From Perognathus longimembris pacificus (taxonomy: Eukaryota > Chordata > Mammalia > Rodentia > Heteromyidae), in contig NC_063188.1 of assembly GCF_023159225.1 (NCBI RefSeq), positions 14,777,086 to 14,841,085 of the forward strand: a stretch of 64,000 bases of DNA, in the 5' to 3' direction. This document shows positions 1 to 64,000 of this stretch, in pieces (position 1 is the first letter of the stretch; each line of letters begins with the position of its first letter). The notes beneath the pieces were generated by a model. The model was not told the origin of the DNA, ran no database searches, and saw only the letters and a list, made by a program, of their open reading frames with translations. The position numbers and the translations under genes were made by a program.

Positions 1-50
1 GCCATTGCCGTGCCGTCCCGCCATTGCCGTGCCGTCCGCAATGCTGGTGC

Positions 51-66
51 GGGGGGGGGGGGGGGG
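51..66 (+). repeat. Poly-G run
   Basis: Sixteen consecutive G within the first unit of the array. It is a potential quadruplex former and an assembly-error hot spot. Confidence 0.9.
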
Positions 67-618
67 TGTTGCGCTGGGACGCCGCCGCCATTTTGTGGAA
101 TGCCGGCCTTGTGTGGGGTACCGTCTGCAATGCTGGTGAGGGGTGGGGGGGCGGTGTTGGAACGCCGCCGCCATTTTGTGGCGTACCGACCATGTGTGTG
201 GTGCCGTCTGCAATGCTGGTGGGGGGTGGGGGGGCGCTGTGGTGGAATGCCGCCGCCATTTTGTGGCGTGCTGTCCTCAATGCTGGTGGGCGGGGGGGGC
301 GCTGTGGTGGAAGGCCGCCATGTGTGGGGTACTGTCTGCAATGTCGGTGTAGGGCAAGATGGGTGGTGTTGACACAAGTGGGTCACATCTGAGGTGCCGT
401 CTGCAAAGCTGGTATGGGGCGGTGCCGGGGGCTGGGCGGAAACCATGTGTGGGGTGCCGTCAGCAATACTGGTGTGGGGAAGGGAGTGTGTTGACGCTGG
501 AAGGCCATGATATGTGTGGGGTACCGTCCGCCATGCTGAAGCTGCAAGGCCGCACGCAACATGTGGAGTGCCGTCCGCCATGCCAGTGCGGGGTAAGGGG
601 GGGGTGTGCTGACGTGAG

Positions 619-714
619 GCCGCCATGTTTAGAGCGCCGGCCGCCATGTTTAGAGCGCCGGCCGCCATGTTTAGAGCGCCGGCCGCCATGTTTAGAGCGC
701 CGGCCGCCATGTTG
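619..714 (+). repeat. 21-bp tandem repeat, four full copies plus a partial one
   Basis: Units start at 619, 640, 661, 682 and 703. The four complete units appear identical and begin GCCGCCATGTTT; the last partial unit reads GCCGCCATGTTG, a full match to the YY1 site GCCGCCATNTTG. Each unit carries a CpG-containing motif in the same orientation, about two helical turns apart. Confidence 0.95.
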
Positions 715-1100
715 GTGCGGGGCAAGGGAGGATGTTGACACTGGAAGGCCATGATATGTGGGTGCCATCCGCCATGCCGGTGCGGGGCAAAGAAGGTTGT
801 TGACGCTAGAAGGCCGCGACACTGGGTGCCATGTGCAATACGGGTACAGGGCTAGGGCGATATTGGAGGGTAGCATTTGTAATTCTGATACAAAAGCCGC
901 ATTGCTGCATGGGGGGGGGGGGCGGGTTGACTGGCGCAAGAAGGCCACAACAAGCTGGAGATGGAGGCTGCTGTCTGCAATTCGGGTCTGGGGGTGAAGC
1001 CGGTCTGGGGGGAGGGGGGCGCTGAGGTTGAGAAGATCAAATGTAGGCTTACTGCCCACAATACCAGGATGGGGGCAGGGGGCGCAATGAGGAGGGGATA

Positions 1101-1370
1101 TCTTATTCTTCCAGCGGCTTCTGGTAATTAGGTGGGAAGGGGCGTGCCTGAGGAGGGGCAGGGCCATAAATTCTCACAACCACCATTTTAGGTTGGTAGC
1201 ACCAGCTCACATATTCAAACGGGGAAGCTAAGTGAACTTGCCTAAAAATCTGAAGGCTGTAATTACTGAGAGGAATCTGACTCGGAAAAAAAATACAAAT
1301 ATTTCCCCTTTAAAATGGTGTTTATATTTCCTAGTTTTTTTTCTTTGTTTTTTGTTTGGTTTATAATTTT
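1101..1370. other. Transition from GC-rich array to AT-rich DNA, no gene seen
   Basis: Base composition falls sharply here. No recognised repeat or exon is visible. Confidence 0.5.
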
Positions 1371-1371
1371 T

Positions 1372-1530
1372 AAAAAACTTTGGCTGGGTACTGGTGACTC
1401 ACATGTCTTTAATCTTAGCTCTTACCTTCAGTTAACCACCAGAAAACTGGAAGTGGCTCAAAGTTGTGACTTGAGCAAAACCGTTTCAGGGACAGTGCCC
1501 AGGCCCTGAGTTCAAGCCACACACAACTGA
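1372..1530 (+). repeat. Deleted 7SL-like/Geo composite SINE
   Basis: A short 7SL-like head (GGTGACTCACATG) runs into AGTTAACCACCAG and then the Geo tail with CAGGGACAGTGCCCAGGCC. The middle of the head is missing. Confidence 0.6.
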
Positions 1531-1539
1531 CTTTTTTTT

Positions 1540-1890
1540 TTTTTTGTATTACTGCTGTACTGCATTTAGAACTGATTTTTTTTCATGGTCCTGAGTACAG
1601 GGCTTTGTGCTTGTAGGCTAGTGTTCTACTATGAGCTGTGCTTCCACGTTTTTTCATGTGCTTCTCAACCTCCAGTACTGAGATTTGGGCTTGGGTCCCT
1701 CCTAGTGAGTGAACAACCTGGCTGGTACTGTACCACTTGAGCCATACCTCCAGCTTGACTTTTTTCTGGGTTTCTCTTTGAACATCAACTTGGCCTCCTC
1801 TTGTTCTGTCTACTGAATGTTGGTAAAACTATAGACTAATTGTACCCTAGCCACCAACTTAAATTAATTCTCTGGCTACATTTTTTTAAG
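1540..1890 (-). repeat. Old, fragmented SINE remnants
   Basis: Decayed antisense tRNA- and 7SL-like SINE phrases (for example CCACTTGAGCCATACCTCCA near 1734) without clean ends. Confidence 0.35.
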
Positions 1891-2107
1891 ATTTATTTAT
1901 TTTACTTTTTGACCAGTCCTGGGCCTTGGACTCAGGGCCTGAGCACTGTCCCTGGCTTCCTTTTGCTCAAGGCTAGCTAGCACTCTGCCACTTGAGCCAC
2001 AGTGCCACTTCTGGCCGTTTTCTGTATATGTGGTGCTGGGGAATCGAACCCAGGGCCTCTTGTATACGAGGCAAGCTCTCTTGCCACTAGGCCATATCCC
2101 CAGCCCC
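1891..2107 (-). repeat. IDL-Geo SINE
   Basis: Full antisense dimer: T-rich tail, CCAGTCCTGGG at the Geo end, antisense B box GGAATCGAACC, ending CCCCAGCCCC. The flanks TCTGGCTACATTTTTTTA and CCTGGCTATATTTTTTTA form an imperfect target-site duplication. Confidence 0.9.
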
Positions 2108-2149
2108 CCTGGCTATATTTTTTTAAAATTTTGAGATAATATTTTTTTT

Positions 2150-2370
2150 GTCAGCCCTGGGGTTTGAACTCAGGGCCTGGGCACTGTCCTTGAGCTCTTT
2201 TGCTCAAGGTTCGCCCTCTACCACTTTGAGCCACAGAGCCACTCTGGGATTCTTCTGGTGGTTAGTTGAAGATAAAAGTCTCACAGACTTTGCTGATGGC
2301 TTTGAAATACAATCTTCAGATCTCAGCCTCCTGCCTAGGACTATAGGCCTGAGCCACCAGCATCTGGCAT
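2150..2370 (-). repeat. 7SL-like/Geo composite SINE
   Basis: Antisense Geo tail (CCCTGGGGTTTGAACTCAGGG) followed by the 7SL-like head ending in GCCTGAGCCACCAGCATCTGG. Confidence 0.8.
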
Positions 2371-2473
2371 ATTTTATTTTTATTAGTTTACAATTTCCCT
2401 GCTATGGTGCTAGCTGTCCACTCATAGGGAAGTCTCCTTGAAGATATGGGCAGAACCCACAATGGAATGGTTC

Positions 2474-2531
2474 TAGCTGGGTGTACAGCTCTCAAGGGAT
2501 AGAGCACTCGAGTTCAAGATCCCAGTACTGC
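2474..2531 (+). repeat. ID-like SINE fragment
   Basis: Short tRNA-like piece with GGGATAGAGCACTCGAGTTCAAGATCC-type arrangement; degraded. Confidence 0.3.
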
Positions 2532-2919
2532 CAAAGATAAAAATTCTGGGCTGGTTAGCCTATTGTGGTATGTAACATGAAGAGAGTGGGAACCAATTTA
2601 TGATCTAGACAATTTTAAGACATGCTTAAAGTGAGATAACAGGTCTTTCCTAGAGGCAAGCCCCTTTTCTGTCTCTAGTGCTATGGATAAAGGTGGTGTT
2701 GAAACCCTTTCCCTCAGTCTCTAGAAATCCAAACTACCAGACGTGGTAGGGTCACTTATTGAATGCTGCAGACTTTTATTTCAAAGAAAAAAAAATGATT
2801 TTTTTAACACCAATATTTCGGCTTTTATTTTAGGAAAGACAGTAGCTGACAGCAGAAGCAATACCAGGGTGATTGTAGAAAACAAACCACAAGGAGTGAC
2901 TCTTTCAGGTAAGAGAATG
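2532..2919. other. Non-coding stretch
   Basis: No gene or clear repeat recognised. Confidence 0.4.
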
Positions 2920-3122
2920 GGTTCTAGCTGGATGCTGATTGCTCCTGTCTGTAATCCTAGCCACGGAGGAGGCTGAGACCTGAGCATCACGGTTCAAAGC
3001 TGGCTGAGGGAGGGGGGTGGCAGAGGGAAGAATGTGATACTTATCTCTAAATTAACCAAAAAGTCAGAAGTGGAGTTGTGGCTCACATGTAGAGTGCTAG
3101 CCTTGAGCAAGAGATGAAAGAG
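2920..3122 (+). repeat. 7SL-like/Geo composite SINE
   Basis: CTGTCTGTAATCCTAGCCAC head, ATTAACCAAAAAGTCAGAAG junction and a Geo half cut short after GCTAGCCTTGAGCAAGAG. A purine-only tract of about 60 bases follows. Confidence 0.7.
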
Positions 3123-4100
3123 GTAAAAGGGGGAGGGGAGAGGATGAGAAAGGAGAGGAAAGAGGAGAGAGAGGTATTCTGGGTTTTGGAAACAGTTTGA
3201 AAGCCACCTCTGTGTAAAAAGGAGGAATGTTAAAGGAAACATGGGCTTAGTGAGTGGCAGGGAACAGGAGCTTACTGATGTATCCTACTTTAGGGGGTTA
3301 TTTTGCTAGGGGTCCCGAGGCCTTTGTAGACATGGCTGAGACTGAGACTGTTCTCTGAAGCTAAAACATAGCTTATTTTCACTGTGGAAACTCACCTGGT
3401 TTTTAACAAACTTTTTCAATGTATTATGGCACTGTCAAAGTTGTCAGTGAACTCAGTCATGGCAAAGATTTGGGGTTTGCATGCTAAGACTAACACTCCT
3501 TGACCTGTTTCTTCCACTCTTGTTTCATGCAAAAGAAAGACAAGGGTAAATGGATTGGGGCAAGATAAACCGGTCTATTATGGAAAAAGTGCTAATGTCA
3601 AGTGGGTTGCATTGAATACTGTATGTGATTAATGTTCTCTCATCCTTATTCAGATCAGAGTCACTGCTCAGTACACCAGCCAAACCACATGGTTTGATTG
3701 GTAAGCTCTTCTGTATTTGCTGTTGTTTTCTAAGCTATCCAATTACTTTTTTCAGATGTGTAGTCGTCCTGTGTGTAAATTTGGTTTTACCTTTGTTATT
3801 ATTTTTCCTGCAAGGTATACTGTTTTGCATATCAATTTGGAATTGAAGCTTCCACTACATTGCAATATCAAATTTCAGAGCCAAGGATCTTCTAATCAAA
3901 GTTTGTACTTTGGGAGTTGTTTCCCATTGTGGTATATGTTCTTGAATGTGGTCTTTTCCAGTCACTTGTCTTGCAACTTTTGCTTATTGGTAACATTTAT
4001 AATCGATTGCATTGTATAGGTCTAACTCAGAACCTTAAAGATTTCCTCTGGGCTTTTTTTAGGTGTCAATTGGACCTCAGTTCAAATTCATTTCACCAGT
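3123..4100. other. Non-coding stretch with a purine tract
   Basis: A purine-rich tract lies at about 3112-3175; the rest has no recognised gene or repeat. Confidence 0.4.
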
Positions 4101-4108
4101 GTCACTCT

Positions 4109-4222
4109 ATTTTTTTTTTTTTTGGCCAGTCCTAGGCCGTGAACTCAGGGCCTGAGCACTGTCCCTGGCTTCTTTTTGCTCAAGGCTAGCACTCTGCCAC
4201 TTGAGCCACAGCGCCCCTTCTG
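4109..4222 (-). repeat. 5'-truncated IDL-Geo SINE, Geo half only
   Basis: A T-run and GGCCAGTCCTAGG begin an antisense Geo monomer that stops at CTTCTGG, before any IDL sequence. GTCACTCT occurs on both sides (4101-4108 and 4223-4230) as a short target-site duplication, so it inserted in truncated form. Confidence 0.8.
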
Positions 4223-4230
4223 GTCACTCT

Positions 4231-4929
4231 TGACCACTAATGTTTTGAGCCTCAGTTTTCCATATCTGCAAAATGGAAATCATATGTTATCAGTGATCCT
4301 GTAAGAATCAACTGCAATCATCTTTGTAATGTAATGCACACAGCACTCAGAAATTGGCCTTCAATTTCTGAACACATAATGGAATAAGATACTCTGGTTT
4401 AGCCCCCTCCCTGCTCCTTCTCTTTTTCTTTCCTCAGGTATGCCTTATTCCTCCATAGGTTACACTGATTTCTCCAGAAGCCAGAATTTTGTAATCTTGC
4501 TGTGAAGTGAAAAGTGCCTCCGAAGTCCAGATTTTTTTCCTTGGAGTAAGGTTAGTTGTATTGTCCCTTATGTAGACACTTTGCACCAAGGCTGGCATAG
4601 AGTACTACCTGGTAGGGCTTTCTAAATGTGTAGGCTAGAAGGTGCCTGTTAACTGCCAGTCCTAGAAATTCCTTTTCTCGCCTGTAAAAATTGACTTCTG
4701 GGCTGTGATTATAGTTGAGATTAGATAAAGATAACAGACAATGTAAGAAAAGATGTAAAAACTTTTAAATACAAATAGCCACTAGGCTTCTCAAAGAGAA
4801 TTTTAACTGACATCTCAATAGATCCACACTTTTCTGTTAGTACAGATGTTACTCTGGTAGTATCATGTAACTTGGAGTTTACTCAGATAAGGGAAGTCAA
4901 ACCCCATTTTTTAAACATAAGAAATGAAA
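4231..4929. other. Non-coding stretch
   Basis: No gene, RNA gene or clear repeat seen. Confidence 0.4.
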
Positions 4930-5074
4930 GTGTCTGTCAGTTGGGCACTAGGCACTCATATCTGTAATTATGTCTACTCAGTGAAGCTAAGATCTGAGGA
5001 TGGAGGTTCGAAGCCAGCCTGGGTAGGAAAGTCTGTAATATTCTTATCTCCGGTTAACCAAAAAACAGTGACTG

Positions 5075-5075
<1 letters not shown>
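4930..5075 (+). repeat. 7SL-like SINE head lacking the Geo half
   Basis: Contains AAGATCTGAGGATGGAGG and TTATCTCCGGTTAACC, then passes directly into the CA microsatellite. Confidence 0.65.

Positions 5076-5108
<33 letters not shown>
5076..5108 (+). repeat. (CA)n microsatellite
   Basis: About sixteen CA units grown at the 3' end of a SINE. Confidence 0.95.
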
Positions 5109-5116
<8 letters not shown>

Positions 5117-5340
5117 GAGAGAATTCTTGTGCAGCAACATATTGAGATTTCAAAGCCTTTTGATTAACCCTGGAATTAGTTAATTTAAATCCCTGGGTGG
5201 CAGAGGTCTTGTTATTCTTTTGGTAGATAATGGAAGCCAGAATTATTTAGAAGATGCTTTACTTGGAGGAGCTGTGACAGTTCCTTCATCCTGTGGTGTT
5301 ACAGTGACCTTACCACACTCAGCTAATCAAAAAAAAAATG

Positions 5341-5430
5341 AGGGCTGGGCATGTAGTTCAGTGGCAGAGTGCTTGCCTAGCATGCATGAGGCCCTGAGTT
5401 CTATTCTTTGGTACTACGTGAACAAAAAAT
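5341..5430 (+). repeat. ID-type monomeric SINE
   Basis: GGGCTGGGCATGTAGTTCAG and GTGGCAGAGTGCTTGCC mark a tRNA-Ala-like ID element without a Geo half; its B box is mutated. Confidence 0.75.
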
Positions 5431-6477
5431 AAGTAATTTTTAATTAAAATATTTTTTAAACCAGAGAGTTAACTGTGACACTTCCTTATGTTTCCCCAGG
5501 TACTTGTACCCATTGCTCTTCGTATCTTGGATCTCTTCTTTGGGTAGTTTGGAGAAAAATAGGTAAGTGGTTAAGTGGATACTTCTGTTAACTATTGATA
5601 TCTCAAAATTGCTTTATGTCCAGGAATCCTTATAGAGTAAATCTCCAAGTAAATAACTGGAAATTCAGAAATGTAGGTAAAGGGGAAAGGGACTATAGTA
5701 TTCAGAATTTAGTTTGGAACCTAGCCTTTTTATTTCAGAGAAGTTCAGTCACTTATCCTTATTATTTGAGGTCTATTTGGTTAATAGTTACAAATCATTT
5801 GGAATTTTAATATGCTAGAAATGAATGTTGTGATTTTCATGCTTCCTGACTTGAGAGTTTGGATTGAAAAGCAAATTTTGTAATCATGATAGGTCAAGCT
5901 TATCTTATAAAACTTTTAATTCATGAAGACAATCACTATACAAAAGTTCATAGGCTCAGTTTTCTTTTAAAAACAAATTCCAGTTATTAAATGTGCTTAT
6001 AAAGAAAGTCTGTGGACTACAAACGATACTTTTTTTCCCTTTAAACAACTGGCTCTCCACAGGAAAGTTAAAAACTGATAGCAGGCAGGACTTTGCAATT
6101 TCTCAGGTGTTAATACTCCCACTGTGGCCAATTTTAGTTTACCAGTATGACGTAACTGAATAAGATTTTAGCTCATGATTTCCTTCACACAGCACTTAAA
6201 TAAACTCAAGTAACAGGCAATCCATCTGTAGAATTATTATTGTAGAGCTTATACTTTGATGTTCTTCTGAGTAGTCTTTGTGAAAATATGCATATTGGTT
6301 CTGGGAAGAAAAGTTGTAATGGGTTTTATGTAAGTAAATTATGCTTTCTCATTCAGGCATCTGACTTCATCCCTAATTTTCAAACTCAAATATCATAAAA
6401 GCATGTACTTTAAAGATACTACTTTTTCTTAGACCTAATACTCCTTTTAGTGACCTTTTAGTTCATAAATTGCTGGA
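5431..6477. other. AT-rich non-coding stretch
   Basis: No recognised gene or repeat in this kilobase. Confidence 0.4.
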
Positions 6478-6800
6478 AAGGGGATGTGCATCTGTCATCA
6501 TAGCCATTTGGGAGTCTGAGATAGGGAGGGATCAGTCTGGGCAAAAACATTCGTGAGACTCCCATCTTAACAGGGAAAGCTAGGCATTAACTGTTGTATG
6601 CCTGCCATTCTAACTTCAGTGGGAAGATTAAATTGAAGTAATATTGCCTAGGTTTGCCTGGTCAAAAAGCAAGATCTTATTTCAAAAATGACCAGAGCAA
6701 AAAGGGGCTAGAGATGCAGCATCAAGAGTAGAGCACCTACCTAGCAAGTGAAAAGCTCTGAGTTCAAACACCAGTACTACCAAGCAGAAAGAAAAAAAAA
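6478..6800 (+). repeat. Old B1-like plus ID-like dimeric SINE
   Basis: Decayed 7SL-like sequence joined to an ID-like end (GGGGCTAGAGATGCAGCATC, GAGTTCAAACACCAGTACTA) and an A-rich tail, resembling the B1-dID arrangement. Confidence 0.5.
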
Positions 6801-7814
6801 TTGTGTGGTTCATATTTATTGTTCAATAACAGCATATGTGTAAGTGATGTGAAAACTATGATCTTCACAGGAATGTTGTACTTTGTTGTGGAACTTGAGG
6901 CAACAGAATTATAGATCTGTTCATGGGCAAGTAAACATAAATATGAGAGGCTTTTTTTCTGACTTGGTCCTGTTGTATCCCTATTATCTGGAATTGACTT
7001 GAGAAATAAACTGCCTTTTTGTGGAGGGATTTAGGTCTGCTTGAGGCATCAAAAGAGACATAAAGCACTACTAGCCAATTATGAGACATAACATTTAATT
7101 ATTTGTGCCCAAGGCCTTGAAGGAGCTGATTAGGTTACCCCACCTCTTACCTGGATCAGTTGAACACTCTGGATTGATATCCCTGAAGATCTTAGGAGAG
7201 GCTCTTGCTGTTGCTCTATTCCTCAAGAGCAGAGCTGGAAACTTTCACCTAAACTCTTCACAGGGTCTAAGGGGGAACTCTACTCCCTTGCTTTGGTCCT
7301 CCTCCTGTTGATGAAGTGATTGAAATCTGGGACAGAAATTCACAAGAGGAGACAGGGCAAGAAATGCTGCTGAAAATATGGTGGAGTAGTGAGAATTGTT
7401 TATGATCCACAAAGGGATATAAATGTGTGACCTGCTGTTAAAAGTAACATTTGCTCTTTAAATTTGATCTTTTCACAACAGGTCCCATTTCACTGGACTA
7501 CTGGATGCCTGACTTTAAAATTCTTTAGGAGGTAAGAATAAGAGTTTCTGAAGAGACTCTACATGATGTATTGCATATTGTATACAATGTATTTATGTAT
7601 GTGTAAATATATAAGTATAGTCATAAAAACATTTAAAAATAAAATGCAAATATATTTACATGTTTTTAAAGTATAACTAGATAATAAAAATCACATACTT
7701 ATATGTAGCATAAACAAATTAAGTAATGAGTTATATAAAATATGTAGATATGTATAAATGTATATCATACATATATGCATGCAGGCATAGAACGGTTGCA
7801 AATGAAGTTCTTCA
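6801..7814. other. Non-coding stretch with an AT-rich zone
   Basis: About 7600-7780 is AT-rich with repeated TATGTA/TATATA steps. A short open frame at 7105-7311 has no recognisable domain. Confidence 0.4.
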
Positions 7815-8070
7815 CAGATGCTAGTGGCTCACACCTATAACCTTGAAATGGGGAAGGATTGAGGTGAGAGGCCCCGGGCAGAAAAGTCTTCGGGCCTCTG
7901 TCTTCCAAGAGAAGCTGGATTCAGTAGCACAAGCTGTGATCTTAACAACGATGGGAAGCCTAAAATAGGCAGATAGAGGCTCACATACATGCCTGTGTAG
8001 GAAGTGAGGCCCTGTCTCAAATATAACTAGCATAGCTGGAGAACCTGAGTTCAGATTCCAGTACTGAAGG
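7815..8070 (+). repeat. Old B1-like/ID-like SINE
   Basis: Starts GTGGCTCACACCTATAACC and ends near GAGTTCAGATTCCAGTACTG; strongly diverged. Confidence 0.45.
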
Positions 8071-8280
8071 GAAAAGGGCTTGGTTGTGAGTGGTGCTTAT
8101 TTAATCTAAATATACATTCAAAGGAACTACGTCTTATTGCTTAAAACCATGGTTGGCACCAAGCCACCAGGAAACCCGAAAACTTAGTAAGCCTAGATTC
8201 TCTTGGATTTTTGACCAAAGGAGTCAAGATGGATGGTTACAGAGGGGTAGATCATTTGAATGCATCAACCCAGTAGATTT

Positions 8281-8508
8281 TTTTTTCTGGTCCTGGGGCT
8301 CTAAAATAGGTCGTGGATGCTATCTCTGAGTTTCTGTGCTCAAGGCTAGCACTCTACCACTTTGCGTCACACCTCCACTTTAGGTTTTGGGTGGTTAGTT
8401 GGTGATGAGTCTCATGGACTTTTCTGCCTGTGCTGGGTTCAAACTGTGATCCTTAGATCTCAGCCTCCCGAGAAGGTAGGATTATAGGCGTGAGCCACCA
8501 GAGCCTAA
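8281..8508 (-). repeat. 7SL-like/Geo composite SINE
   Basis: Antisense copy from CTGGTCCTGGGGCTC to TATAGGCGTGAGCCACCAGAG; the Geo half is diverged. Confidence 0.75.
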
Positions 8509-9067
8509 CTCCAGTGGAAATTTTAACTCTGCTCCTAAGTAAAAATCTCCTTCTCTTCTCAGCATTTCTCATTTTCAGTGTTCTATAAATGTGTCTTCCT
8601 TTTATAAAACATAGTGTAGGTTATAAATGTCATGGTACCATAGTAGAATATTTGAAATTCTATAGCAAATGCTTTCATTGAGATTTCTTTTTTCTAGAGG
8701 CTCTAATAATGACTTTTTCAAACGAATGTGCTCCTACACATTGCCCCTACACCTATAACTTACATTTGAACCTAGAAATGGATTTTGTCTTAATTTCCAA
8801 ATGTCTTATTTTGTGGTGGTTAATTCGGCGCATCTTATGACATAAATACTGCCCTTTAGAATCCTTTTTTTCTCTACTTGCTAATTTATCATTTATCATC
8901 AGATTTAAGATATGTATTTTAATAAAATAAAAAATTCTCCATCAGTGAGTGCTGATATCAACCCTTACATGTAATTTCAAAGTAAACTCTGCATATCACC
9001 CATAGGCATTTTTAACTCTTTCAGCTTTTTCATATTCCATATCCTTTCCTGCTGTCAATGTGTATTT
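8509..9067. other. AT-rich non-coding stretch
   Basis: Nothing recognised. Confidence 0.4.
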
Positions 9068-9205
9068 TGTGCTGGTACTGAGGCATGACCTCCTGGCATA
9101 GGTGCTTATCCTTAGCTTTTTTTGCTCAAGGCTGGTGCTCTGTCACTTGAGCTCTACTTGAAGCTTTTTGGTGGTATTTATTGCTTGGGTCTGCAGGTTC
9201 AGCAA
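9068..9205 (-). repeat. Old partial SINE
   Basis: GCTGGTACTGAGGCATGACC and TTGCTCAAGGCTGGTGCTCT identify an antisense Geo-type half with a degraded remainder. Confidence 0.5.
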
Positions 9206-9234
9206 TACATACCACAAGTTTAGGCCCAGAATTT

Positions 9235-9325
9235 GATCTCCAGGACGATTGGAAAAACAACAAAATCCCCTTCTCTTTTTGATCTCCAGGACTATTGGAA
9301 AAACAACAAAATCCCCTTCTCTTTT
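9235..9325 (+). repeat. 46-bp tandem duplication
   Basis: TCTCCAGGACGATTGG at about 9236 recurs as TCTCCAGGACTATTGG 46 bases later, and both copies continue through the same ACAACAAAATCCCC segment. Nearly identical copies imply a recent duplication or an assembly artefact. Confidence 0.9.
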
Positions 9326-9329
9326 AGAG

Positions 9330-9795
9330 CTGAGTGTTTAGATCGCAGGCCCAAACCCCTGGGCTCCCATATGTCAGGTTAGGCCATTTACCTCTATACA
9401 CTAAAAGACATAGTGAAGGATACAGAGTAGATTCATTATGTCATAAGCAGCCACATGAAGATAACACTGCTTTAGTATACAGAATGGGATGTGACTTTAG
9501 CAAACAACTGGGGGGCCCGTGGGAGTAACAATATGACAATCTTAGTCACAGGAGGGCTTGGTTAACTATTCTCTTAGTCCTTGGGGGAGGGCTCAGGAGT
9601 TGTTAAGGCTAGTCCTTTGGAGGCTCTGATATTCCCTTCCTTTGAACCATTTTTTTCAGCCCTCCTTGCAAAGATACTAATAATTCGTGTTCTTCCTAGA
9701 TTCCAAGCTGACTGTGCAGTGAATGGCTTAGACAAAGACAGACGTAAAATGGAGGCAGATATGCCTAGCTTTTTGCTTTTAGTTAATTCATAATC
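9330..9795 (+). repeat. Unidentified interspersed repeat, copy 1
   Basis: Shares ordered blocks with 13840-14690 on the same strand: CCATATGTCAGGT, AAAGACATAGT, ATACAGAATGG, then a stretch around CAGCCCT and a block near TGGCTTAGA...AAAGA...GGAGGCA. The order and length suggest an old LTR or similar element, but the family was not recognised. Confidence 0.55.
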
Positions 9796-9799
9796 CCAA

Positions 9800-10275
9800 G
9801 TCAGTGCTATTCAAGTAAAACAATTTTTATGAACCTGTTAATTTTTCCCATTTATTGATCAAATGATTCTTAATCTCAAAGGAATTTGTGTGTTGTCCAA
9901 TCTTACCGTGTAGATTTCTTGGCCAGTGATAAGCTTATACTCACAAGAGGACAAATAGCTGAAATATATATATGTCATAAATAACTGAAGACTAAACCTA
10001 GAAACAACATTACAAAGCAAAATACAAAAGAGAGTCAAAACTAGAAGGCATCCAGTTAAATTATGTAAGAGATTTACATTTAAATAACTCAGTGAGTTTT
10101 AGACAACTTAAAAAGATAGTGTTTGAAGCAAGTAGAACTAGTTGTTCTTTGGTCTCTAGTTAAATAGAAGTCTTTGGCCAAAAATGTACATTTGCCTTCT
10201 GTTAGAGGTACTTGGAAGGGCTTTAAGGTCAGCTAGCTCTGCATCTAGTGAAGATAGTGCCAGTGACCCCAAATA
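9800..10275. other. Non-coding stretch
   Basis: No recognised gene or repeat. Confidence 0.35.
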
Positions 10276-10278
10276 GCT

Positions 10279-10365
10279 CCCTTCTCCTCCCTTCCCTCTT
10301 CTCTTTTCTCTTCTTCCTTTCTTCCCACTTCACTTTTCCTTTCCCTTCCCCCTACCCTGTCCCTT
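10279..10365 (+). repeat. Polypyrimidine tract
   Basis: Some 85 bases almost entirely C and T (CTCCCTTCTCCTCCC and onward), a mirror-like tract of the kind that can form triplex DNA. Confidence 0.85.
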
Positions 10366-10383
10366 AGCTTTCTCCATGCTCCA

Positions 10384-10515
10384 CTGTGCGAATCATAGCT
10401 CTACTTCTAGTTGTTCGGTGATTAATTGGAGATAGTCTCACAGCTTTGAACCACGATCATTAGATCTCAGCCTCCTGAGTAGCTAGGATTACAGGCATGA
10501 ACTGGCTCCTGGCTC
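10384..10515 (-). repeat. 7SL-like/Geo composite SINE, mostly head
   Basis: GATCTCAGCCTCCTGAGTAG and GATTACAGGCATGA are the antisense 7SL-like head; little of the Geo half remains. Confidence 0.65.
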
Positions 10516-10800
10516 TGCATTGGTTTTTGAGGTAGAGTCTCTGTACTTGAGCCAGTTTGGGCTATGATACATACTGCTTGGGTTTCCTTTTGTAGGTAGG
10601 CATGACAGGCACATGCCAGTGTGCTTCCCTAGGATAAAAAAGGAGGAAGCCACCTCACCCAGTTTGTTGATGGAGATGGAATCTCATGAGCTTTTTATCC
10701 AGGCTGGTGATTAATCTCAACAAACCTTTATATCCCCCATCTCTACCTCCCAAAGAACTTAGAAGTACAGGCTTGTGTCATCAAACTTGGCGTAGATACT
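10516..10800 (-). repeat. Old B1-like SINE remnants
   Basis: Two diverged antisense 7SL-like segments (near GGTAGGCATGACAGGCAC and CCTCCCAAAGAACTTAGAAG). Confidence 0.4.
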
Positions 10801-10810
10801 GTTAAAATTA

Positions 10811-10885
10811 CAGGGTTGTGGATTTAGCTCAGTAGAAGAGCACCTGCCTGGCAATTGCAAGGCCCTGAGTTAGCTTATCGGCCTT
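10811..10885 (+). repeat. ID-type SINE
   Basis: GTGGATTTAGCTCAGTAGAA is an ID A box; the element ends soon after AAGGCCCTGAGTT. Confidence 0.65.
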
Positions 10886-11032
10886 GAAAAAAAATTGCAG
10901 CCAACTTAATCTCATACATGAGCTTTTAAAATAGTTTCATCTTTCATACTTTAATATAATTTTTAAGACCTACTCATATACCTTTTTGTGGGTTTTGGGA
11001 TTTTACCTCTGTAACTTTTTTCCTCTGTGTCT

Positions 11033-11064
11033 GTGCGTGCGTGCGTGCATGCGCACGCACGCGC
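11033..11064 (+). repeat. Alternating purine-pyrimidine palindrome
   Basis: A GTGC/GCAC run in which GCGTGCGTGC (11039-11048) and GCACGCACGC (11053-11062) form a perfect 10-bp inverted repeat around a 4-base loop. Confidence 0.9.
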
Positions 11065-11280
11065 TGGTACTGGGGCTTAATCTCTGGACTAGGGCACTGT
11101 GCCTTACCTTTTTTGCTCAAGTCTGGTATTTTGCCATTTGAGGCAGTGTTCCGCTTCCAACTTCTTTGTGGTTATAGATGAGTCTCCTAGACTTTCCTGC
11201 CCACTCTGGTTTTGCATCTTAGGTCTCAATCTTCTGAGTAGCAAGGGCTAGCATTACTGGCATAAACAACCAGCATCCAC
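11065..11280 (-). repeat. 7SL-like/Geo composite SINE
   Basis: GGTACTGGGGCTTAATCTCTGG at one end and ATTACTGGCATAAACAACCAGC at the other; diverged. Confidence 0.65.
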
Positions 11281-11431
11281 TTTCTTTTTTCCATTTTGGA
11301 ACAGTCCTTTAGGCCAAAGTATGTTTTACACAAAATTTCTCTCATTTAAAAGATTTTTTCCTTTAACTTTTTCTACAAAAACATGTCTTTACATCTTGCT
11401 TCATCTTTTCTACTTGATACATTTGTATTTC

Positions 11432-11645
11432 TTTTCTTTTTTTTTTTTTGCCAGTCCTGGGCCTTGGACTCAGGGCCCAAGCACTGTCCCTGGCTTCTTT
11501 TTGCTCAAGGCTAGCATAGCACTCTGCCACTTGAGCCACGGTGCCACTTCTGGTCGTTTTCTATATATGGTGTTGGGGAATCAAACCCTGGGCTTTCATG
11601 TATACAAAGCAAGCACTCTTGGCACTAGGCCATATTCCCAGCCCC
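11432..11645 (-). repeat. IDL-Geo SINE
   Basis: T-run, GCCAGTCCTGGGCC, antisense B box GGAATCAAACC and CATATTCCCAGCCCC end. TGTATTTCTTTT and TGTATTTTTTTT flank it as a likely target-site duplication. Confidence 0.9.
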
Positions 11646-11751
11646 TGTATTTTTTTTTGTATTTGAAATTAGAATTTAGATAAGATTTTTTTCTACTCTC
11701 AGTGGTCTTATTTTAATGAAGACCCAAGGAAAAAAGCAATCTTTGTTATTG

Positions 11752-11982
11752 TCTTGGCTGGTACTGAAGCTTAAACTCAGAAATTTTGTGCTCACTTGGT
11801 TAGCTTGTTCATGTTTGCCCTTCCATTCCACCATTTGAGCCATGTGTCCACCCATGTGTTTTATTGGTTATTTGGAGACAGAGTCCCTTTGACTTTTCTA
11901 CCTAGACTGGCTTTGAACTATAAACCTTCTAATCTCGTTTCCTGAATAACTGGGATTATAGGCATTAGCCTCTGGCAGGTGG
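11752..11982 (-). repeat. Old 7SL-like/Geo composite SINE
   Basis: GGCTGGTACTGAAGC, CCACCATTTGAGCCATG and CTGGGATTATAGGCATTAGC preserve the antisense order. Confidence 0.6.
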
Positions 11983-12206
11983 ATAACAAAAGCAATCTTA
12001 AGCTTCTTCTCTATGCAAAAACAAATTATAAAATTTATTTACATTTATATTTGTTAATATGCCCATATGTTAAGAGTGGGTCCAAATTACACCAGAATAA
12101 AACAGATCAAGACTTCTGTCAATCTTAACATCATTTTTCTCAAGTCCTACATTTGAGAGTTAATTCCAGTTAAACTGGAAAACTGGTTTTCTGTAAGTGA
12201 CAGATG

Positions 12207-12252
12207 AGGAAAAAAGTAGTAAGGCATAAGAGGAAAAAAGTAGTAAGGCATA
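12207..12252 (+). repeat. 23-bp tandem duplication
   Basis: GAGGAAAAAAGTAGTAAGGC occurs twice in direct succession in otherwise unremarkable DNA. Confidence 0.85.
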
Positions 12253-12394
12253 ATGTAGAGAGGACTGGATTATCTTTGTTCATATATGTGTAAGGGCATG
12301 TATGTAATTTTAAGAAATTAGAATTGGAAGGACAAAGGGTGAAGAAACGCAGCAATGGTACTCATTAGATGTTATATTAAAAATGAACTACACA

Positions 12395-12545
12395 ACTTGT
12401 GGGTGGGAGGGGAAAACTAGGAGAGAGTGAAGGAAAGAGTAATATTGTCTTGAAAGAAATGTACTCATTACTTGACTTATGAAACTAACCCCTCTATACA
12501 TCACCTTTATAAGAACAATTTAATATTTTTTAAAGAAAATGATAA
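12395..12545 (+). mobile_element. L1 3'-end fragment, old
   Basis: GGTGGGAGGGGAAAAC, AAATGTACTCATTACTT and CCCCTCTATACATCACC match in order the L1 3' UTR fragment at 61250-61646. Heavily 5'-truncated and decayed. Confidence 0.6.
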
Positions 12546-12611
12546 AAAATGAGACATCCCATAAATGCCCATTTAGGAATTCATGAACTCAAATGTTTCT
12601 TAGGGGGATGG

Positions 12612-12836
12612 GAACAGCCCTGGGGCTTGAACCTTGGGGTCTGGGAACTATCTCTGAGCTTCTTTGGTTCAAGGCTAGCACTTGAGCCCACAGCTCCACT
12701 TCTAGCCTTTTCTGAGTATTTATTGGAGATAAGTGTCTCACAAACTTTTGTGCCTGGGCTGGCTTCGAGCCACGGTCCTCAGATCTTAGTTTCCTGAGTA
12801 TCTAGGGTTATAGGCATGAGCCTCCACTGCCTGTCC
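12612..12836 (-). repeat. 7SL-like/Geo composite SINE
   Basis: CCCTGGGGCTTGAACCTTGG, the antisense head TTCGAGCCACGGTCCTCAG, and TATAGGCATGAGCC are all present. Confidence 0.75.
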
Positions 12837-12839
12837 CAT

Positions 12840-13385
12840 AAGTGTAGTTTTGAGGTGCTTAGCAACCACCTCACACCAGAAATGCACATTTTTTATGTTG
12901 TGGCCACAAGTGAACATTTTTTTTCTAGGAGTTTTAGAAGATTGAGTTGTGTCCAACAGTGTTTTTTAGAAGTTAATTTGGGAAGTTTATCTTGGTGGCT
13001 GACATACAAACGTGTCAGGAAAGTGGTTTTGAGTTCATTTCCAATAGGGCTGTTGGCATAACCATCAGAATTTTAGCCTTCACCAAGCCAATCATCACAG
13101 ACTAATAGACATACAAAATGACACACACAATTAATTCAAAATGCACTTTTAGACAAACTGCCCTTTGCCTTTTTCTTTTTCTCTTTTAGTGGACTAGTCA
13201 GCTAGAGTTCTCCCTAAGGGGCAAGATACACTTGGTGCTTTTCATTCTTGAGCAGATCACAACAGAGATAGATCTCCAACACAAACACTCTGCTTTCTCT
13301 GAGTTCCTGACTTCCCTTCTCTGCTAATTGCCAACACAAGTTTTCTAATGAACTCAAATGCTCAGCAAAGCCTCTGAACAAGAGA
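12840..13385. other. Non-coding stretch, possibly internal to an old LTR element
   Basis: No gene. GGACTAGTCAGCTAGAGTTC and neighbours lead into the duplicated block at 13388, which may belong to the same old element. Confidence 0.3.
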
Positions 13386-13387
13386 TT

Positions 13388-13566
13388 CAAATTTCCTTGT
13401 CAGACTAATGGCAGAAGTCCAAATAGTTCAACGGAACCCAAAAGGGGCTCTGGAGAGCCTCCAAACCACAAGGAATTCAAAGCTTCCCTGGAAGATGAAT
13501 GGCAAAAGCCAAAATTAGTTCAACAGAACCAAAAATGGACCCAAAAGAGCCTCCAGACAGCAAGGA
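13388..13566 (+). repeat. Imperfect tandem duplication of about 88 bp
   Basis: TTCAAATTTCCTTGTCAGAC...TTCAACGGAACC...GAGCCTCCAAACCACAAGGAA is followed directly by a diverged copy (TTCAAAGCTTCCCTGGAAG...TTCAACAGAACC...GAGCCTCCAGACAGCAAGGAA). Indels separate the two. Confidence 0.7.
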
Positions 13567-13839
13567 AATAAAAGGGGAGGCCAAGGCGCACTGGTTGGAG
13601 AGAACTGAACAAGATTAGAATTCAAGGCCCTTAGTATTCAAATGGCCATTACTCTGCTCTACCAGAGCACACATGGCTAATACTGGCCAAAGGGGAAAAA
13701 TAGGAAAGAATCTCTGGAATAAATGTAATTCTAGTAGTTGTGTAGAAGAAATTCTATCTTTCCTCCTTGGTCCAGGGTTGACTTGTTGCTTGTGAAGTAG
13801 CTGGTACCACATGAGTATATTTTCTGGCTTGCCAAGGCT

Positions 13840-14690
13840 AAAACGAGTGTTAAACCCCAAGTCTCCAAACTCCTGGCATTCCATATGTCAGGTCTTGTCA
13901 CTCACCACACATGCAAAACCAAAAGACATAGTAAAGGGTAGAGAAAGGTATAAGACAGCACTTCAGTTCATCTTCAAGATACAGAATGGATTTTGGGTGA
14001 TAGTTTTGTGTGTGTGTGTGTGTCTTGTACTGGGGCTTGATCTCGGGGCCTTTTGCTTTTCCTTGGTACTCTGCCACTGGATCCACACCTCTAGGTGCAG
14101 CTCTTTTTGTTTGTTTGTTTAATTGGATTTGTATGCCCTGGCTAGTTTCAAATTGAAGTCATCATATCTCAGCCTCCCAAGTAGTTGTGGTTATAAGGGC
14201 TAGCTAGCTACCAGTGCCTGGCAAACTAGGCTTACGTAGACAAAAGAACTGGAGGAAGCTGAAGGAGAGGTATGCATAATTATCAAACAGCCCCAGTCAC
14301 AGGTGTATCCCAGTGCTCTAAAGTGACTGTAGATTGTCTGGCAACTCATAGTCTTAGAATTAGTCAGGGGATTGTCTTTTTTTTTCCTGAAGTTCCAGAG
14401 TTGTTCTAGCCATCATCACTTGAGATGATTGATTTAGTTCCCCTGAGATTACTCCTGGTGGTGGGTGCAGCTTTATCATTATAGGTACTTGCCCTCTTTT
14501 TAGGAGGGAGGGATATTTTCAGCCCTTCATCATAAAGATGCTGTGTATAAGTCAGTCCTTCCTGGAATTCATGATGATTATACAGTGACTGAAGAGAGAC
14601 TGGCTTAGAGCAAAGATAAATACAATGTGGAGGCAAAGAAGCCACATTTTTCTCCTGCTTTTTATTAATTTCTGGATACAAGTAGGGAGT
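13840..14690 (+). repeat. Unidentified interspersed repeat, copy 2
   Basis: Second copy of the element at 9330-9795, interrupted by an antisense SINE at about 14024-14224. It extends further than copy 1 and may be the more complete example. Confidence 0.5.
14008..14224 (-). repeat. (TG)n and old composite SINE inside repeat copy 2
   Basis: A short TG run is followed by TTGTACTGGGGCTTGATCTC and the antisense head ATATCTCAGCCTCCCAAGTAG. Confidence 0.65.
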
Positions 14691-14699
14691 TGGGTGCTT

Positions 14700-16945
14700 T
14701 TAAGCAAATGCAGCTTTTAAGCACCTGTTACATTTTTAGTGTGGAATTCTCTAATTTCTTATTCTATAGCTGAAGGGCTATTGATAAAACAGCTGTGTTT
14801 GAAGGTAATAATTGTTTACCCCAATCTGTTTAGTGCCAGTAAACTGACAACCTGTCTGACATAAGTTTTCTGACTCTTATTCTCTTAACCTGTTTGGATT
14901 GCATATGCACATTAAAAACTTAGTTCAGGGCTTATTCTCATATTGTTTCCTGTTCTTGGAATAATATCTCTGTCATCTGTAGCTCATCTGTAGTCTCTTT
15001 ACCATGTATTATCTGGCCATTGTACAAATCTGTACTGACATGAAAAAGGCCAGAGGAGGGATTAGGGATATGGCTGTTTTGTTACTAGGACAAATTTAGG
15101 AAGAAAAGTTACATAATTAGATGGCTAATGTTGTCGTTACTTAGACTAAGTAGTATGCACTGTTTGTGAAATTCAGTCATTAGAAAGACTTGGCATCAAT
15201 CTAGAATTTAAAGTTTTATGTGTAGGGTTTCTTAAGTGCTTGTTTCCATAGGTGGATTAGGATTAGGGTTGAGGCCTTAGAAGTGAAAAGGGGAATGATG
15301 TGAATGTACATAGTGGAAGCCAGTTGAAGTTTAACCTTCCAGGAGCTTCTGGGCATATTTAATAAGCATGCTTTATATACATGTAATTAGAAGGTAGTAA
15401 AGAGTACACAGTACCCTTTGAGGTCTGTATCTGGAGCTAATTCTTTAAATCAGCACTCAGAAGTGTTACTATAAGGTATAAACAAAAAAGGAAATGTCTT
15501 AGGCACATGTTTTCTAAGTAATTTAGGAAATAAATAGAACCATTGGTTGCCATTGGAGAAGCATGCATTATTTCTTAAGATCCCATGAAATGGCTTTGGA
15601 CAACCATCATGTCCCCCTTGATTAACTCAGCAAATAAGTGTGAGTTTAGTAAAATAATAGGGCAGACTGAGGGCATTTAATAACTTACTATTTCGTCTAT
15701 ATATTGAAATGAGTAATGAGTGACTTGCAAAGCCAAAGCCCATGTTAACTCTGTGGATAGACTACCAGTTTTCTGTTTAGAAATGGATTCCCACCCCAGA
15801 TTTTATACTAAAAGCCACAATTAGTTTGCATGTTGTTGTACACACTGATTGCTATACTCCTTGCCATAAAATATTACCCTTGTTAATTGCAATTTCTTTG
15901 AGAGTCTTTCCATTCAAATTATTCATCCTACTTTTGAAAGGATTCAGTGAATATCAACAATGTAATAAATGCTTACAGTTTTTCAGAAAACTGTATTTCA
16001 AACCCTTTTATAAAGTAATCTGAAAACAAACACAGGTTGGCTGTCATTCTGACTTGTTGGGCAATTTAGGCTAGTCTGTGTTTATAGACTGTGAAGAATG
16101 CTCCCAAAGAGGGTGGAGGTTACCCAGATGGACCTACAAGGTTACTTTTAGAGCATGCAGTTTGGTGAAAAGGCTAAATTGGTGATAGAATTAGAAACTA
16201 TCTACAGAGGACATTTAAAGGGTTTGGATTTTTTCTTGGATCTGATGAGGTCTAAGATTCTTCATGCCAAAGGACATAGCTTACTTCCCTGTTTATAATA
16301 GGCATTGTGTGTTTGCCACACAATCTGAAAAAGTAGTGTTAGTTCAGCTTCATAGTATTCTTTAAAATGTAGTAATGTTTTCTTTATACATCATTTATAA
16401 AATGCTCTGTCATGTATAATTCTATTTTTATTGAAGGGCAAAAGTAGAGTCTTCACCCAGAAATGGTTAAGTGTAAAGTTAAGTATCTGGTAATGTGAAT
16501 GTTCGTAGGGTGGGCTCTTTCCCATCCAGTGTACATTTATGTGCACATGTGTGCTTATATTTATGTGTATGCATGCCCACCCACAGACAGAGATGATTCT
16601 ATAGCAGATTACACCATTTGTAAGGCCAAAACTTTTACTTGCAGGGCTGCATTTGTTCTAGTACAGTAGTTTATTGGTTACAGATCAATTTGATAGCATG
16701 TTGACATTGTATATCATTTTCTTTGAGAAATAGGCCTTTATACTTAATTGATGGACATTTTCGATTTTCTAGGGGTTTAAGGAGTACATTAACCAGTTTA
16801 AGAGTTTTACTCCATTAATATCTAAGCAGTTATCTCTATTAGATCATAAGACATTTTTCTGCTTACCATGTACTCTGGTTCTTTTAAGCAGGCATGCGAC
16901 TTGCATTTCTTTACCTACCAAGGTCTCATTTCCTGAAATTTAAAA
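14700..16945. other. 2.2 kb without SINEs or genes
   Basis: AT-rich sequence with no recognised repeat, exon or RNA gene; the longest SINE-free run in the left part of the window. Confidence 0.5.
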
Positions 16946-16949
16946 GTGT

Positions 16950-17035
16950 TATTTTTTCCAAGATGGAGTTTTACTGTGTCTCCCAGCTTTGTGACACTCC
17001 CACCTAGGCAACACAACACCTCAGCTGGCTAAAAC
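16950..17035 (-). repeat. B1-like remnant
   Basis: AAGATGGAGTTTTACTGTGTC resembles an antisense 7SL-derived end; short and degraded. Confidence 0.3.
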
Positions 17036-17067
17036 TAGAATTTTATTTATTCATTTGTTTTTTGTTT

Positions 17068-17306
17068 TTGTGCTGGTACTGGGGCTTGAATGCAGGGCTG
17101 AGGTGCTGTATCTTGGAGTTCTGTTTTCACTTAAGGCTGACGCTTTACCATATGAGCCACATCTCCACTTCTGCCTTAGTCTTAGTTACATGGAGGTAAG
17201 AGTCTATTGGATTTGTCTGTCCAGATTGGCTTCAAATCTTGATCCTCTGATCTCAGCCTTCTCAGAAGCTAGGATTAGAGGCTTGAGCCACGAGTAGAGC
17301 CTGGCT
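17068..17306 (-). repeat. 7SL-like/Geo composite SINE
   Basis: GTGCTGGTACTGGGGCTTGA to AGGCTTGAGCCACGAG, with CCTCTGATCTCAGCCTTCTC in the head. Confidence 0.7.
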
Positions 17307-17356
17307 TTGATCCTCCCTCCCCCCCTCTATGTTTCCCTTTCCCCCCATCTCTTCCC

Positions 17357-17542
17357 TTGCCAGTCCTAGGGCTTGAACTCATGGCCTGGGCACTGGCTTC
17401 TTTTGCTCAAGGGTGTAGCACGCTACCACTTGAGCCACAGCACCACTTCTGGCATTTTCTGTTTGTGTGGTACTGAGGAATCAAACCCAAGACTTCATGC
17501 ATGCCAGACAAGCACTCCACCACCAAGCCACATTCCCAGCCC
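17357..17542 (-). repeat. IDL-Geo SINE
   Basis: TTGCCAGTCCTAGGGCTTG through GAGGAATCAAACCCAAG to ACATTCCCAGCCC; a deletion shortens the Geo half. Confidence 0.85.
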
Positions 17543-17544
17543 TC

Positions 17545-17705
17545 TTTTCTCATAGTGGATTCTCTACCAACTGAACTACACCTGCAGCCCAGCCTTTTCA
17601 CTAATCAGAGATTATTGTAGACTTTTTTGTCCTCTGGCTTCCAACTGCAGTTGTTAGATTTCAGCTTCCCTGAGTAGTATGACAGGAATGAGCCGCCCAC
17701 GCTTA
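17545..17705 (-). repeat. SINE fragments
   Basis: A partial ID (ACTACACCTGCAGCCC) and a partial 7SL-like head (GATTTCAGCTTCCCTGAGTAG region). Confidence 0.4.
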
Positions 17706-18875
17706 AAATTAGTGTGTTCTAATGGCCTGATCCCTAAGATCCCTTTTGTTGCTTTGTTTACTCAGCATAGTATAAACCATCAAGCAAGATAGAACACTGA
17801 GTAGAAGCTGAGAAAAAGAAACAAAGGACTCAAAGACTTCTATTAGATAATTTGAAGATCAGAGATTTAGGGAAAGAATCTGTGATTCTTGATGTGAATG
17901 TATTGTAGCACTAAGGCTGCCTCTGTGTATGACACTTGATAATAGAGTAATAATTACCATGTTAGTCCTTTTTTGACTACTACTTTGTTGGGCTACCTGT
18001 AAACAGTTTTTTTTTTAAGAAATTAAATCCTTTCAACCAAGTATTTATTGGGTCAAGTTACTTTTAGTGGCTGCAGGAGGTGGATGAAATGATACACCTC
18101 ATATGAAGAAGCTATGAATTATACTTCATACAAATGTTTTCAAGTAAATCCAATTTAAGTGTTTATGGTGTTAGAGGCTGTATGGAAGACATTTCAGTCT
18201 TAGTAAAACTGTCCCTAGGCTGCTTCTATCTATTTAGCATTCTGATATTCATCTGCTCGAGTTTGTTTTAGATTTTATCCAAAATGATTTAATTTTGTAG
18301 TAAAGAATTCTATACAAGCCTGAAGCTTGTATCAGGCTGTCCAAATAAGTACTTTCATTCTGTAAGGTTTTCTCCTAAGAAGTAGAAATTCATCGGTATG
18401 GAATAACAACATTTTTAAACTATTGAAAATATCTTCATACCACTCCAGAGCTTAAGTATGTCAGCCAATAATAATTAAATGGTACCTAAACAAAGATTTC
18501 TGGGAAGAGAAAATTACCTAGATTAAAGAATTTGAAAGATAAATGAGATCATCAACATTCTATCCTTCATATGAGAAACTTATGTAATCCACAGAATATT
18601 GACTAGAAAATTAAAGAAATTAAATGTTAGAGAGGGCAAAGCTGTAACACGATGAGAATACTGCAAAGACTGTATGCTAGAGCCTCCAAGAAAATGCAGA
18701 CACAAAGCTAGAGGGTATGATGACTGCATGGGTTCCTGACTATGATAAATGCAAGAGTTCTTAACAGATGGATAGCTATACCTAGAATCTTCTGACACAA
18801 AGAGGACAGGGGTGTCACACGTTTTCTTAATTATTAAAACCAATTGAAATAAAAAACGGCTTCAAAACATACAAA
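17706..18875. other. Non-coding stretch
   Basis: No recognised gene or repeat over about 1.2 kb. Confidence 0.45.
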
Positions 18876-18880
18876 TGTAT

Positions 18881-19078
18881 TTTTTTTGCAAGTCCTGGGG
18901 CTTGAACTCAGGGCCTGGGCACTGTCCCTAAGCTTCTTTTGCTCAAGGCAAGCACTCTGCCACTTGAGTCACAGCATCATTTCTGGCTTTTTCTGTTTAT
19001 ATGGTATTGAAGAATTGAACCTAGGGCTTTATATATGCTAGGCAAGCACTCTACCACTAAAACACATTCCCAGCCCCC
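18881..19078 (-). repeat. IDL-Geo SINE
   Basis: T-run, CAAGTCCTGGGGCTTGAA and ATTCCCAGCCCCC. AAATGTATTTT and GAATGTGTTTT flank it as an imperfect target-site duplication. Confidence 0.85.
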
Positions 19079-19420
19079 GAATGTGTTTTGACCAACAGCT
19101 TCTCTCATGTTTCTCCTTTTTCACAACCCCTTCATATCTCTTTAAGCTGTTCTAGCTCTTTCCTTATCTCCCTGCACTGACTTAATAACCAGTATTCAGT
19201 TTTCCGTATGTTTTTGTTTTCTACACTTAGTTCACCTATCCTATTTCCTTTTTGGTAGAATTTATGCCACTATTAGTTTTTTCTACCAGTTACCTCTGCA
19301 ACTTCAGCCACTGTACATCAATTCCATCTTTTGTTGTGCCCAAACTGCAGGCTTGGCATGCACATTAATTTTGTACATTTGTCTTTGCTTTCATTTCTGC
19401 CCCATTTACATTTACTCCTC
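19079..19420. other. Pyrimidine-rich non-coding stretch
   Basis: No gene seen. Confidence 0.35.
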
Positions 19421-19433
19421 CTCAACTGTACTT

Positions 19434-19628
19434 TTTTGGCCAGTCCTGGGGCTTGGACTCAGGGCCTGAGCACTGTCCCTGACTTCTTTTTGCTCAAGGC
19501 TAGCACTCTGCCACTTGAGCCTCAGCGCCACTTCTGGCCATTTTCTGTATATGTGGTGCTGGGGAATGGAACCCAGGGCCTCATGTATATGAGGCAGGCA
19601 CTCTTGCCACTAGGCCATATCCCCAGCC
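19434..19628 (-). repeat. IDL-Geo SINE with exact target-site duplication
   Basis: CTCAACTGTACTT occurs at 19421-19433 and again at 19629-19641. The body keeps GGCCAGTCCTGGGGC and CATATCCCCAGCCC, so this is a fairly recent insertion. Confidence 0.93.
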
Positions 19629-19654
19629 CTCAACTGTACTTATGATCTTACTTT

Positions 19655-20013
19655 GTGATATTTAAGTGCTTCACCACTTGAACCACAGCCCTAGCCCCCT
19701 TTGTTTCAATTATTTTTGGTATAGGATCTCATATATATATATATATTCTCATTTCCCCTGGGCCAATGTGAATCACCATGTTTCTATAAATGTTGGCTGA
19801 GCAGCTTAGAATGACAGGTATGCACCATCATGCCTAGCTTTAGGTTGTCTACCTTGGTTAAGATAGAGTCTTGATGACCTTTTGCCTGGAGAGTCTTGGT
19901 AACTTTTTGCCTGGGCTGGTCTTGAGCAAGCTTCAGTCTTGATTCTTGAGCAAGCTTCATCTCTGATTCCCAAGTACCTGGGATTACAGGTGGGAGACCA
20001 AGTGTCTGGTCCA
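19655..20013 (-). repeat. Old ID and B1-like SINE remnants with (AT)n
   Basis: CACCACTTGAACCACAGCCC (ID end), a short AT run near 19733, then an antisense 7SL-like element ending CTGGGATTACAGGTGGGAG. AGCAAGCTTCA-type phrases repeat inside it. Confidence 0.5.
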
Positions 20014-20361
20014 TTTATAATTTCCTTATTTTTTGGATTAAGTCATTACAAGTAAACTCTTTAAGAAAGGTATGTATAAGACTAAGGTGCTGAACTTTAT
20101 ATAAACTATTTGAAAATACACTTATTTAGACATTACATTTAGTTAACTACTTGATACCATATGTCCTTAGTTACTTTCTTTCCTCTGTTTTTATTCTTTT
20201 TGAACTTTTTATTCTTGGGCCAATATTCTGCAACATTTACATTTTGTTTTACTTGATTTTTTTTCTTGATGTTCAGGAATACTTTCCCAATATTGTGCAA
20301 TTCATGTTTGACCAGATATTCATAATTTCTTCCCTTTCCCCTTTCTTCCCACCACTTCCCC

Positions 20362-20545
20362 CTTCTTGTCCTAGGGCCTCATCTTAGGGCGTGGGCACTA
20401 TCCCTGAGCATTTTTCCCCCTCAACACTAGCACTCTACCATATTCCACTTAGAAGTTTTTTATTTAATAAAAAAGTCTCAACTTTGCCTGCTGGGCTGGT
20501 TTTGAACCATGATCGGCTGCTTTTGAACCATGATCCCCAATAGAT
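20362..20545 (-). repeat. 7SL-like/Geo composite SINE, truncated
   Basis: CTTGTCCTAGGGCCTCATC starts it. GGTTTTGAACCATGATC is followed by a short local duplicate (GCTTTTGAACCATGATC). Confidence 0.6.
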
Positions 20546-21530
20546 ATCCTTTTTTATAAGACCATGGTAGACATCTAACTTCTTCCATTTCTTTAAAGTC
20601 TTTCCTAGGTCCCATTGCTAGTAGTCCCTTTTAAATTTCTCATAATTGTGTCTATAGCTAGGTTGTAGACAAATCATTGTTGTTCATCTTATGATTTGTT
20701 GTCTAATTAAAATAATTTTCTCTTTATCCTTAATTTTTTATGAATTACAGTATTTTTCTTTGGAATGTCATTATGCAGCATATAAAGCACTAGTTCCAGG
20801 ATTTCCTATTTGTTACAACCTGGAATTTGTCTTTTCACAATACCAGATCTATACTTTGAATAGAATTTATTTTTATGAATTTGTGCTATACTTAATTTTA
20901 TACCATTTTCTTTGGAATCTAGGTAACTAAAAATAGCACAGTGTCACACATTAAATGAGCTACTTAAAAATCATCTCCAATAACAAGTAGAGGAATTCAA
21001 CTTACTGATGTAGAAGTCTCCTTATCAGCAAAAATGTAGATTTGAAAATGTACAGTAAATACTGTTAGTATGAATTGCTAGCTAACTTACTTTTAATTGA
21101 CAAAAGTCCTTGATAATCCAAATGCCTTGATATTGCCTTGACAGTCCAGATGCTTTTTGCTTTAATTAATCTATTAACAAATTAAAGTCAATACTTCTTG
21201 AAATTTATGGCATCCTGGCTTATCATGCAGATTCTTGAGAATTTTCTTTTGCTAATGTTTTGTGCCCATTGAGATCCTTCCAGATGATAGGCTAAAGCAC
21301 TTGCCATAAGATTTTGTGTCCTACAAAATCTTGGTGTCCTACCCATTTCTCCTGTCTAATAATCTCAAATCCTCCTGCCTGAGTAAAGAGTTTATATTGT
21401 CAGTTGTATAGGCAGTTCAATAAATGAATGTTTTCCTAACATTTTAACTGTTTTCAGATGTCCATGGGTGATCTTAGAATTTGAATCTAGAAGTCTTTGC
21501 TGCTTCAAAGGACTGTTTCCTGCATCTTGT
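20546..21530. other. AT-rich non-coding stretch
   Basis: No recognised gene or repeat. Confidence 0.4.
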
Positions 21531-21807
21531 TTCTTACTCATTTTCACTTAAGTATATTTTTCTTATATGAATTCTACAAAGGGGTTTCATTGTGACACAA
21601 ATATATTAAAATGTACTATAATCTCTTCCCCCCCCATACCTTTCGACCCCTTCCTAAAATAATTTTAACAGGTTTCATTAGTTGGTTTTTATATATGCAA
21701 ATTGCCTTGACTGTAATCATCCTCAGTTACCAATCCCTTGTTTTCCCACTCCCTCCCATTAGAATCCACATCTGCAACAGTCATTTATTTTCCTGTCATT
21801 TACTATT

Positions 21808-22645
21808 CTTTTTTTAAATTTAATTTTATTGTCAAGGTGATGTACAGAGGGGTTACAGTTACATACATAAGGTAGTGAATACATCTCCTCAGTCCTGGGG
21901 CTTGAACTCAGTGCCTGAGCACTGTCCCTGGCTTTTTTTGCTCAAGGCTAGCTAGCTATCACTCTGCCAACTTGAGCCACAACACCACTTCTGGCCTTTT
22001 CTATATATGTGGTACTGAGAAATCGAACTTAGGGCTTCATGTATACGAGGCAAGCACTCTTGCCACTAGGCCATATTCCCAGCCCAAATACATTTCTTGT
22101 CACACTTGTTAAACCATCCCCTATTTTTGTTCCCACCTTCCCTCCCTCCATCACCCCCCCCATTGTACAGCTAATTTCCAACATACTGTCTTTTAAGTAT
22201 TGCTACTGCACTGGATCACCCTTTATCCTTTGTCTCACTGTTTTGATGTTCCCTTCCCTTCCCTAATTCAGGTAAATGTATATATAATACCCAGGGTACC
22301 GAAATCACATACAGTGACAACAGAATAAACTATAAGACAGAAAGAAAGAAAAAATTCACATAGTATATTAAAAATAATATAAATGAAGAATCTCTTGTCT
22401 CCATATCTTGAAGTTCATTTCACTTAGCATCACCTTATATGATCATATTTACATAGCTATTGAGCTATTGTGATCCTCTGCCAGGATTATCCTAGACATA
22501 TACTAATTATTACCAGTGAGGGAAATCATGGAATCTATGTTTCTTTGGGTCTGGCTCACTTCACTTAGTATGATTTTTTTTCCCCAAGTCTTTCCATTTC
22601 CTTACGAATGGGGCTTTTCTTAGTGTGCATTAAAATTGCATCAGA
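21808..22645 (-). mobile_element. Antisense L1 3'-end fragment
   Basis: AAATTTAATTTTATTGTCAA is the reverse complement of the L1 3' terminus at 61615-61635. The fragment runs through the pyrimidine-rich 3' UTR (complement of the G-rich tract) to the ORF2 tail, and is split by a SINE at 21888-22085. Confidence 0.75.
21888..22085 (-). repeat. IDL-Geo SINE inside the L1 fragment
   Basis: CAGTCCTGGGGCTTGAACTC to CATATTCCCAGCCC, flanked by AATACATCTC and AATACATTTC. It inserted after the L1 fragment. Confidence 0.88.
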
Positions 22646-22647
22646 GG

Positions 22648-22850
22648 GCTGGGGATATGGCCTAGTGACAAGAGCGCTTGCCTCGTATACTTGAAGCCCT
22701 GGGTTCGATTCCCCAGCACCACATATACAGAAAATGGCCAGAAGTGGCGCTGTGACTCAAGTGGCAGACTGCTAGCCTTGAGCAAAAAGAAGCCAGGGAC
22801 AGTGCTCAGGCCCTGAGTCCAATGCCCAGGACTGGCAAAAAAAAAAAAAA
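22648..22850 (+). repeat. IDL-Geo SINE with exact target-site duplication
   Basis: TTGCATCAGAGG lies on both sides (about 22636-22647 and 22851-22862). Boxes A and B and a 14-A tail are intact. Confidence 0.93.
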
Positions 22851-25424
22851 TTGCATCAGAGGGATGCACCATGATACTCCACACATGCATATATTGCCTT
22901 CTTGTCAGAATAACCATGTCTTTTGCTTTTCTTAGTCCATTTCCAAGTCAAAATAGGTCATCACCTTTCATTCAGACTCTTTAGTTTCATTGACACTTTT
23001 TAGTTGTAATGTATTTCACAATTATTTGCCCTCTTGTTTTTTCCCTTACCCTTTCTACTTTCTCCTAATATGACATTCCATAGTTAGAAAACAATTGTCT
23101 ACATATAACACACATTACATATGTATGCATGCATACACATGCATATGACCAAGATAATGTATTTTAGATCTGATCTCCACATGAGTGAGAACATACCATG
23201 TTGAATCTTTTGAGCTTTGTTTATTCCCTCACATGATTTTCTTCAATTCTCTCCATTTTTCTGCAAATGACATGGTTTCATTTTTCTTCATGGCTATATA
23301 ATATTCACCCCTATACTCCCTTTCATGTCCTCTCCTCCTGTTTAACATTTTTAACAGATTTCCTTGCCCTATTTTCATACATGCATATGGAATACTATGA
23401 CCATATACCCACCCTCTGTAACAAGCATGCCTTAGCTTCCTGTTCTTTTTTTTTTAGTATATATTAAAACTTCAAGGGGTTTCACTATATTTCATGTGCA
23501 AATAAATTTGAGTTTTACTCAGAATAAATCTCTATTGCCTTTTTCCACACAACCCATTTCTCTATCAGCTTTCATTCAGATTATTTATAGTTCTAATGTA
23601 TTTCAATATTACTAACTTTCTATTCTTTCCATCCTACTAATAATTCCATAGGTAGAACCATGTTCAGTGTTTCATACATGTAAGTTTATACACACACACT
23701 TGTCCATAAAATAAATAAGTCTTTTAGGTCTAGTTTCCATATATGAGTGAAAGCATATGATACTGGCTTTTTGAGTATGACTTACTTTGCAGTCAAATTC
23801 CATACATTTTTCCAGAAGATGACATGATTTCATTTTTCTTTATGGTTGTTTAATACTTTCCTCTTTATTTTTCTCCCTCTTCCACCCTGCTTCCTAAAAC
23901 GATTGCAACTGTTTTCATTGTTCCTTATATAGAAGATTTAGGACCATGTTCACCCTCTACATTTCATCTTTTCCTCTCCTACATATCTCCAAGCAAAACC
24001 TAATATTTGTTCTTTTTTCTGCCTTATGTTCTTCTGACTTATAAAACCATAAAGCCATTCACATACACATTTGCTGTACATGCAGTAGGGAAGGAGAGAG
24101 TAGGGAATTCATGGTGACATTTCTACACATGTGCATGTATATTTCAAGCTATCTCACCTCTGTCATTTTCTTTCATCTGGTCTTAAAAGAAGTTCAACAG
24201 ATTCTGCTGTTCTATTTTCGCACATGAAAAACTAGTTCAACCACATATATCCAGATTGACCTGACCTCTCACTTGTTAGCTCTGCCTACTCCTTATATTC
24301 CTCCCACCCAACAGATCCTGTTTTACTTTCATTTCGTTTGTTTTCAGTGTCATTTATGTTGTAGTCTTAAATTTTTTTTTAGAATTCTTTTTTTTTCTCA
24401 AATTTTTATCAAACTGACGTACAGAGTAGTCTTAAATTTTTAATAAGAGGTTTCAACATCAAACTTATTGCTATTGCTTTCACTCCTTGCCCAACAGATC
24501 CCTGTTAATATCCCTTTCATTGAGCCTCTTTATATGTAGTTACAACGTAGTTTGAAATTGTTCATCCTCTATTTTTTCCATTTCTCTTCCCCTCCTTTTC
24601 TGAAATAGCTCTAGTTAGAACCAAATCATGATAATATGTATATACACACACACATATGTAGATGTATGTATGTGTCCATGAGTATATATGAATTATGTAG
24701 GTCTTTCCTCCACGTATGAAGGAAAACAAAATATTTGGCTTTTTGAGGACTTGTGTTGCTCTAACGATCTCCAGTCCCGTCTTTCCTGTAAATCACATGA
24801 TTTCACTCTTCTTCATGGCTTCATCCCTCTATTTTTCTCCCTTACCCACTTCTGAAAATAATTTCCAGTTTTTTTTCTTTTTTCATAATCTTAAATAGAG
24901 AACTATAACAATTCTTTACTCTCTACACCTTCTCTTTTTGCCCTTTTAACCTCCTGCTGGTATCCACCTCCAAACAAAGCATATCATTCACTTTTTTCTG
25001 CCTTATCCAAGCAAGTGTTCCGAAGGCCTCATCTAGCCATTCATACAAGCCTGGGTGGGTTTACAGTTACAGTTCCACACTTAGTAGGAATGCATCCTAG
25101 TACTAGCTCACCTAATGATGTCTCCCAAACCCACCTCCACACCCGTCTTAAAACAGTGAACAGGTTTCATTGGTTTATTTTGGTACATGCAAATAAATGA
25201 GTTCAACCCTATTTGTTTGTTAGAACAACACCCTCCTAGTGGTTTCCACTTTCAACAGATCCTGTTTCATGTTCTGTCATGTTTTTTCAGCCTCTATTAA
25301 AATTGCATCAAGAGTTTTTTTCTCATATGAACAGTCTATGGATATATACGCATGGATGTACACAGAAAACGAGATTGTAATCATGGAAGTGGAGTAGTCA
25401 TGCTACAGTTCCAAAGGTTATCAC

Positions 25425-26095
25425 TATCACTTCTGCCACGAAGTAAAATATATCACCTCCCAAATTCATGTATTGACATCCTCCCAATGTGACTGTCTAG
25501 ACATAGGGCTTTCAGGAGAAAAATTATAATTAAATGAAATGATAGCATTGGTTTCTAATCCAGTAGGTTTGACAGCCTTATAGAAAGAAAAAAGAACCAG
25601 GCTCTGGTGGCTCATGCCTGTAATTGCAGTTACTCAAGAGGCTGAGATCTGAGGATCACAGTTCAAGCCATCTCAGGAAAGTCCCCATACTCTTATCTCC
25701 AATTAACCACCGGAAAAATGGAAATGGCACAAAGAGGCTCAGGGACAGCACCCAGGCCCCAAGTTCAAGCTCCACAACTTAACAAAAAAAATCTCTTCTT
25801 AAGCCTTCTTGCTAGGACCTCCTCCTCCTTATCCTCCCCTCCCACCTCTCCTTTATCTCCTTTTTTCTTTTTCTTCCCACATTCTCTCCTTCCTATACAC
25901 AGAGCAGAGTCCATGTGAGGACCTAGGGAGAGAGTACCCCCATCAAGTCAGGAAGAGGCCTCTAAGCCTCTTCTGGAAACCAAACCCTACTGTAACTTGC
26001 TCTTGAACTTGCTAGCCTTAGAACTGTGGGAAAACTCGATTAGGTATTTGTTGTGGCAGCCTGAGCTAAAGCATCCTACATCCTTTTTCTAGCCC
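25425..26095 (+). mobile_element. MaLR-type (MLT1-like) solo LTR, old
   Basis: Blocks follow the MLT1 LTR order: CCCAAATTCATGTATTGACATC, AATGTGACTGTC, TAGGGCTTTCAGG, CCTTATAGAAAG, then CCATGTGAGGAC, AGAACTGTGGGAAA and GTTGTGGCAGCCTGAG. The LTR is split by a SINE at 25596-25795. No internal retroviral sequence is seen beside it. Confidence 0.65.
25596..25795 (+). repeat. 7SL-like/Geo composite SINE inside the LTR
   Basis: GGTGGCTCATGCCTGTAATT head, CCAATTAACCACCGG junction, deleted Geo half ending AAGTTCAAGCTCC. Confidence 0.85.
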
Positions 26096-28055
26096 TAGAA
26101 GATCTGTGGGAAAAATAACCACAGAATAGTGCCTACATATAAAAGACAGATAAAGAAATTCCCTTCATGGTAGCTTGGTGTTTACAATTATTTAAAGAGC
26201 GATTTGATTTATAGCTCTGTTTTAATAGTAGAACTGCATTTGACATAATAATTCAATTCCATGGCTACTCTAATCTCGGTGAGCAAGTGGAGTTGGGGGG
26301 ATTGCATTCCTTGCTTGTGATTTACATGTCCTGACATCTACTGTAATGACTTCCACTGCAAAGGCCATTGCTATGTTGTGTGTGCCGCTTCAATCTTGCT
26401 GGCAAACTTCTGAGAACTGCACTAACAAGTTCAATTGAGAAACGAGTGGCATGCCTAATTAATTACATCCCTTTCTCAAATTTCACCAACTACTACACAT
26501 CTTGCCTCTTAAAAACTAAGTGAAAATGAGTTTTTTCTCATACCTCCCTTTTCGATAAATTCAGACAGACTTGGCCATTTGTTTAGGCAATCATTGGAAA
26601 TTAAGCTTTTTGAAAACAATTCAAGTCTTCACGAGCATGTCTCTCTTGAAAGTTTCAAATACATTTTTTAAGGATGTCATTAGTACCTGAGCTCCTTAAC
26701 TAGCTACTGTACTTCAGGTTAGTCTTTGAAGCCAGAGTTCTGCCATCCAAGAGCTATCTCAGTGATTATCTTCTAGGAGTGTAGCAGATGTTTTAGCAGA
26801 TAACACCTGTAACTTTAGTGTCAACATTGTAGTTTAGTGACAGTACCCAAGAGCCAGTTATTCTGTTGGTTAAGCTAAATTGATAACCAAATGGGGTAAT
26901 AAAATGCAAAGGGGTTTCAAGAACATGGTTTGCTATGATTATTTAGGATGTATCATTAGCCATTATTACACCAACTAATTTAAGTGGATGGCGTTCAATT
27001 TTCAAGTCACTCAGATTTTAAGAATAATAGAATAAGAGAATGAGGTTCATTATGGGCCAAGGGGGGGGGGGAGTACATGGGAAGCTTGGAAAGGGATAGA
27101 ATCTTAAAACCAGCTAAGCCCATAATGCATTCCAGTGAATTGTTAAGATGCTATTATTATGTTAAGAAGTTCTCTGTGTTCCTATAAAGGTCTCTGGGAG
27201 CATTTTCTGTTGGCCATTAAGGCAGAGCAAGGCAAACCAGACAGCCAATTGTGACTTGAATGCTCAGTGCTATAAAACTATTATGTGAATCTATTTCAGT
27301 TTAGGTATGGAAAATGACAGTGCCTTGGTGCTGTTTGCATCATTAAAACTCAGAAAGAAAAATGTAAAGTGAGCAGAAAAGGAGGGGAAAACCTTAATTG
27401 AAGCTGTGGGACCCATGACACTCCCACCTGCTCAGCCACATCTATCCTTGAAAAATTAAATCCTGTTTAGAGGATGCAGAATGAGTCACTTCTTGAGAAT
27501 CTCTGAAAGGCTGTTAACCTTTTGCCTGCATGTAGGAAACATAGCCACAGGAATTTGCCCTAACTCGGCACTAGAAAGTCAAAGTCAGGATAAGACAGGC
27601 ATTCTTGGATCGTATCCAGGAGAGTTTAGTTACTGAAATAACAGACATCTTCATTTACTTAAGTTCTCTCCTCCAGGCCAACACAACTTGTACTTTCTGC
27701 CTTTTGTATTGCTTTCCATCATCTCTAGAATGCCACTATGCTAGTCTTTCACTGAAATAGAATAAAATCCCAAGGTAGACTGGCAAGAGGACTACTGTAC
27801 TTAGGAGCTTTGAGTTCCAGTCTTGGCTCAAATACTTAGAACTTTTCACACCCAAATATCCTTATCTGTGAAGCTTGGCTGAATGGCTAACAATCTCTTA
27901 TGTCCTGTCAAAAACAAAGACTTCTTAAGTCCCTGCACTTGGAGACTTAACCTCAGAGAGGTTGCTTACTCTGTGGACTTCTGGCATGTGGAAGGAGATA
28001 GGATTTACTTGCAGGTGGAAAGGAACACTGGCCAGGCTCCTGAACCTTCACATTA
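26096..28055. other. SINE-poor 2 kb, candidate conserved non-coding DNA
   Basis: No SINE, L1 or LTR recognised for about 2 kb in a region that otherwise averages a SINE every kilobase. It contains homeodomain-type TAATTA (CCTAATTAATTACATCCC near 26455) and an 11-G run at 27061. No exon is seen. Confidence 0.45.
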
Positions 28056-28070
28056 AGAATCTACTTCTTG

Positions 28071-28275
28071 GGCTGGGGATATGGCCTAGTGGCAAGAGTG
28101 CCTGCCTCGGATACACGAGGCCCTAGGTTCGATTCCCCAGCACCACATATACAGAAAACCGCCAGAAGCGGTGCTGTGGCTCAAGCGGCAGAGTGCTAGC
28201 CTTGAGCGGGAAGAAGCCAGGGACAGTGCTCAGGCCCTGAGTCCAAGGCCCAGGACTGGCAAAAAAAAAAAAAAA
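28071..28275 (+). repeat. IDL-Geo SINE, GCGGGAAG subfamily, exact target-site duplication
   Basis: AAGAATCTACTTCTTG at 28055-28070 is repeated at 28276-28291. Diagnostic bases are GATACACGAGGCCCTAGG and TTGAGCGGGAAGAAGCC. Confidence 0.96.
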
Positions 28276-28373
28276 AAGAATCTACTTCTTGCTTGACTTA
28301 AGTCTGAAGCTGTTTTATACTTGCACGAAGAAATACTAGCCGCTACTCTGCTCACGTTTTTTGTTTGTTTTTC

Positions 28374-28505
28374 TTTTGCTGGTACTGGGGATTAAACTTA
28401 GGGGCCCCAGTGCTATCCATTATTAGCTTTTCGATTCAAGGCTGGCTTTCTATTACTTGAGCCACAGCTCTGCTTCTGGCTTTTTGGTGATGAATTTTAT
28501 TTAGC
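28374..28505 (-). repeat. Composite SINE, Geo side only
   Basis: TTTGCTGGTACTGGGGATTA and CTTGAGCCACAGCTCTGC; the 7SL-like head is missing. Confidence 0.6.
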
Positions 28506-28509
28506 AAAT

Positions 28510-29500
28510 CTCAGGATTCTGTACAGGAAATACCCCTGCCTTGATGCTTAGGAATTGTTAAATCTCTCTTTCAGCACATATAAACAAGTATCCTAGAAGC
28601 TGCTGAAAACTACTGCAGTAGAAGGTGCTCAGTACAACTCATTGTCCCCTTCCATGAGAAACTTGCAAATTCCCAAGGAAATTCTCAAGAATTTTGACTT
28701 TTGTCAAGAGACACCAAGTAAATCACTACATTATTAAACAGCCTGTTTTCCTGAATGTATTTTCCATTTTTTCTATTTCCAAACATATGGGTGAGCGATA
28801 CATCCAGCAGAAGCCTACATAGCTGCTCAGCAGCTCCTCAGAGAAGTGAGCATAGTGCTGTTCACTAAATTCCTGCTTATCCAGCAGAAACAAGTGGACT
28901 GTAAAGAAAATGTAACTATTCTGGTGTTAGCTTTAAATTTGCACCTGCTATCAAGTATGTGGTTGTCATATGTGCTTCCATGTGTGAAGTCAAAATCATG
29001 AAAAAGTAAAACCTATAAAGCAGTATTTATGAAAACAAGGATATCAAAGCAGTCAGATCCAAGTCCTTTTGCAATGATTTCAAAGTTAAACCCCAAAGTA
29101 AGGATTTCCTTTTACAACCACTTCCTGCTTGCTGAGTCAAACCAGTCTCATTTTATTTCATGAGTGGACTGCTTGATATAACATTAAGTGGGAGATGTTA
29201 TAAGTACTTGCACCTTCAAATATCAGAATAACTGGTTGCTACGATACGACTAGCTAAGGTTATTGCTCAGCAACTTCAGGGAGAATTCAACATTAACAGA
29301 GGCTGATAGCATTTTAAGAGGGGAAGGACAAGGCCAGGATAATGAAACTTGGAAGTCTAGGTTAATGTGTCCAGGGGAAGGGGAGGGGCTTGATTAGAAT
29401 TACATAGAAAATTATGGCATAATGGTTTAGAATTGGTAGGCATGGTAAGATTTTGGGGGCAAGATAAGTTCAACAACAATCATAGGGTACAAAGTTTATC
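28510..29500. other. Non-coding stretch without repeats
   Basis: Nothing recognised; see also the SINE-poor segments on either side. Confidence 0.4.
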
Positions 29501-29502
29501 TT

Positions 29503-29742
29503 TTTTCCCCTGGTCCTGATACTTGAACCCTGGGCCCAGGCACTGTCCCTGAGCTTCATTTTGCTCAAGATGAGCACTCTACCACTTAAGCCCATGGCAC
29601 TACTTCCAACTTTTTGGAGTAGTTTATTAGAGATAAAAGTCTACTGGACTTTTCCTGCCTGGGCTAGCTTCAAACTGTGATCCTTAAATCTAGGCCTCCT
29701 GAATAGTTAGAATTATAGGCCTGAGCCACTGTCACCTGGTTC
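29503..29742 (-). repeat. 7SL-like/Geo composite SINE
   Basis: CCCCTGGTCCTGATACTTGA to GGCCTGAGCCACTGTCACC. CAAAGTTTATCTTTT and CAAAGTTAATCTTTT flank it. Confidence 0.82.
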
Positions 29743-29759
29743 CCAAAGTTAATCTTTTA

Positions 29760-30110
29760 GTCTGTTCAGTCTGCTGTGACAAGATACCATAAACAAGGGT
29801 GGCTTAAGGACAACAGAAATTGATTTCTCATAGTTAATGAAGCTGGGATGTCCGAAGTCAATTGTTAGCTGGTTTGGCAGTCTCATAAGGTAACAGTTCC
29901 TGATTCATAGAGTAAGGGCTTGTTCTCGTAGTGGAAGGGGCTAACTAGCTCCCTGTGGTCTCTTTAACAAGAACATATATTGAAATTGCAAGGGCTCATC
30001 TCTCATGACCCAAAGGCCACAGTTTCTAAGGTCATGGCTTTGGAGGTTAAGATATAAGTACTGAAGAGAGGATATTCAACTCAGTACATCATACTTTCTA
30101 TTGAAGACTT
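29760..30110 (-). mobile_element. MaLR-type solo LTR, antisense
   Basis: GTCTGTTCAGTCTGCTGTGAC, GATACCATAAACAAGGGTGG, ACAGAAATTGATTTCTCA and AAGCTGGGATGTCCGAAGTC follow the reverse complement of the MLT1/MST-type LTR 3' half. Diverged, with no retroviral internal region. Confidence 0.6.
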
Positions 30111-33100
30111 GCTAGAATGAAGAAGCAAAGTATTTGAAATATGAATCTTCCTGGGCAAGAGTGTCAGAACAGTAAAATACCGGTAAGTATGTATAGTGGA
30201 AAAGTAAATATATTCGTGAAAGTGATAAACCCTATGGGATGTGTGGCGGGTTCTCAACCTTACTGTACATGGGGAATAAATGTGCTTTGCTGTTCTCTAG
30301 ATACTTTAGCATTTTAACGTCACAGAGGGAACCAAGTATGCTATTAGGTTGGGAGAATGATATATTCATTTATGAAGGAGATAACATTTGTGATCATAGG
30401 ATATAAATTTATGGATTTGGGGTAGTAGTTTATTTTTCCCTCTCATTTCCCGTGGTTCCTTGTCTTTTCTCTCTTCCTTCTTCTCTTCTTTTACACCTGT
30501 ATACATATGTGTGCACACACTGATACTTGGCAGAAAAGAGGAAAAAGATCTGGATATTGCTGAATACCACTTACGTAGGGAGCTGAGTGAAAATCACTTC
30601 CTCTATAAGTGTGATTAAGATTTGAGGAATCTATTATTAATGCTATATTTCAGGATAAGTTACAAAAAATTAAGGCAAATTGAATTTTTCTTGCGTTTTT
30701 CCTGTTCCGGGAACTGATATTTTAACTAAGACATGGTATTTGAAGGTATTCTGCGCGGGGGGGGGGGGGGGGGGTTGTCCTAACACTTGGGGCATTTAAC
30801 ACATTTTCAAATTTACTTTCCAAACAAGAACTGTGCAAATTATTGCACTCCTTTTAATAGGCCTATGTTTTATTTATCTTTAACAATACTGAAGCTCAGT
30901 TGAATTGTTGCCCAGGGTTCTTAACGTTGGAAAGAAAAACGTTGTAGCTCCCCCTTGTGTTGCATGAGGTAAAAAACACCCCTGAGATGTGGGAGGGAAA
31001 AGTATCTGGGTGTGCCTGGCAGCTTCAGTAGCCCAGGGAATCTTCTAACAGGCAGCTCAATTTTCATTGGTTCCAAAAGACTTCTTAAACTTTCTATAAT
31101 GCTGCTTTTCTTTTCAACTAAATAAATTTTAGAGCTAGTGAATGACAGCATTGGTTAGTATCTTTCAAGTGCACCTGCAACTTAGGCTTGCACAAACCAA
31201 CTTCCGTCAGTCTCTTATTGTCTGAGTTAGCTTGTTGATACCAAGCTAACCTGCCCTGCAGCACTCACTAGCCACTGTATTCCTATCAGTCCTCCAGACA
31301 TCTAGACATCTCAGGGGATTAAAACAAAGGCTATCCGTTGTTCCCCTTTCAGCTGTGATCTAGCCTGTGTTCTTTTTATACTTCATATTGTCTAATTTTT
31401 TAAATTGGTCATAGGCCCTACTTGCAGTAGTGTCTAGCCACTCCATGCTTAGAGAATTAAGGATCTACAGCAGCACTCCCCACTGTAATCGTGTGCATAG
31501 AGACAGTGAACATGGTATCCTAGAGTTAGGAACGCTTGGTTGCCAAGGAAGTGGCAATTTGCTTTCTTGACAAATTAAGTAAGTGAAATTCTTTAACTGG
31601 TACTTTTAAGCTAAAACCACTTGACGTTTTCAGTTCTGCTGATTTTTCTTTGCCTTGAGGCGGAATTGTTCTTCATACTGTGGTTTGTTGTAACTATTTG
31701 TCTGCTTCTCTGTAACTATGGCTATTTGTCCAGAAGGTTGGTGAGATTGGAATGCCTTACATGGAAGCAACAAGAGGAGAGGAAATGAGACCCAGTAATT
31801 TGCAGGCTAGATTCTTAACACAGAAAAGACAAGAAATTAGTTAAATTAATTTGCATAGGTATGGGGAAATGGACAAAAACATCTAGGTTTATGTGTGCTC
31901 AAAATTGTAACTGCGAAACTCCATCAGTCTCTAAAAACTAGTTCTCCTATAGAGACATGGCTGAATTTTTGGAATTACTTCCCTTGGGACCCAACAGCTA
32001 GTATCCTTCTCAGATAAGTTGAGTTCTCCAGCTCATCTTTTGCAATTTCCTGTTCTAAAACAGTGTATCAAAAGATTGTTTTTCTTGGAAGCTTACCTTT
32101 TGCTGACACACTTCCTTTTGGGATTGTTTGCTTCAGGAGGTTGTTTCTCTAAGTGGTTATCTTCCACTCTGGATATAGAATCTTGGACCGCCTCCTCTCC
32201 AGATAGGAGAAAAGGAAGTAGCTTTCACTATTGCCTCCTCTTGCCTTGTCAGAGGAGCACATCATTATCATGAACTGTGTCACTCAGGCACCACATTCTT
32301 TGTTCCTTTCCAGCTCCAGAGTGAACACTCTTGAACTTTACAATTTGGACTTACACGCTTAGACATTTGGCCTTTTTAGTAAATACCTGCTCTGCTTTGT
32401 ACCCTCACCACCACCACCATATGAGATGTCTCACACCTCTTTGGAAAAGAATCCCCAGTCTTAGTTGTCCTCCCCCAACTTGCCTTGGTCATTGGAGTAA
32501 GGGAGATGCTACAGTGTTCCCTATTATGAAAATACTTCATCCTAGTGATCGTTTATAACTGTATTTGTTGCACACATAATTCTTGTACAATGTGATTGTA
32601 GTTACTGAGTTTTGTGCCTTTGCCAATGTTCCATTTTATCGGTTTTTAAATTATAGAAGATGCTGATTGCTTAAATGGTTTTTAAGGACAACACCCTCAT
32701 TGAAGTATATATACATTTTAAGTTTGGTAGGTACTGACTGAGCCTCACCTCTCTCATTTAGACTGTTCCTAGCATCATAGTCAGCTTGATCATCTAGTAA
32801 CAGTTCCAGCCCGTTCATCAGCCCTTTAAAAAAAAACAGACTCTACTCTTCAGAAAAACAAAAATAGTTTGTGTGTACACTGGGATTTGAGTTTGTGGCG
32901 TTGGAATTCGCTGGTCAATACATTTGAGCTGTGTCTCTACCATCTATGAAAATTCTTCAGTTACACATTTTAGAAGGTTTTTATCCGTCCAATTTCATCA
33001 TTGCCCTGGACAAAGGAAGATTTTACTCTGTATGTGTTGCACAAAATCATTGTTCTCTGATAACTATTAACTTTGTGACTGGAATAGCAGTCCAAGATAA

Positions 33101-33125
33101 CACAGGTAAAGTGAGTCTTAGAGAA
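30111..33125. other. 3 kb without SINEs, candidate conserved non-coding DNA
   Basis: No gene or transposon recognised, apart from an 18-G run at 30757-30774. Short open frames at 30921-31151, 32019-32273 and 32331-32558 lack any recognisable domain and were not called. Confidence 0.4.
30757..30774 (+). repeat. Poly-G run
   Basis: Eighteen G in a row; possible quadruplex and sequencing-error site. Confidence 0.9.
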
Positions 33126-33127
33126 AA

Positions 33128-33410
33128 TGACTGGGCACAGTGGCTTGTGCTGGCTGCTCAGGAAGATGAGATCAGGAGGATCCTACTTTGAGGCAAGTCT
33201 GGGGCAAGAAATTAGTGACCTTGGCTCAACAACAAGCTGAATATAGTGGTGCATACCTGTCACCCCATCTATGTGGGAAGCATAAATGTGAGTCCTGCTT
33301 GAAAAGTGACTAGATTTAAAAGGGCTTTAAGGATATGGCTCAACTGGTAGAATACCTACCTAGCAAGCCTGAGGCCCTGAAGTCAAACACTAGTAATTTT
33401 TAAAAACTGA
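33128..33410 (+). repeat. Old B1-like plus ID-like SINE
   Basis: ACTGGGCACAGTGGCTTGTG head, then an ID-like end with AAGGATATGGCTCAACTGGT and GAGGCCCTGAAGTCAAAC. Confidence 0.55.
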
Positions 33411-33750
33411 TTGCTTCATGAATTCCACGATAGGAAAAATCAAACCTGGCAACTATCTAAACAAAGTGACATTTGAACAGAGCCTTAAAAGGAAGGGTAA
33501 AACCAAAGTAGATACAAGAGAAATATTAAGGAATTCTAGGCAAAAGGGAAATATCATAAGAAGCCAAGATGGCAGGAAACGGACGTTTAGGTAACACAAA
33601 CTGAATTTATCTTAAAAGGTTTCATTAAAAATATCTTACTCTTTCATCTTTGGGTTTAGACTAGTTGATGTCCATAGTTGACTAGATATCAACAAACATT
33701 TTGGTCATTAAGAGGAAAAAAATAAACGAATACCATAGCAGAAAGGATTG
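33411..33750 (+). repeat. Possible ancient interspersed repeat
   Basis: GTGACATTTGAACAGAGCC and AATTCTAGGCAAAAGGG recall a widely dispersed old mammalian repeat, but I cannot name the family. No gene. Confidence 0.25.
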
Positions 33751-33751
33751 C

Positions 33752-33767
33752 AAAAATACTTGAAAGG
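33752..33767 (+). repeat. L1 target-site duplication, 5' copy
   Basis: AAAAATACTTGAAAGG here is repeated at 40258-40273 after the poly-A tail. Removing the element restores a continuous host sequence. Confidence 0.93.
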
Positions 33768-34951
33768 AATTAAGGAGAAAGATGGCGCCGAGACAATAGG
33801 GAGGCACCCCGACTCGCACCAACTGAATAGCGAGCTGGGAACTCCAACACCCAACACTCCACCAAGAAACCAGCAAAACCAGCATCCAGAAGCAGTGGAG
33901 AAACGCAGGAAAACAAAAAGGAGCAAAAAAGAAGAACCGAAAACCTACACGGAGCCGGAGATTAATCGGGGCACCCTCCCCCCACCAGCCGGCCCTGGCC
34001 CAAACAGGGTCAGGCTGGGAAAGGGAAACCCGGCGATCGGCAGACAGGTTGCCAGGAGCGCAGAATCCATATAGCGGGAGACCCCACGGACACAAAGCAG
34101 GGTGCGGACCAAGACACACCCAGCAGCGACGAGAAGTTCGGGTCCACACCGGATTCGGACAAGGGAACCCAGCGCGGCAGAAAGAGGGAACGGGGGAGCC
34201 ACCACGACACTTCGCCAACCCCTGAAGGGCCAACGGCGGTGCGGGACACGCACACAAAGCAGCAAAAGTGAGTCCCCCATAATCCCTTCCCCCAACGGGA
34301 GACCCAAGCCCGACAAAGACGATATATCTCCCTCCCTCCCCCTCCCCACTCCCGTGGGAACAAAGATTCCCCAAATCAGGCGGGAAGCTCCCAGCAGGCA
34401 CTGGGAAGCCAGTCTAGCAGGGGAAGGGCGGAACAGCCCCAAGCCCCCAAAGGTTCCTGAACTGGCAGAACCGGCCCCGTCCCCTTCCCAACAGGGGCCA
34501 GGGACGGCCGGCAGGGCAAGCCCCACCCGAGGCGCCTAGACCTTGCGGACTCTTACAACTAAAATCACAGGCGCTGGTGGGCAATACCAGCCCAGCAGGG
34601 TCACCTGAGCCTGATCTCGTTCCCCCTCCTCGAAGCGGAGGCGAGGTCTGAGGGTGCCAAGCCACACCCGGACAGTCGATCCCACTGGGCCCCACACATA
34701 CTGCTTCCCCCCCCCAACGGACTCGCGGGAGGGCGCAAGCACAACCCAACAACCCAGGGCTCGCTCTGGGAGGCAGACCCCACTTAAGTGCCTGTTGTAG
34801 GGGACTCACAGTGCACAGGAGGGCGGGGCCCCGGCGAAAGCGCCCGCTCTGATAGGCGTGCCCTGCACTGGTGGGCGGGGCCACAGCGACAGCACCTGCT
34901 GACGCAGACACGCCTACACAGAAGGGAGGGAAGAACTACACAGACTTCCAG
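33768..34951 (+). promoter_or_regulatory. L1 5' UTR with internal promoter
   Basis: GC- and CpG-rich leader of 1,184 bases without tandem monomers, so it is the single-unit type (as in human) rather than the mouse monomer type. Near its start, AAGATGGCG (33779-33787) matches the YY1 site that sets the start of human L1 transcription. Two GGGCGGGGCC SP1-type boxes lie at 34821-34830 and 34873-34882, just before ORF1. Long antisense open frames cross it but start on non-ATG codons and were not called. Confidence 0.8.
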
Positions 34952-36121
34952 ATGCGCAAATCACAAAGAAACATAACTCAGTTCATCAAAGGACAAGCCA
35001 ACTCGCCAGCTCCAAAAAGCAGCACGACTGGAGAGGAGATGGAGAATAAAAAAGCAAATGAGGACATGTTAACAGGAATGATCGAAACCGTCAGAAATGA
35101 AATCAGAAAACAATTCCAGGAGTTTAGAGCGGAAATCTGGAAGGACACCCAGGAAGCCAAGAAAGAAATGGAAGCAAAACTGGATACAATGCAAGCCTCG
35201 TTTAAAGAAATGGAAGCAAAAATGGATATAATGCAAGCCGCCTTTAAAGAAAATCTCCACACCCTGAGAATTGAAATGCATGAAAAAATAGATTTAAAAT
35301 ACAACTCTTTAAAGGAAGAAATTTCCACGATCAGAGCTGATATGACAACCATGAATAGCTCTCTGACATCCATAAACTCCGCAATTGAAACCATAACACA
35401 AAGAGTGGACCATATGGAATCCAGAATCTCTCGCCTGGACGATGAAGCAGCTGACAACAACCAGAAAATGACCACACTCCAAGAAAAGGTGAAGCTTCAG
35501 GGAAGATTACTCCAGGAACTAATGGACAAAGACAAGAGATATAATCTGCGTATAATTGGAATAGAAGAAGGAGCCGAATATCAGAGCAGAGGGCTTAATC
35601 ATGTTCTCAATAAAGTTATTGCAGAAAACTTCCCCAATCTCACAGGGGACCCCATCCAGGTAACCGAAGCCTATAGGACACCTGGCAGGCCAGACCCCAG
35701 GAAAACCACCCCAAGGCACATAATATTCAAGACTACAGACCTCAAGATTAAAGAGCAAATTCTGAATTCAGCCAAAGCGAAGAAGGAAACTTTTTTCAAT
35801 GGGAAGAGGATTCGAATAACATCCGACTTATCCACACAAACTTACCAAGCTCGAAGTGAGTGGAAGAACACCATCCAAGTACTTCAGAATAACAATTTAC
35901 AACCTCGGATCAAATATCCAGCGAAACTGGAGTTCACATTCGAAGGGAGAACCAGATCTTTCCACACCAAAGAGGAGCTAAAGGAGTATGTGAATAAAAA
36001 ACCAGCCCTACAGCGAATATTAAGAGGGGAAGCCCACCCAACAGAGATCGTAAAAGACACACAGACAGATTCAGAAAGAAACTTCAATAGCCAAAGTCCA
36101 GCAGAAACACAAGCTCACTAA
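34952..36121 (+). CDS. ORF1: L1 ORF1 protein, RNA-binding nucleic-acid chaperone
   Basis: 389 residues from the ATG at 34952; the frame is open further upstream but only from a GTG, and MRKSQRN fits an ORF1p amino end. ORF1p trimerises through a coiled coil and coats L1 RNA in the cytoplasm. Visible parts: a basic head (about 1-30), a long heptad-rich coiled coil (about 32-190), an RRM starting YNLRIIGIEE (about 197-273) and a carboxy-terminal domain with QARSEW and LQPRIKYPAKLEFTFEG (about 298-335). The coiled coil contains a 14-residue tandem repeat (71-84 and 85-98). The protein is longer than human ORF1p (338) and mouse ORF1p (about 357-371). ORF2 begins 51 bases after its stop. Confidence 0.95.
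   Translation: MRKSQRNITQFIKGQANSPAPKSSTTGEEMENKKANEDMLTGMIETVRNEIRKQFQEFRAEIWKDTQEAKKEMEAKLDTMQASFKEMEAKMDIMQAAFKENLHTLRIEMHEKIDLKYNSLKEEISTIRADMTTMNSSLTSINSAIETITQRVDHMESRISRLDDEAADNNQKMTTLQEKVKLQGRLLQELMDKDKRYNLRIIGIEEGAEYQSRGLNHVLNKVIAENFPNLTGDPIQVTEAYRTPGRPDPRKTTPRHIIFKTTDLKIKEQILNSAKAKKETFFNGKRIRITSDLSTQTYQARSEWKNTIQVLQNNNLQPRIKYPAKLEFTFEGRTRSFHTKEELKEYVNKKPALQRILRGEAHPTEIVKDTQTDSERNFNSQSPAETQAH
35162..35245 (+). repeat. 42-bp tandem duplication in ORF1 coiled coil
   Basis: Two in-frame 42-base units encode KEMEAKLDTMQASF and KEMEAKMDIMQAAF. The length equals two heptads, so the coiled-coil register is kept. Confidence 0.95.
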
Positions 36122-36172
36122 AGACAAGAAGAAAAAAAAAAAAACAACAGGAAAAAACAGCCCAACAAGAAA

Positions 36173-39100
36173 ATGGAAGGAGAAAAAACACCCTTATCCT
36201 TGATCTCTTTAAATATAAATGGCTTAAACTCCCCGATCAAGAGGAGCAGACTGGCAGAATGGATCCGCAAGCAAAAAGTTGACATCTGTTGTCTACAAGA
36301 GACCCACCTTACAGCAAGGGACAAAAACAGGCTTCGAATGAAAGGATGGAGCAAGATCTACCAAGCAAATGCACCCACCAAAACGGCAGGTGTAGCCATC
36401 CTGATCTCAGACAAGCTGGATTTCTCTTTAAAGTCCACTCAAAAAGACAAAGAAGGACACTACATATTGATACAAGGAAAAATCCAGAATCAAGACATCA
36501 CGGTAATAAATGTATACTCACCGAACAAAAGAGGCCCGACATATGTCAAGCAAATTCTCACAGAATTACAGAGCAAGATAGATGCAAACACAATCATAGT
36601 GGGTGATTTTAATACTCCTCTCTCTCCAAGAGACAGATCCAACACCCAGAGGATTAGTAAGGGAGCTGAGGACCTAAATAACACCATTGCCCAAATGGAT
36701 CTAACAGACCTATATAGAACCTTCCACCCTACAGAGACCCAATACACCTTCTTTTCAGCAGCCCATGGATCATATTCCAAAATAGACCACGTCATAGCCC
36801 ACACAAAGAACCTCAGCAAATACAAAAGAATTGACATCATCCCATGTATTATATCTGATCACAGTGGATTAAAGGTAACCCTCAACAACAAAGGATACCA
36901 CAGAGCCTATACACACTCTTGGAGGCTAAACCCCACGCTGCTATCCAACACTTGGGCCACAGATCAAATTAAAGATGAAATCAACGAATTCATAAGCCAC
37001 AATGACAAAGAAAACACATCACAAAGAAACCTATGGGACACAGCTAAGGCAGTACTGAGGGGCAAGATCATTGCACTCAGTACCCACATTAAAAGAATGG
37101 AAGCAGAGCAGGTGAATACCCTCACGATGAAACTAAAACAACTGGAGAAACAAGAAATGACAGAATCTAAAACGACTAGGAGGGGAGAGATTACAAAGAT
37201 TAAAGAAGAGATAAATCTGATTGAAAATAGAAAGACCATTCAACAAATAAATAAGACTAAAAGCTGGTTCTTTGAGAAAATAAACAAAATTGACAGACCC
37301 CTTGCAAGACTCACAAAAAAAAGAAGAGAAGAGACTCATATACGTAAAATCAGGGACTCCACAGGAAAAATTACAACAAATACACACGATATTCAAACAA
37401 TCATAAGGAGCTATTTCCAAAACCTCTACTCAACAAAAAACAATAATTTTACAGAAATGGATCAATTCTTAGAGAAGTACAAACTGCCCAAACTGAACCA
37501 AGAAGAAATAAATCAACTAAATAAACCAATAACTTACGGTGAGATACAGGAGGTAATCAAGAACCTCCCTACTAAGAAAAGCCCAGGCCCAGATGGATTC
37601 ACCAATGAATTCTACAAAACCTTTAGTGAGGAGCTAATTCCAATACTCCTCAAACTCTTCCGCGAAATAGAAACGGAGGGAAAAATCCCGAACTCATTCT
37701 ACGAAGCTAATATCATACTCATCCCCAAACCAGGCAAAGACCCAACAAAAAAAGAGAACTACAGACCAATATCACTAATGAACACAGATGCAAAGCTCCT
37801 CAATAAAATATTAGCTAACAGGATCCAGAAAGTGATCAAGAATATCATACATCATGACCAAGTAGGCTTCATCCCTCAGTCACAAGGATGGTTCAACATC
37901 CGTAAATCAATCAATGTAATTCACCACATAAACAGAACTAAAATCAAGAATCACATTGTTATCTCAGTCGATGCCCAAAAAGCCTTTGACAAAATACAAC
38001 ATCCATACCTATTAAAAGCTTTGGAGAGAACAGGAATAGATGGAACATTCCTCAAAACAATAAAAGCCATATACAACAGACCAACTGCTAATATCATATT
38101 AAATGGAGAGAAACTTAAATCATTCCCCCTAAACACAGGAACAAGACAAGGATGCCCACTCTCCCCACTTCTGTTCAACATAGTACTGGAATCCCTAGCC
38201 ATAGCAATAAGGCAAGAGGAGGACATCAAAGGGATCCACATCGGCAAGGAAGAAATCAAGTTATCCCTATTCGCAGACGACATGATCTTATATCTCAAGG
38301 ACCCAAAAAACTCAGTACCCAAACTCCTACATCTAATAAACCAATTTGGCAAAGTAGCAGGATACAAAATCAATCCACAAAAGTCAGCAGCTTTTCTGTA
38401 CACCAGCAATAGACAAACAGAAAAGGAAATTATGGAAACGATTCCATTTACAGTAGCCAAAAAAAGAATAAAGTACCTAGGGATCAACTTAACCAAGGAC
38501 GTGACGGACCTATTCAATGAAAACTACAAAAATCTAATAAGGGAAATCAAAGAAGACACAAGGAGATGGAAAGACCTCCCATGCTCATGGGTAGGCAGAA
38601 TCAATATAGTGAAAATGGCCATACTGCCCAAATTGTTATACAAATTCAATGCAATACCTATCAAAATCCCAGCCACATTCTTCACTGAAATAGAGAAACC
38701 AATCCATAAGTTCATATGGAACAGCAAAAAACCTAGAATAGCCAAAGCAATTCTAGGCAAAAAACATAGTGCAGGAGGTATCACCATACCAGACTTCAAG
38801 CTCTACTACAAGGCCATCATAACAAAAACAGCATGGTATTGGTATAAAAACAGATCGGAAGACCAGTGGATTAGAATTGAAGACCCAGAAATAAAACCGC
38901 ACTCTTACAGCCAACTGATATTCGACAAAGGAGCTAAAGACATACAATGGAATAAACATAGCCTCTTCAACTACTGGTGCTGGGAGAACTGGGCAGCCAT
39001 ATGCAGAAAACTCAAAGTAGACCCAAGCCTATCACCATGCACCAAGATCAACTCAAAATGGATCAAGGACCTCAACATCAGACCTGAATCCTTGAAACTA

Positions 39101-40000
39101 CTGAAGGACAGAGTAGGAAAGACACTAGAACTTATAGGCACAGGAAGGAACTTCCTGAATAGAGTCCCAGGCGCACAACAAATAGGGGAAAGACTCAACA
39201 AATGGGACTACTACAAATTAAAAAGTTTCTGCACAGCTAAGGTCATAGCCACCAAAATAGAAAGACAGCCAACGATATGGGAAAGGATATTTACCAGCAC
39301 AGCAACAGACAAAGGCCTGATATCTGTCATCTACAGAGAACTCAAAAAACTAAGCCCCTCCAAGCCCAATAAACCTATTAGGAAATGGGCAAAAGAGCTA
39401 AAGAGAGACTTCACAAGAGAAGATATAAAAATGGCAAAGAAACACATGAGGAAATGCTCAACATCCCTGCTAGTAAAGGAAATGCAAATAAAAACAACCC
39501 TGAGATACCACCTCACCCCAGTTAGAATGGCCTATACTCTGAACTCAGGAAACAACAAATGCTGGAGGGGCTGTGGGGAAAGAGGAACCCTTCTCCATTG
39601 TTGGTGGGAGTGCAAATTAGTACAGCCACTTTGGAGAACAGTATGGAGGTTTCTCAAAAAGCTCAATATAGACCTACCCTATGACCCAGCCATACCACTC
39701 CTAGGCATCTATCCTAAACAGCAAAACCCAAGATATCAAAAGGACATTTGTACTTCCATGTTTATCGCAGCACAATTCACAATAGCCAAAATTTGGAAAC
39801 AACCCAGATGCCCCTCCACAGATGAATGGATCCAAAAAATATGGTACTTATACACAATGGAATACTACATAGCGATTAGGAATGGTGAAATATTGTTATT
39901 TGCAGGGAAATGGTCAGAACTCGAACAAATAATGTTGAGTGAGACAAGCCTAGAACACAGAAAACAAAGGGGCATGATCTCCCTGATATATGACTGTTAA
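36173..40000 (+). CDS. ORF2: L1 ORF2 protein, endonuclease and reverse transcriptase
   Basis: 1275 residues, the same length as human ORF2p, from the ATG at 36173. The amino-terminal APE-type endonuclease keeps N14, E43, Y115, D145, N147, D205 and H230 (motifs LNIN, QETH, GDFNT, IDHV, SDHSG). A PIP-like segment ([10 protein letters not shown], about 410-419) precedes the reverse transcriptase, whose catalytic aspartates are D600 ([11 protein letters not shown]) and D702/D703 (FADDM). The cysteine-rich end has C1130, C1134, H1142 and C1147. It nicks DNA at T-rich sites and primes cDNA synthesis on the L1 poly-A. No stop or frameshift is seen. Translation presumably follows the ORF1-ORF2 reinitiation mode known for L1. 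Confidence 0.97.
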
Positions 40001-40226
40001 CAAAGGGAGATGGAGAGACAGTAGAGACCAAGTCTGTGAACACTGTATATGTGCTTGATACATTGTATACTGCATATGGGTCTACCTGACCTAGACAAGG
40101 GATGGGAAAACAGGTTGTAAGATATCACAAGAAATGTACACAATGCCCTACTATGTAACTGCACCCTCTTTGCACAGCACCTTGTAAAAAAAAAAAAAAA
40201 TTTATGTTCAATTGATAATAAAAAAA

Positions 40227-40257
<31 letters not shown>
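40001..40257 (+). other. L1 3' UTR, polyadenylation signal and A-tail
   Basis: ACTATGTAACTGCACCC aligns with the older L1 3' UTR at 61580. It has an internal A-run (40186-40200), the AATAAA at 40217-40222 and the terminal A-tract. It lacks the long G-rich purine tract of the older copy. Confidence 0.85.
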
Positions 40258-40265
<8 letters not shown>

Positions 40266-40273
40266 TTGAAAGG
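40258..40273 (+). repeat. L1 target-site duplication, 3' copy
   Basis: Same 16 bases as 33752-33767; the left edge merges with the A-tail, so the start is approximate. Confidence 0.92.
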
Positions 40274-41636
40274 TTTGCCATAACAAGACAAAAAGAATTT
40301 CCAGACAGCCTAATGATTTCAGTGTAGCCAGTACCCACTTTCTGAAGAAAGAACAGTCTTAATGAAATCATATCGAACATTTGGAAAATTGTCTTTACAT
40401 TGTGTTTCCTTAAGCAGCTACATCTTATTAATAGTACAAGCCTAATTATTTTTAAAGAATTAGAAAAAATGCTCTGCTGAGTCTGTCTCTCAGAAAGGGT
40501 TCAAAGCTTGAATGGTTCATGGGAACAATTTGCTAGTCTAGAGAATTCTTCCCATTTTGGTCAGGGCCTCCTATGGAGAGATTTATGTGCAGTGTGTGTC
40601 AAGAGGCAAAATAATGGCGTTTTCTCTGCTACACAATGACTCGGACGTTTGCTGAGTGCAGAAATGCACCTTTAAACCAGAGAAAGAGAAAAGAGAGTCT
40701 GCCCTGATCCAATCATTTTGAAAAGCCTTGCACACTGAAGCTGGGACCAAACATAATGACAGGATTTAATTGCTAATGCTGTAGAGGCAATGTGCCTCTT
40801 GATGTGTTGACCTTTAACCCAAACTTGGAAGGGTGAAAAAAGGGAGGGGATGGTTTCTTCTCCCCTTCTGCCAGCCTGCTTCCCCACCCCCTACATCTCA
40901 CCCTGCTTGCCTTTAACCCAGTCCTTGTACCCTTAACATTCAACTCTCCCAGCCATTCCCATTATTTGCTCCAGCTTGGGAGACCAAGGGAGAATGAATA
41001 GAAAAATAAAAAAAGAAGATGGGAGGACAATGAGAGAAGGAAGTCTGCAAGTAGCTGACAGCTGCTTAGAAGCAGGGGGCACAATTACAGCTACTGAAAT
41101 AAGAGCTACACTCGTGCTCCCTTGAAGTTACTACCTACCCTACTCACAGTATCTCCAGATACCTTTTAGCGTGTCTCTTCTTTTCCCCCATCTCATCTTT
41201 TTCCCATCGATATTTATCATTTCTCCTTACTTGCTTACTTAGAAATGGCAGAATCTCGAGCTGGTTAAACCCAAGACTCTGCCTATTATATAGCTGCACC
41301 ATGGTGACTGGGCACCTGAATGTAGCTAGAGCAAACCAAATGTTTTTTGGTCTTACCATAAATTTACATGCCTAAATCAGCCCTTGATGCTCGGTACTGC
41401 TCATCAAGGTGACTACTGGTCCAGTTGCTCTCCTGCTCCTTCAGAAAACTTTCACAACTTATTTTTGTCAAATGTCTTCACTGTTCCCTAGCCACACTGG
41501 CTTACTTTGTTTTTCACTTGCCAAGTGCATTCCCACCCAGTATGCTCATTAATTCTACAGTACCTAGAATTATAGTCTGATAAAATGGAGTCCTCACAGG
41601 CAGTTTTCTTATTTGCTTGTTGGCTTGTTTATATTT
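40274..41636. other. Non-coding stretch without SINEs
   Basis: Continues the host sequence interrupted by L1. TGACCTTTAACCC at about 40809 is a nuclear-receptor-type motif. No exon is seen. Confidence 0.4.
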
Positions 41637-41980
41637 TTTGGCAATACTGGGGTTTTAAGTTCAGGACTGTGCTAAGCAAGTACTCTACCACTTGAGCACA
41701 CTTTATGTCCCTTTTTGCTTCAGTTTATTTTTCGGATAGAGTTTTTTACTTTTGCCCAGGACTACTTTGTGAAAATGATACACCATACCTGTGCCTCCCA
41801 TGTAGCTGGGATTACCAGTTTGTACTACTACACCTGGCTTGTTCTTTGAAACTAGGGCCTCATTAACTTGGTTTTTTTTTTCTTGTGTCTTTTATTAGCC
41901 AGAACTGGTAGAACCTTGATCCTTCTAATCTCCACCTCCCAAGTAACTAGGATTGCAGGCATGAGCTACCATATCCAGCC
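41637..41980 (-). repeat. Old ID and B1-like SINEs
   Basis: GGCAATACTGGGGTTTTAAG (ID-type end) is followed by two antisense 7SL-like heads (GTAGCTGGGATTACCAG and AGTAACTAGGATTGCAGGC). Confidence 0.6.
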
Positions 41981-42820
41981 CTCAAATCTTTGACATTAAT
42001 TTTTCAGTGCATCTAATGGGACATGCCCATACAATACAGTCTACTAAGTAGTAGTTTCAAATAAATACTAATTAAGTTATGTAGTTTTTTTTTAAGATCT
42101 TGCTTGGAATTGTTGGAGATCACCAGAAATGATTATCAATGTTGTGATAACTAATTTACACCTAATGCACACATAAGGCCAATATACTGCCTGTGGATCC
42201 TTCATCATTTCTATCCAGTGAGGCTTGTTTGGGCAACTAAGCAGGACTTCTTACCATGTACTTGGTATGTCTTTGTTCTCTTACCTCACATATTATCAAG
42301 TTTGGAAGTAAGGCAGTAATTAAAACTCTCAACACCAGTACCATACCACCTCTCTATATTGATCAGTTTCTACTCAGTGAAACACATACTTGATTTTTTT
42401 TGTGTAGAAGATGACAGTTGTATGTACTCTTGGCAAAGGGGGAGAACTGACATAAAGATGGTACTTTTTCATAGTCACTGAGCCTAAAAGGAACTTACAG
42501 TGTATTCATCTTTGTCCAAGCAGTAACTCTCTTGAAACTTAACAAAATATGGTTATTTTGTTAAGGCACCATTCATTTAACAAATTCTGGAAAGAAGGTC
42601 ATTATTTCTTCTTTTTATTATTACTCTTCTGTAATGAACCTCTTTGGGATGGAGAAATGTATATTCAAATTTGAAAGATAGTCATTTACTTTTGAGTTTT
42701 TCTTGCTCTTGAAATAAGTAAAGCATTGGTGATAGGAAATATAAATGCACAGGGTAAATAGTACAAAAGCTGCACATAGCCTGATTAAATTGCCTTAATT
42801 TAGAGTAAAGAACCTGGGAA
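41981..42820. other. Non-coding stretch
   Basis: No recognised gene or repeat. Confidence 0.4.
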
Positions 42821-43031
42821 GAGCTGGGAATCTGGCCTAGTGGTAGAGTGTTTGCCTCGTATACATGAAGCCCTGGGTTTGAGTCCTCAGCACCATATAT
42901 ATATATATGCATGCCAGAAGTGGCACAGTGGCTCAAGTGGTAGAGTGCTGGCCTTGAGCAAAAAGAAGCCAGGGACAGTGCTCAGGCCCTGAGGTCAAGC
43001 CCCAAGACTGGCAAAAAAACAAAACAAAACA
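42821..43031 (+). repeat. IDL-Geo SINE
   Basis: GAGCTGGGAATCTGGCCTAG to CCCAAGACTGGC, with a mutated B box (GTTTGAGTCC), a short TA run inside and an AAAAC-type tail. Confidence 0.88.
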
Positions 43032-43037
43032 GTTGCA

Positions 43038-43242
43038 GTATCAGGCCTTGAACTCTCGTTTGGTTTTTACCACGTGAGCCCCTTAATCCATTTAATCCAT
43101 GCCTCTAGCCTAGCTTTTTGTTGATTATTTGGAGGTGGAATATATTGAGAAGTTTTCTACCTAGGCTAACTATGAACTGATAGCCTCCCCGTCTCGGCAA
43201 TTTAAGTAGCTAGAATTTCAGATGTGAGCCACCCAGCTCAGC
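43038..43242 (-). repeat. Old composite SINE
   Basis: ATCAGGCCTTGAACTCTCG to TCAGATGTGAGCCACCCAG; strongly diverged. Confidence 0.5.
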
Positions 43243-43493
43243 CCTTTATGTCTTAGTTATTTTTCAGATAGTGTCTCACTCCCCATCTATGCCTTTATTC
43301 TAGCATGAAATTTAAGTAGGTTGCACAGTGAAGAAGGAATGGCAAATGCAGATACTATTTTGCCAACAAATTTCTTGCCTTTTTGAATATCACGCAAGGA
43401 AAAGGCAGAGGAAATCTTAGATTGTGTAATCTATTTCAACTATCTTTAGAAAGGAGACATTTTTAATGTAGTCCAGGCTGGCTTTTTGTTCTT

Positions 43494-43632
43494 TAAAAAA
43501 ATTGTTATTATAAAGGTGATGTTACAGAGGGGTTACAGTTACATAAATCAGGTAATGAGTACATTTCTTTTGGAAACAATAAAACCCCAAATCAGGTAAT
43601 GAGTACATTTCTTTTGGAAACGATAAAACCCC
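43494..43632 (-). mobile_element. Antisense L1 3' end with 44-bp tandem duplication
   Basis: AGGTGATGTTACAGAGGGGT matches the antisense L1 3' terminus at 21834. The segment starting AAATCAGGTAATGAGTACAT (43545-43588) is directly repeated at 43589-43632 with one base change. Confidence 0.75.
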
Positions 43633-43730
43633 AAAGACAGCCTTTTCAGGTTGTCTTTAAACTCAGTCTTCTTGCCTCAACCTCTCAACTGCTGGGATTA
43701 TAGGGCATCTATTACCATACCCAACAAGAA
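43633..43730 (-). repeat. B1-like SINE end
   Basis: CTCAACCTCTCAACTGCTGGG and ATTATAGGGCATCTATTACC; it continues a 7SL-like element interrupted by the L1 piece (CCAGGCTGGCTTTTTGTTC at 43473). Confidence 0.5.
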
Positions 43731-44755
43731 AAATTCTTTAGATAAATACACATGAGCTAGAATTGCAAAATTTCTGAATATGGACTATAAGTGGCTAGAA
43801 ATCTAGGGTTACAAGTTCTCTTGAGTTTAAAAAATAAGCAGTAATTAAGACTCTGTCTTTTTGTAGAAAATACTTTAAACTCTTACTTAGCCTCTATAGT
43901 AGAGCAGTGTATAACAGATCCCAAGAACTTGAATTTCCTTCCATGCCTGAATGTTTTTATGACCCCATTTCCACCATGATAAATAGAATTGTTCTCTCAC
44001 TTGAATGCATATGCAGTTTTGTGTATGGATGGGTACAATCTCTACTTCATTGAACATAGATTGATTGATGAAATTCTTGATAAAACCAAACTCACTGATT
44101 TTGAGTTTTTGATCATTTGGACAGGAACCAAGCAGAAGTTTCCTTTACATTACTCATACGACAGAGTTCACTTAGCAAGTTAATATCACAGACAAGACTC
44201 AGGAAGAGTATTTAACTGTTTAGGAGAAAATACAACTTCCAATCAATTCGTGGACATATATTTTGTGATAAAAACACTTACAGTGCTAGCTGCTTTTATT
44301 AATTCATATTGTCCTCAAAGTTACTTAGAAATTACTTTCAGTGATTGAATGCATTTGATGCTTTCCCCTTATAGTTTGTTTGGGTACTGGAAATGTACCC
44401 CAGGAGGGCCTCATACATTTTTAGTACATACTCAAAACAGTAGCTATGCCCCATGACACAGCTAGTTCAGTTTAAGTGTATACTGTGACCAGCGCTGGTT
44501 GCAGAAACCTTACCATCCTATATCTGGTGGGCAAGATGTTTTTATTCTTATTCTGAAACTATGGTGAATTCGGGGTAAAAATGCATGGAGTTTCCTTGAT
44601 TGGTGCCAGGTGAAAATAAGTAACACCTACATTTGGCAGGAAGTTGACCGACTTACTTAGAGTATCCCATTATGAAGTTCTCTAGACATCCAGGCATATC
44701 CACCTGTGATTGGACTTAGGGCCACATAATATTTCTACTTTCTTTTGATTTTCTG
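43731..44755. other. Non-coding stretch
   Basis: A 64-codon frame at 43989-44183 has no domain and no splice context that I can support. Nothing else is seen. Confidence 0.4.
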
Positions 44756-44840
44756 ATGATGGTATCGGGAATTTGAACTCAGGGCCTCACACTTACTTGC
44801 TAGGCAAACACTCTTATCACTTAAACCACATTCTTGGTCC
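44756..44840 (-). repeat. ID-type SINE
   Basis: GAATTTGAACTCAGGGCCTC and CTTGCTAGGCAAACACTCTT are an antisense ID monomer. Confidence 0.65.
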
Positions 44841-45185
44841 TTTTTTTTCCTTTTTTGTTTGTCCAGGCAGAGACCATAATTCTTCTACTTCCACTTCCCT
44901 ATCTTCTACTTTCACTGCCTATCAGCTTGCATGATAGGCAGGTTTGTTTTCCTTAATTTCTTAATATCCAGTTGCTTTTATTTGTGGGTAGGGGGAATCC
45001 TACTGTCAAGTTAAATATGAATATTAAAAATATTACCGTGCATATGTATGTGTATACACATATATTGGTGCCATTGGAGTTCAAACTCAGAACTTTATGC
45101 TTTCCAACAAGTGTTCCTACTGCTGAGCCATTCCTCTGGTTTTGTCATGTTCCTCTGTGTTTGGGGTTTTATCATTTGCTTTCGT
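44841..45185. other. Diverged SINE-like and AT-rich sequence
   Basis: A faint ID-like phrase (GAGTTCAAACTCAGAACTTT) at about 45078; no gene. Confidence 0.3.
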
Positions 45186-45398
45186 TTTTTTTCAATACTG
45201 GGGCTTTACTCAGGGATCTGACACATGCTCGGCTTTCTTGCTGCCAGTTAAACCACACCTGTAGCTCTGCTTTCTCTGATTGTTTTGGAGATTGACTCTG
45301 ATGGAGTTTTCTGCCTAGACTGGCTTCAAACTTCAGTAGTCCAATCTCAACCCTCCTGACAGGCTAGGATTACAGATGTGAATCACTGCTGCTCAACT
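45186..45398 (-). repeat. 7SL-like/ID composite SINE
   Basis: TCAATACTGGGGCTTTACTC to GATTACAGATGTGAATCACTG. Confidence 0.65.
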
Positions 45399-45421
45399 GT
45401 TCTTGCTTGGTTTTGCTCTGT

Positions 45422-45656
45422 GGGGGGGGGGGTCAGTTTGGGGGCTTGAACTCAGGCCCTAGACTGTTCTTGAGCTCTTCTGCTCAAGGCTGGCACTCTA
45501 CCACTTTGAGCCACAGCTCCACTTTGGTTTTCTGGTAGTTAATTGGGGATAATGAAGTCTCTTGGCCTTTTCTGCCTAGGTTGGTTTTCAATCATGATCC
45601 TCAGATCTTAGCTTCCTGAGTAGCTGTGCTTATAGACGTGAGCCACCAGAGTCTGG
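45422..45656 (-). repeat. 7SL-like/Geo composite SINE
   Basis: An oligo-G run, then GGGGCTTGAACTCAGGCCC to TATAGACGTGAGCCACCAGAG. Confidence 0.8.
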
Positions 45657-46000
45657 CTTCTGATTTGTTTTTGAGATAGGGTCTCACTAGTTTTTTTTCT
45701 CAGGGTAGTCTTGAACCTCAATATTTCTACCTCTGCTTTCTTTTTTTTAAATTTTATTTTTATTTTTTGCCAGTCCTGGGAACTGAACTGAGGGGCCTGA
45801 GCACTGTCCCTGGCTTCTTTTTGCTCAAAGCTAGCACTCTGCCAGCTTGAGCCACAGCACCACTTCTGGCCTTTTCTATATATGTGGTGCTGAGGAATTG
45901 AATCCAGGGCTTTATGTATACGAGGCAAGCATTCTTGCCACTAGACCATATTCCCAGTCCCCTCTTCCTCTGCTTTCTGAGTAGCTGGGATTACAGGCAT
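45657..46000 (-). repeat. B1-like SINE split by a later insertion
   Basis: TTTTTGAGATAGGGTCTCAC and CTGGGATTACAGGCATGAG are the two ends of one 7SL-like element, separated by the IDL-Geo copy at 45742-45962. Confidence 0.7.
45742..45962 (-). repeat. IDL-Geo SINE nested in a B1-like element
   Basis: GCCAGTCCTGGGAACTGAAC to CATATTCCCAGTCCCC; CCTCTGCTTTCT flanks both sides. Confidence 0.9.
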
Positions 46001-46390
46001 GAGATTTTATGCAAAGCAATGTTTATACTTTCTTAATTACTTATTATGGTTGTTGCTTATGGAGATTCTGACAGGAACATCAGCACATTGTATCCATTCA
46101 CTTGAGATATTTCCGTATGCTTTGTAGCTGTGTGTTGAAAGTCTTCAGTGTATGTCATGATTTCAGTTGAAGTAGCAAAATTAATCAAAATGGAATCCAT
46201 ATTGTAGAAAAGAGATTTGGTGTATAGAAGTAGAGTTTCAGCTTTATCCTAGCATTGCTCTGGCAGTTGAAAAAACTTTCCTTGATTTATTTTTTAGTAG
46301 TAGGAATTGCCTTGAGAACCATGGTTTCTGCCCTTGAAGAATTGTAGATGGCTTTTCAAAAGGCCTTGTTTGTTGATTTACTTTACTATA
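46001..46390. other. Non-coding sequence upstream of USP26
   Basis: No repeat recognised. It may be intron or promoter-proximal DNA of USP26. Confidence 0.35.
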
Positions 46391-46407
46391 AAAAGTTAGA
46401 TATCCAG

Positions 46408-46620
46408 GGCTGGGGATATGGCCTAGTGGCAAGAGTGCCTACCTCATATAAATGAGGCCCTGGGTTCGATTCCCCAGCACCACATATACAGAAAATGGCC
46501 AGAAGTGGCGCTGTGGCTCAAGTGGCAGAGTGCTAGCCTTGAGCAAAAAGAAGCCAGGGACAGTGCTCAGGCCCTGAGTCCAAGCCCCAGGACTGGCCAA
46601 AAAAAAAAAAAAGAAAAAGA
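46408..46620 (+). repeat. IDL-Geo SINE just upstream of USP26
   Basis: AAAAGTTAGATATCCAG at 46391-46407 is repeated exactly at 46621-46637. Boxes A and B and the A-rich tail are intact. It ends about 150 bases before the putative USP26 splice acceptor. Confidence 0.95.
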
Positions 46621-46750
46621 AAAAGTTAGATATCCAGAACAAATAGGAGTTTAAGACAATATAGTATAATTAGAGCATATGACAATGTAGTATACAATAG
46701 TGTAAGACAAATAAGAGAAATAAGATCATTATACAGAACTAATGAACTAT

Positions 46751-46772
46751 TTCTTTGACCTTATCTCTTTAG
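46751..46772 (+). promoter_or_regulatory. Putative 3' splice site of the USP26 coding exon
   Basis: A pyrimidine-rich run ending in TCTCTTTAG precedes GTGAACATGG, so an exon could begin at 46773. Untranslated upstream exons would be needed; none was found. Confidence 0.35.
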
Positions 46773-46778
46773 GTGAAC

Positions 46779-46844
46779 ATGGAAAAAAGCAAGCAAACTT
46801 CCAAGATTGTCTGTAATCTAGGAAAATCAATGTTTGATTTGTAA
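46779..46844 (+). CDS. Upstream ORF of 21 codons in the USP26 leader
   Basis: ATG at 46779 opens a 21-codon frame (starting MEKSKQTSK) that ends at the TAA 46842-46844, seven bases before the USP26 start and in another frame. A second ATG in the same frame lies at 46830. If the leader is transcribed this could reduce or gate USP26 translation; there is no sign of a functional peptide. Confidence 0.35.
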   Translation: MEKSKQTSKIVCNLGKSMFDL

Positions 46845-46851
46845 AAAGATT

Positions 46852-49626
46852 ATGGTCTCAGTACTGGTACAAGGTCACATCCAAATGTGGAACAAAAAGG
46901 CATGGATGGCTATGTCAAAAGAAGCATTCATTGAAACTGTGGTAGGAAGAAAGTACATAAAACTTGTGCTCTATTTCAGCACAGGAAAAGTTAAAACTTT
47001 GCTGCTTAGTGATAATATTAAAAGTGTGGTCGTTAAGGCCTGTGAAGAAAACCAGTATCTCCTGCATTTAACTTTTCAAAATAATGACTTCTTGGTTATT
47101 GAAAAAATGTCCCTCCAGGATGCCCAAAAGTTGAAGAGCTTCTTAGACAGAGTCCAACAAAACAGACTTGATCCCTCTGTGACATCCAGCATGCAGAGAG
47201 ATGCCTTTAATAGCACAGACACACAGAATGCCTCTACCAGCTCAACCACAGACAGTATCTTGCCCAGCACAAGTGCACAGAATATCCCTGCCACCTCAGC
47301 CACACAGGAGAGCTCAATCAGTAAGCCTTCACAGAGCCAAGTTTCTAAGCAAACCAATACTGGAGGCGTTGAGGTAGTCAGTGAAGCTAAAACACTTGTT
47401 CCAAAGATTCTTGTCTGTCCATCAACACCTATTAGTAAAGAGTTACACACAAACCAACCTGCCAATAGGAAAAGAACCAAACCATCCAATTCGGACCAGA
47501 ATGAAAACAAGAGCTTACTGGTAGATGGTATGAAATCTAAGGGAGAGTCCTCCAAGTGTGAAAAAAGTTGTGATAATCAATTGGAGGTGGAAAAGAAAAA
47601 GAAATCAGCAATTGAGTTTTCCTTTGTAACCAATTCTGTTGAAAACATCAGCCTAAAGGGCACTGCTTTTCAACCTGCCACTGTGAAGAAATTTTTACCA
47701 TACCTGTTTGGATCCAGCCAGAATGAGGATGGTGTAGATTGGGATGAATTTGAGGTGTTCTTTTCAATGTATCCAGAGAAAATGTTGCGTGGTCTCCCCA
47801 ATTTGGGAAACACCTGTTATATTAATGCAGTTTTACAGTGTCTGTGTTCAATGACACCGTTTGTTAATGATTTACTTAATCAGGGTTACCCATGGTCTGA
47901 AATTCCCCATGATTCTTTCAGCATGTACTTGACACAGGTACTTTTTTTGAAAGATATTTTTAATATGAAAGCCAAGGAGAAGGTCCTTGTAGACATTAAA
48001 ATCGCCATTTCAGTAATAGCAAAGGTATTCTCTAATAACATGCAGAATGATGCTCATGAGTTTCTAAGTCACTGTTTGGATGAGCTGAGGGAGACCGTAC
48101 GAAAGTTAAATGCAATTCAGGAAATGAAAAATAAATGCGGAAAAGGAACTTTACCTAGACAGATTTTTGCTGATAACACTGCAACCAAAAGGCCTTTTTG
48201 TCCTATTTTCACTAATTTTGAGGTTGAGTTGGTGCGTTCTATTTTTTGTAAATCTTGTGGAAATGCTCTTCTCACAACAGACCCAAATAATTTTCTCTCC
48301 ATCAACCTTCCTCAAGGAATGAAAACACGTCCTTTGTCTATTCAGTACGCTCTTGATCATTTCTTTAGTGCAGAGGAGCTTGAGTATAAGTGTGGGAAAT
48401 GTAAGCACAACAGATCTGTTGCAATGCACAAACTCAATAAGCTACCCAGGATCCTTGTTATTCAGCTGAAACGCTATAGCTTTAATGAAACTCAGTCATT
48501 AAGGAAGGATAAACAGGAAGTTATTATCTCCAAGTATTTAAAGCTGTCTTCCCATTGCAATAGGAACACAAAACTACCTGCTCCCCTTAGCAAGAATGGG
48601 GATAGACGAGATAATCAACTATTAAAAGATTTTCAAAAGATGACTTTTGACCTGTTCAATTCATCAGAACCTTCAGAGTTGACCTCAAAGTTCATGGATC
48701 TACCCATTGGATCAGAAAAGGAATCAGAAGCACAAAAATTAGCTCAAGGAGCAAGTAGTAGTGAAGAGCAGCAGAGTTACCTAGGAAGAGAGCCTGATAA
48801 AACTGACTGGGGAGAGGAGATGTGCTTTGAAGAAGAGCTTCTTGAAGAAAAGCTCTCAGCTGGCTCAAAATATCAGGATGACGTTTCTGATTCTCTGGTC
48901 CAAGAGGATGAAGCTAAACCCTCTAGCAGCACAGTTGCATATCTTGCAGATGGTTTTATTGAAAATATGTCTCACAGTCCAAAACTAGACCAATATGAGA
49001 AGACAAATATATCAATGGAGTCAGACTTGCAAAGTATTGGTGAGCGTTGGAGAGATTTATTTGAAGATAACCCTGTTATTCCAGACAAATTCCAAAATAA
49101 GGGCAAACAGACCCAGAAGTATGATAAGGTGAGAATGCAGAAAGAAGCCATTCAACGGGCATTTACTCAAAGCTGTTCAAAGCCAAATGCCCAAGGGCAT
49201 ATGGAGAACCTCACAAGACCTACAGAATTAAGTGAGCAGAAGGCTTGCCTGAATTCCCAGAGTTCACCCTATTCTCCTAGGAAGTCTAGAAATGTGACAA
49301 AGAAAGAATCAGAAGCCAAGACTCGAATGGTAGATGATAAAGATGCTGCTTACACCTATCGTCTCACTGGTGTTATTAGCCATATTGGGAACACCACTCA
49401 TTCAGGCCACTATATCAGTGATGCCTACAACTTTAGTAGGCAGAAGTGGTTCACCTATAATGACCTACATGTAATGAGTATTCCTGAGGTCAGTATGCAG
49501 GAGGCCAGGATTTGCACTGGCTATATCTTCTTTTACATGTATAATGAAACTTTTGAAGAATTGTTGGAGAAGGAGGATTTGAAGAAGAGGTCTAGCCACA
49601 AGGCAGAGTCCTCTCAGAAGGAATAA
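46852..49626 (+). CDS. USP26: Ubiquitin-specific protease 26, single coding exon
   Basis: Cysteine deubiquitinase of the USP37/USP29/USP26 group; USP26 is a testis-expressed, X-linked member in human and mouse. The ATG at 46852 has A at -3 and G at +4 and aligns with known USP26/USP29 starts, giving 924 residues (human USP26 913). The frame stays open 18 bases upstream only to a TTG. In ATG numbering: amino-terminal PH-like domain (about 1-104); S/T/Q-rich linker with an 18-residue tandem repeat (121-156) and basic stretches NRKRTK and KKKK; Cys box GLPNLGNTCY with C322; QNDAHEF; zinc-finger-like C466/C469 and C514/C517; a long variable acidic insert (about 580-830); His box SGHYISDAY with H853; and N870 in FTYND at the third triad position. 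Phrases such as SKEAFIE, EELEYKC and QEVIISKYLK favour USP26 over USP29. No disabling change is seen. Confidence 0.93.
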   Translation: MVSVLVQGHIQMWNKKAWMAMSKEAFIETVVGRKYIKLVLYFSTGKVKTLLLSDNIKSVVVKACEENQYLLHLTFQNNDFLVIEKMSLQDAQKLKSFLDRVQQNRLDPSVTSSMQRDAFNSTDTQNASTSSTTDSILPSTSAQNIPATSATQESSISKPSQSQVSKQTNTGGVEVVSEAKTLVPKILVCPSTPISKELHTNQPANRKRTKPSNSDQNENKSLLVDGMKSKGESSKCEKSCDNQLEVEKKKKSAIEFSFVTNSVENISLKGTAFQPATVKKFLPYLFGSSQNEDGVDWDEFEVFFSMYPEKMLRGLPNLGNTCYINAVLQCLCSMTPFVNDLLNQGYPWSEIPHDSFSMYLTQVLFLKDIFNMKAKEKVLVDIKIAISVIAKVFSNNMQNDAHEFLSHCLDELRETVRKLNAIQEMKNKCGKGTLPRQIFADNTATKRPFCPIFTNFEVELVRSIFCKSCGNALLTTDPNNFLSINLPQGMKTRPLSIQYALDHFFSAEELEYKCGKCKHNRSVAMHKLNKLPRILVIQLKRYSFNETQSLRKDKQEVIISKYLKLSSHCNRNTKLPAPLSKNGDRRDNQLLKDFQKMTFDLFNSSEPSELTSKFMDLPIGSEKESEAQKLAQGASSSEEQQSYLGREPDKTDWGEEMCFEEELLEEKLSAGSKYQDDVSDSLVQEDEAKPSSSTVAYLADGFIENMSHSPKLDQYEKTNISMESDLQSIGERWRDLFEDNPVIPDKFQNKGKQTQKYDKVRMQKEAIQRAFTQSCSKPNAQGHMENLTRPTELSEQKACLNSQSSPYSPRKSRNVTKKESEAKTRMVDDKDAAYTYRLTGVISHIGNTTHSGHYISDAYNFSRQKWFTYNDLHVMSIPEVSMQEARICTGYIFFYMYNETFEELLEKEDLKKRSSHKAESSQKE
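47212..47319 (+). repeat. 54-bp in-frame tandem duplication in the USP26 linker
   Basis: Two diverged 54-base units encode STDTQNASTSSTTDSILP and STSAQNIPATSATQESSI, lengthening a disordered S/T/Q-rich linker before the catalytic domain. Confidence 0.75.
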
Positions 49627-50090
49627 GAGGAATAGACTCCCTTGATGCACAGATCTCCTTGATGGCCTCATTTTTCCCTGTGAAGAGAACTGTACCAGGA
49701 AATCTTTCTCGCACTTCAGTCCCACAGTTCTGACTAGTAGACATTCTCAGCTCCTAGAAGGTGAGAAGTATATTTTTCATGTCTAATGCTTCATTGGTTT
49801 TTAAAAGCATGCTCGTTGAGCCAGTGACATCAGGAGCAGAGAGGAACTCATTAGAAAGCTGGAATTGTGGTGTTTACAGCAGACCAGTAATCTAGAAATT
49901 CGGGGCAAAAGGCAGCAGTCTGATGGAGATTCTGATGCTTCATAAAGTTAGAACCACTATTGTAGTATTTAGAATATTGTGATAGATTTTGTTAGACATT
50001 GTAATTGCTTTTTTTGTAAGGTTTTGATTATGCACTGATGTTTTATATGTATGATTCTTTTACAAACTTCTTAAGATAAAAGACAGCTTG
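49627..50090 (+). other. USP26: Probable USP26 3' UTR
   Basis: Unique sequence after the stop codon. No consensus AATAAA is seen here, so the transcript end is not placed. Confidence 0.35.
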
Positions 50091-50165
50091 GGAATGTAAT
50101 TGCTAAGTGGCTGAGCACTTACCCAGCATGTGGAAGGCCCTGGGTACAAGCACCACAGACACAAG
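50091..50165 (+). repeat. ID-type SINE
   Basis: TAATTGCTAAGTGGCTGAGC and AAGGCCCTGGGTACAAGC; monomeric and diverged. Confidence 0.6.
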
Positions 50166-50784
50166 ATACATGCCCCAAAATCCAGTTTCTCTGCTCATAC
50201 TCAGTGATATGGTAGAAAAATGTTATTGCTGGAACGGAAGCAACCATATCCAGCTAGATTCTGACTAAATGCCACTTGTACTATTTGACTCTTCCTGGGC
50301 AGATATAGATGATGACAGTGGACATCAAGTCTGCAGTCAAGACTGCAGATATGCTTCTAGAAAAGCCCTCCTTTTTCTCAAGTCCAAGAATGGCTATGCA
50401 TGTATATGTTCAGACTTTAATCTTGAGGATGAAGAAGCTGATTTGCTCTCAAAGGATTGGCCCACTTTTCCTGTTCGCTTGTTACCAGGTTGTTGGCCCT
50501 TGGTTATCTGACTCCATATTGGCATTTCAGTATTGTCAGAGACATTGACATTGCCTAAAAGGAACTTTGCTTACCAGGACTTTATCTGGAGAACATTGAA
50601 CCATTTTCTACAGTTAACGAAAGACTAAATCCATATTTCTCCTGCATCTTTGTACCTCCTAGCATTGTCTTTGTTCCTTCAAATGAGTGAACATTAAGTA
50701 CTTTGAAGTGGACTTTCAGGATTTGAAAGACTTAAGTAACAAGACTTGCTGCTGTATCACAAAAACAAAAACAAAAGATATACG
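50166..50784. other. Non-coding stretch downstream of USP26
   Basis: An 80-codon frame at 50269-50511 starts with ATG but shows no domain or family resemblance, so it is not called as a gene. Confidence 0.4.
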
Positions 50785-50995
50785 GAGCCTGGTGTGGTGG
50801 TTCCCACCTGTAATCCCAGCTTCTTAGGAGGTGTAGGTAGGAGGATCATACTATGAGGCCATCTTCAGGCAAAAGGAGCAAGACCACATGTGGACTTAAG
50901 CAAAAAGGGCTGGTGTGTGACTCAAATAGAGAACTTGGCAGTAAGTGCAAGGCCTTGAGTTTAAAGTCGAGCACCACCCATAATAAAAACAAGCA
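50785..50995 (+). repeat. B1-like plus ID-like SINE
   Basis: GGTGTGGTGGTTCCCACCTG and TAATCCCAGCTTCTTAGGAG head, ID-like end, A-rich tail containing AATAAA at 50982. Confidence 0.65.
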
Positions 50996-51744
50996 AAAGA
51001 ATCCTATATGAAGAAATTGGCATGGATTCTGGAGTGTTTGTGTTGTGTAAGCACATGTAACCCAGGGATTGAATAATACTCATAATACCAAACATGTAAC
51101 ATCTCTGTAAGGCTTTTTCTTGCCTGTGAGGTTAGTGACTGTAGTACATTTGTTAGGAACAAATGACTTGTTCTAAAGAAGGGTTCTTAAGACTTGAATT
51201 ACGAGGCTTTCTCATGTTCAATCCCACCTTTACCAACAGGTGTTTCCCTCCTGTGTACAAGTTTAAGCTACATAGTGCAACTGTATTCATCTAAGGATTT
51301 ATTGTCGACATTCTTCACACTAGTGGCCTTTAAAGAAGTGAATTCTAATTTAGTAGTGTGAAGTGAAGAAGTTAGATACTGCCCCTAAGGCATTCTATTG
51401 TTGGGTCTGTAGTATGTGTAAAAGTAGATTTGAATGATAGCTGAAGATTGTAGGGATGCAGATTACATTCTGTATAGGACTTGAGCAGGTGAGGTGAAGA
51501 TAAGATTGGAGCTGCCTGAAGGGGCGGCAAACTGGGTGACAGTTTGGCTTCCAAATGACAAAATTTGGCCTCATTTTACAATAGATAATTTGTGAGGCTT
51601 GTGACAGACTTTCAAAGTATAGTTTTTGTAAGCGTGTGAGTCTGGTTTTGAGGAGTGTAAATAGACAAGTTGAGATTTAGCTTTTTTGAATGGAGTTTAT
51701 ATCCTGAACATATTCTAAAGTACAGTGTATTTCTAAATGTAGGG
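50996..51744. other. Non-coding stretch
   Basis: No recognised gene or repeat, although GTGAAGAAGTTAGATA near 51362 echoes the tandem repeat that follows. Confidence 0.35.
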
Positions 51745-52165
51745 CATATTGAAAGGTGAAGAGACAGAAGGAGTTAGATATACACAAGGACAATCTTGGG
51801 TGCACTCCATCACTGGGTAAAGGGAAATTCTGAGTGGCTGTATACTATGCGCATACAGTCTTAGAGTAGATTGTAAGGTGAAGAAACAGGAGGAGTTCCA
51901 CATACTAGATGGTTATATGGGGTAGACTGAAAAGTGAAGAGACAGGACTTGCATTTATGACAGGATCCATCTTGGGCGGACTCCATCAATGGTGTCTGAA
52001 AGGAAATTCTGAGTGGTTGTGTGTTCCTGTAAACTATGTGTTTGTAGGGTAGACTGAAAAGTGAAGAGATGGAGCTACCATGTACATAGGGATAATCTTG
52101 GGTGGAGTCCTGTCAGCTCTGTGTAAAAGGAAATTGGTTGTATGCTATGCACATGTTCTCTTATT
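51745..52165 (+). repeat. Degenerate tandem repeat downstream of USP26
   Basis: Units begin TTGAAAGGTGAAGAGACAG (51750), TGTAAGGTGAAGAAACAG (51870), CTGAAAAGTGAAGAGACAG (51927) and CTGAAAAGTGAAGAGATGG (52053). They share AATCTTGGGTGGACTCC and AGGGAAATTCTGAGTGG. Unit length is about 120 bases, with one truncated unit. Confidence 0.8.
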
Positions 52166-53105
52166 TCAAATAAAAAATGGAAGTATCTCTTCAACAATTG
52201 AGTGGCTGTTGGTTGTAAGTTGGTTCTTCAGTGTATGGGTCCATAGAAATAGCAAATGAAAGGGTGCAAGTCCCTATCCAGTTGGTAGGTGAACAAATGG
52301 GTATCAGAAAACAATGCTTATGATGTTTGTTTCTCTGCCTTACCAGATAGATGTTAAAAAGCAGCCAGTATTGGCTGAATTGGAAAGTCAAGAAAACTGG
52401 AATAAACATGATTCCATCAGCAGTGGGAACCCATTCTATCCTTCATCCACCCAGGGGTGACCAGCTGCAATGGCTACCACCTAAAGAGGCACAATTCAGG
52501 AAAGCTGAGACTAGGGCTTTTATACCCCAAGAGGTTTGACCACTTGTCCCTATCCATCAAATCAAAGGAGATACATCACACAGCACCAGCATGCCACAGA
52601 AAGTTTGCAGGTGCAGACATTTGTGTAAGGATGTATATATAGTGAACTGGGGATACAGAAGTATGCACAATGATTAAATGACCATGGTCCAAGGATGGCA
52701 TGATCTGGTAGAGAGAAGAACTTTGGGGATCCTGGGGAACTGGATAATGCATGGCAGGTGTTCCCTGTGAGACACGAGGGGCTTTGTGCAGAACCAGGTC
52801 ATCAACCATGGCCAAATCTCCTTTTTGGGGAGGACTGAGAGTCTTTATTTGTTACAGGATTATGAAGGCTTGGACATACAGAATCTCCTTAACTTTGAAA
52901 CCTTTTACAGAATAGATTTAACGGTAGGGTATAGTATAAAGGCTCCCGTTTAAAGGCCATTGGTAATCCCTAAGTGAGGAATCATTTCAGAAAGAGGTGT
53001 TTTGTCCTTAAGTTGTTGGGACAGTCTGAGGGACTAGAAGATGCTCTGCCCATTTTGCCTTGTCAGGAAAGACATGACAATAAGAAGAAAAAAATGCCTA
53101 AACAG
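52166..53105. other. Non-coding stretch
   Basis: AATAAA occurs at 52169-52174, but nothing links it to a transcript. No gene or repeat recognised. Confidence 0.4.
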
Positions 53106-53109
53106 GAAC

Positions 53110-53205
53110 CACACTAGAAGAGGTAGAGTGTAGGCCTTGAGAGAAAGAGAAGCAAGAGCATGAGGCCCTGAGCTCAAGCCCCACTACTGGCACAAAAATA
53201 AAAGG
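53110..53205 (+). repeat. Geo-type SINE half
   Basis: GGTAGAGTGTAGGCCTTGAG and GCCCTGAGCTCAAGCCCC with an A-rich tail; the left half is absent. Confidence 0.6.
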
Positions 53206-53975
53206 CTAAACAGGAAGGCATTGGTACATATAGATTGACAGCCATCTGTGGTCCCAATTATACTCAGATAGGGTCCTGGGGCATCCTGAGGAACCCTGGT
53301 GAGGGGAATATCTCTAGCCTTAGGTGAATGCCAGTGCGCCTCCAGGCACAGTGTCCTATGCATAAGTCTCTTCTGACTCAGGTGTGTTCCCCTGCCCTTT
53401 GCATCCTTACTATTATCTCAGGCTTGATACATTTTAGAAAAGGTTATTTTTGAAATGTGGACAAAGAAAGTCAGGATGGGGTTTGACATAAACAATCTAG
53501 GGCAAAGCGAACCAGGGTGGTGAAAGTACCCATTCTAGAAAATGAAACCCATCCATTCCACATCTTGCAACACTTCCCAGTTTTGAAAGTAGGGAGATAG
53601 ATCCTTCGAATGAGTGAAAATTTCCCCAAAGATGACTGATAAGATATAGACCCAATACTGGAGAAACTGACCCCACAGGTCTTCACATCAGGTGAAGTTT
53701 GATCTAACAGATTGTGCACTCTCCCTTTTCATCAGATGGAAAATGAAAGGAAATCAGGCCCCAAGCAGGCACAGTAGGGAAGAAATAGAGTGAATGTTTA
53801 TAACCTAGAAGACTTTTTCCTCATTGAGGAAAAAAAAGATGTTTTCTCCTAATTGACATCTAAAGCTTTCATACATAAGATTATTACTACCACAGCCAGA
53901 GCTAGTTGATTCATGGCCAGGAATTATGTAGCAACAACTCTACTTGTTTTGATTGGTGGGTTGATTTGGGGTTTT
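53206..53975. other. Non-coding stretch
   Basis: No recognised gene or repeat. Confidence 0.4.
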
Positions 53976-53977
53976 CT

Positions 53978-54203
53978 TGTGCCAGTCCTGATACTCAGGA
54001 CCTGGGTAGTGTCTGAGCTTTTGTATTCAAGGCTAGTGTGCTCTATCACTTGAGCCACAGCTCCATTTCTGGCTTTTTTGGTGGTTAATTGGTGATAAGA
54101 GTCTCAGACTTCTGCTCTGGCTGGCTGGCTTTAAACCACAATCTTCAAATCTTAGTCTCCTGAGTAGCTAGGATTTACAAGCATGAGCCACTGGCACCTG
54201 GCA
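53978..54203 (-). repeat. 7SL-like/Geo composite SINE
   Basis: TTGTGCCAGTCCTGATACTC to AAGCATGAGCCACTGGCACC. Confidence 0.8.
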
Positions 54204-54474
54204 AGGATTTTTTAAAATACTTTTGTATTTTTATTTTTTGCTATTAAAACTAATAGCCAGGCTAGTCTTACAAACTTAATGAGTTTCATCAATGAGGTTT
54301 CACCAGAGGAACAGAATCAGCAGAGTATGAAAAATACATGTATACATGTTTATATGGAGCTGGTGTGATTATTGCCACACCAGAGAGCTGGTGAAACATT
54401 GGTTCTAGGTGCTTCTATGAAAATGATTCTAGAAGACACTAGTATTTAAATCAGTAGTCAAAAAAGATATGCTC

Positions 54475-54677
54475 GGGCTGGGAATATGGCCTAGTGGCAA
54501 GAGTGCTTGCCTCCAACACATGAAGCTCTCGGTTCGATTCCCCAGCACCACATATATGGAAAACGGCCAGAATGGGCGCTGTGGCTCAGGTGGCAGAGTG
54601 CTAGCCTTGAGCGGGAAGAAGCCAGGGACAGTGCTCAGGCCTTGAGTCCAAGGCCCAGGACCGGCCAAAAAAAAAAA
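54475..54677 (+). repeat. IDL-Geo SINE, GCGGGAAG subfamily
   Basis: AAAAAAGATATGCTC flanks both sides (54460-54474 and 54678-54692). It carries TTGAGCGGGAAGAAGCC and a perfect B box GGTTCGATTCC. Confidence 0.95.
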
Positions 54678-54778
54678 AAAAAAGATATGCTCACCAGGAG
54701 TGGAGGAAAATAGCCAGTTTGTTAAGGCTCCGACGAGTAGAAAAAGTCATAGGTGGCATGTCAATATGTTGCTCGTAG

Positions 54779-54985
54779 GGGCTGGGGATATAGCCTAGCG
54801 GCAAGAGTGCCTGCCTCGGGTACACGAGGCCCTAGGTTCGATTCCCCAGCACCACATATACAGAAAACAGCCAGAAGCGGTGCTGTGGCTCAAGTGGCAG
54901 AGTGCTAGCCTTGAGCGGGAAGAAGCCAGGGACAGTGCTCAGGCCCTGAGTCCAAGGCCCAGGACTGGCAAAAAAAAAAAAAAAA
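54779..54985 (+). repeat. IDL-Geo SINE, GCGGGAAG subfamily
   Basis: ATGTTGCTCGTAG is repeated exactly (54766-54778 and 54986-54998). It shares TACACGAGGCCCTAGG and GCGGGAAG with the copy at 28071. Confidence 0.95.
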
Positions 54986-54998
54986 ATGTTGCTCGTAG

Positions 54999-56010
54999 AC
55001 ATAAGTACACTTGGTTCTTTGGCCCTCAGACTCCAAGTATACTTCCACCATTTTGCTTGCTTGAATTGGAGGTTTCTGGTTTGTATTGGGATCACACCAC
55101 TGACTTTCCTGTACCTTTAAACTGCAGGTGAAAGATCAGACAGCGTCCCTAATCACATAAGCCAATCTCTCATGGCAAGTATTTCTGTCTCTTTACCTAT
55201 TGTCAACTATCTGTCTTTTTCTGAATTACACAGGGCAGTCCAGTGTGCTGGAAACTTGGGCAAGATTCAGTTAAATCCATAAGGCAAACTAGCAGGTTGA
55301 AAATGACTGCAGTTTTCAAGCCTAATTTCTTCTCTAGGAAATTTAGATTTTGCTCTTAAGGCTCTTAACTGATGGATGAAGCTAGCCATATACCAAAGGG
55401 GAGTAATATCTTTTTGTAAAGTCAGCAGGTTATCAGTGAACAAAATAGCTGCACAGGAACACCAAAATTACTATTTGAATAACAAATGGAACTAATCATC
55501 ATGTGTTAAATGCAGAATCTCAGAAGAGCATGAACAATGCTGTGCAGTTTCTGTTATAATCCTAAATTATTACAGGATAAAGTATTAGGAACAAAATTTC
55601 ATGAGGAATGTATTAAGGATATTAAAGATAAAAACTCACATCCTGGGGAAACATTTCTTTAGACTATTTTGGAAAATTCCCAACCAGTTATCCAGCTTCA
55701 TTTGCAGGAACTATCATTGACGGACCACAATTTTTTATGTCAAAAAATGTAGTGCATAGAATTAGAAGTTCTCCAAGAATGGCACATCTCAAAGAGGTTA
55801 ATTTCCTTTATAGTTCTACTTGTATGAATCATGAGTTGCTGATATTTCTGGACAGCATCTCTGTATTTCTGCCTTTTCTATTAGTGTCTCTAATGTTCAA
55901 TCCACTGTTCTCAATGGGAACACACCAGTTTGCCATTTTCTGCAAGTCACAAAATTTCCAGCCCCTAAAATATAGATATATACAGTTGTTATCCATATGT
56001 TTTTATGTTG
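54999..56010. other. Non-coding stretch without SINEs
   Basis: No recognised gene or repeat in about 1 kb. Confidence 0.4.
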
Positions 56011-56014
56011 CTAT

Positions 56015-56250
56015 GTTGTGTGTATGTGTGTACATGCACACGTGTGCACCAGTTATGGGGCTTGAACTAAGGGCCTCAGTGCTGTCCCTGAGTTTTTTTT
56101 GCTCAAGGCTAGCATTCGACCACTTGAGCCAGAGTGCCACTTAGTTTTTCTGATAGCTTAGAAGAGTCTCCTAGACTTTCCTGCCTGGGCTGGCTTCCAG
56201 TTGGGATCCTCAGATATTAACCCCCTGTAACTAGGATTACACGCTTTTAT
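56015..56250 (-). repeat. (TG)n and composite SINE
   Basis: GTGTGTATGTGTGTACATGC leads into CACCAGTTATGGGGCTTGAA; the head ends GTAACTAGGATTACACGC. Confidence 0.7.
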
Positions 56251-56611
56251 ATTGTTATTTTAAGGACACTGGTAATGTCAAAAATGAAGATTGGGGTCAG
56301 CAAACTGTTCATGAACTTTCTGACCTACTACATTTATAAAGAATTTTTCATTGGGATATAGCTGTGTCAATTCACTACATGGTGTCTAACTACAAATTAA
56401 CTGTCAAAAGACCCAGAAAGCCTGAACTACTGCCTGTGGACCTTTAAAGGACAAGCGACTTATAAAATGGTAATAACAATGAAAAAATTAATAATAAAAA
56501 GGACAAGTTTGCTAACCCTTTCTATAGGCTAATGTTGGAATTCCTCACTAAGTAGACCATTTGGGAATTTTCCTGTTGATAAAGAAAGTACCCTGGATAG
56601 CTAAAAGTACT
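56251..56611. other. Non-coding stretch
   Basis: Nothing recognised. Confidence 0.35.
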
Positions 56612-56800
56612 TCAGCCCAGCACCAGTAGCACAAGCCTGTCATCCTAGCTACTCAGAGGCTGAGATCTGAGGATCATGATTCAAAGCCAGGCTGGCCAGG
56701 AAAGTCTGTGAGACTCATCTCCATTTAAACATTCCACGCTTCATGTGGCAAAGAATGGCACAGAGGATCTGCACCAAGAGTTTGAACTAATATCCCAAAG
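56612..56800 (+). repeat. 7SL-like/Geo composite SINE
   Basis: CCAGCACCAGTAGCACAAGC and CTGAGATCTGAGGATCATG head; the Geo half is degraded. Confidence 0.7.
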
Positions 56801-56852
56801 AGAAAAGGATGCCAGTTGAAGCAAATTCAGTTAGCGTTAACAAAAACTAACA

Positions 56853-57080
56853 CTGGGCACCAGTGGCTCACGCCTGTAATCCTAGCTACTCAGGAGACTG
56901 AGATCTGAGGATCGTAGTTCAAAGTCATCCGGGGCAGGAAAGTCCGTGAGACTCTTTTCTTCAATTAACCACCAAAAAAGACAAATCCATAAGTTGGAGG
57001 TATGGCCCAAGTGAATGAGTGCTAAAAAGCTCATTGACAGTGTCTAGTCCCTGAGTTCAACCCCAAAAACAACAACAAAA
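56853..57080 (+). repeat. 7SL-like/Geo composite SINE
   Basis: GGGCACCAGTGGCTCACGCC and CTGTAATCCTAGCTACTCAG are well kept; ends CTGAGTTCAACCCC with a CAACAA tail. Confidence 0.85.
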
Positions 57081-57217
57081 CTAATTTAGTATTTTACCTA
57101 TTCTAATGAGGCAAAGTGGATAAAATGGGTAATCTAGCTGAGAATAGAAAATTTGATCCATTTCTGTAGGGGTAATCAAAATCTTGGAATAAATGTACAA
57201 TTGTATCAACTTGTTTG

Positions 57218-57409
57218 AGCTGGTCCTGGGTCTTGAACTCAGCACCTGGGCACTGTCCCTGGCTTCTTTTTGCTCAAGGCTAGCACTCTACCACTTGAGC
57301 CACAGCACTACTTCTGGCTGTTTTCTATAGATGTGGTGCTGGGGAATCAAACCCAGGGCTTCTTGTATGGGAGGCAAGCACTCTTGCCACTAGGCCACAT
57401 TCCCAGCCC
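57218..57409 (-). repeat. IDL-Geo SINE
   Basis: GAGCTGGTCCTGGGTCTTGA to ACATTCCCAGCCCT. It may have inserted into the composite SINE whose head follows. Confidence 0.88.
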
Positions 57410-57545
57410 TATTTTTATCCAAGGCTAGCACTCTGGAGATAGGAGTGTCAAACACTTTCCTGCCTGGGCTGGCTTCAAACTTTGATCCTCAGGTCTCAAC
57501 CTCCTAAGTAGCTAGGATTACAGGTGTGAGCTACCAGTGTGCAGC
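57410..57545 (-). repeat. 7SL-like SINE head
   Basis: GCCTGGGCTGGCTTCAAAC and GCTAGGATTACAGGTGTGAG; AAGGCTAGCACTCTGG at its left is a remnant of a Geo half. Confidence 0.75.
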
Positions 57546-57915
57546 AATAGTATCAATTTTTAAGTCTACCCCTCTCACATCTACCACAGAAGAAATCAAT
57601 CATCTGTCTCTTCATTCATTCCCAGTGCTACCAGGCTAGACTAGTCTGCAATCAATCAACCCAGTGATCTAATAATCCTTTGAGTCTATGATGTATATAT
57701 GAAAATATAAATGATGACACTATATGGAAACAAAGAGAACAGGATTGAAGAATAATATTACAGAGGAGCGAGATGTCTATGGCTTTGGTTGATTAGCTTA
57801 CGCTCAAACAGACATGATTACTAAGCTGAGCTTTGAAAGTTATAGAAATATGTGGGAAAGGGGGTGTCTTAAATGAAGGGCTAGGTCTAGTAGTGGCATA
57901 AAAATGTAGAATGTT
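57546..57915. other. Non-coding stretch
   Basis: Nothing recognised. Confidence 0.35.
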
Positions 57916-58120
57916 GGGGCTGGGAATATGGCCTAGTGGTAAAGTGCTTGCCTCGTATATATGAAGCCCTGGGTTCGATTCCTCAGCACCACATATATAG
58001 GAAGAGCCGGAAGTGGCGCTGTGGCTCAAATGGGTAGAGTGCTAGCCTTGAGAAAAATGAAGTCAGGGGCAGTGCTCAGGACCTGAGTTCAAGCCCCAGG
58101 ACTGGCAATAAACAAAACAA
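57916..58120 (+). repeat. IDL-Geo SINE
   Basis: GGGGCTGGGAATATGGCC to CCCCAGGACTGGC with an AAACAAAAC tail; the Geo half is slightly diverged. Confidence 0.9.
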
Positions 58121-58137
58121 ATCAAAAAGTAGAAGGA

Positions 58138-58346
58138 GGGGGCTGGGGATATGGCCTAGTGGCGAGAGACCTCGCCTCGTATACATGAGGCCCTGGGTTC
58201 GATTCCCCAGCACCACATATACAGAAAACGGCCAGAAGTGGCGCTGTGGCTCAAGTGGCAGAGTGCTAGCCTTGAGCAAAAAGAAGCCAGGGACAGTGCT
58301 CAGGCCCTGAGTCCAAGGCCCAGGACTGGCCAAAAAAAAAAAAAAA
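58138..58346 (+). repeat. IDL-Geo SINE with exact target-site duplication
   Basis: AAAAAGTAGAAGGA at 58124-58137 recurs at 58347-58360. It inserted into the tail of the previous SINE. Confidence 0.94.
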
Positions 58347-58360
58347 AAAAAGTAGAAGGA

Positions 58361-58708
58361 ACCAGAAAGATGACATAGGCCCAGAATTGCTGGGTTTGTG
58401 TATGGAGCAATGGGGACACGAGTCAAGAAATACACGTGGCCTCCGAAAGCTGGCAAAGATAAGGATGTGACGCATCTCTGCAGGGAACACAGACCCACTG
58501 ATGCTTTGATTTCTGACTTGTGACCACCAGAATGTAAGATAATCATTTTTAGCCACGAAATTGATGCTTGTTAGAGAAACAATATAAAATTAACAATAGT
58601 ATTTCTAAGAAACCCCCAGAGACATTTGCCAGTTCCACATGATAAAGCTGAGCTTCACCTGACTCCCATGCCATGAGGAAATAGTGATGGCTAAGAAATC
58701 CTCCCTTC
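58361..58708. other. Non-coding stretch
   Basis: Nothing recognised. Confidence 0.35.
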
Positions 58709-58842
58709 AGCCAGGTGATGGTGGTGGCTTACATTTGTTACACAGGAGGCTGAGACCTGAAGGATCGAGGTTTGAGGCCAGCCTGGACAGAAAAGTCTGT
58801 GAGATTCCATCATGGATTAACCAACAAAAGCCCAGACTAGCC
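58709..58842 (+). repeat. 7SL-like SINE head
   Basis: GGAGGCTGAGACCTGAAGG and GGATTAACCAACAAAAGCCC; interrupted by the next SINE. Confidence 0.7.
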
Positions 58843-59066
58843 AGGCACACTAGTGGCTCCTGTTTGTAATCCTAAGTACTCAGGATGCTGAGATCTGAGG
58901 CTAGAGGCTTGAAGCCAGCTTGGGCAAGAAAATCAATGACTGCTATCTCCAATGAACTTCTAAAAGGAAGGAAGTAGAACTGTGGCTCAAGCGGTAGAGA
59001 ACTAGCCTTAAGCAAAAGGAAGCTCAGGGACAGTACCCAGGCCCTGAGTTCAAGTCCCAAGACGGG

Positions 59067-59068
<2 letters not shown>
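58843..59068 (+). repeat. 7SL-like/Geo composite SINE
   Basis: GGCACACTAGTGGCTCCTG head, ACTGTGGCTCAAGCGGTAGA Geo half, ends CAAGTCCCAAGACGGG. Confidence 0.85.

Positions 59069-59112
<44 letters not shown>
59069..59112 (+). repeat. (CA)n microsatellite
   Basis: About twenty-two CA units between two head-to-tail composite SINEs. Confidence 0.97.
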
Positions 59113-59114
<2 letters not shown>

Positions 59115-59400
59115 CACCAGTGGCTCATGCCCGTAATCCTACCTACACAGAAGGCTGGGGTCCGAGGATCTGTTGAAGCCAGCCCAGGTAGGAAAATCCA
59201 TGAGACTCTGATCTCCAATTAAGCACCAAAAAAAGCCAGAAGTGAGACTGTAGTAAAGTGATAGAGATCTAGTTTTGAGCAAGAAAGCTCAGGGACAGCA
59301 CCCAGGCCCTAAGTTCAAGTCCCAACACACACAACAACAAGAACAAAAAAAAAAGACAAAAGAAAAGGGAAGGAAAGAAAAGAGAAGAAAAGAAAGAATC
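59113..59400 (+). repeat. 7SL-like/Geo composite SINE and purine tail
   Basis: GGCACCAGTGGCTCATGCCC to AAGTTCAAGTCCCAACAC, followed by CAACAA and a long A/G tail. Confidence 0.85.
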
Positions 59401-59917
59401 CAAAATGCTTATGTGATACTACATCTATTTTGGTACAATCATTGTGGTACCTGCTAGGTGCAATCTCACCCTGGTAATTAAGATATTCTAATGAGCAGCA
59501 CTTCAAACTCCTTGACAGAAAAGTAGAATTCAGGAAATGGATTGTCAGATGTCACCGAGAGAGGAGCCACTATTGAGTTCTAGGCCCCCATTCTGGGAAT
59601 GGGGAAGAGAACACCACATTTCGGTCCTGTGACACCAATCCATCTGGGGTATTTTCTTCCAAGTAGCTTTACAATTGGAGTCTTCAGTAACCCATACTAC
59701 CTTTTCACTGTGTTAGCTGATTCTTGGAGATGGGCTGCATGGCTCATGGGTGCCATGGGGTGAGTTCCCCAAAGAGTGCAAGTTTGGGTGGATAGCAATG
59801 ATTATAATTGAAGTAATCTGTGAATTCATGAATGCCATGCTAGAAAAAGCCTTACTAGAAAGGAAAATAAAACATCTATATTTATACCCAAACCTAGGTA
59901 TGGTTTTTGTTTCTGTC
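59401..59917. other. Non-coding stretch
   Basis: No recognised gene or repeat. Confidence 0.35.
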
Positions 59918-60131
59918 ACTCATGGGGCTTGAACTTGGGGCCTGAGCATTGTCCCTGAGATCTTTGGCGGCTCTAGCACTTGAGCTGCAGAGCCATTTCC
60001 AGGTTTCTGGTGGTTCATTGGAAATAAGAGTCTCACAGACTTTCCTGCCCAGATTGACTTCGAACCTGGATCCTCAGATCTCAGCCTCCTGGGTAGATAG
60101 GATTACGAGCATGAGCCATCAGTGGCCAGCT
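59918..60131 (-). repeat. 7SL-like/Geo composite SINE
   Basis: CATGGGGCTTGAACTTGGGG to ATTACGAGCATGAGCCATC. Confidence 0.78.
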
Positions 60132-60179
60132 TTATGTATGGGGTTTTTTTTAATAGAGGACAAATATTCGCCCCATGTG

Positions 60180-60660
60180 TGGTGACAGAGGTCTCATGTC
60201 ATCAGTCTCCTGCCAGGTAATTGGCTGGTCCTCCTGAGAAATGATGTCACATGCATGACTCATTTCCCATCTGGCTCACCAGTCGTTTCAATATTGGCTC
60301 AGCAGTACAAGAGCTATAGGAGAATTTGCCTCTGCACATCCTCCATCCCTGTTCCTATGGCTGCTCTGTTCATCGGCCCATAGAGCAAAGCCACAGGTGG
60401 TTGGAGGAAGAAGTGAACTTACAGAGTGTATCATTTTGTGTACCTAATAGCTTCACAGTCTATGGCCATTCCTAGTCCTCCATGCACAGACTTCTTGCTA
60501 AGAAGAAAGCGCAGCCCAGAGCCCTTTCCTCCTGCAATGTCTCTCCAGTGCCCTCTACTGGTAAAACTTAACTGTGCACACCATAACGCAGAACTGTTCA
60601 AATGAACTCTGGCTAAAGTCATAGAGCGTGGATTCGCATTGTTAACAGCACAGACTTTTT
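60180..60660. promoter_or_regulatory. Candidate regulatory segment with AP-1, CRE-like and CTCF motifs
   Basis: SINE-free block containing TGATGTCA (60242-60249), TGACTCA (60256-60262) and a strong CTCF core (60547-60561). Function is inferred from motifs only. Confidence 0.4.
60547..60561 (-). promoter_or_regulatory. CTCF-type motif, minus orientation
   Basis: On the minus strand it reads CCAGTAGAGGGCACT, matching all 15 positions of CCASYAGRKGGCRSY. Confidence 0.65.
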
Positions 60661-60924
60661 ACTTCAATATCATCACGAATTTGCCTATTTGCATCAAAAT
60701 CCAATTTGACTGTTGAGGTAGCAAATTTCTCATTTTCAGTTTTCTGGCTCAGAAAATAGCTCAAAAGGCACATTCACCAACCCTGTAATTTGAAAAGCAC
60801 GATATTTGTGTGTTTGCAGCAATATTTTCCCTAATTTAACACAAACAAACCCTTCCATACTATTGCCTAAAACCTTCAATCCCTCCCTTTTACCCTAGAA
60901 TATTTCACTTAAAATTTAAAAACA

Positions 60925-61130
60925 GGGGGCTAGGAATATGACCTAGTGGTAGAGTGCTCGCCTCCTATACATGAAGCCCGGGGTTTGATTCCTCAGCACC
61001 ACATATATAGAAAACGGCCAGAAGTGGAGCTGTGGCTCAAGTGGCAGAGCACTTGAGCCTTGAGCACAAAACCTCAGGGACAGGAGTAGTTCAACCTCAG
61101 AATAGGCATCAAAAAATAAAATAAAAAACA
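60925..61130 (+). repeat. IDL-Geo SINE, diverged 3' half
   Basis: GGGGGCTAGGAATATGACC to AAAACGGCCAGAAGTGGAGC are kept; the Geo half has lost its end. Confidence 0.85.
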
Positions 61131-61249
61131 AGTTATGCGTTTATCTCCCTGTTGTGGATGCTCCAAAAAAAGGTATTCAATATTTAATAAACCTAATGCT
61201 TTAAAGATCTGTTGGCAAAAGAAATTCATTGATATGAATGCCAAAAAAT

Positions 61250-61646
61250 GGAAACAAGGGATTTTTCATTGTTGTTGTTATTTTTAATGTACTATGTGAA
61301 ATTATTTTTTCTTTCATTTTTCTTTCCTATGGTTTAGCCCTTGTTGTCACTGTATTTGGTTTTGGTACCTTGGGTATTGTATATATGTTTGTCTGAATTA
61401 GGGAAAGGGAGGGAAACATCAAAATGGTGAGACAAAGGGAAAAGGGCAAACCAATGTAACATTGATACTCACAAGACAATATGCTGGAATTGTACAACTG
61501 GGAGGGGTGTGGGAGGGAACATGGGAGGAAAAATGAGGGAGGGGGTAACAAGTATGACAAGAACTGTACTCCTACCTTACTATGTAACTGTAACCCCTCT
61601 CTCTATACATCACTTTGACAATAAAATTAAATTTTCAAAAAAAAAG
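61250..61646 (+). mobile_element. 5'-truncated L1 3' UTR fragment, older lineage
   Basis: Contains the G-rich purine tract (GGAGGGGTGTGGGAGGGAAC), CTTACTATGTAACTGTAACC, CAATAAAATTAAATTTT and a short A-tail. It shares its last 100 bases with the young L1 but not the purine tract. Confidence 0.8.
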
Positions 61647-61746
61647 ATTGAATGAAAACTCCTTGGAAAGGACATTACCACATTGACAAAAGCATTTATT
61701 GTTTTACAGGAAATAAAGAATTTGGAGATTTAAAAAAATTCCTTGA

Positions 61747-61949
61747 GGGGCTGGGAATATGTCCTAGTGGCAAGAGTGCTTGCCTCGTATACATGAAGCC
61801 CTGGGTTCAATTCCCCAGCACCACATATATGGAAAACGGCCAGAAGTGTCGCTGTGGATCAAGTGGCAGAGTGCTAGCCTTGAGCAAAAAGAAGCCAGGG
61901 ACAGTGCTCAGGCCCTGAGTTCAAGACCCAGGACTGGCAAAAAAAAAAA
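61747..61949 (+). repeat. IDL-Geo SINE
   Basis: GGGGCTGGGAATATGTCC to CCCAGGACTGGC; the flanks AATTCCTTGAG and AATCATTGAG are similar. Confidence 0.92.
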
Positions 61950-62066
61950 TCATTGAGACTTTTCATCCTAACCAATGTCCCTTTCCTTCAAATCTTTTCA
62001 TGGAAGATCCATTTGGCTGATTCCCATTAGGAAAGACTAGCTAGTAGTAATGAAAGTACAAACCGC

Positions 62067-62264
62067 GGGCTGGGGATATAGCCTAGTGGCAAGAGAGCTT
62101 GCCTCGTATACATGAAGCCCTGGGTTCAACTCCCAAGCACCACATATACAGAAAACAGCCAGAAGTGGCGCTGTGGCTCAAGTGGCAGAGTGCTAGCCTT
62201 GAGCAAAAAGCCAGGGACAGTGCACAGGCCCTGAGTCCAAGCCCCAGGACTGGCAAAATAAAAA
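62067..62264 (+). repeat. IDL-Geo SINE
   Basis: GGGCTGGGGATATAGCC to CCCCAGGACTGGC, lacking the AAGAAG step in the Geo half. AAGTACAAACCGC and AAGTACGAACTGC flank it. Confidence 0.92.
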
Positions 62265-62864
62265 AAGTAAGTACGAACTGCTGCCCAATGCACTGATTGC
62301 TTTCTGTCTCTGACATTACTCCCTATACCCATTGCCACAGGCCCTGGAAATCATGTGAACCAACAGCTTGTGAGATGGCTTCAGCCATCAGTATGACCTG
62401 TTGACCTGTGCTACACACTGAGTACTTTTCTGCATGGCTGATATCCTACCCAGAGGGTCTAGGGTTCATAATGTCCATGGGCTTATTCTCAATTCCCATT
62501 AGCTTCTGCATGGTACTTTTTTCGGGGGGGGGTTATCAATAAGAAATGTACATATACACAAAGGGATCGTTATGTCATGGTCTGTAGACCATGATATTAA
62601 GGAAAGTAAGCCAAGCTCAGAGGGACAAAGGTCCCATGCTTTTCCTCATATGTTGGTATTAGATTTCAAATAGAGACATATATAAACATATATTTGATCA
62701 ATCTAATTAACGTACGGTATACCACAGGTGTGAAATACCATACTGAATACCCTTTGACCAATGAACATGCGCTTTATCAAAAAAATGAATATCAGAAAGG
62801 TGAAACAGGAACTAGAGAGAAGGGGAAAGGCATATGGAAAGGGTCAAGGAAAGTGAATTTGGAT
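62265..62864. other. Non-coding stretch
   Basis: No recognised gene or repeat. Confidence 0.4.
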
Positions 62865-62879
62865 AAAACATGCTATGTG

Positions 62880-63085
62880 GGCTGGGAATATGGCCAAGTG
62901 GCAAGAGTGCTTGACTTGTATACATGAAGCCCTGGATTTGATTCCCCAGCACCACATATATAGAAAAGGCCAGAAGTGGCGCTGTGGCTCAAGTGGCAGA
63001 GTGCTAGCCTTGAGCAAAAAGAAGCCAGGGACAGTGCTCAGGCCCTGAGTTCAAGCGCCAGGACTGGCAAAAAAAACAAAACAAA
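62880..63085 (+). repeat. IDL-Geo SINE with target-site duplication
   Basis: AAAACATGCTATGTG precedes it and follows its AAAAC-type tail (about 63088-63102). Confidence 0.93.
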
Positions 63086-63102
63086 ACAAAACATGCTATG
63101 TG

Positions 63103-63407
63103 CATGTGTGGAAATAGAACAATAAAACTTCTTGAGATTGGTTTAAGAAGGGGGAGAAAGGAAGAGGGGAAGGGCAGTGGAAAGGTGAGGCTTGATCACA
63201 ATATGCATAGATATGTCAAACCAAATCTCTTCTATGGCTAATTGATAAGAATACAAAGTTCCAAATATTGATATCCAGATAAAACAGTTACAGGTTGACT
63301 TACAATTGTTATAGAGTTAAAACTAGTAAAACTTGTTCACTGAAATATTTTGACTTACATGAATCCTTTTCATTCCCCCCAGTTTTATTTTTAAAAAAAA
63401 ATCACAC
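63103..63407. other. Non-coding stretch
   Basis: Nothing recognised. Confidence 0.35.
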
Positions 63408-63590
63408 ACAGCAGGGTGTCAGTGACCACATCTATAATCCCAGCTACTCAGGAGGCTGAGATCTTAAGAATCACAATTCAAGGCCAATTTAGCTAGCTTA
63501 GGCAGGCAAATCTTAAGAGACTCATTTTCAAATAAGAAGCAGAAGGTTGGAAATGGCCCTGAGTTCAAGCCCCAGTACAGGTAAAAAAAA
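63408..63590 (+). repeat. 7SL-like/Geo composite SINE, deleted
   Basis: ATAATCCCAGCTACTCAGG and AGGCTGAGATCTTAAG head; most of the Geo half is missing before GAGTTCAAGCCCCAGTAC. Confidence 0.75.
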
Positions 63591-64000
63591 AAATAGCACA
63601 GAGATAAAAATGGAAAGGCTGCTAATACCTAGTTTCTCTCCCCTATTTTTTCAAAGTACAATCACCTACTTAGGTACCTTTTCACTGCATAGAAAAGAAA
63701 AAAAATTAATATCTAGCTTTCAGAAAAAATAACAGGAAGACGAGGAAAAAAAGGATTTTGAGGCTAGGCTTCACTTGCCTTCTGCAAAGCACCAGTAGCT
63801 GCTCTTGGGAAACAAAAGTGTTTTGAAGTACCAAGCAATTTCCCACTGCAAGTGCTGGAAGGGAGTTACAATCAATTCAGTCCGTGGCCTTTTGTTAGGG
63901 TTTAATGCAATGGTGAGGTTTCCTAGCCCTGCCAGTAGAGGGCGCACTCTGTTGTTTCCTGGATGCTACAATTAGCAGGCAATCTGCTTTAGACAAACCA
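63591..64000. other. Non-coding end of window
   Basis: Apart from the CTCF-type motif, nothing recognised. Confidence 0.4.
63932..63946 (+). promoter_or_regulatory. CTCF-type motif, plus orientation
   Basis: CCAGTAGAGGGCGCA matches 14 of 15 positions of CCASYAGRKGGCRSY. Confidence 0.65.

Follow-up and report, generated by a model that had tools for sequence, protein, structure and literature searches.

A same-orientation array of putative YY1 sites in the probable first intron of Usp26, most likely X-linked, in Perognathus longimembris pacificus

A CpG-rich tandem array in the genome of Perognathus longimembris pacificus, a geomyoid rodent related to kangaroo rats and pocket gophers, carries YY1-type sites that share one orientation. 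It lies in what is probably intron 1 of Usp26, a gene that synteny places on the X chromosome. This is probably a further instance of a known layout. The reading favoured here, with moderate confidence, is that of a minisatellite confined to one locus, in which about a dozen same-facing putative YY1 sites in probable Usp26 intron 1 act through YY1 occupancy on a promoter with TATA and CCAAT boxes. The alternatives weighed against it are not all mutually exclusive. Positions refer to the window, that is, the whole stretch of 64,000 nucleotides that was analysed; features in the 10-kb left flank (L023) receive the L023 position minus 10000. On the assembly the array corresponds to C28:14776613-14778280, its left part being L023:9528-10000. 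Feature coordinates are collected in the table.

The YY1-type sites are far too numerous and too uniformly oriented to be expected from base composition. In positions 1-1200 of the window, the exact pattern GCCGCCATNTT occurs eight times on the + strand (three copies of GCCGCCATTTTG and five of GCCGCCATGTT) and not once on the - strand, against a mean of 0.0025 and a maximum of 1 in 2000 dinucleotide-preserving shuffles, none of which reached eight. The shorter core CCGCCAT gives 13 against 0 (shuffle mean 0.118, maximum 2), and both patterns are absent from either strand of window 1201-64000. The claim of an earlier note, that the window edge holds a CpG-rich array of same-orientation YY1-type motifs, is thereby confirmed, including the excess over shuffled sequence that it had set as the test. 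The scan was extended to 264 kb, comprising 150 kb of left flank, the window and 50 kb of right flank, with 571 N. Within the full array, ten matches of at least 11/12 lie on the + strand and none on the - strand, whereas the other 262,332 bp hold three, with at most one per 1668-bp window per strand. Looser cut-offs give 14:1 at 10/12 or better and 17:3 at 9/12 or better, and a JASPAR-type YY1 matrix finds 13 array sites at p<1e-4, all on the same strand. Apart from the array, these 264 kb contain a single exact GCCGCCATNTT, at window coordinate -88695 on C28. Across the whole 2.21-Gb assembly there are 2848 exact GCCGCCATNTT, about 1.3 per Mb, and 85 copies of the pattern read backwards. The last site of the array, ACCACCATTTTA at 1179, looks CpG-decayed. 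Helical phasing of the sites was considered and rejected: ten sites give R 0.74 and P 0.002, and counting the 21-bp burst as a single event gives P 0.14.

Table. Features of the array, its upstream neighbourhood and the downstream gene, in window coordinates
Feature	Position	Strand	Remarks
Second tandem array	-2609..-1510 (L023:7391-8490)	+	~1.1 kb
Promoter-like block and probable non-coding exon 1	-817..-608	+	left of window
CpG-rich tandem array	-472..1195; in-window part 1..1195	+	~1.67 kb; edges set by eye
Further perfect YY1-type site GCCGCCATTTTG	start -131	+	
19-bp sub-array	-20..37		TRF
83-bp units	29-269		TRF
Three perfect YY1-type sites GCCGCCATTTTG	within 84..263; starts 84, 167, 252	+	steps 83 and 85 bp
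21-bp unit GGCCGCCATGTTTAGAGCGCC	618-713 (feature 618..714)	+	4.6 copies at 100%, TRF
YY1-type sites in 21-bp units	starts 619, 640, 661, 682, 703	+	
Last YY1-type site ACCACCATTTTA	1179..1190	+	right array edge
Candidate non-coding exon	2679..2908	+	splice scores
Shorter version of this exon (tttattttag/...CAG/gtaaga)	2834-2908	+	by eye; own acceptor below score cut-off
Candidate non-coding exon	5500..5562	+	score only
Candidate internal exons	7482-7531, 23458-23679		splice scores
Probable last exon of Usp26	46773..49626	+	acceptor ttatctctttag before 46773

The array has the composition of a CpG island, as the earlier note had described, with a GC content of 0.63 and a CpG observed/expected ratio of 0.68, compared with a ratio of 0.18 in window 1201-64000. 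The GC skew of the + strand is positive in every 100-bp step from -500 to 1199 (0.15 to 0.46), and four G4 patterns occur on the + strand and none on the - strand. Because the array is cut by the window edge, its length had been left open; leftward extension adds about 470 bp, and the total of about 1.67 kb is not that of a huge satellite. Seventeen diverged units were aligned across the array. Divergence among units was thus seen correctly in the earlier note, and its range of 46-88 bp proved slightly too narrow, since the units span 44-129 bp. A typical unit has two boxes, one close to GTGCCGTCTGCAATGCTGGT and the other a YY1 box close to GCCGCCGCCATTTTGTGG, as well as a G-run; tandem repeat analysis also identifies sub-arrays of 19, 83 and 21 bp. 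In every 21-bp unit, the stretch GCCGCCATG is also similar to a Kozak start context; this would be irrelevant in an intron and relevant if intron 1 were retained. A coding role for the array was rejected. The - strand open frames 3-851 and 460-1173 are both without a Pfam match, and no homologue of the former was found at E<=0.001 among 7995 candidates scored. Rfam at its gathering threshold gives no match in the window.

A serious rival is a neutral GC- and CpG-rich minisatellite that expanded beside an unmethylated germline promoter, in which the unit held a YY1-like core by chance and YY1 may bind without consequence. It is a possible explanation that we judge rather unlikely. The identical 21-bp copies, which come in bursts, together with the different array found across the promoter, suggest a slippage-prone locus. 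Beyond their first 20 bases, seven of the 17 units have a YY1 box scoring 10/12 or better and ten do not, while the other box reaches at least 15/20 in 16 of the 17; this comparison is biased, since the other box served to locate the units and also encloses the sites at 527, 703 and 768. Even so, the comparison does not point to selection acting on each of the YY1 sites. Against neutrality, two different sub-arrays, of 83 and 21 bp, both multiply a near-perfect YY1 site in the same facing, and the position after a promoter repeats the layout of Peg3 and XIST.

Directly to the left of the array lies a promoter-like block. Within L023:8501-9450, CCAAT occurs at L023:8541, 9085 and 9183 and TATAAA at L023:9218. 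By eye, an initiator-like CCACTTC follows about 30 bases after the TATA box and places the putative start near L023:9245-9252. The CpG observed/expected ratio is 1.00 in -752..-608, and -748..-608 contains no ATG; the probable exon 1 is listed as non-coding. This exon would end at L023:9392, with a donor GT at L023:9393 (-607; AAA/GTAAGT, score 5.4). Its end is uncertain because a second donor inside it, at -730, scores slightly higher (5.7). About 135 bp at 31% GC separate the probable exon from the array. If the longer exon and the initiator chosen by eye hold, the array would lie in intron 1, about 0.45-1.95 kb after the start. Promoter-, exon-1- and donor-like elements are found directly upstream of the array, which may therefore be a first-intron CpG island adjacent to its promoter.

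The promoter-like block is flanked by two one-strand arrays. The second array, upstream of the block, has a 28-bp unit (CACATCCGGGCTAC...) and a higher-order period of 101 bp. In it, ACATCCGG occurs 23 times on the + strand and never on the - strand, compared with a mean of 0.11 and a maximum of 3 in 1000 shuffles. The reverse complement of this motif, CCGGATGT, resembles what we take to be an ETS-type site, and the second-array sites are possibly of this type.

A dispersed repeat offers a different explanation, namely a LINE-1 5' UTR with YY1-bearing monomers, read on the - strand. Monomers of the mouse L1 Tf 5' UTR carry functional YY1 sites (PMC11602158), and, as tandem units with a YY1 site that drives transcription, they share the architecture of the array. 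The window itself contains a LINE-1 at 33750-40000 on the + strand, in which ORF1 (34856-36121) and ORF2 (36122-40000) are long open frames and the CpG-rich 5' end has the YY1-type site AAGATGGCGCC near 33780. In the 2.21-Gb assembly, however, window 1-1200 and the 1061-bp promoter block (L023:8500-9560) each match their own locus only, at the sensitivity of the search, and no transposon family is therefore seen. The search skips simple repeats and common words; consequently, this result excludes a recognisable dispersed family and not every distant relative. Compared with the rest of the window, the array gives nothing beyond short G-run or chance matches of up to 23 bp, and the sequence on its left is promoter-like and not ORF1. 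The array thus differs from a dispersed transposon family such as L1 Tf, and the LINE-1 explanation, refuted at this search sensitivity, is given practically no weight. Between the array and the Usp26 open frame there are also near-perfect two-copy tandem duplications at 9232-9325 (46 bp), 12206-12253 (24 bp) and 43545-43635 (44 bp).

The one-locus array is followed, about 46 kb downstream and on the same strand, by an open frame of 924 amino acids (46852-49626) with UCH_N and UCH domains. Among the best 120 of 320 matches, the closest are USP26 of Dipodomys spectabilis (76%), Thomomys bottae (74%) and Castor canadensis (48%), and the first match named USP29 ranks 65th. In a tree of 18 proteins, of which 16 were chosen from the 120 listed matches and two come from the same genome, the open frame falls in the USP26 clade (100/100), while a gene on another contig, C20 (G000:C20:26304802-26307318), groups with USP29 and represents the Usp29 of this genome. 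The C20 gene is an intronless open frame of 862 amino acids whose branch is long, at 0.88 changes per site, and its start has no obvious methionine; it may be decaying, or its start may lie elsewhere. The USP29 query also matched six pieces on C4, which are probably Usp37 exons. Between 46600 and 46860, the highest-scoring acceptor is that at 46773, which precedes the ATG by 79 bp.

Further to the right, L028:6853-7401 (window coordinates 110853-111401, + strand) encodes a heparan sulfate 6-O-sulfotransferase, which resembles the HS6ST2 isoform. USP26 and HS6ST2 are presumably neighbours at Xq26.2. The location of USP26 at Xq26.2 has been reported (PMC4055479), and Hs6st2 has been called a neighbour of Firre (PMC6985041). 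Since Usp26 and then Hs6st2 lie downstream of the array, the locus is most likely X-linked by synteny, which supports an earlier guess. The same genes dispose of the idea that the array is the Peg3/Usp29 imprinting control region itself. A like layout and a USP gene downstream speak for it, and it is refuted by the identity of that gene as USP26, the presence of Usp29 on C20 and the HS6ST gene as neighbour; virtually no credence is left to it.

We infer that the promoter-like block belongs to Usp26. Mouse Usp26 has nine exons, with the open frame in exon 9 and eight exons before it (PMC6760205), and an upstream promoter is therefore expected. Splice scoring with relaxed cut-offs gives four candidate internal exons in -800..46860, while strict cut-offs list none. 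These candidates would also fit if the promoter and array formed a non-coding RNA gene of their own ahead of Usp26. This alternative is distinctly unlikely: the promoter-like block and the Usp26 open frame lie on the same strand, the mouse gene has its eight exons ahead of the one with the open frame, and the only CpG-island-like stretches between window position 1 and the open frame are the array and the 5' end of the LINE-1, at 33751-34250.

X-linkage by synteny, CpG-richness and a position inside a probable gene are also features of the X-linked architectural repeats DXZ4, FIRRE and ICCE, tandem repeats with YY1 sites within genes. A repeat of this type would be accessible on the inactive X, with both CTCF and YY1 bound to it. 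A CTCF matrix, scored against a 42% GC background that flatters G-rich motifs, gives 91 matches at p<1e-4 in all 264 kb, of which five are in the YY1 array (1.67 kb) and six in the upstream array (1.1 kb); four of the five overlap the YY1 sites at -131, 84, 167 and 252. The scores in both arrays are weak, at 6.5-11.0 of 26 bits. Those in the YY1 array reach 6.5-10.0 with none at p<1e-5, and the single match at that level (11.0) is in the upstream array. Weak as they are, CTCF-like matches occur at a higher density in the two arrays than around them. DXZ4, FIRRE and ICCE have paired CTCF-YY1 sites, whereas this array is just 1.7 kb long with units under 130 bp, and an architectural role of this kind is very improbable. 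Consequently, where a YY1-bound regulatory or architectural element had been suggested, the DXZ4-like architectural part is weakened, and the regulatory part fits because the array is located 3' of promoter-like sequence, as are the YY1 clusters of Peg3 intron 1 and the XIST CpG island.

A close comparison for the array in probable Usp26 intron 1 is the mouse Peg3-DMR, in which seven YY1 sites lie in a 2.5-kb region of intron 1 behind a 1.5-kb promoter, and YY1 sites within an imprinting control region are described as all facing one way (PMC5526879). Both loci combine a CpG-rich promoter, promoter-like sequence in the present case, with same-facing YY1 sites, which lie in intron 1 of Peg3 and probably in intron 1 of Usp26. 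Clusters of the Peg3-DMR type are reported to have 4-10 sites, and the array has ten at 11/12 or better in 1668 bp, with the uniform orientation counted above. Usp29, the paralogue of Usp26, is transcribed from the Peg3 region. The Peg3-DMR differs in being autosomal, with a bidirectional promoter and seven sites of the form GGCGCCATCTT (PMC2615030) in its 2.5 kb, while the Usp26 array is X-linked by synteny with sites GCCGCCATTTTG and GCCGCCATGTT. Mutation of the Peg3-DMR YY1 sites lowers Peg3 and Usp29 expression and leaves methylation intact (PMC5526879). In reporters, activation by the Peg3 YY1 sites depends on their orientation, although YY1 knockdown had pointed to repression (PMC2615030). 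The CpG island of XIST contains five YY1 sites, and its hypersensitive site lies about 1.4 kb downstream of the promoter; the island is bound by YY1 on the unmethylated inactive X, and YY1 alone is insufficient for expression from P2 (PMC4363909). XIST shares with the array its X-linkage and a CpG island that carries clustered YY1-type sites beyond a promoter or promoter-like sequence. It differs in that the XIST cluster is inside a non-coding RNA gene, while the array probably lies within an intron of a protein-coding gene.

The proposed mechanism is modelled on the orientation-fixed YY1 cluster of Peg3 intron 1. YY1 would occupy the array when the array is unmethylated, and the bound protein would keep the CpG-rich gene start open and raise transcription from the promoter. 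The G-rich non-template strand, with its positive GC skew and G-runs, may help through R-loops. By analogy, the array would be expected to activate and open the Usp26 promoter, and imprinting or escape from inactivation at Usp26 would be possible.

A few monoallelic loci, namely Peg3, Gnas and XIST, are known to have clusters of YY1 sites close to their promoters, and Usp29 is an imprinted paralogue of Usp26 in mouse. In the open literature searched, articles that mention both Usp26 and YY1 describe, by title or the start of the abstract, no YY1 sites at Usp26. A bolder reading, which we consider unlikely, is that the Usp26 promoter independently gained a YY1 cluster of the Peg3/Xist type, and that an X-linked testis gene thereby came under epigenetic one-allele or silencing-resistant control. 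If this were true, the sister genes Usp26, on the X, and imprinted Usp29, on an autosome, would have converged on a switch composed of a promoter and a YY1 array. YY1 motifs are over-represented in elements that remain accessible through X inactivation, and in mouse cells YY1 binding has been described as an obstacle to the silencing of X-linked genes by Xist (PMC11094009). With a dense natural cluster at an X-linked gene of the ordinary kind, one could distinguish whether such a cluster is sufficient alone or needs an imprinting context. The outcome tested there would be silencing resistance or one-allele behaviour, and the paralogy of Usp26 and Usp29 would sharpen the comparison.
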